Below, piece by piece: positions 1-39,413 of a DNA stretch of 39,413 bases (the first letter of the stretch is position 1; the number at the start of each line of letters is the position of its first letter). The stretch lies in the IMG/VR virus record IMGVR_UViG_3300042477_000313, positions 1 through 39,413 of that record. One strand, 5' to 3'. Origin of the DNA: a virus. Under the pieces are notes generated by a model. The model saw nothing but the letters and a program-made list of their open reading frames with translations, searched no databases and was not told where the DNA came from. A program made the position numbers and the translations under genes.

Positions 1-62
1 AGAAGCCTTCCAGCGGTGTCAACTACTAGACGCCTGAACCACTGTGTTTCTTCTCGACGGCA
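1..62. repeat. 62-bp terminal direct repeat (circular contig overlap), left copy
   Basis: Bases 1-62 are identical to 39352-39413. The simplest reading is that the contig is the linear form of a circular or concatemeric molecule opened inside the first gene, giving a unique length of 39,351 bp. The repeat holds the divergent intergenic region and the first codons of the gene at 44, which is not where a cos or pac end is expected for a Nu1/gpA terminase. It is therefore more likely an assembly overlap than a physical terminal repeat. Confidence 0.9.
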
Positions 63-562
63 AACCCCTGGCTCTGGACGTGCCCTTTAAGCACGCTGGC
101 ATTCAGTACCCCGCCAACTGGCTCAGACTAAGCAGCCCGCAGGAGCGCAAGGCGATTGGCATTACGGAGGTGCCGGATCCTCAGCCCTACGATCAGCGGT
201 TCTACTGGGGCTACGACGCCGAAGGCAAGCTGATCCCCAAAGACCACACGCAACTGGTCGAGCAGTGGACGCAGCAGACACGCACCACGGCGAACACGCT
301 GCTGGCCCCTACGGACTGGATCATCATCCGCGAGGCCGACAACGGCAAGGTCGCTGACCCGGTGCTGAAGACCTGGCGTGAGGACATCCGGCTGGCTACC
401 AGTGTGAAGGTGACTGCCATCCGCGACAGCTTGGACACCGACGAGCTGGCCACCTACATCACTGGGCCTGATTACCCCGTGTGGCCGGTGGATCCTTACG
501 CGCCGCAGCCGGTGGCAGAAGAGCCTGCAGAGGAGGCAGAGGAAGAGCCTGCTGAAGAATAA
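44..562 (+). CDS. Tail-fibre-assembly-like / host-interaction protein (cyanophage-type, 172 aa)
   Basis: A 172-aa soluble protein starting at GTG 44, opening MFLLDGKPLALDVPF and containing GIQYPANWLRLSSPQER and RFYWGYDAEG. This N-terminal pattern is one I associate with short proteins beside adhesin genes in cyanophages, resembling tail-fibre-assembly or DUF4376-like proteins. The last 20 residues are a Glu/Ala/Pro-rich acidic tail. No clear Shine-Dalgarno precedes the start. On the circle it is divergent from the gene at 39319 and follows the adhesin module, which suggests a role in fibre assembly or folding. Function is inferred; the open reading frame is solid. Confidence 0.7.
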   Translation: MFLLDGKPLALDVPFKHAGIQYPANWLRLSSPQERKAIGITEVPDPQPYDQRFYWGYDAEGKLIPKDHTQLVEQWTQQTRTTANTLLAPTDWIIIREADNGKVADPVLKTWREDIRLATSVKVTAIRDSLDTDELATYITGPDYPVWPVDPYAPQPVAEEPAEEAEEEPAEE

Positions 563-699
563 TGGCTGTCAAATCCAAGGTAGGTGCAGCGCGTATTGAG
601 CACCAGCCAGGCCCGCCAAAAACTACCTCTCAAGGTCAAGGAAAGCAGTCCAGGCCTGAAAGAAAAGGGCGCAAGAAATTACGCGGTCAGGGTAGGTAA
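562..699 (+). CDS. Small basic conserved protein, 45 aa
   Basis: ATG 562 overlaps the TAA of the previous gene by one base, so translation is probably coupled. The product is 45 aa, begins MAVKSKVGAARIEHQPG and ends GRKKLRGQGR. It is very basic, with no hydrophobic segment and no recognisable domain. I recall similar 'MAVKSK...EHQPG' mini-proteins in cyanophage genomes in the same position, so I believe it is real. Function is unknown; the charge would suit nucleic-acid or structural-protein binding. Confidence 0.6.
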   Translation: MAVKSKVGAARIEHQPGPPKTTSQGQGKQSRPERKGRKKLRGQGR

Positions 700-725
700 G
701 ATCAGAAAGTATTTGCGGTCGAGCC

Positions 726-956
726 ATGTCTGAACCTAATTTCTGGCGTGGTGTCAAGCAGGACGTCATTGCTGGCGTTGGTGTTGCCGCAACCGTTGCC
801 GTCTCGACTGGCATTTTCTACCTTGTCTATACAGTGCCTACCAAGCTGGATGACGTCTTGAGCAATCAGTTGAAATTTGAGAAGCAGGTGAGCAATTTGG
901 AAGGACGTGTTATGGATCACGAGGGCAGGCTTATCAAACTCGAAATGCAAAAGTAA
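726..956 (+). CDS. Small membrane protein with coiled coil; holin or spanin candidate
   Basis: 76 aa. One hydrophobic helix lies at about residues 15-36 (VIAGVGVAATVAVSTGIFYL), followed by a charged, probably coiled-coil tail (residues 45-76, KFEKQVSNLEGRV...). A single N-terminal membrane anchor with a cytoplasmic or periplasmic coil fits small holins or i-spanin-like proteins. The endolysin begins about 420 bp downstream, which supports a lysis role. No sequence motif proves holin activity. Confidence 0.55.
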   Translation: MSEPNFWRGVKQDVIAGVGVAATVAVSTGIFYLVYTVPTKLDDVLSNQLKFEKQVSNLEGRVMDHEGRLIKLEMQK

Positions 957-980
957 GCTAGTAGCAGACACCTAACCGTC

Positions 981-1118
981 ATGGACCCCACCACTGTTGC
1001 TGCTGTTGCGATCCTGGTCGCTGCTGGCTCTGAAGTCATTGCGCTGCTGCCAATCCGCGAAAACTCTTGGGTGCAGCTTCTGATCAAAGTGCTGAAGCTT
1101 GTCTTCCCAAAGCGCTGA
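981..1118 (+). CDS. Small hydrophobic protein, 45 aa; second lysis-module membrane protein
   Basis: ATG 981 to TGA 1118. It begins MDPTTVAAVAILVAAGSEVI, a hydrophobic helix at residues 5-24, followed by an amphipathic helix ending KLVFPKR. The architecture (hydrophobic segment, short turn with Pro, basic amphipathic helix) resembles short membrane-active phage peptides. I recall similar peptides in cyanophages, where function is unknown. It lies between a coiled-coil membrane protein and the endolysin, so holin or antiholin is the leading guess. Confidence 0.5.
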   Translation: MDPTTVAAVAILVAAGSEVIALLPIRENSWVQLLIKVLKLVFPKR

Positions 1119-1411
1119 ACGACAAGACGACATGGCTGTGGCGTTATCAAAGCCGTGACTGGCGGCATGATTTACAGCGTGCTGCGCAGGAACACAAGTT
1201 TCACGCGACGTTGACGCCATTGCTTGATCGTGAGATTGATCGTGTCAACAAGGTCATTGATCTTGAGGATGAGCGATCAAAGCGTCGTCCTGTCGTGATC
1301 CATGAAGACGTCACACCAGAGCAGACAGGTGACAGTCGTCTTTTAGGTGGGCCAATGTCAATCTCTTCCCTTTGGAACGATGAAAACCCAGAACCGCCTG
1401 AAGCTAGTTGA
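1067..1411 (+). CDS. Hypothetical protein upstream of endolysin; start uncertain
   Basis: The frame is open from TTG 1067 to 1411 (114 aa), overlapping the preceding gene by 52 bp and the endolysin by 32 bp. The part from about 1226 looks truly coding (DREIDRVNKVIDLEDERSKR and HEDVTPEQTGDSRLLGG, with good codon bias). The first 50 codons do not look like a normal protein and no Shine-Dalgarno is seen at TTG 1067. An alternative start is TTG 1211. The 5' half may be frame-disrupted (see findings). Function unknown. Confidence 0.4.
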   Translation: MGAASDQSAEACLPKALNDKTTWLWRYQSRDWRHDLQRAAQEHKFHATLTPLLDREIDRVNKVIDLEDERSKRRPVVIHEDVTPEQTGDSRLLGGPMSISSLWNDENPEPPEAS

Positions 1412-2402
1412 TCTGTTCAAATATTACAAAGCGTTACCGCATCAAACTGCGGCGATCTTTGAATTGGAAGCGGAGTTGTTAAAGGAATGCCCTGATTTGT
1501 TGAACAGGGATCAGGAGTGGTTTAAGACCTGGACGCAGGCTGGCAAGCAGGATGTTTTTGATAACAACTGGGTTGGCGTTGTTGCAGCGGCAAAGAAAGG
1601 TGGTGCGAAATTCCCTGAGCTTGTTGCGGCGCAGTGGGCGCTTGAGTCTGGCTTTGGCAAGCATGTATCAGGCGAGCACAATTACTTCGGCTTGAAGGGC
1701 ACAGGCACCAGTCGTAACACGAAAGAATATGTGAACGGCAGGTGGATCACGATCCTTGATTCGTTCCTGGACTTCCCTGACCTTGAGACCTGCGTGTTCT
1801 ATCTGGTCGAGCGTTGGTACAAGGATTACAACGTGTACAAAGGTTGCAATAACGCCGCAACACGTGAGGACGCTGCTCGATGGCTGGTCAAAGAGGGTTA
1901 TGCGACAGACCCTGCCTATTCGGACAAATTGATCAAGCTGATGAATGAACAGGACCCTGTGAACAAGCCAAAGCCATCTGGTGGGTTTACGCCTGACAAG
2001 CCGTTTGATTACAAGATCACACCCAATATCTTGTACGGCGAGCTTGCGCTTTATGACAACAGGCGTCGTTTTGCGAATCAGTCGCAATGTGACACTGCTG
2101 TTGAGCTTTGCGTATTTCTTGAGAAGGTGCGTGCAAAGTTTGGCAACAAGGCGATTGTGATCACGAGCGGGTATCGGCCCCCTGCTGTCAATGCTGCTGT
2201 TGGTGGTGCTGCCAACTCAGAGCACCTGTACAACAAGCCTGACACTGGCGCTGTGGACTTCTGGGTGAAGGACGTGGACATCTACAAAGTGCAAGAGTAT
2301 TGTGATCAGACCTGGCCGTGCAGCGTTGGTTACGGGGCCAAGAAAGGCTTTGTGCACCTCGGCATGCGTCAAGGTCGTCCTCGTATCCGTTGGGATTACT
2401 GA
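1380..2402 (+). CDS. Two-domain endolysin: glucosaminidase plus M15 peptidase
   Basis: 340 aa from ATG 1380, chosen over the in-frame GTG at 1347 because a GGA-type ribosome site precedes it. Residues about 50-190 form a FlgJ-like N-acetylglucosaminidase domain with the WALESGFG signature (catalytic Glu about 89) and the NYFGLKG motif. Residues about 215-340 form an M15_3 (VanY-like) zinc peptidase: SGYRPPAVN, then His282 and Asp293 in the SEH...AVDF motif, and His326 in FVHLG, matching the three zinc ligands. It should cut both glycan strands and peptide stems in murein at the end of infection. The neighbouring membrane proteins would release it. Clear family match. Confidence 0.88.
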   Translation: MKTQNRLKLVDLFKYYKALPHQTAAIFELEAELLKECPDLLNRDQEWFKTWTQAGKQDVFDNNWVGVVAAAKKGGAKFPELVAAQWALESGFGKHVSGEHNYFGLKGTGTSRNTKEYVNGRWITILDSFLDFPDLETCVFYLVERWYKDYNVYKGCNNAATREDAARWLVKEGYATDPAYSDKLIKLMNEQDPVNKPKPSGGFTPDKPFDYKITPNILYGELALYDNRRRFANQSQCDTAVELCVFLEKVRAKFGNKAIVITSGYRPPAVNAAVGGAANSEHLYNKPDTGAVDFWVKDVDIYKVQEYCDQTWPCSVGYGAKKGFVHLGMRQGRPRIRWDY

Positions 2403-2926
2403 TGTCTGTCCTGTGTGACTGGCAAATTCGCAAGCTGTGCCAGAACCATGCAATGGTCACTCCTTTTATGGAGGAGCTGCTGAACCCTGCATCATTGGAT
2501 GTAAGGCTTGGCTATCACTTGATGGTTGAGCGGCCCATGGACATGGATCTTGAGCTTCTTGACCTGACTGGATACAGCGCACAAGACCCGTACTGGCTGC
2601 GCCCTGGTGAGTTCGTCCTGGCGGAGACGATCGAGACGTTCAATCTGCCGGAAAGCGTCTGTGGTCAGTTTGCGCTCAAGAGCAGCAGGGCACGCGCTGG
2701 CTATAGTCACATGCTGGCAGGCTGGTGCGACCCTGGTTGGCATGGGTCCAGGTTGACACTAGAACTGCAAAATGCACGCAAGATGCATTCACTGCCCCTG
2801 TACCCCGGGTTAAAAATTGGGCAGATAATCTTCTTTGAAATGAGTGAAGAACCGGACGTCAGTTACGCCAAGGTCGGTCATTACAACAACGACAGTAAAG
2901 TATCAGCTTCTAAAGTTCATCCCTGA
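2402..2926 (+). CDS. dcd: dCTP deaminase / dUTPase-family protein
   Basis: 174 aa from ATG 2402, overlapping the endolysin stop by one base. The trimeric dUTPase/Dcd signatures are present: LKSSRARAGY (substrate loop Ser/Arg), then GWCDPGWHGSRLTLELQN with the Glu expected to activate water for deamination, and YPGLKIGQIIFFEM, the core strand. The likely reaction is dCTP to dUTP, feeding thymidylate synthesis during phage replication. Length is close to the bacterial enzyme (about 190 aa). Whether it is monofunctional or also a dUTPase cannot be told. No thymidylate synthase is present in the window. Confidence 0.82.
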   Translation: MSVLCDWQIRKLCQNHAMVTPFMEELLNPASLDVRLGYHLMVERPMDMDLELLDLTGYSAQDPYWLRPGEFVLAETIETFNLPESVCGQFALKSSRARAGYSHMLAGWCDPGWHGSRLTLELQNARKMHSLPLYPGLKIGQIIFFEMSEEPDVSYAKVGHYNNDSKVSASKVHP

Positions 2927-3224
2927 ACTGATACAGCCACTGCCAGATCTCAATTTCACGCTCGATTGAGTAAAATTCTTGCTGTCTATACCAGAGAGTC
3001 CACTCTGTCGAACTCTTAGATCCGTTGCAGCGCAAGCAAGCTGGGACGAGATTCTCTACAATCGTTTGCCCACCACGATGTCTTGGGATAACGTGATCAA
3101 GCGACTTTGCGTGCTCACCACAGTATGCACAATTGCCACTAAAAGCTTCAAAGATCTTTAACCTGAATTGCGCCCTTGTTTCTCTCTTTGGAATCAGACT
3201 GGTCTCGTCGATCCAAGAGTGCAT
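2910..3224 (-). CDS. HNH endonuclease
   Basis: 104 aa from ATG 3224, which has AGGGAG eight bases upstream on this strand and so beats the in-frame TTG at 3245. It shows the zinc-finger HNH fold: Cys32-x2-Cys35, Asp43-His44, His49 in HVIPRHRGG, Asn58, Cys63-x2-Cys66, Asn67 and Lys70. It is convergent with dcd, overlapping its 3' end by 17 bp. HNH proteins of this size act as free-standing homing nucleases or as packaging helpers. It sits far from the terminase and in reverse orientation, so a selfish insertion is more likely. Confidence 0.85.
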   Translation of the reverse strand: MHSWIDETSLIPKRETRAQFRLKIFEAFSGNCAYCGEHAKSLDHVIPRHRGGQTIVENLVPACLRCNGSKSSTEWTLWYRQQEFYSIEREIEIWQWLYQFRDEL

Positions 3225-3284
3225 GACGCGCTCCCTGTTGCGCAAATCCTAGGCAAGATTTTGAAAAAGACGAGGAAAGAAATC

Positions 3285-3479
3285 GTGAGTCCAGGTCAAT
3301 TTATGCGCGACGGCTACGGGGCTGAATGGGTTTGCTACGACCTGATGGGTTACTGGCGTCCCTGGTTTGTGAAATCAAATACGGTCTTTTACCTAGCGAC
3401 CTGCTTTGATGTAGAGAATGTGGCAGTCGAGGCTGCACAAGCTGCTTATGAACTGGAATCCAATCGAGGTCAGCGCTGA
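3285..3479 (+). CDS. Small hypothetical protein, 64 aa
   Basis: GTG 3285 is preceded by a strong GAGGAAAG ribosome site. The in-frame TTG at 3168 would run through the antisense of the HNH gene and lacks such a site; ATG 3303 is a second choice. The product contains GYGAEWVCYDLMGYWRPWF and a C-terminal helix VENVAVEAAQAAYELE. There is no known domain. It overlaps the next gene by 32 bp and is probably coupled to it. Confidence 0.5.
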   Translation: MSPGQFMRDGYGAEWVCYDLMGYWRPWFVKSNTVFYLATCFDVENVAVEAAQAAYELESNRGQR

Positions 3480-3666
3480 AACGCAATTCTCGGAAATCTC
3501 AACTGCGCAAGCGATTCAGGAAAGGTACGCGCACAAGGACCTGGAGTCGTTGTACAAGATGGCGCTCCTATTGAATCAGATGGCGCATCAGCAACGCACA
3601 ATGGCTAAGTGGCTAGCCAAGGAGGCGGCAAGCAATCTGACACGCCAAACAGAACTCAGCTCCTAG
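3448..3666 (+). CDS. Small helical hypothetical protein, 72 aa
   Basis: ATG 3448, product MNWNPIEVSAETQFSEI..., almost all alpha-helical with many Gln and Ala (YKMALLLNQMAHQQRTMAKWL). Similar short helical proteins that follow an IEV...AEQ-like start occur in cyanophages, but I know no function. Its stop (3664-3666) overlaps the stop of the convergent minus-strand gene (3665-3663), so there is no room for a terminator between the two operons. Confidence 0.55.
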   Translation: MNWNPIEVSAETQFSEISTAQAIQERYAHKDLESLYKMALLLNQMAHQQRTMAKWLAKEAASNLTRQTELSS

Positions 3667-3869
3667 CTCATCGCTTGCGTTACATCTGGGATCGCCTTTG
3701 CAATCAAGTGATCGCAATAAATCTCAGCCTGCCACAGGTCATTGGAGTATTGACAGCAGCCATGAGCGCAACTTCGATAGAGGACCTCTCCGCCGTCTTC
3801 CAGGACCTCGATTACCGCTCCACTGTCTTTCAAGATCCGCTGCGAAATTGACCAGTTCCGGGAATTCAT
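3663..3869 (-). CDS. Small Cys/His-rich protein in an overlapping frame, 68 aa
   Basis: ATG 3869 has GAGG six bases upstream. The product runs MNSRNWSISQRILKDSG..., then SCAHGCCQYSND and IYCDHLIAKAIPDV. Four Cys and two His are spaced in a way that could bind a metal. Codon choice is convincing to the end. It overlaps the preceding gene's 3' 131 bases in another frame, which is long for a phage overlap. It is the last gene of the minus-strand operon. Function unknown. Confidence 0.55.
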   Translation of the reverse strand: MNSRNWSISQRILKDSGAVIEVLEDGGEVLYRSCAHGCCQYSNDLWQAEIYCDHLIAKAIPDVTQAMS

Positions 3870-4137
3870 AGTCGTCCTCGTCCGACTCATCATCATCGTA
3901 TTCTTCGTCTTCTTCATCATCTGGTGTTGCTTCGATCACTTCCATGAGACGCAAACCCCAGCATTTGAGATCTGAGATACCTTCACGGCAGTACATCAAA
4001 TTTTCTGATGGCACCTCGCCATTGCGCATGATTTCAGCGGTCGCGGTATCAATCCAGTCTTGATGCGTTTCGCACATCCAGAGAAGGATCCTGACATGGC
4101 CTTCAGTGAACTGAAAGTCAGCATTAGGAGCAGCCAT
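3739..4137 (-). CDS. Hypothetical protein with very acidic stretch, 132 aa
   Basis: ATG 4137 (the upstream in-frame ATG at 4182 lies in an unlikely leader). Residues 1-75 look like a folded helical domain (FTEGHVRILLWMCETHQDW...), followed by a run of Asp/Glu with few other residues (DDEEDEEYDDDESDED). The last 42 residues, from about 3865, are Arg-rich and low quality because that DNA also encodes the next gene in another frame. Either a true long overlap or a lost frame in this gene explains it. Function unknown. Confidence 0.55.
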   Translation of the reverse strand: MAAPNADFQFTEGHVRILLWMCETHQDWIDTATAEIMRNGEVPSENLMYCREGISDLKCWGLRLMEVIEATPDDEEDEEYDDDESDEDDYEFPELVNFAADLERQWSGNRGPGRRRRGPLSKLRSWLLSILQ

Positions 4138-4209
4138 GACAGGCACCCATCTGCCAGAACGGTAGCTTGGCAAGTTCTTCAACGCCGTTTCTCAAAAATT
4201 AAGGACAGG

Positions 4210-4425
4210 TCAACGCTGAACGTATTTAGTTGTGAGGCCGGTGTACAGGCCATGAGATTCGTGTGAAGGGTCGCTGCGTCCGTCCATGTTGTAGAGCGCA
4301 TCCAGTAGGTGCATTCTGTTGTTCATGGCGCTGACGTCAGTGGCACCTTCTGTTGCAGGTTTGGTGTTCAAAAAACGCGCAAGATGACCGGGAAGATTGG
4401 TCAGGCGGAAAGCTTTGGTTTTCAT
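4210..4425 (-). CDS. Hypothetical protein, 71 aa
   Basis: ATG 4425, MKTKAFRLTNLPGHLARFL..., soluble, with no recognised domain and no membrane segment. It starts nine bases after the stop of the upstream gene in the same operon, and a 72-base gap follows. The reading frame is supported by position, spacing and a sensible amino-acid profile only. Confidence 0.55.
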   Translation of the reverse strand: MKTKAFRLTNLPGHLARFLNTKPATEGATDVSAMNNRMHLLDALYNMDGRSDPSHESHGLYTGLTTKYVQR

Positions 4426-4434
4426 CAGGAAGGA

Positions 4435-4683
4435 TCAAGTCTTCTTTGCTGAAGGAATAATCGAGCGCCCTTTGCCGATGTCAATGCTGCTGGCCTGTGG
4501 ATGCCGATTGAACAAGATACGTTCTGCATCCTTTTGATCAACAGCACGAATACAACCACGGAGGGGGCGCTGGCCAGGAATGCGTAATTCAAAGTCAAAC
4601 ATCCGTGCGCGGTTTGCAATGCAATAGGAAATACCGGGGCCTGTTTGCGGTGCGTCGTCAGGCGAAAGGGCGTCGATTGTCAT
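4435..4683 (-). CDS. Hypothetical protein, 82 aa
   Basis: ATG 4683 overlaps the upstream stop in an ATGA arrangement, so translation is coupled. The protein (SYCIANRARMFDFELRIPG, then CIRAVDQKDAERILFNRHP) looks like a compact alpha/beta fold. The second half resembles small phage proteins of the form 'V.A.D..DAE.IL', but I cannot name a family. It is expressed with the annealing protein, so a role in DNA metabolism is possible. Confidence 0.6.
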   Translation of the reverse strand: MTIDALSPDDAPQTGPGISYCIANRARMFDFELRIPGQRPLRGCIRAVDQKDAERILFNRHPQASSIDIGKGRSIIPSAKKT

Positions 4684-4985
4684 CAGAAGATGGGGTCGTT
4701 GACGCTATCAGGCTTGAGTGGGCTGAAGGATCCCTTGTTGCCCCAGAGGCCGCCCCAGAGGCTGAAGCCAACTTCTTCAGTGAAGGTGTCCTTGCCGGTG
4801 TAGATGCGCACGGTCTTGTTGTTGACCTCTGCAGCCTCGGCCATCGTCATCAGGTAGTTGGCAGCCTGCACGGCTTCCTTGGCAGTGAAGTCAACGATGA
4901 TGTTCTGCTCAGGCGATTTGTCGCTTTTGCGATTGCGATTCTCGACAATGCGGAATTTGGCGTTGAACGCAGTTGAATTACTCAT
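4683..4985 (-). CDS. Conserved hypothetical protein, 100 aa, recombination operon
   Basis: ATG 4985 overlaps the preceding small gene by eight bases. The product has FNAKFRIVENR, DFTAKEAVQAANYLMTMAEA and VRIYTGKDTFTEEVGFSLWG, a beta-rich start, a helix, then a strand pair. I recall 'V(R/K)VYTGKD...GFSLWG' proteins in cyanophages with no assigned role. Its place two genes after an annealing protein makes a DNA-binding or single-strand-binding accessory possible, but the sequence does not show an OB fold clearly. Confidence 0.62.
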   Translation of the reverse strand: MSNSTAFNAKFRIVENRNRKSDKSPEQNIIVDFTAKEAVQAANYLMTMAEAAEVNNKTVRIYTGKDTFTEEVGFSLWGGLWGNKGSFSPLKPDSVNDPIF

Positions 4986-5157
4986 TTGGGTGTTGAAGGA
5001 TTGCGTAGTGAGACTTGATGATCTCGTTTGCGAGAGAAGAAACAGTGACCCTGGAGTCTGAGTTGTAACGAAGCGCAACCTCGCGCTCCATACGTTCCAG
5101 CGCTTCAGGGTCAAGGAGAACTTGCACCCGCATCTTGTTTCCTGCGGGAGTTGCCAT
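4978..5157 (-). CDS. Small RHH-like DNA-binding protein, 59 aa
   Basis: ATG 5157 overlaps the stop of the annealing-protein gene by one base. The product MATPAGNKMRVQVLLDPEALERME... has a short beta strand (MRVQVLL), a first helix (DPEALERMEREVALRYN) and a second helix after a turn (VSSLANEIIKSHYAIL), the order expected of a CopG/Arc ribbon-helix-helix protein. It probably dimerises and binds an operator, perhaps of its own operon. The assignment comes from the pattern, not a close match. Confidence 0.6.
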   Translation of the reverse strand: MATPAGNKMRVQVLLDPEALERMEREVALRYNSDSRVTVSSLANEIIKSHYAILQHPNE

Positions 5158-5909
5158 TACTTCTGCAGGTCAGGTTTGCGTGTCAATTCATCAACGCAAG
5201 ATTGCAATTGATCAACTGACATTTGAGCCAGTTTACTGCCAGGGCCGTCGAGATCCCATTTGGTTGCCTTGTCAGCGATCCAAGCGACTTGATCAATGCG
5301 ATCCAGTTTTGCTTGAACCAGATCGACGCAGCGATCAATGAGGTCCTTTTTGACTGTTGCCTCAGGTGCGGCAGGAGCGGGTGCTTTTGCCTCAGGTGCG
5401 GGCTTAATGCGCTTGGCAGCGGGCTTTGGTTCTGGCGCGAAAGTAGCAAGCAGATGATTCTCAGGTTGAGTCTCAACTGTCTCAGCATTAGAAGCTGCTA
5501 CTTCATCGCGTGCCCAAAGCTCGTAACCCAGAGCAAAGAAAGCAGCGGCAGCAGAGCAAATTCCACGGCGATGGGAATCAGCCAGATCGCGAGCACTGAT
5601 CTTTTCGAAGGGGATGGGGTTGTTTCGATTGTCAGTGATCGCAAAGGGCCAATACGGGGTGTAGTCACCTGAACTGTGAACAAACTGGATCTTGATGTAC
5701 CCAGTGTTGTTGGGTGCCAGGTGCACGTAGCCGCCCTGTTCAGAGTTCTGAAGTTCAGGGAGCCAGCCGTTGGCGTGTTCGTTTAGGAGCTGCGTGATCT
5801 TGGCCCAGGGGACGTAATCAGCGGCGTAGGAGCCAGACCCTTTCTGCTTGACGTCAGAGAGAGTGATGACTCCCGCCAGTTGGGGATAGACGGGAGTTCT
5901 TTCGGACAT
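5157..5909 (-). CDS. Single-strand annealing protein, DUF1071/Sak3-like
   Basis: 250 aa from ATG 5909, coupled by ATGA to the upstream RHH gene. Residues about 28-140 match the DUF1071 pattern: YVPWAKITQLLNEH (compare 'YLSWA.A...'), WPFAITDNRNNPI, then ARDLADSHRRGICSAAAAFFALGYELWARDE, equivalent to the 'N..RC...A.FGLGLY.Y.GE' core. A Pro/Ala/Lys linker (about 155-190) and a helical C-terminal domain follow. Such Rad52-like proteins anneal complementary strands in phage recombination. Its partner exonuclease is probably the plus-strand gene at 8043. Confidence 0.65.
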   Translation of the reverse strand: MSERTPVYPQLAGVITLSDVKQKGSGSYAADYVPWAKITQLLNEHANGWLPELQNSEQGGYVHLAPNNTGYIKIQFVHSSGDYTPYWPFAITDNRNNPIPFEKISARDLADSHRRGICSAAAAFFALGYELWARDEVAASNAETVETQPENHLLATFAPEPKPAAKRIKPAPEAKAPAPAAPEATVKKDLIDRCVDLVQAKLDRIDQVAWIADKATKWDLDGPGSKLAQMSVDQLQSCVDELTRKPDLQK

Positions 5910-6085
5910 CAGGCGCGAGCGTCCTCCACCTGTTGAATGCCCTGCTCAAGGATCTGTCGCATGACAGCAGCGGCCGACATGTTGTGGTCCTTGGCAATGA
6001 ACTTGATGCGTTGATGCAGTGCAGGGTCAATCTGCAGCATGACGGTCTTGGTGGATTGGGCCTTGGCCTTGAGGGTGATGGGCAT
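5909..6085 (-). CDS. RHH regulator, 58 aa, first gene of minus operon
   Basis: ATG 6085 to TGA 5909, overlapping the annealing-protein start. The product contains KTVMLQIDPALHQRIKFI, AKDHNMSAAAVMRQILEQG, giving the strand-helix-turn-helix order of CopG/MetJ-type ribbon-helix-helix proteins. The basic N-terminal arm (ITLKAKAQSTK) is also typical. It is the first gene after the divergent control region with inverted repeats and iterons, so it is a good candidate autoregulator or switch for early transcription. Confidence 0.72.
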   Translation of the reverse strand: MPITLKAKAQSTKTVMLQIDPALHQRIKFIAKDHNMSAAAVMRQILEQGIQQVEDARA

Positions 6086-6122
6086 GAGGAATGCCTGGAG
6101 TACCTGAACACCATACCCACTT

Positions 6123-6128
6123 TGTCAA
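6123..6128 (-). promoter_or_regulatory. Candidate -35 box for the minus-strand operon
   Basis: On the minus strand the bases read TTGACA, a perfect -35 hexamer, 38 bases before the start codon at 6085. The -10 at the expected spacing (AGGTAC) is poor, so activation or a different sigma preference would be needed. It lies between the operator-like repeat and the first gene. Confidence 0.35.
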
Positions 6129-6136
6129 CGGTTGGG

Positions 6137-6163
6137 TTGAGTCTCAAATGAATTCGTTGAGAC
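6137..6163. promoter_or_regulatory. Operator-like inverted repeats (TTGAGTCTCAA and GTCTCAA-n9-TTGAGAC)
   Basis: 6137-6147 reads TTGAGTCTCAA, a perfect palindrome around a central T. 6141-6147 (GTCTCAA) and 6157-6163 (TTGAGAC) form a second perfect 7-bp inverted repeat with a 9-bp spacer. They sit just upstream of the minus-strand -35 box and beside the iterons. The same half-site arrangement returns before the terminase genes (15088-15102), and the 11-bp palindrome is repeated at 5465-5475. It is probably a binding site of a dimeric phage regulator. Confidence 0.5.
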
Positions 6164-6271
6164 GCACCTCAGGTGACTTGACCGCACCTCAGGTGACCTT
6201 TAGTGTCCGCAGGTCCCTATGCACCTCAAGTCACTCGAAGTCACCTCATGACACTTGAAGTCACCTCAGGT
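6164..6271. repeat. Iteron array, six units near 20-bp spacing (candidate replication origin)
   Basis: Copies of a CACCTCAGGT-type unit begin at 6165, 6185, 6205 (degenerate, 7 of 10 bases), 6222, 6242 and 6262, so steps are 20, 20, 17, 20 and 20 bp. The first two are the near-palindrome GCACCTCAGGTGAC. The regular two-turn spacing places the sites on one face of DNA. The last three lie inside the 5' coding part of the initiator gene. Lambda carries its origin iterons inside gene O in the same way. An operator array for the divergent promoters is the alternative. Confidence 0.6.
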
Positions 6272-6991
6272 ACCGATTCCTCACTCGTGGTGAAAATCAC
6301 CCTGGACGCCCAAACCGCAGTGAAATTGCTTCAAAACAAGCCCAGATCCCTTGCTACAGCTACCTTTTGCGCCTACATCATCGAGCAGTACTTGACAGGT
6401 GCTGCTAGAGTACCCGCGTACTGTGTCGGTGCGGGACACACAGGTAACCTGCAAACGGAGCAGATTCAACCTACGCCTGCTCGACCAATACATGACGACG
6501 TTTCAGAGCAAGTTCAAGAGCAGGCTGAAAAGGTTTCTGCTCCTGAAAAAAAACTTGGCTGTCAAACGATCGAACATTTCTTTGGGGAGGGTGTCGGGAA
6601 GGAGTCTGAGGAAACCCCTAGGGAACCCCTTTCTTTAGTTGACGTGCCACCTGCGAAATCAATCCGAAAGCACGTTCGACGCGAATACACCCCTGAATTC
6701 CAAGCCTTTTGGAACATGTATCAAAAAGCACCAATCAAGGCCAATTCACAGTCGAAGCCCTTGGCTTTTGAGGCATGGAAGGAAGCGATTAAGTCAGAGG
6801 CCCCTGAGCGCATCACAGAAGCCGCTACTCGCGCTGTTGAGCAGTGCAAGCAAGCCAAGCTGACGAGTGAGTGGTGCGCGCCCCTTCCTGACGCGTTTAG
6901 GTGGCTGCGCGATGAGCGTTACGCTGTCTTGCTTGAAGACCATGTCCCTGCTGGCCCTCAGACTGTCGGCGGCTACGTCATTTACGACTGA
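6203..6991 (+). CDS. Replication initiator / replisome organiser (O-like)
   Basis: 262 aa from GTG 6203, which has AGGTGA six bases upstream; ATG 6248 (247 aa) is the alternative start. The N-terminal part (LEVTSGTDSSLVVKITLD...) is probably DNA-binding, the centre (about 85-160) is a low-complexity linker, and the C-terminus matches phage replisome organisers: EYTPEFQAFWNMYQKAP, then KPLAFEAWKEAIKSEAPERI, then EWCAPLPDAFRWLRDERY. Such proteins bind origin iterons and recruit host helicase. The iteron array covers its 5' end. No helicase or polymerase is present, so the host replisome must be used. Confidence 0.65.
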   Translation: MSAGPYAPQVTRSHLMTLEVTSGTDSSLVVKITLDAQTAVKLLQNKPRSLATATFCAYIIEQYLTGAARVPAYCVGAGHTGNLQTEQIQPTPARPIHDDVSEQVQEQAEKVSAPEKKLGCQTIEHFFGEGVGKESEETPREPLSLVDVPPAKSIRKHVRREYTPEFQAFWNMYQKAPIKANSQSKPLAFEAWKEAIKSEAPERITEAATRAVEQCKQAKLTSEWCAPLPDAFRWLRDERYAVLLEDHVPAGPQTVGGYVIYD

Positions 6992-6992
6992 A

Positions 6993-7316
6993 ATGAAGAT
7001 CTACGCACCTGAACTGAGCGGCACCTATGTCTGGCAAGTCGCTGACCCCAAAAGCTCCAAGACCAGCTTTGCTCCGTCAAAAAGCATGAACCCACCACCA
7101 AACTGCTGCTACGGGCATCCTTTGGGGCGTTACGACTCAGACGGTTGCTACTGGACGTTCTGCCCTAATGCAGGCGAGGAGGATCCCCACAGCCCTCGCT
7201 CGTCGAGATTTGTCAAGCATCCGATAGCCGATCGGGAACAGCGGAATGCTGTGAAAGAAAAGGTCTGGGGCAGTCTGTCGTCAATGGGTTCTTACAAGGA
7301 AACTGATTTCCAATGA
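6993..7316 (+). CDS. Hypothetical protein with Cys cluster, 107 aa
   Basis: ATG 6993 follows the initiator stop by one base. The central part NCCYGHPLGRYDSDGCYWTFCPN has four Cys and a His in a small loop, which could be a zinc-ribbon-like metal site. The C-terminal helix region is charged. Similar small proteins occur downstream of initiators in phages, but I cannot assign a function. It overlaps the next gene by four bases (ATGA). Confidence 0.6.
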   Translation: MKIYAPELSGTYVWQVADPKSSKTSFAPSKSMNPPPNCCYGHPLGRYDSDGCYWTFCPNAGEEDPHSPRSSRFVKHPIADREQRNAVKEKVWGSLSSMGSYKETDFQ

Positions 7317-7813
7317 GTATTGATTTCGCATTGACTGCTCGTGAAATTCTGCTTTGTGAAGCAGAGGCAACTTTAAGGCACGAACACAACAAATCAAAAA
7401 ATCGCGCCGGAAGATTAAATGGACCTCAACAAGATGCAAAGGGCTGGCAAATTGATGTTGCTGGCGCCATCGGCGAGATGGCCGTTGCAAAATACTTAGG
7501 AATCGCCAATTTGGCTTTTGGTTATAACGATAAATACGCAAAATTTGATCTTCCGCCGAACATTGACGTTAAAACTTCCTTGGGTCACAATCGACGCTTG
7601 CCAATCTTTTTGGATGAAGACCCTTTAAAACTTTTTGTTTTTGTAACTTATGCACATAAATTAATTCGTTTACAGGGTTGGATTCTTGGCGCCAATGGTA
7701 TGAAGAAACAATTTATTGATAACCCAATAGGCCGAGGAGACTCGTATTACGTTCCAAAATTTGCGTTGAATGAAATGTCAACGCTTGAAAACTACTTAAA
7801 AAAAATTAAGTAA
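7313..7813 (+). CDS. PD-(D/E)XK-like nuclease, AT-rich insert
   Basis: 166 aa. Residues about 48-63 are AGAIGEMAVAKYLGIAN (a helix with Glu), followed by NIDVKTSLG and then a strand FVFVTYAHKLIRLQGWILG. Glu in the first helix with D-V-K on a strand fits the restriction-endonuclease-like fold, as in several phage proteins of unknown role. Base composition is clearly more AT-rich than neighbours (long A/T runs, AAA and TTT codons), a sign of recent transfer. Structural branch cleavage or defence are both possible. Confidence 0.5.
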   Translation: MSIDFALTAREILLCEAEATLRHEHNKSKNRAGRLNGPQQDAKGWQIDVAGAIGEMAVAKYLGIANLAFGYNDKYAKFDLPPNIDVKTSLGHNRRLPIFLDEDPLKLFVFVTYAHKLIRLQGWILGANGMKKQFIDNPIGRGDSYYVPKFALNEMSTLENYLKKIK

Positions 7814-8046
7814 TGAACCGTGCTTACGAAACCCTTGCTGCCATGGCTGTTTTGCGGCGTGGTATCTCATCGGGTTATTGGACCATCGAAGACCTTGAAA
7901 ACCCGCCTCCGGGAGCTGCTTTGAATTACGCCGACTATCGTCGTTGGTTAATTGCTCAAAAAGTTAGCAGCAACGTTCCTGTGTATCGCAACCTACTTCG
8001 TCAACAAAATGTAGAAAACATTCAAGAGGACGACTTTATCTTGTGA
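7813..8046 (+). CDS. Small hypothetical protein, 77 aa
   Basis: ATG 7813 overlaps the TAA of the nuclease-like gene by one base, and its own TGA overlaps the GTG of the next gene. The product (MNRAYETLAAMAVLRRGIS... ENPPPGAALNYADYRRWLI) is helical, with no known domain. The 3' part shares some of the AT-rich composition of its neighbour, so both may have arrived together. Confidence 0.55.
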   Translation: MNRAYETLAAMAVLRRGISSGYWTIEDLENPPPGAALNYADYRRWLIAQKVSSNVPVYRNLLRQQNVENIQEDDFIL

Positions 8047-8774
8047 GGCTCGTTACTATAGGCACAAACAGTGTTGATTTTGTGCCGCTGCAGCGCCTGC
8101 CACTGATTCAACGCAATCCGGCAGGCCAGCCGCGTTACTACTGGAATGAAACACGCCCTGACCTGCGTTACAGCAGCATCACCAGCATCCTTTCAGCAAC
8201 GCAATCAGAAGCCACACGTCAAGCCTTGAGGCGCTGGAAGGCCAAGATCATTGCTGAGGGTGGTGATCCTGATGAGACACGTGATCAGGCCGCTCGTCGA
8301 GGTGCTGCGATTCACGACTGGTTTGAGCAGTTCCTGCTGAAGCAGAACCCTGAAATCCCTGAAGCGATCGCCCCCTGGTGCGAAAACATCATCAAGGCTC
8401 CTCTGTGGGAATACCTGGATCACGTGGTCTGCACTGAGCATCAGGTCTGTAGTCATGAAGGCATCGTGCCCTTTGCTGGCACCCTTGACGCGCTGCTCAA
8501 GATCAACGGTGAGTTCTGCCTGTTTGACCTAAAGACCAAAGCACCTAACAAGGCGAAGCCGACACGGCAGATCAGCGATGAGGCCATGTGTCAGATGCAG
8601 GCGTACAGGATCTGCCTAGCTGAGAACTACGGGATTCAAGTGCAACGATTTATTGCGCTGTATGCCTTCCCTGATCAGCCTGCCTTCCCTGTGGCTGCAA
8701 GCAAGGAAGAACTTTCTCGGCATGAGACTCATTGGACTCAAAGACTTTCAGCATTTGCGCTGCAGAACCCTTGA
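8043..8774 (+). CDS. PD-(D/E)XK exonuclease, MGME1/RecB-like
   Basis: 243 aa from GTG 8043 (GTGA overlap). Motifs in order: SSITSILSATQSEATRQALRRW, then RRGAAIHDWFEQFL, then FAGTLDALL with the acidic residue, FCLFDLKTKAPNK with the D-x-K core, and CQMQAYRICLAENYG with the Gln-Tyr helix. This is the layout of MGME1-like single-strand or end-processing exonucleases common in phages. It is likely to make the single strands used by the annealing protein on the minus strand. Confidence in the fold is high; polarity is unknown. Confidence 0.78.
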   Translation: MRLVTIGTNSVDFVPLQRLPLIQRNPAGQPRYYWNETRPDLRYSSITSILSATQSEATRQALRRWKAKIIAEGGDPDETRDQAARRGAAIHDWFEQFLLKQNPEIPEAIAPWCENIIKAPLWEYLDHVVCTEHQVCSHEGIVPFAGTLDALLKINGEFCLFDLKTKAPNKAKPTRQISDEAMCQMQAYRICLAENYGIQVQRFIALYAFPDQPAFPVAASKEELSRHETHWTQRLSAFALQNP

Positions 8775-8800
8775 CGCCTACAGCTAGGGGTGTAGAGTAT

Positions 8801-8989
8801 GTGGGTGCCAAGGGACAGGTCCCCATCCTCGTCATTCATGACGGCACCCCAATCGCAAGAATTACTTCTGACTTCGGCGGCTTTGCTGTCTGGTTAGTTG
8901 ACCCCCTGGTCCCCGGTTGGGCTACACATCGTCGTACTTTCGACTCTCTTGCCGATGCCAAGCACTTCATCAACCTCTACCTGCTATGA
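8801..8989 (+). CDS. Small hypothetical protein, 62 aa
   Basis: GTG 8801 has AGGGG upstream; TTG 8771, overlapping the exonuclease stop as TTGA, is an alternative that adds ten residues. The product (VPILVIHDGTPIARITSDFGGFAVW, then RRTFDSLADAKHFINLYLL) is a small beta-beta-alpha protein. I know no family name. It is coupled by ATGA to the next gene. Confidence 0.5.
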   Translation: MGAKGQVPILVIHDGTPIARITSDFGGFAVWLVDPLVPGWATHRRTFDSLADAKHFINLYLL

Positions 8990-9198
8990 ACACAAAACGC
9001 TATTACTTTGAGATCAAATCAGCCAACGTGATTGACTACGTTGAGGCATTGAGTTTCGTTGACGCAAAACGTCGCGCTGCTCATGAGTACATGGAGTTCT
9101 GGAATCAAATTCGTTGGTTCGACACCTCAGACCCTGAACCCACAAACGAATCCCTGTCACCTGAAGCTCAAGAACAATGCGCTCAACTTTTTTTCTGA
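8986..9198 (+). CDS. Small hypothetical protein, 70 aa
   Basis: ATG 8986 overlaps the previous stop. MNTKRYYFEIKSANVIDYVEALSFVDAKRRAAHEY... reads as a strand followed by helices, then a polar tail. The pattern 'Y.F.I...N..D..EA.S..DAK..A...Y' is similar to other small phage proteins that pack a strand pair on one helix. No function can be given. Confidence 0.55.
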   Translation: MNTKRYYFEIKSANVIDYVEALSFVDAKRRAAHEYMEFWNQIRWFDTSDPEPTNESLSPEAQEQCAQLFF

Positions 9199-9326
9199 TC
9201 CTTGCCTTCGCAATCGCTTTCCTTGTTGACACTCAATCGCTTAACAATGACAGACAACTATCAGCGCAGTGCCGAGAACTCGTTGCGCGTACTAGCCCGG
9301 CTCAAGCAGCAACAGCGTGCCCTTGA
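9177..9326 (+). CDS. Possible secreted or anchored mini-protein, 49 aa (overlapping frame)
   Basis: ATG 9177 to TGA 9326, overlapping the preceding gene by 22 bases and the next by 80. The N-terminus MRSTFFLILAFAIAFLVDTQ is a textbook hydrophobic helix or signal peptide, followed by a polar, Cys-containing tail. The overlap and lack of a strong ribosome site make it doubtful, but it fills the 48-base gap between its neighbours. Confidence 0.28.
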   Translation: MRSTFFLILAFAIAFLVDTQSLNNDRQLSAQCRELVARTSPAQAATACP

Positions 9327-9591
9327 AACAGAAATCAAGGATCTCCAGGCCCAACTCACGCAACACGTTCTTGCAGGCGACCTGGATCACCTCAAGACAG
9401 ACGCTGACAACACCTACAAATGCGACGACATCAACTTCGTCTACAGCAAAGGTCGTGTCACGTATGACTACAGCGATTGCCAGGAAGTGCTTGATGCACA
9501 AGAAACACTCAAGTCACTGCAATCAACAGCAGTCGCATTGAGTCGCGCTACAGAAAAGATCGGTGCACCTTTCTGGACAGTTAGGGCTTGA
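9247..9591 (+). CDS. Coiled-coil hypothetical protein, 114 aa
   Basis: ATG 9247. Residues 5-45 form a long helix with coiled-coil spacing (SLRVLARLKQQQRALETEIKDLQAQL), then a short beta part (YKCDDINFVYSKGRVTYDYS), a second helix and a C-terminal FWTVR. The helix, strand pair, helix, 'FW.VR' arrangement is one I recall from cyanophage proteins with no function known. It may bind DNA or other replication proteins through the coil. Confidence 0.65.
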   Translation: MTDNYQRSAENSLRVLARLKQQQRALETEIKDLQAQLTQHVLAGDLDHLKTDADNTYKCDDINFVYSKGRVTYDYSDCQEVLDAQETLKSLQSTAVALSRATEKIGAPFWTVRA

Positions 9592-9598
9592 TCTCAAA

Positions 9599-9850
9599 AT
9601 GCAATCCACGTCAACTAACACAATGGAAGACTTCAACCCAATCGACCTCGTTGCTTACGCAATTGATCAGCAAACATCTCCTGACATCACTGAACTGCGT
9701 CGTAAACAAGCCAGGGCAGCAATGGACAAAATCTGCGACATCCTTGAACGCGCTATGCAAAACGACGACGGCTTCACGCCTGATGGGCACACTGTCGTCA
9801 ATGCCATGCGACTCATTGCTCGCACCCCCTCTGAATTCATTTACATGTGA
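9599..9850 (+). CDS. Hypothetical protein, 83 aa
   Basis: ATG 9599 (ATG 9623 is an internal alternative). The sequence NPIDLVAYAIDQQTSPDITEL, RAAMDKICDILERAMQ, HTVVNAMRLIARTPSEF is helical and soluble. No domain is recognised. Its TGA overlaps the next gene's GTG, so the two are coupled. Confidence 0.58.
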   Translation: MQSTSTNTMEDFNPIDLVAYAIDQQTSPDITELRRKQARAAMDKICDILERAMQNDDGFTPDGHTVVNAMRLIARTPSEFIYM

Positions 9851-10599
9851 CCTTGAAGCATCAAGTACTTCGCCCTCGTCAATGCATCGTCTGCAACACT
9901 GAATTCATCCCTCAGTTCATCTCGAAAGGGCGGCTCACATCACGCGAAACATGCTCGTTTCATTGTCATCGCCTGCACAACGCACGCACACGTGCACCCT
10001 GGACAAGAAGTGACCTTGAACTGCTTCATTCACTCGCAGAGTCGCTCCCGATCAAAATGCTCTGCGGCATCTTCAACGCAAAAGCAAAACAAAATCAAAG
10101 GCCACAACGTTCACTCGCTGCAATTAAGGCGCGTCTGTCAACCCTTGGCTACTCTTTTCAGCCACAACACAGCACCTACACGATTTCGTCATTGGCGCGA
10201 CTGTTGAACTGCTCAAAAGATGCGGTTTCTTACTGGCGCAAGTTAGGACTCAAAACCACAAAGTCAGCTAGAAATCCAAAAGCCAAGGTTTACATTCGCA
10301 TCGAAGATGTGCGTCAATTTGCACGCAAACGCCCTGAGTTGTTTGGCGGGTTTGATCGTGACGCCCTGTTCATTATTTTTGAAAATATGGACATGGTTGA
10401 AAAAATCCTTGAGGCCTACCCCAAGCGCAATTGGGGCATCGCAGAGAAGCAACCTGTGCGCTGCATTGAAACTGGTGTTGTCTACAGCTCATACGTAGAA
10501 GCTGCTCGTGCGTTCTTTGTCACACGTAGCGGCATTTACAAAGCTGTCACAACTGGCTGCTGCGCAAACAATCATCACTTTGAAAAAGTCAACCCATGA
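9847..10599 (+). CDS. Multi-domain DNA-binding protein (zinc ribbon, MerR-like HTH, NUMOD-like)
   Basis: 250 aa from GTG 9847. Residues about 13-45 hold a CIVCNTEF...CSFHCHRLH zinc finger; about 50-100 a helical SANT-like unit (WTRSDLELLHSLAESLPIKML); about 108-145 a MerR/excisionase-type helix-turn-helix (YTISSLARLLNCSKDAVSYW); and about 205-245 a NUMOD-like segment (CIETGVVYSSYVEAARAFF, then GIYKAVTTG). Three or four DNA-contacting modules with no catalytic motif suggest a transcription factor or a homing-nuclease relative that lost its catalytic domain. It leads a run of zinc-ribbon genes. Confidence 0.6.
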   Translation: MTLKHQVLRPRQCIVCNTEFIPQFISKGRLTSRETCSFHCHRLHNARTRAPWTRSDLELLHSLAESLPIKMLCGIFNAKAKQNQRPQRSLAAIKARLSTLGYSFQPQHSTYTISSLARLLNCSKDAVSYWRKLGLKTTKSARNPKAKVYIRIEDVRQFARKRPELFGGFDRDALFIIFENMDMVEKILEAYPKRNWGIAEKQPVRCIETGVVYSSYVEAARAFFVTRSGIYKAVTTGCCANNHHFEKVNP

Positions 10600-10925
10600 G
10601 CGGTCGTACATGCCCTGAATGCCACGCGACAAAGATCAACGTGATCGAGTCACACCTGACGTTCAACAATCAAGCAAAGCGCATCAGGCGTCGCTGTATT
10701 ACCTGCAAACACAGTTGGACAACGTACGAAGTCACGCAAGAAACACTCGACAAGTACAAGGTGCTGCAACAGAAACTCGACTTCCTGCGCACGCATTTGT
10801 TCAGTGAAGGCAACGTCTTTGATTGTCACAACTGCACGCAATGGGAGAACGATCACTGCTCGCTAGACATCCCTGAGGCTGGTGGTTCTTTCGCCTCTGA
10901 GTGCTCCTACTACTACAAAGCATGA
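10596..10925 (+). CDS. NrdR-like zinc-ribbon protein, 109 aa
   Basis: ATG 10596, ATGA-coupled. Residues 6-40 are CPECHATKINVIESHLTF, then RRRCITCKHSWTTYE, closely like the N-terminal zinc ribbon of the NrdR repressor, but without the following ATP-cone. The C-terminal half has a second Cys set (FDCHNCTQWENDHCSLD, SECSYYY). It may be a nucleic-acid-binding regulator or a metal-binding structural protein. NrdR itself is about 150 aa with an ATP-cone, so this is not NrdR. Confidence 0.58.
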   Translation: MSGRTCPECHATKINVIESHLTFNNQAKRIRRRCITCKHSWTTYEVTQETLDKYKVLQQKLDFLRTHLFSEGNVFDCHNCTQWENDHCSLDIPEAGGSFASECSYYYKA

Positions 10926-11122
10926 AACACACCTGCTCCTCCTGTGGCGGCGATAACCTGCGAGTTATCAAAACCTACCCCAGTCCTGACTTCACACTTC
11001 GTCACATCAAGTGCACAGACTGCGGCACCAGCATCTACACGCACGAATACATTTTGCAACGCAGCGAATACTATTGGCAAAGAGTCAACGGCAAAACACG
11101 CCTCAAACTCAAAACTGAATGA
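10922..11122 (+). CDS. Zinc-ribbon protein, 66 aa
   Basis: ATG 10922, ATGA-coupled to both neighbours. A single ribbon made by CSSCGGDNLRVIKTY and IKCTDCGTSIYTHEYI, with two CxxC knuckles about 20 residues apart, resembles the first domain of the preceding protein and of NrdR-like ribbons. The tail is basic (RVNGKTRLKLKTE). It is probably a duplicate-derived small DNA- or RNA-binding protein. Confidence 0.6.
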   Translation: MKHTCSSCGGDNLRVIKTYPSPDFTLRHIKCTDCGTSIYTHEYILQRSEYYWQRVNGKTRLKLKTE

Positions 11123-11568
11123 ACAAGTCATTCTCCTGGAACACGATCGGCATCCCTGCTCCTCAAGGCAGCAAACGACACGTTGGCAACGGGCGTCTGA
11201 TTGAGTCTTGCAAGGCCCTGAAACCTTGGCGTGAGCAGTGCATTGCCGATGCATTGTCCCTGTCAATCCCAACGATTCATGGCCCTGTCAGCATCTCGCT
11301 CGTGTTTCGCTTTCAGCGCCCTAAGTCGCATTACAACAGCAAAGGGCAACTCAAGCCCAGCGCCCCGCAGTACAAGACCAGCAAGCCTGACATCGACAAA
11401 CTTGCTCGTGCAATCCTCGACAGCCTCACTCTCGCAAGGGTTATCCAGGATGATGCTCAGTGCTTTCTGCTCACAGCACAGAAGCGCTTCTGCGTCGCGC
11501 AGGAACCCCCTGGCGTCATGATCACAGTCATGGACCTTGAGCACGAGGCCCCCTGTGATGTGGTATGA
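11119..11568 (+). CDS. rusA: RusA-family Holliday junction resolvase
   Basis: 149 aa from ATG 11119. It begins with a strand and IPAPQGSKRHVGNGRLIE, then ISLVFRFQRPKSHY, and the hallmark KPDIDKLARAILDSL with Asp91 and Asp93, followed by ARVIQDDAQ with the third acidic site. This is the RusA fold that resolves four-way junctions. In phages it trims recombination and replication branches before packaging. It is the last gene of the replication operon, just before the terminator. Confidence 0.85.
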   Translation: MNKSFSWNTIGIPAPQGSKRHVGNGRLIESCKALKPWREQCIADALSLSIPTIHGPVSISLVFRFQRPKSHYNSKGQLKPSAPQYKTSKPDIDKLARAILDSLTLARVIQDDAQCFLLTAQKRFCVAQEPPGVMITVMDLEHEAPCDVV

Positions 11569-11584
11569 TTCATTTGCGATTGGG

Positions 11585-11626
11585 CGCCCCGGACTTGAGG
11601 CATTGGCTTCACCGGGGTGTTTTTTT
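11585..11626 (+). terminator. Intrinsic terminator ending the replication operon
   Basis: The left arm CGCCCCGG (11585-11592) pairs with CCGGGGTG (11612-11619), eight pairs with one G-U, around a 19-base loop, and is followed directly by seven T (11620-11626). It starts 17 bases after the rusA stop. It separates the replication genes from the gpZ-like gene. Confidence 0.8.
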
Positions 11627-11649
11627 ATGCTGTGTCAAAAAGAGGCAGC

Positions 11650-12447
11650 ATGATCACGATCGAATTCGACCCCAAGAACATCATCGGGAAGATCACTGAA
11701 CTGCAACGCATTCAGATCCCACGTGCAGGCGCATTGGCGCTCAATCAAGCTGTCTTTGCAACGACGCAAGAGCTGAAATCACAAGCCAAGAACACGTTCA
11801 ACAATCCTGTCCCGTTCACCCAGAACGCATTCCTGTACAGGAAAGCATCACCTGAGCTGCTCGAAGCCAAGATCTTCATTCGTGATGAGGCACCCAAAGG
11901 CAACCCACCCGCCAAATACCTGCTCCCACAGATCTACGGCGGCAAGTATTACCCCACACGCTTCCAAGGCGCCCTGTTAAACACCGTTGTGGAGCTGTCA
12001 AATGGGCGCTCATCACAGGTCGGTCAACGCGGCAAGGTCATGCTCGCCAACCTGAGAAGCCCCAAGACACGTGTGAATCAGTACGGGAACATGAGTCCTG
12101 GTCAGTACACGCAGATTCTTTCGGCACTGCGCGGTAACGTCAGTTCTGCTGACATCTACGGACGCCCTGGAACAGGTGAAGCATCCCTGAACCCTAAAAG
12201 CTTGAGCAAGTACATCTATCTGGACGAGGAGGAGATCTACGAGCCGTACTTCAGGCGTCGTTTTACCAACTCACCCAAGCCTGGTATTTACTTCGTTGAT
12301 CGCCAGCGTTCGGGGCTGCGTTACTACCGCGTCATGACTGAGACGGCCCTCCCGACTTACAGCGGTAAGTTCAAGTTCCTCGACATCGCACGATCGAGCG
12401 TTGAGCGTGAATTTGCAAAAAACTTTTCACGAATCGTTTTGCGTTGA
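11650..12447 (+). CDS. gpZ-like minor tail / tail completion protein
   Basis: 265 aa from ATG 11650, preceded by a GAGG ribosome site at five bases. The N-terminus RIQIPRAGALALNQAVFATTQELKSQA matches the lambda gpZ-type pattern 'PGAAA.A.N.V...A...A...'. The middle and the C-terminal beta-rich part (YIYLDEEEIYEPYF... YFVDRQRSGLRYYRV) are not distinctive. Lambda gpZ acts at the tail end that joins the head. Here the gene stands alone more than 11 kb from the tail operon on the linear map. Moderate confidence in the family. Confidence 0.45.
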   Translation: MITIEFDPKNIIGKITELQRIQIPRAGALALNQAVFATTQELKSQAKNTFNNPVPFTQNAFLYRKASPELLEAKIFIRDEAPKGNPPAKYLLPQIYGGKYYPTRFQGALLNTVVELSNGRSSQVGQRGKVMLANLRSPKTRVNQYGNMSPGQYTQILSALRGNVSSADIYGRPGTGEASLNPKSLSKYIYLDEEEIYEPYFRRRFTNSPKPGIYFVDRQRSGLRYYRVMTETALPTYSGKFKFLDIARSSVEREFAKNFSRIVLR

Positions 12448-12539
12448 AGTTCTTGCGGCAGGTCGGTTTAAGGTGCTCAGTTCTTGCAGGGGGTCGGTTT
12501 AAGAAAACTTCGAAGTTCTTGCAAGGGGTCGGTTTAAGG
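12448..12539 (+). repeat. Three direct repeats of about 26 bp
   Basis: Copies at 12448-12473, 12479-12503 and 12514-12539 share AGTTCTTGC, a short variable G-rich centre, then GGTCGGTTTAAG. Starts are 31 and 35 bp apart. The first begins at the stop codon of the gpZ-like gene. They have no obvious dyad, so they look like repeated protein- or RNA-level signals rather than terminators. Confidence 0.75.
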
Positions 12540-12570
12540 CGATTTTTGTACCGGAGCGACCCTGGTTTAG

Positions 12571-12690
12571 GTACAAATGTACTATGGTTCAAATGTACTA
12601 CTATGCGGCGATGCGCATAGGCACATAATGAAAATGAGAATCATTCTCAAAAACGTATGAGTACAAATGCACTATGGTTCAAATGCACTA
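12571..12690 (+). repeat. Two repeat pairs of GTNCAAATGYACTA, 90 bp apart
   Basis: Four copies of the 14-mer lie at 12571, 12587, 12661 and 12677: pairs 16 bp apart, and 90 bp between pairs. Within a pair the first copy has GTAC, the second GTTC; the first pair has T and the second has C at the Y position. Each pair is followed by a Fur-box-like palindrome, so a 90-bp module appears duplicated. A 7-bp hairpin (CTATGCG...CGCATAG, 12601-12620) lies between. Confidence 0.7.
12635..12649. promoter_or_regulatory. Fur/Zur-box-like palindrome 1
   Basis: TGAGAATCATTCTCA is a perfect 7-1-7 inverted repeat of the type bound by Fur-family metal regulators (consensus TGATAATnATTATCA). The flanks are AAAA and AAAA. 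It is one of three in 130 bp. Confidence 0.6.
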
Positions 12691-12701
12691 ACAAATGAAA
12701 A

Positions 12702-12716
12702 TGAGAATCATTCTCA
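12702..12716. promoter_or_regulatory. Fur/Zur-box-like palindrome 2
   Basis: Identical in all 15 bases to the first box and 67 bp downstream of it. The wider context (AATGAAAATGAGAATC...) is also the same, showing that a larger unit was duplicated and then kept. Confidence 0.6.
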
Positions 12717-12748
12717 AGAACACTGGGGCACACTGACCCCCTTGCAAA

Positions 12749-12763
12749 TGAGAGTCATTCTCA
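12749..12763. promoter_or_regulatory. Fur/Zur-box-like palindrome 3, near a TATATA box
   Basis: TGAGAGTCATTCTCA differs from the other two at one base. It lies 14 bp upstream of TATATA (12778-12783), so it would cover the -35 region of any promoter using that box. This is the usual place for Fur-type repression. Confidence 0.55.
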
Positions 12764-12777
12764 AAAGCATTTGACCT

Positions 12778-12820
12778 TATATAGGGGCCACGAGACGACC
12801 ATTTGCTAGGTGCCCCTATA
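12778..12820 (+). promoter_or_regulatory. TATATA box with 9-bp inverted repeat
   Basis: TATATA (12778-12783) is a good -10 candidate for the cassette at 12876. TATAGGGGC (12780-12788) pairs perfectly with GCCCCTATA (12812-12820) across 23 bases. The repeat overlaps the putative -10 box and start region, so it could be a second operator or a 5' hairpin. No proper -35 is visible; regulator binding may replace it. Confidence 0.4.
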
Positions 12821-12875
12821 CGGTCGCAAGGGCCACGCGTGCCAGACAATGCACCATCAAATGAAGGGGCACAGA

Positions 12876-12992
12876 ATGCCGCACGCTGTGACAATTGCTG
12901 AACCGGCCCTAATCTGTGAAGAATTATCAACGTGGCCCCCTTGCATCCTGCCGCTAGGGGCTATGATTTGGGCACGGCAGGGATCCCCCTAA
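12876..12992 (+). CDS. Small hypothetical protein, 38 aa
   Basis: ATG 12876 has AAGGGG seven bases upstream, a strong ribosome site in an otherwise non-coding region. The product MPHAVTIAEPALICEELSTW... ends GAMIWARQGSP. It has no known domain. It is the first gene downstream of the Fur-like boxes and may be a leader peptide or a small effector. Low certainty because of size. Confidence 0.35.
   Translation: MPHAVTIAEPALICEELSTWPPCILPLGAMIWARQGSP
12962..12967 (+). promoter_or_regulatory. Candidate -10 box (TATGAT) for the accessory cassette
   Basis: TATGAT lies 51 bases before ATG 13018, with TTGCAT 15 bases upstream as a short-spaced -35. It lies inside the small gene at 12876. It may drive the cassette 13018-14619 independently of the Fur-like region. 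Confidence 0.3.
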
Positions 12993-13017
12993 TCGCTCCC
13001 CCTGCTGTCACAAGCAA

Positions 13018-13203
13018 ATGACCCTTTCTATCCTCTGGGGCTTTCTCCTGCCCCTTGTGCTGATCATTGCCCTGATCGATCTGGCCACCATGAGTCAAGA
13101 GCGCAGGATCCGGGTTCTTAAGCGTTGCGGCCACTCTCAACAAGCAATCGCCGATCGCCTTGGGATCACCCGGTACCGTGTCCGTCTCGCCCTGGCCTCA
13201 TGA
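13018..13203 (+). CDS. Membrane-anchored helix-turn-helix protein, 61 aa
   Basis: ATG 13018. Residues 2-23 are a strong transmembrane helix (LSILWGFLLPLVLIIALIDL). Residues 27-60 are a helix-turn-helix of the resolvase/Trp-repressor type (RIRVLKRCGHSQQAIADRLG, ITRYRVRLALAS). I recall 'TM plus HTH' mini-proteins of this form in cyanophages, with no function known. The combination would tether DNA to the membrane, or the helix-turn-helix may have another use. It is coupled by ATGA to the next gene. Confidence 0.6.
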   Translation: MTLSILWGFLLPLVLIIALIDLATMSQERRIRVLKRCGHSQQAIADRLGITRYRVRLALAS

Positions 13204-13349
13204 TTAGCTCTTTCTATCAGGATTGGCCGGATGCCGGCCCCTACGATCTGGACCCGATCGATCCCGAACCCGATCAGGATTGCAGCGATCAGATCTGGGA
13301 TGAATGCCTAACCGCTGCTGAACGCAACCATTCGCTATTCAACAAATGA
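13200..13349 (+). CDS. Small acidic hypothetical protein, 49 aa
   Basis: ATG 13200 overlaps the previous TGA. The product (MISSFYQDWPDAGPYDLDPI... CSDQIWDECLTAAERNH) is strongly acidic, rich in Asp and Pro, with a short C-terminal helix. No family recognised. Coupling on both sides (ATGA overlaps) supports it as a real gene of the cassette. Confidence 0.5.
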   Translation: MISSFYQDWPDAGPYDLDPIDPEPDQDCSDQIWDECLTAAERNHSLFNK

Positions 13350-13528
13350 CCGGACCCATTCTCCCCGGCGAGCATGCCCCCCTTGTGCGGGCTATCCCCT
13401 CTCGCAAGCCATCCGAAGTTGAACTGTTCCCCCTGCCTTCTCAGGCCCTGCGCGATCTGGCCACCATGGCCCGCTTGCAAGGTGCACAGGATGTAGAAGA
13501 ACCTGACCACGAATTCGACCCTTTCTAA
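13346..13528 (+). CDS. Small hypothetical protein, 60 aa
   Basis: ATG 13346, ATGA overlap with the previous gene. MTGPILPGEHAPLVRAIPSRKP... has a Pro-rich start, a short helix (QALRDLATMARLQGAQ) and an acidic end. No domain is recognised. The 10-base spacing to the next ATG is normal for an operon. Confidence 0.45.
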   Translation: MTGPILPGEHAPLVRAIPSRKPSEVELFPLPSQALRDLATMARLQGAQDVEEPDHEFDPF

Positions 13529-13538
13529 ATAACAAATT

Positions 13539-13868
13539 ATGAAGATCACCGAACAGGATCAGTTCCCAGCACAGATCACCGTTTGGCGTAAGGATGATTC
13601 AGTCCGTGCACGCGCCGAATCACTGCGATCTGTCACCCTGCCAGACGGAACCGTTGCAAAGCTTTTGCGCGATGGCGCCGTCGGCAGATTTAATCTCAAG
13701 AACGGTGAAAAGATATTAAAGCTCAGGTTCAATCGCAAATGGCACATGGTGCCAACCATGGAAGATGTCCAAATGTGGACCCTAGATTCAGTCTGTGAAA
13801 CACCGGATGGCCGCATGGTTGAACCTGACGCGCCAGATTCCTGGCTATCACTTCTCAAGCTTGTTTGA
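13539..13868 (+). CDS. Hypothetical protein, 109 aa
   Basis: ATG 13539. A beta-rich protein: SLRSVTLPDGTVAKLLRDGAV, RFNLKNGEKILKLRF, WHMVPTMEDVQMWTLDSV. The repeated strand-turn pattern suggests a small barrel or sandwich. No family name. It is followed by the cysteine-rich gene at 13921, with a gap of 52 bases that holds no clear promoter. Confidence 0.55.
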   Translation: MKITEQDQFPAQITVWRKDDSVRARAESLRSVTLPDGTVAKLLRDGAVGRFNLKNGEKILKLRFNRKWHMVPTMEDVQMWTLDSVCETPDGRMVEPDAPDSWLSLLKLV

Positions 13869-13920
13869 TCACTTAGGGGCTGCCATTGTGCGTCCCTTTT
13901 TATCCAATCGCAAACCACAA

Positions 13921-14619
13921 ATGACTAAACTTTCGGATCTGAAATTTCACCTGACTAAAGTTTCGTCAAATGCCAAGACAGGGCCGATACCTGTCAGCAC
14001 GTCATCCCGTGCCACGTGCTCGCCATCCTGCCCTTTCATGGGCAACGGTTGCTACGCCGAATCTGGCCCCCTGGCCCTGCACTGGGCAAAGGTCACAAAG
14101 GGCGACCGTGGCACAGGCCTCAGGCAATTTGTAGCCGCTATTATGGCCCTGCCCCCAGCCCAACTCTGGCGCCATAATCAAAGCGGGGATCTGCCCCATA
14201 CGTTCGGTCGCATTTCACGGCGCTTTGTGCGGCAAATTATCGAAGCGAATCGGGGTAAGCGTGGCTACACGTACACGCACCACGACCCGAACCTAGGCGA
14301 GAACCTATCCCTTCTCAGGCAAGCGAACCGCCAAGGATTTCGCATCAACTTGTCCACGGAATCAGAGACTGTTGCAGACCGCGCCATTGCCTCAGGTATC
14401 CCTGCCGTCCTGGCCGTTTCATCATCAGAGACGCGCACCACGTGGGCCACACCAGACGGCAATCGAGTCTTGGTCTGCCCCGCTCAAAGGTCAGATAGCA
14501 AGACTTGTGCAGACTGCCAGTTGTGCCACACAAGGGGGAAGCGGGTGATCATCGCTTTTCTCGCCCATGGCACAAGCAAACGAAAGGCTGAGCAAGCGAT
14601 CATCAATCAAGCAAGTTAA
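13921..14619 (+). CDS. Conserved cysteine-rich phage/plasmid protein (DUF7227-like), 232 aa
   Basis: ATG 13921. N-terminal KTGPIPVSTSSRATCSPSC, then PFMGNGCYAESGPLALHW, a conserved pattern I have seen in many phage and plasmid proteins of unknown function. It then has a TIM-barrel-like region (GYTYTHHDPN..., FRINLSTESETVADRAIASG, IPAVLAVSSSETR) and a C-terminal Cys cluster (LVCPAQRSDSKTCADCQLCH). The seven Cys in two groups, with 'CYAE' as in Gp37/Gp68-type proteins, suggest a metal or Fe-S centre. It ends the cassette before a terminator. Confidence 0.6.
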   Translation: MTKLSDLKFHLTKVSSNAKTGPIPVSTSSRATCSPSCPFMGNGCYAESGPLALHWAKVTKGDRGTGLRQFVAAIMALPPAQLWRHNQSGDLPHTFGRISRRFVRQIIEANRGKRGYTYTHHDPNLGENLSLLRQANRQGFRINLSTESETVADRAIASGIPAVLAVSSSETRTTWATPDGNRVLVCPAQRSDSKTCADCQLCHTRGKRVIIAFLAHGTSKRKAEQAIINQAS

Positions 14620-14640
14620 ATCGATCGCACACCATCAACG

Positions 14641-14671
14641 CCCCGGCCATTGTGTCGGGGTATTTTTTTTT
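14641..14671 (+). terminator. Intrinsic terminator of the accessory cassette
   Basis: CCCCGGC (14641-14647) pairs with GTCGGGG (14654-14660), seven pairs including one G-U, with a six-base loop, followed by TA and nine T (14663-14671). It lies 22 bases after the stop of the cysteine-rich gene. A strong plus-strand terminator. Confidence 0.85.
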
Positions 14672-14675
14672 GCAC

Positions 14676-14699
14676 AAAAAAAGGGGGCAATTGCCCCCC
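14676..14699 (-). terminator. Minus-strand terminator for the gene at 14887
   Basis: GGGGGCAATTGCCCCC (14683-14698) is a perfect palindrome. On the minus strand it is followed by seven T (complement of A 14676-14682). The gene's stop codon sits at its left edge. It faces the plus-strand terminator, so transcription from both sides stops here. Confidence 0.8.
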
Positions 14700-14887
14700 T
14701 ATTCTTTATCAAGTTCGTGCTCGAGATCCATGCAATGACAAATCAAATCGCCGAACTTTGAATCTAACTGCTTGTCCCATTCTTCATCGGTTGCATTCTT
14801 CCTTAATGATTCCAGCTCGTTCTTGATAGCTTGAGCGGTCTCAATTAAAGACAACATCCGGGAGAATGTTTCCTCAAAGTTATTCAT
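14699..14887 (-). CDS. Small helical protein, 62 aa
   Basis: ATG 14887 (upstream in-frame starts to 14974 give an implausible leader). MNNFEETFSRMLSLIETAQAI... KNELESLRKNATDEEWDKQLD... is all helix with coiled-coil spacing and a C-terminal CHCMDLEHELDKE. It is a lone minus-strand gene between two plus-strand blocks, with its own terminator, just before the late region. Such isolated small genes are often regulators, but nothing in it names one. Confidence 0.55.
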   Translation of the reverse strand: MNNFEETFSRMLSLIETAQAIKNELESLRKNATDEEWDKQLDSKFGDLICHCMDLEHELDKE

Positions 14888-15194
14888 AATTAAAGGTGCG
14901 ATGGGCGGCCATTTGGCCATTGACAATATAGCGCAGAACCTGCCGGTAGGGGGCAGATTGTAACAATTCTTCACGGCCTAATTGATTCTCATTTGCGGGT
15001 CCTTGCTGCGAACTGCGCTGCAGGTAATTTCGAACCCCCTTCTTTCTCTAGCGTTAGAACTATGCGTGTCGCAGCATTCTCAGGTTTGTCTCATTTTGAG
15101 ACGCCAAAATCAAAAAGTTGACAATTATATGCCAAGAAAAGCTCCTGTGGCACTATTTCGCTTAAAACCGCGCTATCTGCCTTAAATTGCGTCT
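14888..15194 (+). promoter_or_regulatory. Late-region control segment with operator and -35 candidate; possible cos area
   Basis: No gene of more than about 40 codons is supported here. 15088-15102 holds GTCTCA-ttt-TGAGAC, the same half-site as the early operator at 6137-6163. TTGACA lies at 15118-15123, but a -10 at normal spacing is not clear. A CTGCC...GGCAG hairpin (14940-14956) and GGCCATTTGGCC (14908-14919) are present. In lambda the cos site precedes nu1, so the packaging start may also be here; I cannot identify cosN by eye. Confidence 0.4.
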
Positions 15195-15677
15195 ATGACC
15201 GTCTGCAACACCAAGGAGCTGGCCGAGGAGCTTGGCATCACGCAGGCTCGCATCAGCCAAATGAAGAGCCAGGGCCGTTTCGACGGTTGCTTCATGGTTG
15301 TCCGCAACAAGATCGAGTGGGACAAGGAAGCAGCGGTCAAGGCGTACACCGAGGGCAACCCGCTTGTCTCAACGAGTCCCACGCGTAAGACATCCTCTGA
15401 ACTTGAGATCCCGACCTTTAATGAAAGCCGTGCGAAGTCTGAGCATTTCCGTGCCGAACTGGCTCGACTGGACCTCGAGGTCAAAGAAGATCAGCTTGTG
15501 GAGGTTTCTCGTGTGCAGCGCGAGGCTTTCACTTCTGCTCGTGCTGTACGTGATGCTTTGGGGAATATTCCTGATCGTGTCAGCAATCAGTTGGCTGCTG
15601 AGTCTGACCCGGTCGTCATCCACCAGACGTTGACCAGCGAGATCCGCAGGGCTTTGGAGACCTTGACCGATGCGTGA
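15195..15677 (+). CDS. terS: Terminase small subunit (Nu1/DUF1441-like)
   Basis: 160 aa from ATG 15195. N-terminal helix-turn-helix (TKELAEELGITQARISQMKSQ) as in Nu1, then a linker, then ESRAKSEHFRAELARLDLEV, VEVSRVQREAFTSARAVRDAL and NIPDRVSNQLAAESD, the helical part of the Nu1 and DUF1441 families. It recognises the packaging site and hands it to the large subunit. It overlaps terL by eight bases, as usual for the pair. Confidence 0.82.
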   Translation: MTVCNTKELAEELGITQARISQMKSQGRFDGCFMVVRNKIEWDKEAAVKAYTEGNPLVSTSPTRKTSSELEIPTFNESRAKSEHFRAELARLDLEVKEDQLVEVSRVQREAFTSARAVRDALGNIPDRVSNQLAAESDPVVIHQTLTSEIRRALETLTDA

Positions 15678-17583
15678 TGGTGCCCTGATCTACAGGCATG
15701 CGTTCCGTGACGGCCTGAAGCCTGATCCTGACTTGACCGTGAGTCAGTGGGCTGACATGTACAGGATGTTGTCCAACAAGGCGAGTGCTGAACCCGGCCC
15801 CTGGCGCACAGACCGGACGCCGTATCTGAAAGAGATTATGGACTCCATGTCTGCCAGCTCTCCTGTGCAGAAGGTGGTGTTCATGGCTGGTGCGCAGCTT
15901 GGCAAGACAGAAGCGATCAACAACGTCGTTGGGTACATGATTGCCCACGCGCCAGGCCCAGCACTTTTTGTGCAGCCGACGATCGAGATGGCTAAAAGAT
16001 TGAGCAAACAACGTCTTGACTCGTTGATTCATGAGACACCGTGTCTGGCGGAGAAGGTCGCTCCGGCTCGAAGCCGCGATTCAGGCAACACGATGTTTTC
16101 AAAAGAATTTCCAGGTGGAATCCTCCTCCTCACCGGCGCGAACTCAGCTACGGGCCTGCGTTCTGCTCCTTGCCGTTGGGTACTTCTTGATGAGGTTGAT
16201 GCTTTCCCAAGCGATGTGGACGGCGAGGGAGACCCTTGCGCATTGGCGGAGCGTCGTGCGTCAACGTTCAGCAGGCGGAAGATCATCCTGACGTCAACCC
16301 CCACCGTCAAGGATACGAGCCGCATCGAGGCCGAATATCTCGCATCAGATCAACGGCGTTACTTCGTCCCCTGTCCCCATTGCGATCACATGCAGTGGCT
16401 GCAGTGGAAGAATTTGCAGTGGCGTGACGGCGACCCCAAGACTGTTGCGTATGTGTGCGAAAGCTGTGGCACGCACATTCAGGAGTACTACAAGAGCGAG
16501 ATGCTGCGCAAGGGCGAGTGGCGTGCGATGGCAGATAGTCAAGATCAAAGAACGATCGGATTTCATCTGTCGTCTCTGTACTCACCGCTGGGTTGGAAAA
16601 GCTGGGAAGAGATTGTTGGTGAATTTTTACGTGCGAAGAACGACGCGCCCCTGCTGAAGACGTTTGTCAATACGATCCTGGGCGAGACCTGGGAAGAGGA
16701 GACAGGGGCAAAGCTTGGTGCTGACAGCTTGTCTGAACGGGCTGAGTTTTACCCCGCTGGTGAACTGCCGAAGGGGGCGGTCATACTCACGGCTGGGGTG
16801 GACGTGCAGGACAACCGCGTTGCCGTTGGGTTGTATGCATGGGGCGCTGGTGAGGAGTGTTGGCTGATTGGGCACACTGAGATTTACGGCGATCCAGCAG
16901 GTGAAAAGTTGTGGAGTCAAGTTGATGACCTCGTATTTAGGGACTATCCACATGCAGATGGCGGAAGAGTCAAGGTGTCTGCTATTGGTTGCGACTCAGG
17001 CGGCCACTACACCTCAGAAGTGTATGCGTATGCTCGAAGCCGCAAGAACAAAGGTGTTTTTGCGTTGAAGGGTCAATCGGTCAGGAACAAACCGCCAATT
17101 GGCAAGCCGTCAAAGGTTGACATCAACTACAAGGGGCAGGTGTTGAAGAATTCGGCCGAGGTGTTCCCTGTTGGCGTTGACACGATCAAGAGCACTTTGT
17201 TTGGCCGGATGAAGCACAACGAGCCAGGCGCAGGATTCATCCACTTCCACGCTGAGGCAGGGCAGGAGTACTTCAAGCAAATCACGTCAGAACGACAGGT
17301 TGTGCGCTACGTCAAGGGTTTCGCCGTTCGTGAATGGAAGAAGAAAGCGGGCGATCGCAACGAGGCACTGGACTGCTTCGTGTACAGCTATGCAGCGTTA
17401 CATTTCCTTTACATGCGCTTCAACAGGAATACGATCTTCGAGCAGTTTCAGCGGAGTATTGGCAAGCCATCGAAAGCCGACAATACTGGTGACGTATCGG
17501 TGGATAAGCCGATAGAATCCCCATATCGCCCGCCGCAACGCCGGTTGCAACGACGAAATTCCTCATTCGTGACGAGCTGGTGA
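15670..17583 (+). CDS. terL: Terminase large subunit (GpA family)
   Basis: 637 aa from ATG 15670. Walker A at residues 74-80 (GAQLGKT), Walker B at 171-175 (VLLDE), then the CPHCDH...CESCG zinc-like pair typical of the gpA family, and nuclease motifs AGVDVQDNRVAVGLY and IGCDSGGHYT. The C-terminal GDRNEALDCFVYSYAAL is also family-typical. It is the ATP motor and cos-cutting nuclease for DNA packaging. Length matches lambda gpA (641 aa). Confident. Confidence 0.95.
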   Translation: MRDGALIYRHAFRDGLKPDPDLTVSQWADMYRMLSNKASAEPGPWRTDRTPYLKEIMDSMSASSPVQKVVFMAGAQLGKTEAINNVVGYMIAHAPGPALFVQPTIEMAKRLSKQRLDSLIHETPCLAEKVAPARSRDSGNTMFSKEFPGGILLLTGANSATGLRSAPCRWVLLDEVDAFPSDVDGEGDPCALAERRASTFSRRKIILTSTPTVKDTSRIEAEYLASDQRRYFVPCPHCDHMQWLQWKNLQWRDGDPKTVAYVCESCGTHIQEYYKSEMLRKGEWRAMADSQDQRTIGFHLSSLYSPLGWKSWEEIVGEFLRAKNDAPLLKTFVNTILGETWEEETGAKLGADSLSERAEFYPAGELPKGAVILTAGVDVQDNRVAVGLYAWGAGEECWLIGHTEIYGDPAGEKLWSQVDDLVFRDYPHADGGRVKVSAIGCDSGGHYTSEVYAYARSRKNKGVFALKGQSVRNKPPIGKPSKVDINYKGQVLKNSAEVFPVGVDTIKSTLFGRMKHNEPGAGFIHFHAEAGQEYFKQITSERQVVRYVKGFAVREWKKKAGDRNEALDCFVYSYAALHFLYMRFNRNTIFEQFQRSIGKPSKADNTGDVSVDKPIESPYRPPQRRLQRRNSSFVTSW

Positions 17584-18158
17584 GCATCCTTGTCCCAAAT
17601 CTGATTTACGCGGGCGACACAGTTGTGTTTGACGTGCCTGCGTTCAAAGACGCAATCGGCACAAACATCGACAGTGGCACCTTCACGCTCACGTGGTACG
17701 CACGGACGAATACTGCAAATGAAGGCGCGACTGTTGTTGGCACTGCTGAGGGCACTGGCTGGCGCATAACGATCCCTGCGGCCACCACAACGGGTTTTGA
17801 TGCAGGCCTGTGGACCTGGCAGGCAATTGCGACCTACAGCACACAGCAATACACGGCAGGGCGCGGCCAGTTCACTGTCAAGGCGTCAGCCAAATATGCA
17901 GGCTCACCCGGCGCATTCGACGATCGTTCTCGCGCTGAGATTGACCTTTCTTACGTTGAGACAGCAATACGCACACTGGCCCAGGGTGGCATGGTGCAGG
18001 AATATCAGATTGGTGGGCGTAGCCTGAGGCGTTACAAAATGGCTGAGCTGCTCCAGCTTCGTGATGATCTCAAGAGCGAAATTGCGATGGAGCGCAAAGC
18101 TGAAAAAATACGTCAGGGCCTTGGTAACCCTGGCCTCGCCAAAGTGAGGTTCAAGTAA
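17580..18158 (+). CDS. Head-tail joining protein gpW fused to an Ig-like domain
   Basis: 192 aa from GTG 17580, GTGA-coupled to terL. Residues 1-105 are beta-rich (GTFTLTWYARTNTANEGATV, AGLWTWQAIATYS) like a small Ig-type or decoration domain. Residues 115-192 (SYVETAIRTLAQGGMVQEY, GGRSLRRYKMAELLQLRDDL, GLAKVRF) match lambda gpW (68 aa), which joins portal and tail connector. The gene order terL-W-portal is the lambda order. The added domain would sit on the connector or head surface. Confidence 0.7.
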   Translation: MSILVPNLIYAGDTVVFDVPAFKDAIGTNIDSGTFTLTWYARTNTANEGATVVGTAEGTGWRITIPAATTTGFDAGLWTWQAIATYSTQQYTAGRGQFTVKASAKYAGSPGAFDDRSRAEIDLSYVETAIRTLAQGGMVQEYQIGGRSLRRYKMAELLQLRDDLKSEIAMERKAEKIRQGLGNPGLAKVRFK

Positions 18159-19717
18159 TGGCAATCTTCGGCATCGGGCGTACCCACGCGTTGCGTCAGC
18201 AACTTGAAGAAGCACAACAGAAGAATGCTTACTTCAAGCGTGCTTATGCCGCTGCGCAGAACAACAGACTGACATCTGATTGGATCAGTCAGGCCACTTC
18301 TGCTGACAGCGAGATCAGAGGCAGTATCAGGATGCTGCGCAATCGCGCTCGGCAACTGGTGCGTGATTCAGATTTTGCCAAGGCTGCCCTGAGAGCTGTA
18401 CGCAATAACGTCGTCGGCACCGGCATCAGGATGCAAGCTCAGGTGCGTATGCAGCGTGGTGGTCGGCTGGCTGATGACATTAATCGCCGCATCGAGGAGG
18501 AGTGGGATCGCTGGACCTCGGCAAAGCGCTGTCACACGGCTGGCAAACTGAGCTGGTACGACATTCAACGCCTCTGCATCACGTCGATGCTTGAGTCTGG
18601 CGAGGTGTTTGTGCGCCTTGTCCGTCAACCGTTTGGCAATAGCCGCGTCCCGCTGGGCATCGAGATCATTGAATCTGATCTGCTCGACGACGACTACAAC
18701 GCCATTGAGAAGAATGGCAACGAAGTGCGGATGGGCATTGAGATTGACAGGTGGGGCAGGCCCGTCGCGTATCACTTCTTTGACTACCACCCAGGCGACT
18801 ATCAGTTCTCATACGCTCAGAAAGCTGCCAAACGTCGCATCAGGATCCCCGCTGATGATGTCCTTCACCTGTATCTGATCGAACGCCCAGGGCAGACACG
18901 TGGCATCAGTGCATTTGCATCAGCGATCATGCGCCTGCGCAATCTGAGCGGGTACGAGGAAGCTGAAATTGTTGCAGCGCGTGCAAGCTCGTCGATGATG
19001 GCGTTCGTCAAGACCCCTGATCAGGAGCTTTTTGAGGATGGCACGTTTGACCAAGACTCAGTGCTCGACTTCTCACCCGGAAGCATTAGGCGTCTGGCCC
19101 CAGGAGAAGAAATGCAATTCTTTACGCCCAATCGGCCGGATGATGCGTTTACTCCTTTTGTGCAGCAAATGCTGCGAGCTGTCGCTGCTGGGGTTGGTTG
19201 TAGTTACACGCAAGTCTCAAGCGATTTCTCTCAGAGCAACTACAGCTCTTCACGTCTGGAACTGCTCGAAACAAGAACTCATTACAAAACGCTTCAGCAG
19301 TACGTGATCGAATCACTGTGCGAAGAGGTGTACGAGCGTTGGCTTGAGATGGCCGTCATGGCTGGCGTTCTGGATCTGCCGAACTACGACAGCAATCCTG
19401 ATCGCTACGAAGAAGCCAAGTGGATCGCCCCTGCTGCACAGTTTGTTGACCCACAGAAAGAAGCTGCTGCGTACAAGGATCTGATTCGCAGTGGTGTCAT
19501 GACGCTGTCACAAGTGATCGCACTGCATGGCGGTGACTTCGAAGATCAGATGCGTCAACGGCAGCATGAACTGGCAGTCGCTGATGAGCTTGGCATTGTG
19601 CTCGACACTGATCCCTCGCAAGTTTCAAACAACGGCGTTTCGCAGCCTGTTCCTGTTGCCCCAACCGAACATCCGGTAGAACATGAGGAAGAACCTGAAC
19701 TTGAGGACATTGACTGA
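18158..19717 (+). CDS. Portal protein (lambda gpB family)
   Basis: 519 aa from ATG 18158, overlapping the previous stop by one base. Features of PF05136 portals: SDSEIRGSIRMLRNRARQLV near the start, AALRAVRNNVVGTGIRMQ, and LLELSG-type patterns such as HLYLIERPGQTRGISAF and ASAIMRLRNLSGYEEAE. The DFSQSNYSSSRLELLETRTH segment and an acidic C-terminus also fit. The dodecameric ring is the packaging gate at one capsid vertex. Length is close to lambda gpB (533 aa). Confidence 0.92.
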   Translation: MAIFGIGRTHALRQQLEEAQQKNAYFKRAYAAAQNNRLTSDWISQATSADSEIRGSIRMLRNRARQLVRDSDFAKAALRAVRNNVVGTGIRMQAQVRMQRGGRLADDINRRIEEEWDRWTSAKRCHTAGKLSWYDIQRLCITSMLESGEVFVRLVRQPFGNSRVPLGIEIIESDLLDDDYNAIEKNGNEVRMGIEIDRWGRPVAYHFFDYHPGDYQFSYAQKAAKRRIRIPADDVLHLYLIERPGQTRGISAFASAIMRLRNLSGYEEAEIVAARASSSMMAFVKTPDQELFEDGTFDQDSVLDFSPGSIRRLAPGEEMQFFTPNRPDDAFTPFVQQMLRAVAAGVGCSYTQVSSDFSQSNYSSSRLELLETRTHYKTLQQYVIESLCEEVYERWLEMAVMAGVLDLPNYDSNPDRYEEAKWIAPAAQFVDPQKEAAAYKDLIRSGVMTLSQVIALHGGDFEDQMRQRQHELAVADELGIVLDTDPSQVSNNGVSQPVPVAPTEHPVEHEEEPELEDID

Positions 19718-22371
19718 TGGCCAAGGTTGGTGACAAGACGATTGACCTGATGCCAACTGAAGGCATGAAGGCCGAAGCGCGTCGTTATCGCGCATGGAAG
19801 AAAGAAGGACGCCCCGGTGGCACAGATGATGCTGCAACACGCGCAGGGCAGATCCTGTCAGGTGATGAGCTAAGCCCTGACACTGTCATCACGATGTCGG
19901 CTTGGTTTGCGCGGCATGAAGTTGACAAGCAAGGCAAAGGTTTCCGCCCTGATAGCGGTGACTATCCCTCACCGGGTCGCGTAGCATGGGCGGCATGGGG
20001 TGGCGATTCAGGGCAAACCTGGAGCAACATGAAATCCAAAGCCATCAAAAAAGCAAAGGAGCGTGCCATGGAACCGATCGTTGACGGTCGTCCCTACCCA
20101 AATGAGCATGCTGCTCGCCTGAAAGATCCTGATCAATACGACCGCATCCGCCGTGTCAATGATGAATTTGGCGCTGGCATCGACGCGATCTACGGCATCA
20201 AGGATGAAACTGCTGAACTGCAGGCAATTCGTTTTGACGCTGATCGTTTCACACCCGCTGAAGCCCGTGAATGGTTGAGCGATCACGATTACAGCCCAAT
20301 GGAGTTTGAGGAAGCCACTGGCGAACGCAGCCAGAAACGCGCTGCTCCCGATGCGGTTAAAGTTGGCGATTTCGTGGAATGGGATTCAAGTGGTGGTGCC
20401 GCACGCGGCAAGGTGGAGCATGTAATGCGTGAAGGTGTACTTGGTGTTCCAGATTCTTCGTTTAGTATTAATGCATCTGAAGAAGATCCCGCTGCATTAA
20501 TTCGCGTGTACCGCAAAAATGACGACGGTGACTACAAAGAGACCGAAACGTTGGTCGGTCACAAGTTCTCTGAGCTGCGCAAAATTTCTGCACTGCGTTT
20601 CTTTGAAGGCGAAACACTGAAGCGTTCACTTGCAACTGAGTTCCGCGCTGAAGGTGAAGAGCGCACGCTTGAGTTCCCCTTTGCCAGTGAGGCTCCTGTC
20701 GAGCGCTACTACGGCATGGAAGTGCTGTCGATGGATGACAAGTCGATGGATCTTCGCCGCTTGAACGATGGCGCACCGCTGTTGTATCAGCATGATCCCG
20801 ACAAGATCGTTGGCGTTGTACAGAAGGCGTACATTAAAAACAAGCGTGCTTATGCACGAGTGAAGATCGCCAACAACGAGCTTGGTCGTGAAATGCAAGA
20901 TCTGATCAAGGACGGAATTATCCGTAACGTCAGCTTCGGTTACAAGATCAATTCCATGGAAACCGATGAGTCCACTTCCCCAGTGACTTATCGGGCAACC
21001 AGCTATGAGCCATTTGAGATTAGTCTGGTTACCGTGCCTGCTGACAACTCAGTGGGCATAGGACGCGCTTTCTCCCATAATGAGAGCGTCGAAACGGCCT
21101 CAGCCGTTAAACAAACTACAAACGGAGTTACAACCGTGGATCAACCCCTCAATCTTGAGGCTATCCGCGCTGAGGCCGCTCAGGCCAAGGCTAAGGAAGT
21201 GGCCGACATGATCGCCCTTGGTCAACGCACCAAGAACATTGAAATGGCTCAAGAGTTTATTGCAAACTCCCGTAGCCTCGACGAGCTGCGCTCTGCCCTT
21301 CTGGAGAAGATGGGTGTTCAAGAGAAGCCTGTGAATCCTAAGGACGCCGAAATCGGCATGTCTGACAAGGAGCGCCGCAACTTCTCCTTCATCCGCGCTA
21401 TCAACGCTCTGGCCCATCCCAATAGCCAGGAAGCTCAGCGTGCTGCTGGTTTCGAGATGGAAGTCAGCCGTGCTGCTCAAGAGAAGAGCGGTAAGGAAGC
21501 TCGTGGCATCCTGATCCCTGCCGATGTGCTGGGCTATGGCCGTCGCGACCTGACTGTTGGTTCGGCTTCGGGTGGTGGTGATCTGGTTGCCACTGATCTG
21601 ATGAGCGACAGCTTCATCGACCTGCTGCGCAAAGCTCTGGTGCTGCAAAGCGCTGGTGCGACCATCATGACCGGTTTGCAAGGCATGGTTGCTCTGCCCC
21701 GTCAATCGGGTGGCGCCACTGTGTATCACGTTGCTGAGTCGGGTTCGATCAACGAATCCCAGCTCACCGTTGATCAGGTGACGATGCAGCCCCGCACCAT
21801 TGGTGCTCTGACTGATTACAGCCGCCGTCTGCTCCTGCAGTCCAGCATTGACATCGAGAACCTCGTTCGTCGCGACCTGGCTCAGCAGATTGCTATCGAG
21901 GTTGAGAATCAGGCCATCAACGGCACCGGCACCGGTTCCTACCCGCTGGGCTTCCTCAACGTGACCGGCATCAACACCGAGTCCGGTTACACCACGTTCG
22001 CTGATTATGTGAACGCTGAGGCCGCTCTGAGCACCGACAACGCCCTGCTGGGCACCCTCGGTTACATGATGAATTCCTCCCTGCGCGGAACTCTGAAGGT
22101 CACCGAGAAGTCGGCAACCGGCACCAGTGCCAACTTCATCTACGAAGCCAACAACACCATCAACGGTTACTCGGCTTACGTGTCGAACTCCATGCCGAAC
22201 AACACTGCGGTGTTCGCTAACTTCAGCGACATCATGATCGGCTTCTGGAGTGGTCTGGACATCATGGTTGATCCTTACACCGGCTCTGCTTCTGGCACGG
22301 TTCGTGTGGTGGCCATGCAGGACTACGACGTGGCTATCCGCCATCCTGAGTCGATCTGCAAGCTGTCCTGA
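19717..22371 (+). CDS. Protease-capsid polyprotein with XkdF- and Tudor-like modules
   Basis: 884 aa. Modules in order: residues 1-115 a basic domain found on phage protease starts (MPTEGMKAEARRYRAWKKEG, then WAAWGGDSGQTW); about 165-200 an XkdF-like piece (RFTPAEAREWLSDHDYSP); about 213-290 a DUF2945/Hva1-Tudor-like fold (VKVGDFVEWDSSGGAARGK... LVGHKFSELRKI); about 305-450 an HK97-type S78 protease with His359 (YQHDPDKIVG) and Ser406 (NVSFGY); a helical scaffold-like region about 455-590; then the HK97-fold major capsid protein from about 593 (GILIPADVLGYG, AGATIMTGLQGMVALP). Cleavage near 590 should free the shell protein. Confidence 0.88.
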   Translation: MAKVGDKTIDLMPTEGMKAEARRYRAWKKEGRPGGTDDAATRAGQILSGDELSPDTVITMSAWFARHEVDKQGKGFRPDSGDYPSPGRVAWAAWGGDSGQTWSNMKSKAIKKAKERAMEPIVDGRPYPNEHAARLKDPDQYDRIRRVNDEFGAGIDAIYGIKDETAELQAIRFDADRFTPAEAREWLSDHDYSPMEFEEATGERSQKRAAPDAVKVGDFVEWDSSGGAARGKVEHVMREGVLGVPDSSFSINASEEDPAALIRVYRKNDDGDYKETETLVGHKFSELRKISALRFFEGETLKRSLATEFRAEGEERTLEFPFASEAPVERYYGMEVLSMDDKSMDLRRLNDGAPLLYQHDPDKIVGVVQKAYIKNKRAYARVKIANNELGREMQDLIKDGIIRNVSFGYKINSMETDESTSPVTYRATSYEPFEISLVTVPADNSVGIGRAFSHNESVETASAVKQTTNGVTTVDQPLNLEAIRAEAAQAKAKEVADMIALGQRTKNIEMAQEFIANSRSLDELRSALLEKMGVQEKPVNPKDAEIGMSDKERRNFSFIRAINALAHPNSQEAQRAAGFEMEVSRAAQEKSGKEARGILIPADVLGYGRRDLTVGSASGGGDLVATDLMSDSFIDLLRKALVLQSAGATIMTGLQGMVALPRQSGGATVYHVAESGSINESQLTVDQVTMQPRTIGALTDYSRRLLLQSSIDIENLVRRDLAQQIAIEVENQAINGTGTGSYPLGFLNVTGINTESGYTTFADYVNAEAALSTDNALLGTLGYMMNSSLRGTLKVTEKSATGTSANFIYEANNTINGYSAYVSNSMPNNTAVFANFSDIMIGFWSGLDIMVDPYTGSASGTVRVVAMQDYDVAIRHPESICKLS

Positions 22372-22388
22372 TGATTGTGGAGCGGGTA

Positions 22389-22646
22389 ATGCGCATTCAG
22401 ATGTTGCGGAACACCATCGTTGATCTCAAAGAGGTGAAGGCTGGTGATTTCGTTGAAACTGATCACAAATCAGCTTTGCTGTTGATCGGCATCCAGAAGG
22501 CCATTCCCGCTCCCATAGTCGAGGAAGTTGTTACGGCTGACGAGCAGCCAATCTCTGTTCCAAGCAAACCCACTCCCAAACGGAGAAAGACCAATGATCC
22601 ACAACCTGGGGTCGAAGACCTACATCGCGAGCCTGCTGGCCGCTGA
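22389..22646 (+). CDS. Small head-region protein, 85 aa
   Basis: ATG 22389 has GGAG six bases upstream; ATG 22371, overlapping the capsid stop, is the alternative. The product has MLRNTIVDLKEVKAGDFVETD and SALLLIGIQKAIPA, a strand-rich piece like small proteins that follow capsid genes in many siphophages, then a Pro/Lys-rich tail. It overlaps the next gene by 53 bases. It could be a head-completion protein, but no match is certain. Confidence 0.5.
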   Translation: MRIQMLRNTIVDLKEVKAGDFVETDHKSALLLIGIQKAIPAPIVEEVVTADEQPISVPSKPTPKRRKTNDPQPGVEDLHREPAGR

Positions 22647-22983
22647 TTCCCGCACTGCTACCGCCACCGGCACTGGTTTTGACCTGCAAGGGTCGAACGA
22701 TGCTGAAGGCGAAGCGATCGTGATCCTGGATTGCGAAGCTGGTAGCGGCACCACTCCTACCCTGAACGTCAAACTTCAGGATTCGGCTGACAACTCGGCA
22801 TGGGCTGACATCACCGGCAAGACCTTCACCGAGGTCACCGGTTCTGCTGCTGCATTCGAGAAGATCAGCATCAACTGCAACGACGTGCGCCGTTATGTGC
22901 GTGCTGTCGGTACTCAAGCTGGCACCAACCCTGTGTTCGTGTACGGCGTCTCGCTGGTCTACAGCAAGAAGTACGGCAACTGA
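22594..22983 (+). CDS. Capsid decoration-like protein, 129 aa
   Basis: ATG 22594, with GGAG nine to twelve bases upstream. All-beta sequence: GSKTYIASLLAADSRTATAT, IVILDCEAGSGTTPTLNVKL, QDSADNSAWADITGK, CNDVRRYVRAVGTQAG, VYGVSLVYSKK. The pattern 'LQ.SADN..WADI.G' with a C-terminal 'VRA...' strand occurs in many phage capsid surface proteins. It takes the place of lambda gpD, just after the capsid gene. It probably coats and steadies the shell. Confidence 0.6.
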   Translation: MIHNLGSKTYIASLLAADSRTATATGTGFDLQGSNDAEGEAIVILDCEAGSGTTPTLNVKLQDSADNSAWADITGKTFTEVTGSAAAFEKISINCNDVRRYVRAVGTQAGTNPVFVYGVSLVYSKKYGN

Positions 22984-22988
22984 TCCAG

Positions 22989-23270
22989 ATGGCTTTCCAG
23001 GATACGCTGGCATTTTTGAACGTTGACGAGTTCGGGGTTTCCTGCACTCTTGGCGCTTCAACTTTTGTCGGCATCCTGGATTCGCCTGTGGAGGTGCTTG
23101 CGGGTGGCATGGCTTTGAGTCGGGAGTACTCGTTATTGGCGAAGACTTCTGACGTCAGCACTGCCGCCCGTGGCACTGCCATTACTGTTGATTCGGTCTC
23201 TTATACCGTCAGGGAGAATCGAGCACTTGATGACGGTTTGTTTTCGGAACTACTATTGAGCAAGGTTTGA
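22989..23270 (+). CDS. FII-like head-tail attachment protein, 93 aa
   Basis: ATG 22989. The domain order matches lambda FII (117 aa): a short N-terminal helix, then FGVSCTLGASTFVGILDSP, SREYSLLAKTSDVSTAARG, TAITVDSVSYTVRENRALDDG. Those 'G.FD.P', 'TSDV', 'G..I.I....Y.V' positions fit the attachment-protein fold. It would form the ring where the tail docks. Its place before the U-like gene supports this. Confidence 0.62.
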   Translation: MAFQDTLAFLNVDEFGVSCTLGASTFVGILDSPVEVLAGGMALSREYSLLAKTSDVSTAARGTAITVDSVSYTVRENRALDDGLFSELLLSKV

Positions 23271-23280
23271 CTTTGAGGCT

Positions 23281-23919
23281 ATGAGCAGCATTTTCAAGGT
23301 CAACACCAGAGCTAATTGGGCAAACCTCAATCCCGTGTTGCTTCCGGGTGAGACTGCCGTTGAGACACAAACCAATAACGTCAAAGTTGGAGACGGCGTT
23401 TCCGTTTGGAGCAAACTGCCGTATTTCTCCTCGCCAGGGTATTGGGGTTCGTTTTGGGACGACACGTCGCAGACAGCAACGGCTAACACACCAACTGCGA
23501 TTTACCTGCGTCAACGTGATACGGGCAGTCGAGGTGTTCGCGTTGTTTCTGGCACTCGCATCACGTTTGATTATGCTGGTGTTTACAGCATTACGTTCTC
23601 AATTCAATTCAGTAATACGGACAGCAGCATTCACGATATCAACGTTTGGTTGCGCAAGAATAACGAAGGCAGCGCTGGTAACGTGCCGGCTAGCGACAGC
23701 CGATTCAGCATCATCGCAAAGCATGGCAACGTTGACGGCAACGTGATCGGCTGCGTCAATTTTGTGTTGCCAATTGTTGCCGGTGATTACTTGGAGCTGA
23801 TCTGGGCGACATCTAACGCTGACGCTTACATTCATGCTGAATCGGCAGAGACCAGCCCCTTTGCTCATCCAAGCATCCCAGGGATTATCTGCACTGTTGT
23901 TCAAGTCGCTTCTGCCTGA
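23281..23919 (+). CDS. Mtd-N-type adhesin with jelly-roll C-terminus, 212 aa
   Basis: ATG 23281. Residues 1-50 (NTRANWANLNPVLLPGETAV, NNVKVGDGVSVWSKLPYF) match the N-terminal domain of phage tropism determinants and fibre proteins. Residues 65-212 are a beta jelly-roll of the C1q or receptor-binding type (FDYAGVYSITFSIQFSNT, GDYLELIWATSNADAYI). Its place inside the head-tail joining genes is unusual for a fibre protein. It may be a capsid-bound fibre or a tail-collar adhesin. Confidence 0.6.
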   Translation: MSSIFKVNTRANWANLNPVLLPGETAVETQTNNVKVGDGVSVWSKLPYFSSPGYWGSFWDDTSQTATANTPTAIYLRQRDTGSRGVRVVSGTRITFDYAGVYSITFSIQFSNTDSSIHDINVWLRKNNEGSAGNVPASDSRFSIIAKHGNVDGNVIGCVNFVLPIVAGDYLELIWATSNADAYIHAESAETSPFAHPSIPGIICTVVQVASA

Positions 23920-23921
23920 CC

Positions 23922-24347
23922 ATGGCTGACACACGCCGCGAATTGATCCTGGCTCGCATCAAGAGCAATCTGGACACGATCACAGGTGCGACGGTCTACA
24001 GGAGCCGTGTGGAGCCTCTGGCGCGTGGTGAGTGCCCTGCTGTCATCGTCGAGCCTGTCAACGATCAACCCAGCGAAGAGTTCTACAACAAGCTTCAGTG
24101 GACACTGCGTGTGCGGGTGACGGTGCTGGTGCGGGCCAATGTACCTGATGACGATTCAGACACTTACACGCAGCAAGTGCACACAAAGATCATGTCTGAC
24201 CCGACCTGTAACGGGTATGCGCTTGACATCAATCCTGATCGTGTTGACTTCAGCCTTTACGAAGCTGATATTCCGCTTGGGGTGATTAGTATGGATTACA
24301 TGGTCATGTACCGTTCCGGACGCACTGACCTGACCACAACAGGCTGA
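23922..24347 (+). CDS. Tail terminator gpU-like protein, 141 aa
   Basis: ATG 23922, directly after the adhesin. It has LARIKSNLDTITGATVYRSR, PAVIVEPVNDQPSEE, LQWTLRVRVTVLVRANVP and DYMVMYRSGRTD, typical of tail-terminator proteins of the gpU family, in which a helix-strand fold makes a hexamer that caps the tail. Lambda gpU is 131 aa. Order before the tail tube gene is conserved. Confidence 0.7.
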   Translation: MADTRRELILARIKSNLDTITGATVYRSRVEPLARGECPAVIVEPVNDQPSEEFYNKLQWTLRVRVTVLVRANVPDDDSDTYTQQVHTKIMSDPTCNGYALDINPDRVDFSLYEADIPLGVISMDYMVMYRSGRTDLTTTG

Positions 24348-24351
24348 TCTC

Positions 24352-24516
24352 ATGGCTAAGGCAAAAACACCAAAGCCTGTACCCAATCCTGGCGTCGGGG
24401 GCACTTACCTCTTTGACGTTGAGACAGGTGAGCTTAAACTGTTGTCAGAAACTGATCCTTCTGGAGACGTAACCAATGGCCGGGAAGATTTACCGGAAAC
24501 GGACGGTTCTCGTTAA
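24352..24516 (+). CDS. Small tail-region protein, 54 aa
   Basis: ATG 24352 to TAA 24516, overlapping the tube gene by 41 bases. MAKAKTPKPVPNPGVGGTYL... FDVETGELKLLSETDPSG. I recall very similar small proteins ('P.PG.GGSY.FD..TG.L') between terminator and tube genes in cyanophages, so it is probably real. Function unknown. Confidence 0.5.
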   Translation: MAKAKTPKPVPNPGVGGTYLFDVETGELKLLSETDPSGDVTNGREDLPETDGSR

Positions 24517-25414
24517 AGCCGAGGCCACATACGGCACTGACTCAACCCCGGCTGGCAGCGATGCCGTTCAGGTGCGCAACCTGGAGATTACGCCTGTTGA
24601 AGCTGACGTGCTATCACGGGACCTGATTCGTCCTTACCTTGGCAACTCGCCTCAGCTCATCGCTAACACTCGCGTGTCGGTGACGTTCGAGGTTGAGTAT
24701 GCAGGTTCTGGCACTGCTGGCACGGCACCTCGTTATGGCGCCCTGTTGAAGGCTTGCGGATTCAGCGAGACTGTCGTTGCTGCGACCAGCGTCACCTACG
24801 CACCTGTCAGCGCAAGCTTCAGCTCTTGCACGATCTACTTCTCGATCGACGGCATTCGCCACAAGGTGACCGGTTGCAGGGGTAACTTCAGTCTGAACCT
24901 GACTGCTAACCAGATTCCGGTGATTAACTTCACCATGACTGGTCAGTACAACGCTCCTACTGATACTGCTGATCCGACCCCGACCTTCACTAATCAGGCG
25001 GCACCGCAGATCTTCAACGACACCAACACCACCACCTTCAGCCTGTTCTCGTCTTCGGCTCTTGCACTGCAGAGCTGCCAGGCAGACATCGGCAACGAGG
25101 TTGTGTATCGGGAACTGGTCAACAGCGACAAGGAAGTGCTAATCGTTAACCGTGCCGCTTCTGGTACGTTTGCGATCGAGGCTCCTACCCTTGCCACGAA
25201 GGACTTCTTCGCTGCTGCTGTGGCTGGCACCACTGGTGCTCTGAGCTTGGTTCACGGCACTACGGCAGGCAACATCATCACCCTGTCCTCGTCTGTCGTC
25301 AGCCTTGGCAACCCAGCGTATGCTGAAGACCAGGGTGTGGTCATGCTGAACCTGCCCTTCACGCTCGTCCCGACCTCCTCGGGTAACGACGAAATCACCC
25401 TCGCTTACACTTGA
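24476..25414 (+). CDS. Major tail tube protein (gpV-like)
   Basis: 312 aa from ATG 24476. It has the tube-protein start (VLVKAEATYGTDSTPAGSDA, VQVRNLEITPVEADVLSRDL), a middle part with RYGALLKACGFSETVVAATS and a hydrophilic beta-rich C-terminal half. 'E.TYG.DP.....DA....V....' and 'A.LLRACG' motifs are typical of siphophage tube proteins. It is the most abundant tail protein, stacked around the tape measure. It lies just before the chaperone genes, as in lambda. Confidence 0.85.
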   Translation: MAGKIYRKRTVLVKAEATYGTDSTPAGSDAVQVRNLEITPVEADVLSRDLIRPYLGNSPQLIANTRVSVTFEVEYAGSGTAGTAPRYGALLKACGFSETVVAATSVTYAPVSASFSSCTIYFSIDGIRHKVTGCRGNFSLNLTANQIPVINFTMTGQYNAPTDTADPTPTFTNQAAPQIFNDTNTTTFSLFSSSALALQSCQADIGNEVVYRELVNSDKEVLIVNRAASGTFAIEAPTLATKDFFAAAVAGTTGALSLVHGTTAGNIITLSSSVVSLGNPAYAEDQGVVMLNLPFTLVPTSSGNDEITLAYT

Positions 25415-25419
25415 TCCGC

Positions 25420-25746
25420 ATGGCTTTCGTTCTCAAAAAGGTCGCGTCTTACAAATGGCCAGTCACGGTGGAAACACCTATTGATGGCGGCAAATTTCAA
25501 AAGCAAACGTTTGACGCGATCTTCAAAAAGATGAGCCGGTCTGAATTTAATAATTTGGTTGAGCAGGGCGATGATGCCTTGGTTGATCAGATTGTTGAAG
25601 GATGGGAGGGCATTACTGATGAGGACGGCAAAGAAATTCCTTTCACTCAAAAGACGAAAAAGGAATTGACAGACGATCCTTACGTGATGCGTGCGCTGAT
25701 TACTGCTTATGCAGACAGCGTGATGGGAGCTTCACAAAAAAACTAA
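25420..25746 (+). CDS. G: Tail assembly chaperone G (short form), 108 aa
   Basis: ATG 25420. An all-alpha/beta small protein (KKVASYKWPVTVETPIDGGK, FKKMSRSEFNNLVEQ, KKELTDDPYVMRALITAYAD) that ends at TAA 25746 just after the slippery site. Its short form and the G-T fusion act on the tape measure during tail assembly. Lambda G has 140 aa. The start ATG is well placed after the tube stop. The role is inferred from position and the frameshift. Confidence 0.82.
   Translation: MAFVLKKVASYKWPVTVETPIDGGKFQKQTFDAIFKKMSRSEFNNLVEQGDDALVDQIVEGWEGITDEDGKEIPFTQKTKKELTDDPYVMRALITAYADSVMGASQKN
25737..25743 (+). other. Programmed -1 frameshift site A AAA AAC
   Basis: In the G frame the codons read CAA AAA AAC TAA. 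The heptamer A AAA AAC (25737-25743) is a classical slippery site. Slipping back one base gives next codon CTA and continues to 26087. A possible stem 12 bases downstream (CTCGTC 25756-25761 with GACGAG 25785-25790) could stimulate it. Lambda uses GGGAAAG between G and T. Confidence 0.85.
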
Positions 25747-26087
25747 AGGACGCTGCTCGTCATTGTTTTGGGGCGAGTGGCGAGGACGAGGAAACTGAAG
25801 ATGATTTAGTCGCCTTGGGTTTGATGCCTGAGGCGATTGCAGATTTGCGGTCTCAACGAAAGGCGCGTGACTTTGGGGTGTGGGAAGAGAACTGGGACAT
25901 CGTGATGATGTTCTTGCGCATGCAGACGCAATGGAACGTTGGGATGCGAGGTGCGACTGGCCTTCACTACCCTAGTTTGGAGTCTCTCTGTAGACTGTAT
26001 TCAGTCAAGGAACCTGTCGTCATTTTCGAAGGCGTACAGATCATGGAGCGAGAAGCCTTGACAGTCATGAACGAGCGCAAGTCATGA
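25743..26087 (+). CDS. T: T extension of the G-T fusion, 114 codons after the frameshift
   Basis: The frame is open from before the slippery site to TGA 26087 and carries LKDAARHCFGASGEDEETED, LVALGLMPEAIADLRSQRK, DFGVWEENWDIVMMFLRMQT, PSLESLCRLYSVKE. Only ATG 25815 is available as a start within it, with no ribosome site, so expression as a 222-aa G-T fusion is expected. In lambda the T part recruits the tape measure to the growing tail tube. Confidence 0.85.
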   Translation, partial: LKDAARHCFGASGEDEETEDDLVALGLMPEAIADLRSQRKARDFGVWEENWDIVMMFLRMQTQWNVGMRGATGLHYPSLESLCRLYSVKEPVVIFEGVQIMEREALTVMNERKS

Positions 26088-28681
26088 GCCAGGTCACTGA
26101 ACTGCTGGTACGGATCAAGGAGCAGGGCGGTGAGCAGCTCACACGGCTTCAAGGCAGCCTGAAAAATCTTGCGCAACAAACTGCTGCAACAAATATTAAC
26201 TTCAAGGAGGCGTCTGCAGAGCTTCGTAGGATTCAGCAAACGTCAACGCAAAGTATCAACAACCTGAAAGGGTATTCGAGTGCTTGGCGTGAAATCGCGA
26301 ATAGCGTTGACATTGCAAGTGCTGAGTTCAAGCAAGCAACAGCAGAAGCTGATCGCCTTGATCGTCAACTGAATAAGATTCAGGGTCGTTCTGGTGGGCG
26401 TGGTGGCCTCGCAAAGGGTGCTCAGATTGCTGGCACGATTGCTGGTGCTGGCGTCTTTGGCGGCCTTGAAGGCGCTCTGGGTGCTGGTATTGGTGGTGTT
26501 GTTGGCGGTGTTCCTGGTGCGATCACTGGTGGTGCAATTGGTGCGCAAGTTGGTGCTCTTCGTCAGGCCGTAGGCGCAATCGCTGAAAATATTGCAGCGC
26601 TGAATAAGTATCGAATTGCGCTAGCTGGCGTCAGCAAAGATCAAGATGATTACAACGAAAGCATTAAAGCAGTCAGCGGATTTTCGAAACAATTTTTACT
26701 GCCCCTGAGTCAGACGACTGAGCAATACACACGACTGAAGGCAAGCATTATTGGCGCTGGGCTAAGTACAAAAGAAACCAACGTTGTCTTTCGTGGTATT
26801 TCTGCTGCAATCATTGGCACTGGTGGAAACGCCGAGAAGCTCAACGCAGCGTTGAATGCTACTTCGCAGGTCTTTAGCAAGGGCAAGGTTAGCGCTGAAG
26901 AATTAAGACAGCAGATTGGTGAGCGGTTGCCTGGTGCATTCACAATTTTTGCGCAGTCGTTGAATAAGACACCTGCTGAACTCGACAAGGCATTGGAAGA
27001 CGGCAAGGTTACTCTTGCTGATTTCTTGAAGTTCAGCGAGGAACTGTTTAAGCGTTACGGCAAAACTGCTGAGATCTTGGCATTAGCACCTGAAAATGCA
27101 GGCGCACGGGTGAAGGTTGCATTGGAGTTAGCTGGTGTCAGCTTTGGTGGCTTCTTCCAGGTTGTTGGCGCTGGATTCCAAAATCTGATTGCAGGTGTGT
27201 TGTCATGGGCGCTTGAGAATGAAACATCAATCAAGAGAGTTGTCACCATTTTTGCGATTGGATTCACAGAGCTAGGCAAGATTGTTGGCGCATTTGCAAA
27301 GTTCCTTGTCGGTGTTTTTAATACAGCATTTTCAACATTGCTTGGGAACCTTGATACTGTTTTGCAAAGGATTGAAGCGGCAATCAATCGCGCTAAAGCA
27401 GTTCAATCTTTAACGCCACAAAGAATTTCTCAATTCCAAGAGCAAGCACGTAAGGCGACCAACGAAAGGTTTGGCGGTCCCGCTGGCTTGTTTACTTTCT
27501 TGCGTGCTGGCGAGGCTGATAAGTTTTACAACCAATATTTTGACAATCTTGTTGACAAGGCGACTAAGTCTGCAGGGGCCAAGAAATATACGGATACCGT
27601 CAGAAATGTTTTGTTCCCTGAATTTACACCCTCGTCATTTGGCACTGGCCTCGGCAATCAACAACTCGCATCTCAGCTTGCGGGTGGTGCCGGTGACGCT
27701 GCTGCAGCAAAAGCCAAGAAAGGCAAAGAGATTGTTGATCGTACAGATGAAGAGTTGAAGCTAATCAGGGAGATCAATCGCCTGCGTCGTGAAGGGCTGG
27801 ATACTGAGGCTGAATTTGTTGAGTTTGAACTGCGCAAAATTGAGATCGCGCTTGATTTGGATGCCAAGCGTATTGGGACCAATCGTGCAATTGAGAGAAG
27901 CGAGGAGAACAAAACAAGATTGGCACAAGCGTTGCAAAACGCGTTTAAAGGTTATGGCGACGAAGTACTGAAATCATTGTCAGTGCAGCTTGAAGTCAAT
28001 CGCGCAATTCAAGACGCTGAAATTAAAGCTGGAATCATCACTCAAGAAAAAGCAAAGCAATTGCTAATTGAAAGACAAATTGCTGATTTTGTTACACGCT
28101 ATCCAAGTGCATCTGCTGAGGCCGTTGAAAGATTCAAGGTTGCAATTAGCACCTCTAAGAAAGAGTTGACAGAAGCTGAGCAGCTTGGGAAATCTGTTGT
28201 CACAACGTTTGCAGATGGACTTTCATCGGCTTTTGATTCCTTGTTTGATCGCGCCAAGAGCTTTAACGAAATCCTTAAGGATGTGCTGCGTTCTACTTCA
28301 AAACTGTTGTTCCAGTTTGCCTTGAAGGGAGCGTTGAAGGGTTTGTTCCCTGGTCTGGGCTTTGCTGATGGCGGCATCATGACTAGCAATGGTCCAATGC
28401 TGCTGAAGCGTTACGCCGCTGGTGGTATCGCAAATTCACCGCAGCTTGCCATGTTTGGTGAAGGCAGCCAGCCAGAAGCGTATGTGCCCCTCCCTGATGG
28501 CCGTACAATCCCTGTGACGATGAAGAATGGTGGCAGCACCAATGTTGTCGTGAACGTTGACGCAAGGGGCAGTAACGTGCAAGGTGAACAAGGGGAAAGC
28601 GCTGCTCTAGGTCGTGCTGTTGCCGGTGCTGTGCAGGCAGAATTGATTCGTCAGAAGCGTCCTGGAGGCTTGTTAGCGTAA
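26084..28681 (+). CDS. H: Tape measure protein (H-like), 865 aa
   Basis: ATG 26084 overlaps the T stop. Long helices (residues 1-120), a Gly-rich hydrophobic part (about 125-165), a TIGR02675-like domain (about 205-320: SQTTEQYTRLKASIIGAGLS, VSAEELRQQIGERLPGAFTI), a hydrophobic region (about 340-385) and a C-terminal part with FADGGIMTSNGP and FGEGSQPEAYVPLPDG, typical of lambda-type tape measures. Length is close to lambda H (853 aa), so the tail should be about as long as lambda's (around 150 nm). It is exported into the host at injection. Confidence 0.93.
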   Translation: MSQVTELLVRIKEQGGEQLTRLQGSLKNLAQQTAATNINFKEASAELRRIQQTSTQSINNLKGYSSAWREIANSVDIASAEFKQATAEADRLDRQLNKIQGRSGGRGGLAKGAQIAGTIAGAGVFGGLEGALGAGIGGVVGGVPGAITGGAIGAQVGALRQAVGAIAENIAALNKYRIALAGVSKDQDDYNESIKAVSGFSKQFLLPLSQTTEQYTRLKASIIGAGLSTKETNVVFRGISAAIIGTGGNAEKLNAALNATSQVFSKGKVSAEELRQQIGERLPGAFTIFAQSLNKTPAELDKALEDGKVTLADFLKFSEELFKRYGKTAEILALAPENAGARVKVALELAGVSFGGFFQVVGAGFQNLIAGVLSWALENETSIKRVVTIFAIGFTELGKIVGAFAKFLVGVFNTAFSTLLGNLDTVLQRIEAAINRAKAVQSLTPQRISQFQEQARKATNERFGGPAGLFTFLRAGEADKFYNQYFDNLVDKATKSAGAKKYTDTVRNVLFPEFTPSSFGTGLGNQQLASQLAGGAGDAAAAKAKKGKEIVDRTDEELKLIREINRLRREGLDTEAEFVEFELRKIEIALDLDAKRIGTNRAIERSEENKTRLAQALQNAFKGYGDEVLKSLSVQLEVNRAIQDAEIKAGIITQEKAKQLLIERQIADFVTRYPSASAEAVERFKVAISTSKKELTEAEQLGKSVVTTFADGLSSAFDSLFDRAKSFNEILKDVLRSTSKLLFQFALKGALKGLFPGLGFADGGIMTSNGPMLLKRYAAGGIANSPQLAMFGEGSQPEAYVPLPDGRTIPVTMKNGGSTNVVVNVDARGSNVQGEQGESAALGRAVAGAVQAELIRQKRPGGLLA

Positions 28682-29016
28682 TGGCCACATTCACCTACGT
28701 CCCCAGCTTCAGCGCTACTGAGCAGAGCCAGCCGCGTGTCAGGCGTGTTCAATTTGGCGATGGCTACGAGCAGCGTTTGCGTTACGGATTGAATGTTGAT
28801 GCAAAATCATGGCAACTATCTTTTACCAATCGCACAGATACTGAGCGCGACAATATCTTGTCATTCCTTGAAGCGCGTGCAGGTGTTGAAAGTTTTGATT
28901 GGACACCCCCTCGTGGTACGGCGGGTAAATACATCTGCAGCGAATGGGCAATGGAAATGGTGAATTACAACAACAACACAATCACCGCGACCTTTGTGCA
29001 GGTGTTTGAACCATGA
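28681..29016 (+). CDS. M: Minor tail protein M, 111 aa
   Basis: ATG 28681, overlapping the tape measure stop. The features FSATEQSQPRVRRVQFGDGY, QRLRYGLNVDAKSWQLSF, ARAGVESFDWTPPRG and NNNTITATFVQVFEP are the pattern of phage_min_tail (gpM). Lambda M is 109 aa. It helps build the tail tip on which the tube grows. It is in the M-L-K-I-J order. Confidence 0.9.
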   Translation: MATFTYVPSFSATEQSQPRVRRVQFGDGYEQRLRYGLNVDAKSWQLSFTNRTDTERDNILSFLEARAGVESFDWTPPRGTAGKYICSEWAMEMVNYNNNTITATFVQVFEP

Positions 29017-30557
29017 GCGAGATGTTTCAGGAGCTGCTCAGCTCCAACCCCTACGCGATCATCGAGCTGTTCGAGTTGCACCTTGACGCTTCGCTGCACG
29101 GCACGACTGAGATCGTTTACTTCCACCCTGGTGCGAATCAAAAGACCCCATCAGGAAACATCATCTGGAAGAGCAAGCCATACCAAGCACTGCCGATTGA
29201 GGTCGAGGGCTTTGAGTATAACGGCACTGGCCAGCTCCCACGGCCGAAAGTGCGCGTCTCGAACCTGCTCGGCAACATCTCGGCGCTGTTATTGAGTGTC
29301 AATAGTTTCACGATTGGCAATGACCTGACAGGCGCGAAAGTCATCAGGATTCGCACGTTGAGCAGGTTCCTCGACCCTGTCAATTTCACTGATGGCGTCA
29401 ACCCTTATGGCGTACCGGCTGACGAGGAGATGCCACGTGAGATCTACTACATCGACCGCAAGTCAGTTGAGAACAGGGACGTTGTTGAGTTTGAGTTGGC
29501 GGCTGTGTTCGACCTGGCTGGCGTGCGTGCACCAAAACGGCAGGTGATCGCGAACATCTGTCAGTGGAAATATCGCAGCGCCGAGTGTGGCTACACAGGC
29601 AGCAACTACTTTGATGAGTATGACAATGCCTTGGGGGCCACACCTGCAACCAACTTCAACTCAACCGCATTTGGCGCTCAGCTCAACGTCAACGAGACGC
29701 TGAATGAAGGCGACGCGATTGTTTCGTCAAATGGTTGGTATCGGGCGCTCATGCAGGCTGATGGCAACTTCGTGGTCTACAACAAGGCGAACGTGCCTGT
29801 CTGGGCGACTGGAACAAACCGTGGTGACGGCACTTGGCGGATCACAATGCAGGCTGATGGCAACCTAGTTATCGCCAATGGCAGCAGCGCGGTCTGGGCC
29901 AGCAACACAGTAGGCACCGCATCACCAACGGGTTTGGCATTCCTTGGCTGGTATCCAACCAACGTGTTGAATGGCCGCTCTGGTGGCTTTGGTTGGGAGT
30001 GCGTTGGATCATCACCTGCTAGTGCGGGATTGACTAACACGCAGACGGAAACGTTCACGGTCAGCGGTCGCACGATTACGGTTCAGTTCACCTTCACGTC
30101 TGCTGCGCTGCCTGTCGATCACTACACAGGTGAGTCGTTCGCTTGGAACATCATCAGCAGTCAGTCAATCAGCAGTTCAACAGGCAGCTACTACCAGGGA
30201 GAGGTGATCAACCTGCCCAAGACTCTGAGCAGCAACAACCCGTTTAGAAACAATCACCCAACGCTGGGCACCATGACGGAGGCAGGTCCGCAGTATGAGA
30301 TCACAGGCGTCAGCGGCAACAGCAACAACAGACTCAGCATCACGACGACCGGTCAGCTCATTGTGTACACAGGCGCCAATACACCGCTCTGGACATCCAG
30401 CTACGCCAGCGCTGTCGAACCTCTGGTGCAGACCGGCACCGTTGACCCGTTGCGTGATGTATGTGGCAAGCGGATCAGTTCATGCAGGAAACGCTTTGGT
30501 GAGTTCAACGACTTACCCTTTGGATCATTCCCAAGTGCTGGTACCTTCTACGGATGA
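29013..30557 (+). CDS. L: Tail tip protein L with inserted bulb-lectin-like domain
   Basis: 514 aa, twice lambda L (232 aa). Residues 1-200 match gpL, with Cys183 and Cys192 (ICQWKYRSAECGYTG); the last 35 residues carry Cys484 and Cys491 (VCGKRISSCRKRFG). In lambda four such Cys bind an Fe-S cluster. The extra roughly 280 residues lie exactly between the two pairs. At 248-288 they hold MQADGNFVVYN and MQADGNLVIAN, the first matching the mannose-lectin motif QxDxNxVxY, and a third degenerate repeat at about 455-475. This is a clear insertion of a carbohydrate-binding module in a tail tip. Confidence 0.85.
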   Translation: MSEMFQELLSSNPYAIIELFELHLDASLHGTTEIVYFHPGANQKTPSGNIIWKSKPYQALPIEVEGFEYNGTGQLPRPKVRVSNLLGNISALLLSVNSFTIGNDLTGAKVIRIRTLSRFLDPVNFTDGVNPYGVPADEEMPREIYYIDRKSVENRDVVEFELAAVFDLAGVRAPKRQVIANICQWKYRSAECGYTGSNYFDEYDNALGATPATNFNSTAFGAQLNVNETLNEGDAIVSSNGWYRALMQADGNFVVYNKANVPVWATGTNRGDGTWRITMQADGNLVIANGSSAVWASNTVGTASPTGLAFLGWYPTNVLNGRSGGFGWECVGSSPASAGLTNTQTETFTVSGRTITVQFTFTSAALPVDHYTGESFAWNIISSQSISSSTGSYYQGEVINLPKTLSSNNPFRNNHPTLGTMTEAGPQYEITGVSGNSNNRLSITTTGQLIVYTGANTPLWTSSYASAVEPLVQTGTVDPLRDVCGKRISSCRKRFGEFNDLPFGSFPSAGTFYG

Positions 30558-31264
30558 CACACTGGAAACATTACGCGCTGGAACATGCGCTCAAGGATGC
30601 ACCACGCGAGGCGTGCGGGTTGGTCGTCGTCATCAAAGGCCGCGAACAGTATTGGCCATGCAAGAACCTGGCACCCGCTAAGGACTTCTTCATCCTTGAC
30701 CCTGACGATTACGCCGCTGCAGAGGATGCTGGCGAGGTGATCGCCGTGTTTCATAGCCACCCGCAGACACCTGCGCAGCCAAGCCAAGCCGATCGTATGG
30801 CCTGCGAAAAGTCTGGGCTGGTCTGGCACATCTGCAACCCTGGCACTGAGATGTGGTGCAAGATCGAGCCAGAGGGTTACCAGGCGCCGCTGATCGGGCG
30901 GGAGTGGGTGTGGGGCGTGAGCGATTGCTGGACGCTGGTGCGGGACTGGTACAAGGAGGAGATGGCGCTTGACCTGCCCGACTGGGAGCGGCCTGCATCA
31001 CTGCTTGAGTTTCATAATGCCCCGATGTTTGAGCGGTGCTTTGCTGAGGCAGGCTTTGAAGACCATGGCATCAATGAGCCTGAGCATGGCGACGCGATCC
31101 TGATGCAACTTGATGGGTCACCCGGCTTGAACCATGTGGCCGTGTATGTGGGAGAGCAGCGCATCCTGCATCATTTGCGTGGGCGGCTCAGTAGCCGTGA
31201 CATCTGGGGTGGCTACTATCAGAAGAGCACAGGCTTGATCGTCAGGCACAGGAGCAGGTGTTGA
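30554..31264 (+). CDS. K: Tail tip protein K: JAMM plus NlpC/P60 peptidase
   Basis: 236 aa, ATGA-coupled to L. N-terminal MPN/JAMM domain with His67, His69, Ser77 and Asp80 (HSHPQTPAQPSQAD). C-terminal NlpC/P60 domain with Cys125 (VSDCWTLVRDWY) and His194 (LNHVAVYVGE). Both zinc-peptidase and cysteine-peptidase motifs are intact. Lambda K has the same two domains. It acts in the tail tip, probably opening the cell wall or processing tail proteins. Confidence 0.92.
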   Translation: MTHWKHYALEHALKDAPREACGLVVVIKGREQYWPCKNLAPAKDFFILDPDDYAAAEDAGEVIAVFHSHPQTPAQPSQADRMACEKSGLVWHICNPGTEMWCKIEPEGYQAPLIGREWVWGVSDCWTLVRDWYKEEMALDLPDWERPASLLEFHNAPMFERCFAEAGFEDHGINEPEHGDAILMQLDGSPGLNHVAVYVGEQRILHHLRGRLSSRDIWGGYYQKSTGLIVRHRSRC

Positions 31265-31265
31265 G

Positions 31266-31859
31266 ATGTTCCGCGTCATCAAGGTTTACGGCAAGCTGGC
31301 AAAGCATCTAGGGCAGCGCAGCTTCAAGGCTGCTGTGAAGACCCCGGCCGAGGCGATCCGGTTCCTACTTGCCAACTTCCCTGACCTGCGTGGTGTGCTG
31401 TCAGAGGGCGACTACAAGGTCACCGTGGGCAGAAATCAGCTTGACCTAGTTGACCATCCAGAGCATTTGCACTTTCCTGTTGCCAGCCAAGAGCCGATCA
31501 GGATTGTCCCGGTGATCGCTGGCGCCGAGGGCGTTGGGCAGGTCCTTGCGGGTATAGCGCTGATTGCTGCTGCAATCTTTATTCCTGGCCTTGGTCTGGG
31601 CCTTGCTGGTGCAACCGTGACGCAGATTGGTCTATTGGGTGGGGCGCTTGTGCTGGGCGGACTGTCGCAAATGTTGACCCCTACGCCGACAATTAAACAA
31701 GGCATGGATGGTGACAACGACCCGCGTAAGTCGTACAGCTTCAGCGGCATTCAGAACGTCTCGCGTCAGGGCGTGCCTGTGCCAATCATTTACGGCGAAG
31801 TGTTTACTGGAAGTATTGTCGTTTCGGCTGGCATCAATACTGAAGAGGTTGCGTCATGA
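31266..31859 (+). CDS. I: Tail assembly protein I, 197 aa
   Basis: ATG 31266. It has RVIKVYGKLAKHLGQRSFKA and PAEAIRFLLANFPDLRGVL, a beta-grasp start, a central hydrophobic Gly/Ala part (residues 93-140: VGQVLAGIALIAAAIFIPGL) and a C-terminal PIIYGEVFTGSIVVSAGI, all typical of lambda_tail_I. Lambda I has 223 aa. It is needed for tail tip assembly. It overlaps J by four bases. Confidence 0.9.
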   Translation: MFRVIKVYGKLAKHLGQRSFKAAVKTPAEAIRFLLANFPDLRGVLSEGDYKVTVGRNQLDLVDHPEHLHFPVASQEPIRIVPVIAGAEGVGQVLAGIALIAAAIFIPGLGLGLAGATVTQIGLLGGALVLGGLSQMLTPTPTIKQGMDGDNDPRKSYSFSGIQNVSRQGVPVPIIYGEVFTGSIVVSAGINTEEVAS

Positions 31860-34800
31860 CGAAGCGTTTGATCGCTGGTGCTGGCGGCGGCGGTGGTGGC
31901 GGTGGCAAAGGCGGTGGCGGTGGCGGTGGCGGCGGTAGTGCAAACGTCACAAAAGACAATCTTGATTCACGTCAGGTAGCGCGGATTATTGACCTTCTTT
32001 GTGAGGGTGAGATCGAGGGATTCCCATCTGCTCGTGGTTACACGCTGGGCACGACGGAATACAACATTGCGATGCTGAAAGATGTCTATCTCAACAACAC
32101 GCCGATCCTTCGCTCGACTGCCAACCCGTCCGCCGTTCAGGCTTCTGATTACAACTTCGACACAACTGGCGGCGTCTTTGAGTTTCGCACTGGCACGCAG
32201 AATCAGACCTATACGCAGAACGTAGGCGACGCCAACCAAAGCACCACAGTCGTCAACACCAAGGTCACCTATAACTCTCCTGTTACGCGGTCGATCACTG
32301 ACCCTGATGTCAACGCTGTTCGCGTCACGATCGGCACGCCTGCACTTCAAATCTTCAAGAACAACGGCGATGTTGAGGGCGCTGTCATTCAATACAGGAT
32401 TCAAACGTCATACAGCGGTGGGCCATTCTCAACTGTTGTTGAAAGTGAGATCAAGGGCCGCACGGCTGATCTGTATCAACGCATTCATCGCATTGACCTG
32501 ACCGCAGCCCCGCCGGTTGACATCCGCGTCGTGCGTGTCAATGCAGATGCTGCACCATCAGGTGAGCAGACAGAGAACAGCGACTTTTATTGGTACGACT
32601 ACACCGAAAAGATCAACGCCAAGACCACCTACCCCAACAGCGCACTGTTCGCCGTCAAGCTCAGCGCTGAACAGTTCAACAGCATCCCCTCGCGCTCGTA
32701 TCGCCTGCGTGGCCTCAAGGTGCGCATCCCTAGCAATGCCACCGTCAACCAGACCAACGGCCGTCTGATCTATGCGGGCACATGGTCGGGCAACTTTGGC
32801 GCAGCACAGTGGACAACAGACCCTGCGTGGATCCTGTGGGACCTGCTGACCAGCAAGCGGTACGGGTTTGGTGATCACATCGACGCGGCACAACTTGACA
32901 AGTGGAGCTTCCTTGCCGCTAGTCAATACTGCACCGAGGTGGTCTCTGATGGGAAGACAGGCCAGGAGCCGCGCTTCTCGTGCAACGTCGTCATTCAGAC
33001 GCAGCAGGAAGCGTTCAAGCTGATCAGCGATCTGTGCTCAGTATTTCGCGCCATGCCGTTCTGGGCTAATGGCACGCTTGAGATCGCGCAGGACCGGCCG
33101 CAGGACTACAGCTACATCTTCAACCAGACCAATGTCACCGAGGAAGGATTCAGCTATAGCGGCAGCAGCCTAAAGACACGGCACACCGTCGCTGTTGTGC
33201 AATATTTCGACATGAACCTGCGCGACCTTGCCTATGAGGTGGTCGAAGACAAAGAGGGAATCAACAAGTTCGGTGTCGTCAAAACGGAGATTTCAGCGTT
33301 CGCCTGCACCAGCCAGAACCAAGCCCGCCGCGTTGGCGAGTGGCTGCTGTATACCGAACAGAACGAGACTGAGGTCGTCAGCTTTAAGACGGACATCGCC
33401 GCAGGTATCACGGTCCGGCCTGGTGACCTGATCAAGATTGGCGACCCTGTGCGTGCTGGTGTGGTGCGCTCCGGCCGCTGCACAAGTGGTTCAACAACGA
33501 CGGTGGTCAAGCTCGACCGCGATGACGTTGCACTGTTCCCCAGCGGCCCGCCGAATGACTTCACGTTCAACGTGCTGTTGCCAGATGGCACCTTGGCAGT
33601 GGTTGCCGGATCGAATCTGGTTGGCAACTCAGTCAGCACTGGCACGGTCTTGACTGCAGCGCCTGTTGCTGGTGCGCCGTGGACCATTGGCGATTCCGCC
33701 GTTCAGATGTCAACGTGGCGGGTGTTGACGATCAAGGAGGAAGGTGACGCCTTTGCTGTCACGGCTGTTGCCCATAACCCAAGCAAGTATGACTACATCG
33801 AGCGGGACATCCCCCTAAGCCAGCGCGACGTATCAGACCTGAACGAACCGCCCGAAACGCCAACCAACCTAGGCGTCAATGAGGTGCTGTACGAAAGCAA
33901 CGGGCAGGTGCTGTCGAAGCTGATCATCGGCTGGCGTGCGGCTGCTCGTGCTCTCAGCTATGAGGTGCGCTACCGCTACAACAACGGCAACTGGGTGGCG
34001 AACACGACCCGCTCGGTTGACTTTGAGATTGCCAACAGCGACGTTGGCCGCTACGAGATCGAGGTGACAGCACTGGGCGCGATCAACAGCAAGCGCTCGA
34101 CACCCGCCGTCAAGACCTTCGACGCGATCGGTAAGACCGCACCACCTGCCACGATCCCTGACCTGTTCATCGCCCCGATCGACGAGCACACGGCTGAGCT
34201 GTACTGGCCGCAGGCGGTTGACCTGGACGTGAAGATCGGCGGCAAGATCCGCATCAGGCACACGCCTATCACGGATGTCACGGCGACATGGGGCAAAGCG
34301 AACGACATCGTGCCAGCCGTTGCAGGCAGCAGCACACGCAAGATCGTGCCACTGCTTGAGGGCACCTACTTCATCCGCGCTTTTGACTCGCTCGGCAATG
34401 AATCATCAGGCGTGGCCACAGTCGTGGTTGACCTGCCAGCTCCTCAGGACCTGCTGCTGGTACAGGAATACAGAGAGGAAGACAACAGCCCGCCGTTCAA
34501 TGGCACCGGCACAAACCTGTACTACAACGAGGCCGAGGTGGGCCTGGTGCTGGCGGCGGATGAGCTGGTCGATGACATGGCCACCGACAACAACTGGGAC
34601 GGCCTGGGCCTGATCGACTACATCGGCGGTTCAGCCAGTGAGGGCAGCTACCAGTTTTACGAAACGCTGGACCTTGGCGCCACCTACGACCTTGGCCTGC
34701 AGCAGATCCTCAAGACACGCGCCTACGAGCCGGGCAACACATGGGACGAACGCCTTGACCTGATTGATCTGTGGGATGACATCGACGGTGATGACCTTGG

Positions 34801-35239
34801 CGCGGCCAACTGCCAACTGTTTGTCAGGACCACTGGCGACAACCCGTCTGGCACCCCGACCTGGGCAAGCTGGCAGCCGTTTGTGAACAACACCCACCGT
34901 GGGCGCGGGTTCCAGTTCAAGGTTGTGGCCACCACCACCAACGCGGCGCAGAACGTGGTGATCGAGGAGCTGGGCGTGATCACGCAATTTGAGCGGCGCA
35001 CAGAGCAGCAGCGCAACTTGAGCAGCGGCGCCGGAGCGTATGCGGTCACATTCCCGACAGCGTTCTACGGCACACCAAGCGTGGGCATCACCGCGCAGGA
35101 CATGGCGACGGGTGACTATTTCACGGTCGGCAGTATCAGCAGAACTGGCTTTACAGTGACCTTCCGCAATAGTGGCGGTAGCATGGTGAGCAAGACCTTT
35201 GACTACCAGGCCGTCGGTCACGGCAGGCAGATCACCTAA
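31856..35239 (+). CDS. J: Central tail tip / host specificity protein J, 1127 aa
   Basis: ATG 31856. The start has a Gly run (GAGGGGGGGGKGGGGGGGG, from GGC/GGT repeats at 31877-31937), then the J core (DSRQVARIIDLLCEGEIEGF, YRLRGLKVRIPSNATV, EIAQDRPQDYSYIFNQTNVT). Fibronectin-III-type modules lie at about 660-760 and 770-855. Residues about 1059-1127 (AVTFPTAFYGTPSVGITAQD, MATGDYFTVGSISRTGFTV, FRNSGG) form a small beta domain common at the ends of fibre proteins. J sets host specificity and contacts the outer membrane receptor. Length is close to lambda J (1132 aa). Confidence 0.93.
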   Translation: MTKRLIAGAGGGGGGGGKGGGGGGGGGSANVTKDNLDSRQVARIIDLLCEGEIEGFPSARGYTLGTTEYNIAMLKDVYLNNTPILRSTANPSAVQASDYNFDTTGGVFEFRTGTQNQTYTQNVGDANQSTTVVNTKVTYNSPVTRSITDPDVNAVRVTIGTPALQIFKNNGDVEGAVIQYRIQTSYSGGPFSTVVESEIKGRTADLYQRIHRIDLTAAPPVDIRVVRVNADAAPSGEQTENSDFYWYDYTEKINAKTTYPNSALFAVKLSAEQFNSIPSRSYRLRGLKVRIPSNATVNQTNGRLIYAGTWSGNFGAAQWTTDPAWILWDLLTSKRYGFGDHIDAAQLDKWSFLAASQYCTEVVSDGKTGQEPRFSCNVVIQTQQEAFKLISDLCSVFRAMPFWANGTLEIAQDRPQDYSYIFNQTNVTEEGFSYSGSSLKTRHTVAVVQYFDMNLRDLAYEVVEDKEGINKFGVVKTEISAFACTSQNQARRVGEWLLYTEQNETEVVSFKTDIAAGITVRPGDLIKIGDPVRAGVVRSGRCTSGSTTTVVKLDRDDVALFPSGPPNDFTFNVLLPDGTLAVVAGSNLVGNSVSTGTVLTAAPVAGAPWTIGDSAVQMSTWRVLTIKEEGDAFAVTAVAHNPSKYDYIERDIPLSQRDVSDLNEPPETPTNLGVNEVLYESNGQVLSKLIIGWRAAARALSYEVRYRYNNGNWVANTTRSVDFEIANSDVGRYEIEVTALGAINSKRSTPAVKTFDAIGKTAPPATIPDLFIAPIDEHTAELYWPQAVDLDVKIGGKIRIRHTPITDVTATWGKANDIVPAVAGSSTRKIVPLLEGTYFIRAFDSLGNESSGVATVVVDLPAPQDLLLVQEYREEDNSPPFNGTGTNLYYNEAEVGLVLAADELVDDMATDNNWDGLGLIDYIGGSASEGSYQFYETLDLGATYDLGLQQILKTRAYEPGNTWDERLDLIDLWDDIDGDDLGAANCQLFVRTTGDNPSGTPTWASWQPFVNNTHRGRGFQFKVVATTTNAAQNVVIEELGVITQFERRTEQQRNLSSGAGAYAVTFPTAFYGTPSVGITAQDMATGDYFTVGSISRTGFTVTFRNSGGSMVSKTFDYQAVGHGRQIT

Positions 35240-36048
35240 TGGCACAGGCAACTGACTACAACATTGCAAACCAGTCAGGCGCCAACTTCCGCGCTGAGCT
35301 GAACACGATCCTTGCAGCGGTCGTCAGTCAAAACTCTGGCTCTGCAGCACCGACCACCACCTACGCGTACCAGCTTTGGATTGATACAGGCGCCAGCCCG
35401 AACCCACTGCTGAAGCTGCGCAACGGTGCAAACAGCGCATGGATCACGATCGGTGATGTGACCGTCGCCAACCTTGGTCTGGCTGCTCTATCGGGTGCAA
35501 CCTTTACGGGCGACATCACGCTCAACGCTCAGTCTGACCTGCGGTTTGCGGACTCTGATAGCAGCAACTGGGTCGCGCTGCAGGCACCTGCCACTGTTAG
35601 CAGCAATGTTACGTGGACCCTGCCCGCTACGGACGGCAGCAGTTCACAGGCACTGAGCACCAACGGCAGCGGCGTGCTGTCCTGGGCGAGCTTTGCAGCA
35701 CTGGCCACAGCGCAGACGTTCACCGCTGCTCAGAGGGGCACCATTTCAGCGCTGACTGATGGCGCAACGATCACGGCAGACTTTGCACTGGCGAATAATT
35801 TTTCAGTCACGCTGGGCGGCAACAGGACCCTGGCCAACCCCAGCAATCTGACAGCAGGGCAAAGCGGCGCGATCTGGATCACGCAGGATGGCACCGGCAG
35901 CAGGACCTTGGCGTATGGCAGTCAGTGGGATTTCACAGGTGGCACTGCGCCGACGTTGACTACTACTGCTGCTGCTGTTGACTGCCTGGTGTATGCCGTG
36001 CAGAGCAGCACCCGTATCACCGCCACCCTGATCACCAACCTGAGCTGA
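35239..36048 (+). CDS. Tail fibre protein, 269 aa
   Basis: ATG 35239. It begins DYNIANQSGANFRAELNTIL, then QLWIDTGASPNPLLKLRNGA, SAWITIGDV, an N-terminal region common to cyanophage fibres. It continues with GATFTGDITLNAQSDLRFAD and PATDGSSSQALSTNGSGVLS, beta-helix-like repeats. The C-terminal part (LANNFSVTLGGNRTLANPSN, GQSGAIWITQDG) is a small beta domain. It probably attaches to J and carries the large adhesin at 36048. Confidence 0.72.
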   Translation: MAQATDYNIANQSGANFRAELNTILAAVVSQNSGSAAPTTTYAYQLWIDTGASPNPLLKLRNGANSAWITIGDVTVANLGLAALSGATFTGDITLNAQSDLRFADSDSSNWVALQAPATVSSNVTWTLPATDGSSSQALSTNGSGVLSWASFAALATAQTFTAAQRGTISALTDGATITADFALANNFSVTLGGNRTLANPSNLTAGQSGAIWITQDGTGSRTLAYGSQWDFTGGTAPTLTTTAAAVDCLVYAVQSSTRITATLITNLS

Positions 36049-38432
36049 TGCTGGTCCCCGGTTCCGCTAACCCGCTCCTGCTTCGTACTGTCGCTGCTGC
36101 TGCAGGGGGTATCTCACGTTCGCTGCGTTTCAATAGTAGTGACAGTGCCTACTTGTCCCGCACCCCCGCATCAGCCGGTAACCGCAAGACCTGGACCTGG
36201 GCGGGGTGGGTGAAGCGGAGTGCGTTGGGCGCAAATGGATATCTACTTGAGGCTGGGGCTTCTGATACAGCATCAGCTCGTTTCCTTATTCGATTTAGTT
36301 CGGATAACACTCTTCTTATCACACGTGGGCAAAATGCAGACCGTATTACTTCACAGGTCTTTAGAGACGTTTCTGCGTGGGGGCATCTAGTTGTTACTGT
36401 TGATACGACTCAGGCAACAGCCAACGACAGAATTAAAGTATATATAAACGGTGCGCAGGTAACCGCTTTTTCAAGTACCTCTAATCCGGCGCAGAATGAT
36501 GATCTTGGCGTAAACGCAGCAGCCGTACACGCCATAGGGCGTAGCAACATTGACTCTGGAGACTACTTCAACGGCTACCTAGCCGACATCTACTTCATCG
36601 ACGGCCAAGCGCTGACCCCCAGCAGCTTCACCGAAACCGACGCCACCACCGGCCAGCTCATCCCCAAGGCGTTCTCGGGATCATACGGCTCGCAAGGTTG
36701 GCATCTGGAGTTCGCGGACAACAGCAGCAACACCGCGACCACATTAGGGAAGGACACTAGTGGCAACGGGAATAACTGGACGCCGAACAACCTGTCGGTC
36801 ACCGCTGGTGCAGGCAACGACTCCCTCGTAGACGTTCCCACTAATGGGGCGCAGACGGATACGGGCGTGGGGGGTGAGGTTAGGGGGAATTATGCGACGC
36901 TCAATCCCCTCAGCAAGCAAGCCAACTGCACGTTGAGCAACGGAAACCTCGACTGGACCGCCACTAGCACTGGGTCGGTCATCGCTCAGAGCACTATCGC
37001 TATTAGCAGTGGCAAATGGTACTGCGAATTTACGGCCACTAGCGCCTCTAATATGTTCGGCTTACAGCGAGCCGCGGGCACGGTTGCAACAACTTTTATC
37101 GGTGGCAACGCTGATAGCTGGGGTTACTACGCAGACAACGGGAACAAGTACACAAATAACAGCGCAACATCTTACGGCGCCTCATACACTACAAACGATG
37201 TTATTGGTGTTGCTTTTGATGCCGACGCTGGAACGCTTACTTTTTACAAAAACGGCGCGAGTCAAGGGCAGGCGTATTCGGGTCTAACAAACGGGCCGTA
37301 TACGTTCGCCACAGGAAATGGTGGCAGCACAAGTGCGGTCTTTAACGCAGGTGCCCGCCCCTTCGCCTACACGGCCCCCAGCGGCTTCAAGGCGCTCTGC
37401 ACGGCAAACCTGCCCGCGCCACTAGTCACAAAGCCTAATACGGTGATGGATGTGGCGTTGTACACCGGCAATGGTTCGGCCCGCAGCATCACCGGCCTAG
37501 GTTTCAATCCTGATCTGGTGTGGATCAAGTCGCGCTCGGCAGCCACTGATCACGAACTGACCGACAGCGTGCGTGGCACTACCAAGAGCTTGAGCAGCAA
37601 TTTGACGGCAGCAGAAGCCACTGACACGGGTGGTCTGACCGCGTTCAACAGTGATGGCTTTTCGCTGGGTACCGACACCAAGTACAACAACAACGCCGCC
37701 ACATACGTCGCCTGGTGCTGGGACGCCGGAAGCTCCACCGACACCAACAACACAGCAGGCACGATCACGCCGACAGGTGTCAGGGCCAACGCGACGGCGG
37801 GGTTCTCGATTGTTACTTATACCGGAACCGGCGCTAATGCCACGGTTGGGCACGGGTTAGGCGTTGCGCCACAGATGATTATCGTAAAAACTAGAAGCGC
37901 GGGGAACTCATGGAAGATTTATCACTCGGGACTAACAAGTGCTGCATATAATCTGGAGTTTACAACTGGCGCCCAGTTAAACGAACCGCAGAGCTGGAAC
38001 TCGACGGCCCCTACGTCAACAGTCTTTTCCGTTGGAACGCAAAACTCTACTAACCAGAGCGGCGCAACCCAAGTCGCCTACTGCTTCGCCCCAGTAGTCG
38101 GGTACTCTAGTTTTGGCAGCTACACCGGCAACGGCAGCACGGATGGGCCGTTTATTTATACCGGATTCAGGCCAAGATGGGTGTTAATCAAGGCCAGTAG
38201 CACAACAGGTGAATGGGGTATTTGTGACTCAGCGAGGGATACTTATAACGTTGTCAGCAATGTTCTCCTTGCCGAGAGTTCTGGCTCAGACAACCCCGGC
38301 CTTACCCTTATGGATTTCACAAGCAATGGATTCAAACTGAGAAATACAAACGCAGTTCGCAATGGCAGTGGTCAAACCTACATCTACGCCGCCTTCGCCG
38401 AGTCACCCTTTAACTACGCCCGCGCCCGCTGA
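36048..38432 (+). CDS. Large adhesin: LamG, SPRY and three C-terminal repeats
   Basis: 794 aa, overlapping the previous stop by one base. Residues about 18-200 are a LamG/concanavalin-like domain (SLRFNSSDSAYLSRTPASAG, WTWAGWVKRS, FNGYLADIYFIDGQ). About 320-460 is a SPRY-like domain (WYCEFTATSAS, DVIGVAFDADAGTLTFYKNG). From about 465 to 794 there are three repeats of 'YTGxG...G(F/L)xP..V.IK' (starting near 469, 588 and 691), resembling DUF7483. Most likely it binds a sugar or protein on the host surface. Such proteins are common in cyanophages and rarely studied. Confidence 0.75.
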   Translation: MLVPGSANPLLLRTVAAAAGGISRSLRFNSSDSAYLSRTPASAGNRKTWTWAGWVKRSALGANGYLLEAGASDTASARFLIRFSSDNTLLITRGQNADRITSQVFRDVSAWGHLVVTVDTTQATANDRIKVYINGAQVTAFSSTSNPAQNDDLGVNAAAVHAIGRSNIDSGDYFNGYLADIYFIDGQALTPSSFTETDATTGQLIPKAFSGSYGSQGWHLEFADNSSNTATTLGKDTSGNGNNWTPNNLSVTAGAGNDSLVDVPTNGAQTDTGVGGEVRGNYATLNPLSKQANCTLSNGNLDWTATSTGSVIAQSTIAISSGKWYCEFTATSASNMFGLQRAAGTVATTFIGGNADSWGYYADNGNKYTNNSATSYGASYTTNDVIGVAFDADAGTLTFYKNGASQGQAYSGLTNGPYTFATGNGGSTSAVFNAGARPFAYTAPSGFKALCTANLPAPLVTKPNTVMDVALYTGNGSARSITGLGFNPDLVWIKSRSAATDHELTDSVRGTTKSLSSNLTAAEATDTGGLTAFNSDGFSLGTDTKYNNNAATYVAWCWDAGSSTDTNNTAGTITPTGVRANATAGFSIVTYTGTGANATVGHGLGVAPQMIIVKTRSAGNSWKIYHSGLTSAAYNLEFTTGAQLNEPQSWNSTAPTSTVFSVGTQNSTNQSGATQVAYCFAPVVGYSSFGSYTGNGSTDGPFIYTGFRPRWVLIKASSTTGEWGICDSARDTYNVVSNVLLAESSGSDNPGLTLMDFTSNGFKLRNTNAVRNGSGQTYIYAAFAESPFNYARAR

Positions 38433-38463
38433 CCCCACTAGAGAACAAGACCTGTGTGGCGGC

Positions 38464-38469
38464 TTGACA
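38464..38469 (+). promoter_or_regulatory. Candidate -35 box for genes 38539-39094
   Basis: TTGACA, followed by CCG, lies 69 bases before ATG 38539. The same TTGACACCG occurs on the minus strand at 39373 before another small gene. The -10 is unclear (TAATGT lies too close). The gene has an excellent GGAGG ribosome site. Confidence 0.35.
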
Positions 38470-38538
38470 CCGTAGTAATGTGGTGGAGCAGCGGTGCGCT
38501 AACACCCTGCCCCGTGACCGCCGATTGGAGGATCGACG

Positions 38539-38853
38539 ATGACCCAAGATTACAAGCACCCGATCACCCCACCAGAAGAGCTGGTACTAGCATGGGCTTC
38601 GCTTGTCGAGCCTCATGGCATCGCGGATGTCTTTGCCTCTATTGCTCAATGGGGCGCCGACCAGGAGCTGGAGGCGTGCGTGGCATTCGTTAAGTTCCAC
38701 GAAGGCGAAAGTCTGGCTCGTGACCTGCGCAAAACCCGCCGCCCTAAACCGCTGAGCCTAAAAGAGCAGGCGCTGGCAGTATTGGATGACGCTGAACTGG
38801 ACTCAGCCCATTACAACATCCTTCTCCGCGCCCTGGAGCAGCTCGATGACTGA
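38539..38853 (+). CDS. Conserved cyanophage/picocyanobacterial protein, 104 aa
   Basis: ATG 38539 with GGAGG eight bases upstream. It begins QDYKHPITPPEELVLAWASL, followed by VEPHGIADVFASIAQWGADQ and ELEACVAFVKFHEGESLARD, then an Arg-rich tail and a last helix. I strongly associate 'ITPP.ELV..W' proteins with Synechococcus and its phages. Function unknown. It overlaps the next gene by eight bases. Confidence 0.7.
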   Translation: MTQDYKHPITPPEELVLAWASLVEPHGIADVFASIAQWGADQELEACVAFVKFHEGESLARDLRKTRRPKPLSLKEQALAVLDDAELDSAHYNILLRALEQLDD

Positions 38854-39094
38854 CCTTTCTCCCGCCGCTCAGGCGGTGTTAGATGCGTTTAGCAAGTATC
38901 CGTTACACGGCGATCACATAGCCGAAATGCTGATGCACGGCGCTCTCCCCGCCGCCTTGCGAGCTGCTGCGGATCAGGTTTTCACCAGGCAACGTCTGCA
39001 GACATTAGCTTCAAAAGGAGGCGAACCGTATGTGCTGATGACCTGGGCCAAAGACCAGTTTGATGCCATCGCCGCCGAGCTTGAAGCCCAGTAG
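38846..39094 (+). CDS. Conserved small cyanophage protein, 82 aa
   Basis: ATG 38846. MTDLSPAAQAVLDAFSKYPL..., GALPAALRAAADQVFTRQRL, WAKDQFDAIAAELEAQ. The pattern 'LSPAAQAVLDA...AALRAAADQV...IAAELE' is one I recall from many Synechococcus and freshwater metagenome proteins, usually with no function. All-helical and soluble. It is convergent with the minus-strand gene, with no gap. Confidence 0.7.
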   Translation: MTDLSPAAQAVLDAFSKYPLHGDHIAEMLMHGALPAALRAAADQVFTRQRLQTLASKGGEPYVLMTWAKDQFDAIAAELEAQ

Positions 39095-39319
39095 TCATTC
39101 CAACTTCCCCTGCAGCTTGTCCACACTCTCTGAAAAGCGCCACATAGCGTCGGCGTAGCTGGCACCGATAGGCTCTGGCTGCGGCTCTGGCGCTTTGTAG
39201 CCAGCCTGGTCCAGCACGGCACGAGCAAAGTCGAGAACGCCTTGATCACTGAAGCAGATGTAATTGGTGAAGCAGTTTGCGTGCATATACATAATTTCTT
39301 GGATCTCTTCGTCGGTCAT
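39095..39319 (-). CDS. Conserved small cyanophage protein, 74 aa
   Basis: ATG 39319 (the start at 39373 would place a leader over the likely promoter). MTDEEIQEIMYMHANCFTNY..., CFSDQGVLDFARAVLDQAGY, then a Pro-rich stretch (KAPEPQPEP) and a helix. I recall similar 'MTDEEI..I' proteins in cyanophages. It is divergent from the gene at 44 across the circle junction. Function unknown. Confidence 0.65.
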   Translation of the reverse strand: MTDEEIQEIMYMHANCFTNYICFSDQGVLDFARAVLDQAGYKAPEPQPEPIGASYADAMWRFSESVDKLQGKLE

Positions 39320-39394
39320 GGTGCCGTGATTGCGTGGGAGGCTAGAGTGACAGAAGCCTTCCAGCGGTGTCAACTACTAGACGCCTGAACCACT
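39320..39394. promoter_or_regulatory. Divergent intergenic region at the circle junction
   Basis: It separates the gene at 39319 (minus) from the one at 44 (plus, via the repeat). On the minus strand TTGACA lies at 39373-39368, 49 bases before the start codon; the best -10 is weak. No clear plus-strand promoter is seen, so the gene at 44 may be read from late transcription or an unusual promoter. Confidence 0.35.
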
Positions 39395-39413
39395 GTGTTT
39401 CTTCTCGACGGCA
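39352..39413. repeat. 62-bp terminal direct repeat, right copy
   Basis: Identical to 1-62. It contains the first six codons of the gene at 44 (GTG at 39395), which therefore appears here as a 5' fragment and is not a second gene. Confidence 0.9.

Follow-up and report, generated by a model that had tools for sequence, protein, structure and literature searches.

A predicted bulb-type lectin, split by an inner domain, lies between the Fe-S cysteine pairs of a lambda gpL homologue

The gpL homologue and its tail-gene neighbourhood

The window (the whole stretch of DNA analysed, 39,413 nucleotides of the IMG/VR virus record IMGVR_UViG_3300042477_000313) carries a run of tail genes on its forward strand whose order, M-L-K-I-J in profile searches, is that of lambda. 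An intact ORF of 514 aa (29013..30557) matches Pfam Phage_tail_L (PF05100; E 4.7e-55, 186.5 bits, curated cut-off 25) as well as phrog profiles. It is preceded by a homologue of gpM (distal tail protein, 28681..29016; PF05939, E 7e-31) and followed by homologues of gpK (JAB and NlpC/P60 domains, 30554..31264; profile match), gpI (tail assembly, 31266..31859; phrog_32, E 4.5e-48), and gpJ (central fibre, 31856..35239; phrog_31, E 6e-204; FNIII-A_GpJ). Profiles, alignments, and gene order identify the ORF, at the level of sequence, as the gpL subunit of the tail-tip hub in an uncultured lambda-like siphophage. The core of the protein (residues 1-205, 29013..29627; PF05100), made up of an HDI-type beta-sandwich and the first half of the Fe-S domain, superposes in the predicted model on lambda gpL (8iyk_L; Z 11.3, 145 residues, VIA-align), while alignments place the second half of the Fe-S domain and the C-terminus at residues 478-514 (30444..30554). 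At the C-terminus of the gpJ homologue (residues 1063-1111), a weak match to H-type lectins (E 0.0018, below the cut-off) may represent another sugar-binding module at the tip.

Several other features of the window were recorded. The terminase large subunit (15670-17583) contains a match to a TFIIS-like zinc ribbon (E 9e-5), which may be one of the metal boxes mentioned in the initial annotation. An 884-aa ORF (19717-22371) combines a prohead protease domain (S78, residues 353-445) with a major capsid domain (620-883) in a protease-capsid fusion and also contains a TUDOR-like match. The N-terminal domain of the major tropism determinant is found in the head-tail region (23281-23919; Mtd_N, E 6.6e-8), and a putative fibre with SPRY and DUF7483 domains (36048-38432) has relatives in Pelagibacter, Roseobacter, Methylophilales, and cyanophages. 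As to the host, no tRNAs were found that could serve as a clue. Assignment from the MAG contig L166 was rejected, its translation showing gpL fused, partway through the lectin, to a TonB-receptor-like sequence.

In lambda gpL, Cys173, Cys182, Cys205, and Cys212 hold an Fe-S cluster in the tail tip (PMC10721106). The initial annotation equated them with two cysteine pairs of the window protein, and the alignment bears this out: Cys183 (29559..29561), Cys192 (29586..29588), Cys484 (30462..30464), and Cys491 (30483..30485) correspond to the lambda residues in that order. All four are invariant among the 62 distinct relatives on which the conservation counts of this study rest (62/62), whereas the unrelated Cys330 is often lost. 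The window gpL has 291 residues between its two pairs and lambda gpL 22, so that about 270 residues are in excess; the insert itself comprises 272 residues (~206-477). By analogy with lambda, the window gpL would hold an Fe-S cluster as well. Members of the gpL family without a cluster are already known (Tam 2013, as cited in a later paper).

Two hubs with a comparable anatomy have been described by cryo-EM. The Fe-S/ion-binding domain of the RcGTA hub (Rcc01696, g13; residues 143-167/250-263) encloses an oligosaccharide-binding domain (168-249; PMC7296036), and that of the roseophage R4C hub (142-161/244-266) does likewise (162-243; PMC10276861); the cluster was seen in both. They resemble the window protein in being gpL-type hubs with an extra domain between two Fe-S segments; their inserted domain is an oligosaccharide-binding domain of ~82 residues, whereas the insert of the window, with 272, is predicted to be a bulb lectin that is itself split. 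The presence of a domain at the same site with the cluster formed supports the anatomy proposed here and lowers its novelty. As the Fe-S segments of the AlphaFold2 model have low confidence (pLDDT <50), it is these two structures that suggest that the Fe-S halves may join across the insert.

Predicted bulb-type lectin fold of the insert

A bulb-lectin domain between the cysteine pairs had been proposed from two QADGN repeats (residues 248-252 and 280-284). The repeats are not a chance resemblance: phmmer detects gastrodianin-4 (E 7e-15) and pyocin L1 (E 6e-17), the matches to these and other bulb-type lectins cover residues 222-300 (E ~1e-14 to 1e-17), and Pfam B_lectin is found in 26 of the 27 family members scanned (E<=0.1). 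The B_lectin match of the window protein itself (E 5.6e-7, 30.5 bits) lies just below the curated cut-off of 32.4. Because the inner domain breaks up the profile match, and the score is a threshold rather than a structural feature, a lectin fold is claimed here and not formal Pfam membership.

The AlphaFold2 model, based on a 27-sequence alignment of the window protein and its relatives from uncultured viruses, has a pLDDT of ~90 over residues 210-475 of the insert. Gastrodianin (1xd6) superposes in its entirety on model residues 221..466 (110/110 residues, 1.5 A, Z 19.1, VIA-align), so that no part of the predicted beta-prism II lectin is missing: repeats I and II (residues 206-300, 29628..29912; phmmer, Pfam, AlphaFold2, VIA-align) precede the inner domain, and repeat III (residues 436-470, 30318..30422) follows it. 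A fold lacking the beta-prism lectin, the outcome that the initial annotation had named as a refutation, was returned by neither AlphaFold2 nor VIA-align. Its guess that the lectin may itself be interrupted also proved right, because a domain of ~134 residues splits the lectin after repeat II; the "other beta part" corresponds to residues ~301-434, and the "weak third repeat" to ~436-470.

The sugar sites follow the QxDxNxVxY pattern. Motif I (QADGNFVVY, residues 248-256, 29754..29780) is perfect in the window and in 58 of 62 relatives. Motif II (QADGNLVIA, residues 280-288, 29850..29876) is perfect in 52/62, the final Tyr being replaced by Ala in the window; two perfect sites are present in 50/62. 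The motif of repeat III, which completes the fold of the model, is degenerate in the window and perfect in 4/62, some relatives having the canonical QNDGNLVLY or a similar sequence; this identifies residues ~436-470 as a lectin repeat independently of the model. According to the prediction, the insert thus carries a complete but split beta-prism II lectin, a candidate sugar-binding domain. The suggestion of a module of sugar-binding type at the tip of the tail agrees with a lectin fold in gpL, the tip location being extrapolated from lambda.

LlpA, pyocin L1, and the plant monocot lectins share the beta-prism II fold and the QxDxNxVxY sites. Unlike the window lectin, they are free-standing, uninterrupted domains, and LlpA is a tandem that kills bacteria; the window gpL contains a single split lectin, unlike the LlpA-type tandem, in which two B-lectin domains are uninterrupted and no phage structural domain is present.

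The inner domain and its exchange

The inner domain (residues ~301-434, 29913..30314) is located between repeats II and III. When its ~134 residues were predicted alone, the mean pLDDT was 91 (AlphaFold2). No counterpart in the PDB was found by sequence profile, by VIA (best Z 4.1), or by Foldseek (best E 0.65), which could have missed a known fold; two viral models from BFVD match most of the domain (E 2.6e-5 and 8.7e-5, TM ~0.8). In the model, the lectin is interrupted after repeat II by this separate domain. Confidently predicted yet unmatched in the PDB, the inner domain is a candidate receptor-binding head.

Comparison of related phages reveals different histories for core, lectin, and inner domain. 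L217 and L228 have 95% identical cores and inserts identical at 49-57% over their whole length, whereas L217 and L215 share 73% of the core and 92-95% of the insert. The informative sites of L217 outside the insert agree with L228 in 148 cases and with L215 in 25; inside the insert the counts are 16 and 333 (Fisher p 3e-83). In L233 and L244, the core and lectin are 92-95% identical and the inner domain 50%, L244 being nearer to another lineage there (p ~1e-49). Close to the lineage of the window itself, exchange affected a shorter stretch as well, residues 356-392 (p 2e-17). The Fisher values assume independent sites and are a rough guide only. Both whole inserts and, separately, inner domains have been moved by recombination, as expected of a host-recognition module.

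Other modules at the same site

The loop between the cysteine pairs was surveyed in loci that a DNA pattern for the second pair had picked out, a sample biased towards that motif. Among the matches listed, at least 110 gpLs have both pairs, with a spacing of 21-22 residues in 89/110, 28-34 in nine, and more than 100 in 12. Nine of these 12 contain lectin inserts; of the other three, one has an S-CBS4-like insert, one shows weak similarity to beta-barrel repeats (E1_FCCH, below the cut-off), and one consists of tandem FNxxYYL repeats with no Pfam match. An excess of such length elsewhere, from the start of the core to the first cysteine, occurs in one sampled gpL only among those listed. One of the nine lectin-bearing proteins, the 946-aa gpL of L454 (reverse strand), has an insert of ~700 residues with seven B_lectin-matching stretches (E 2e-30) and a part resembling the inner domain. 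The insertion site between the Fe-S cysteine pairs is therefore a hotspot, also for modules unrelated to lectins.

One of the unrelated modules belongs to gp036 of Synechococcus phage S-CBS4, a gpL in which this site holds an insert of ~240 residues, whose sequence reads as coiled-coil-like arms around a small domain. Such gpLs form their own family (spacing 247-275 residues), and kinship of their insert with the lectin insert was rejected by profile comparison (hhalign probability 0.4%). Lambda gpL (spacing 22 residues) and T1 gp36 have the core fold and four cysteines of the window protein, and lambda also its gene order, but both are without an insert. In the upper baseplate protein gp50 of JBD30, metal is likewise bound by four cysteines, and the gap among them is wider (156 to 238); no lectin has been described in it. 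Carbohydrate modules inserted in Dit are known from Gram-positive phages (PMC8540738). The evolved Dit of siphophages of lactic-acid bacteria resembles the window gpL in bearing a carbohydrate-binding module within a tail-tip scaffold protein, while both the protein and the module differ, and the hosts are Gram-positive.

Single-sequence tblastn, a method of limited reach, found no cultured phage with a window-type insert at E 1e-3. A longer lectin query retrieved only four Pseudomonas phages. In the two of them whose gene neighbourhoods were examined, Riah (L460:3998-4552) and Pacha_bin_1 (L461:3944-4816), the B-lectin genes are not among the annotated tail genes, that of Riah being near the CI repressor; they are perhaps lectin-like bacteriocin cargo. 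Judged by the papers searched, what is new here is a lectin of this type, interrupted by a domain whose fold is unknown, together with exchange at two nested levels and the variety of modules that a single site can hold.

Other variations of gpL were seen. The Prochlorococcus phage MED4-184 protein (L077:2986-3558) is without the Fe-S cysteine pairs, as is that of the marine virus AG-345-A17 (L075:1486-2478), which has roughly 100 extra core residues elsewhere. An N-terminal extension of ~60 residues (W..STAFSVGDIRR...) is common in environmental gpLs (L343, L344, L386, and others); the one extension scanned gave no significant Pfam match.

Conservation, selection, and proposed function

The Fe-S domain of this gpL is divided by a cassette in which one part is nested in another, the inner domain lying between repeats II and III of the lectin. 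We propose, with a probability of about 0.68, that this cassette is an exchangeable host-adhesion module present in three copies per tip. Mean nucleotide identity, which is lower in the insert (54-60%) than in the core (72%), is in line with this proposal. Lambda gpL forms a trimer, and its Fe-S domain is exposed on the outside of the tip (PMC10721106); three cassettes would therefore face the cell surface, a location and copy number that we infer by analogy. The lectin would bind surface glycans reversibly (mannose- or rhamnose-like sugars of LPS or capsule). By analogy with pyocin L1, whose ligand is D-rhamnose in LPS (PMC6240691), it probably binds a mannose-like sugar. The inner domain, which varies more, would refine the choice of target, and specificity would be changed by swapping either the cassette as a whole or the inner domain by itself. 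Sugar binding and host recognition are thus putative roles of the cassette.

Some observations count against an adhesion module: in the window, site II is without its Tyr and site III is degenerate, and recognition may be mostly the work of gpJ and two other putative fibre genes. Moreover, beta-prism II domains can bind proteins rather than sugars, as does the N-terminal domain of LlpA (PMC6240691). The lectin might be a non-binding scaffold that holds out the inner domain on a stable platform, leaving that domain to bind the host by itself (perhaps through a protein receptor). Exchange has affected the inner domain more than any other part, the damage to site II and repeat III of the window would fit a platform, and one lectin domain of the lectin-like bacteriocins recognises a BamA loop (PMC6240691). 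A scaffold would not need its sugar motifs, however, and motifs I (58/62) and II (52/62) are much better preserved than the remainder of the domain: for the ten residues that form the sites in repeats I and II, conservation averages 0.95, compared to 0.71 in the rest of the segment, a level reached by none of 20000 random residue sets (0/20000). We consider the scaffold explanation unlikely.

A loop that accepts many unrelated inserts might also accumulate domains neutrally, with no role in infection. Nevertheless, dN/dS is 0.02-0.09 in every region (0.065 in the lectin, 0.086 in the inner domain), no positive selection on the insert was seen by dN/dS, and all complete relatives found by the full-length query have kept the insert. 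Low dN/dS, invariant cysteines, and conserved sugar motifs together place gpL, including its insert, under purifying selection, and neutral accretion is improbable. The least credible explanation is the iron-linked infection raised in the initial annotation, in which the Fe-S cluster and the lectin would form an iron-dependent switch: nothing but the closeness of the Fe-S cysteines speaks for it, these cysteines are the ordinary gpL set (89/110 of the listed matches have the 21-22 spacing without an insert), some gpLs are without them altogether, no iron-sensing element was found, and the excerpts on RcGTA and R4C, which share the split Fe-S domain, describe no such role.

A broader version of the adhesion-module reading could go either way: the loop may be a general exchange site at which environmental siphophages take up host-recognition modules of several unrelated types, and the inner domain a receptor-binding head of new fold, nested in the lectin and swapped independently of it. 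If the adhesion-module reading is true, lambda-like tail tips would have a conserved and recognisable place for the adhesion modules of uncultured phages, and host-recognition domains could therefore be read from metagenomes by means of one cysteine spacing. The natural swap set, in which the same core carries another insert or the same lectin another inner domain, could test which part decides the choice of host.
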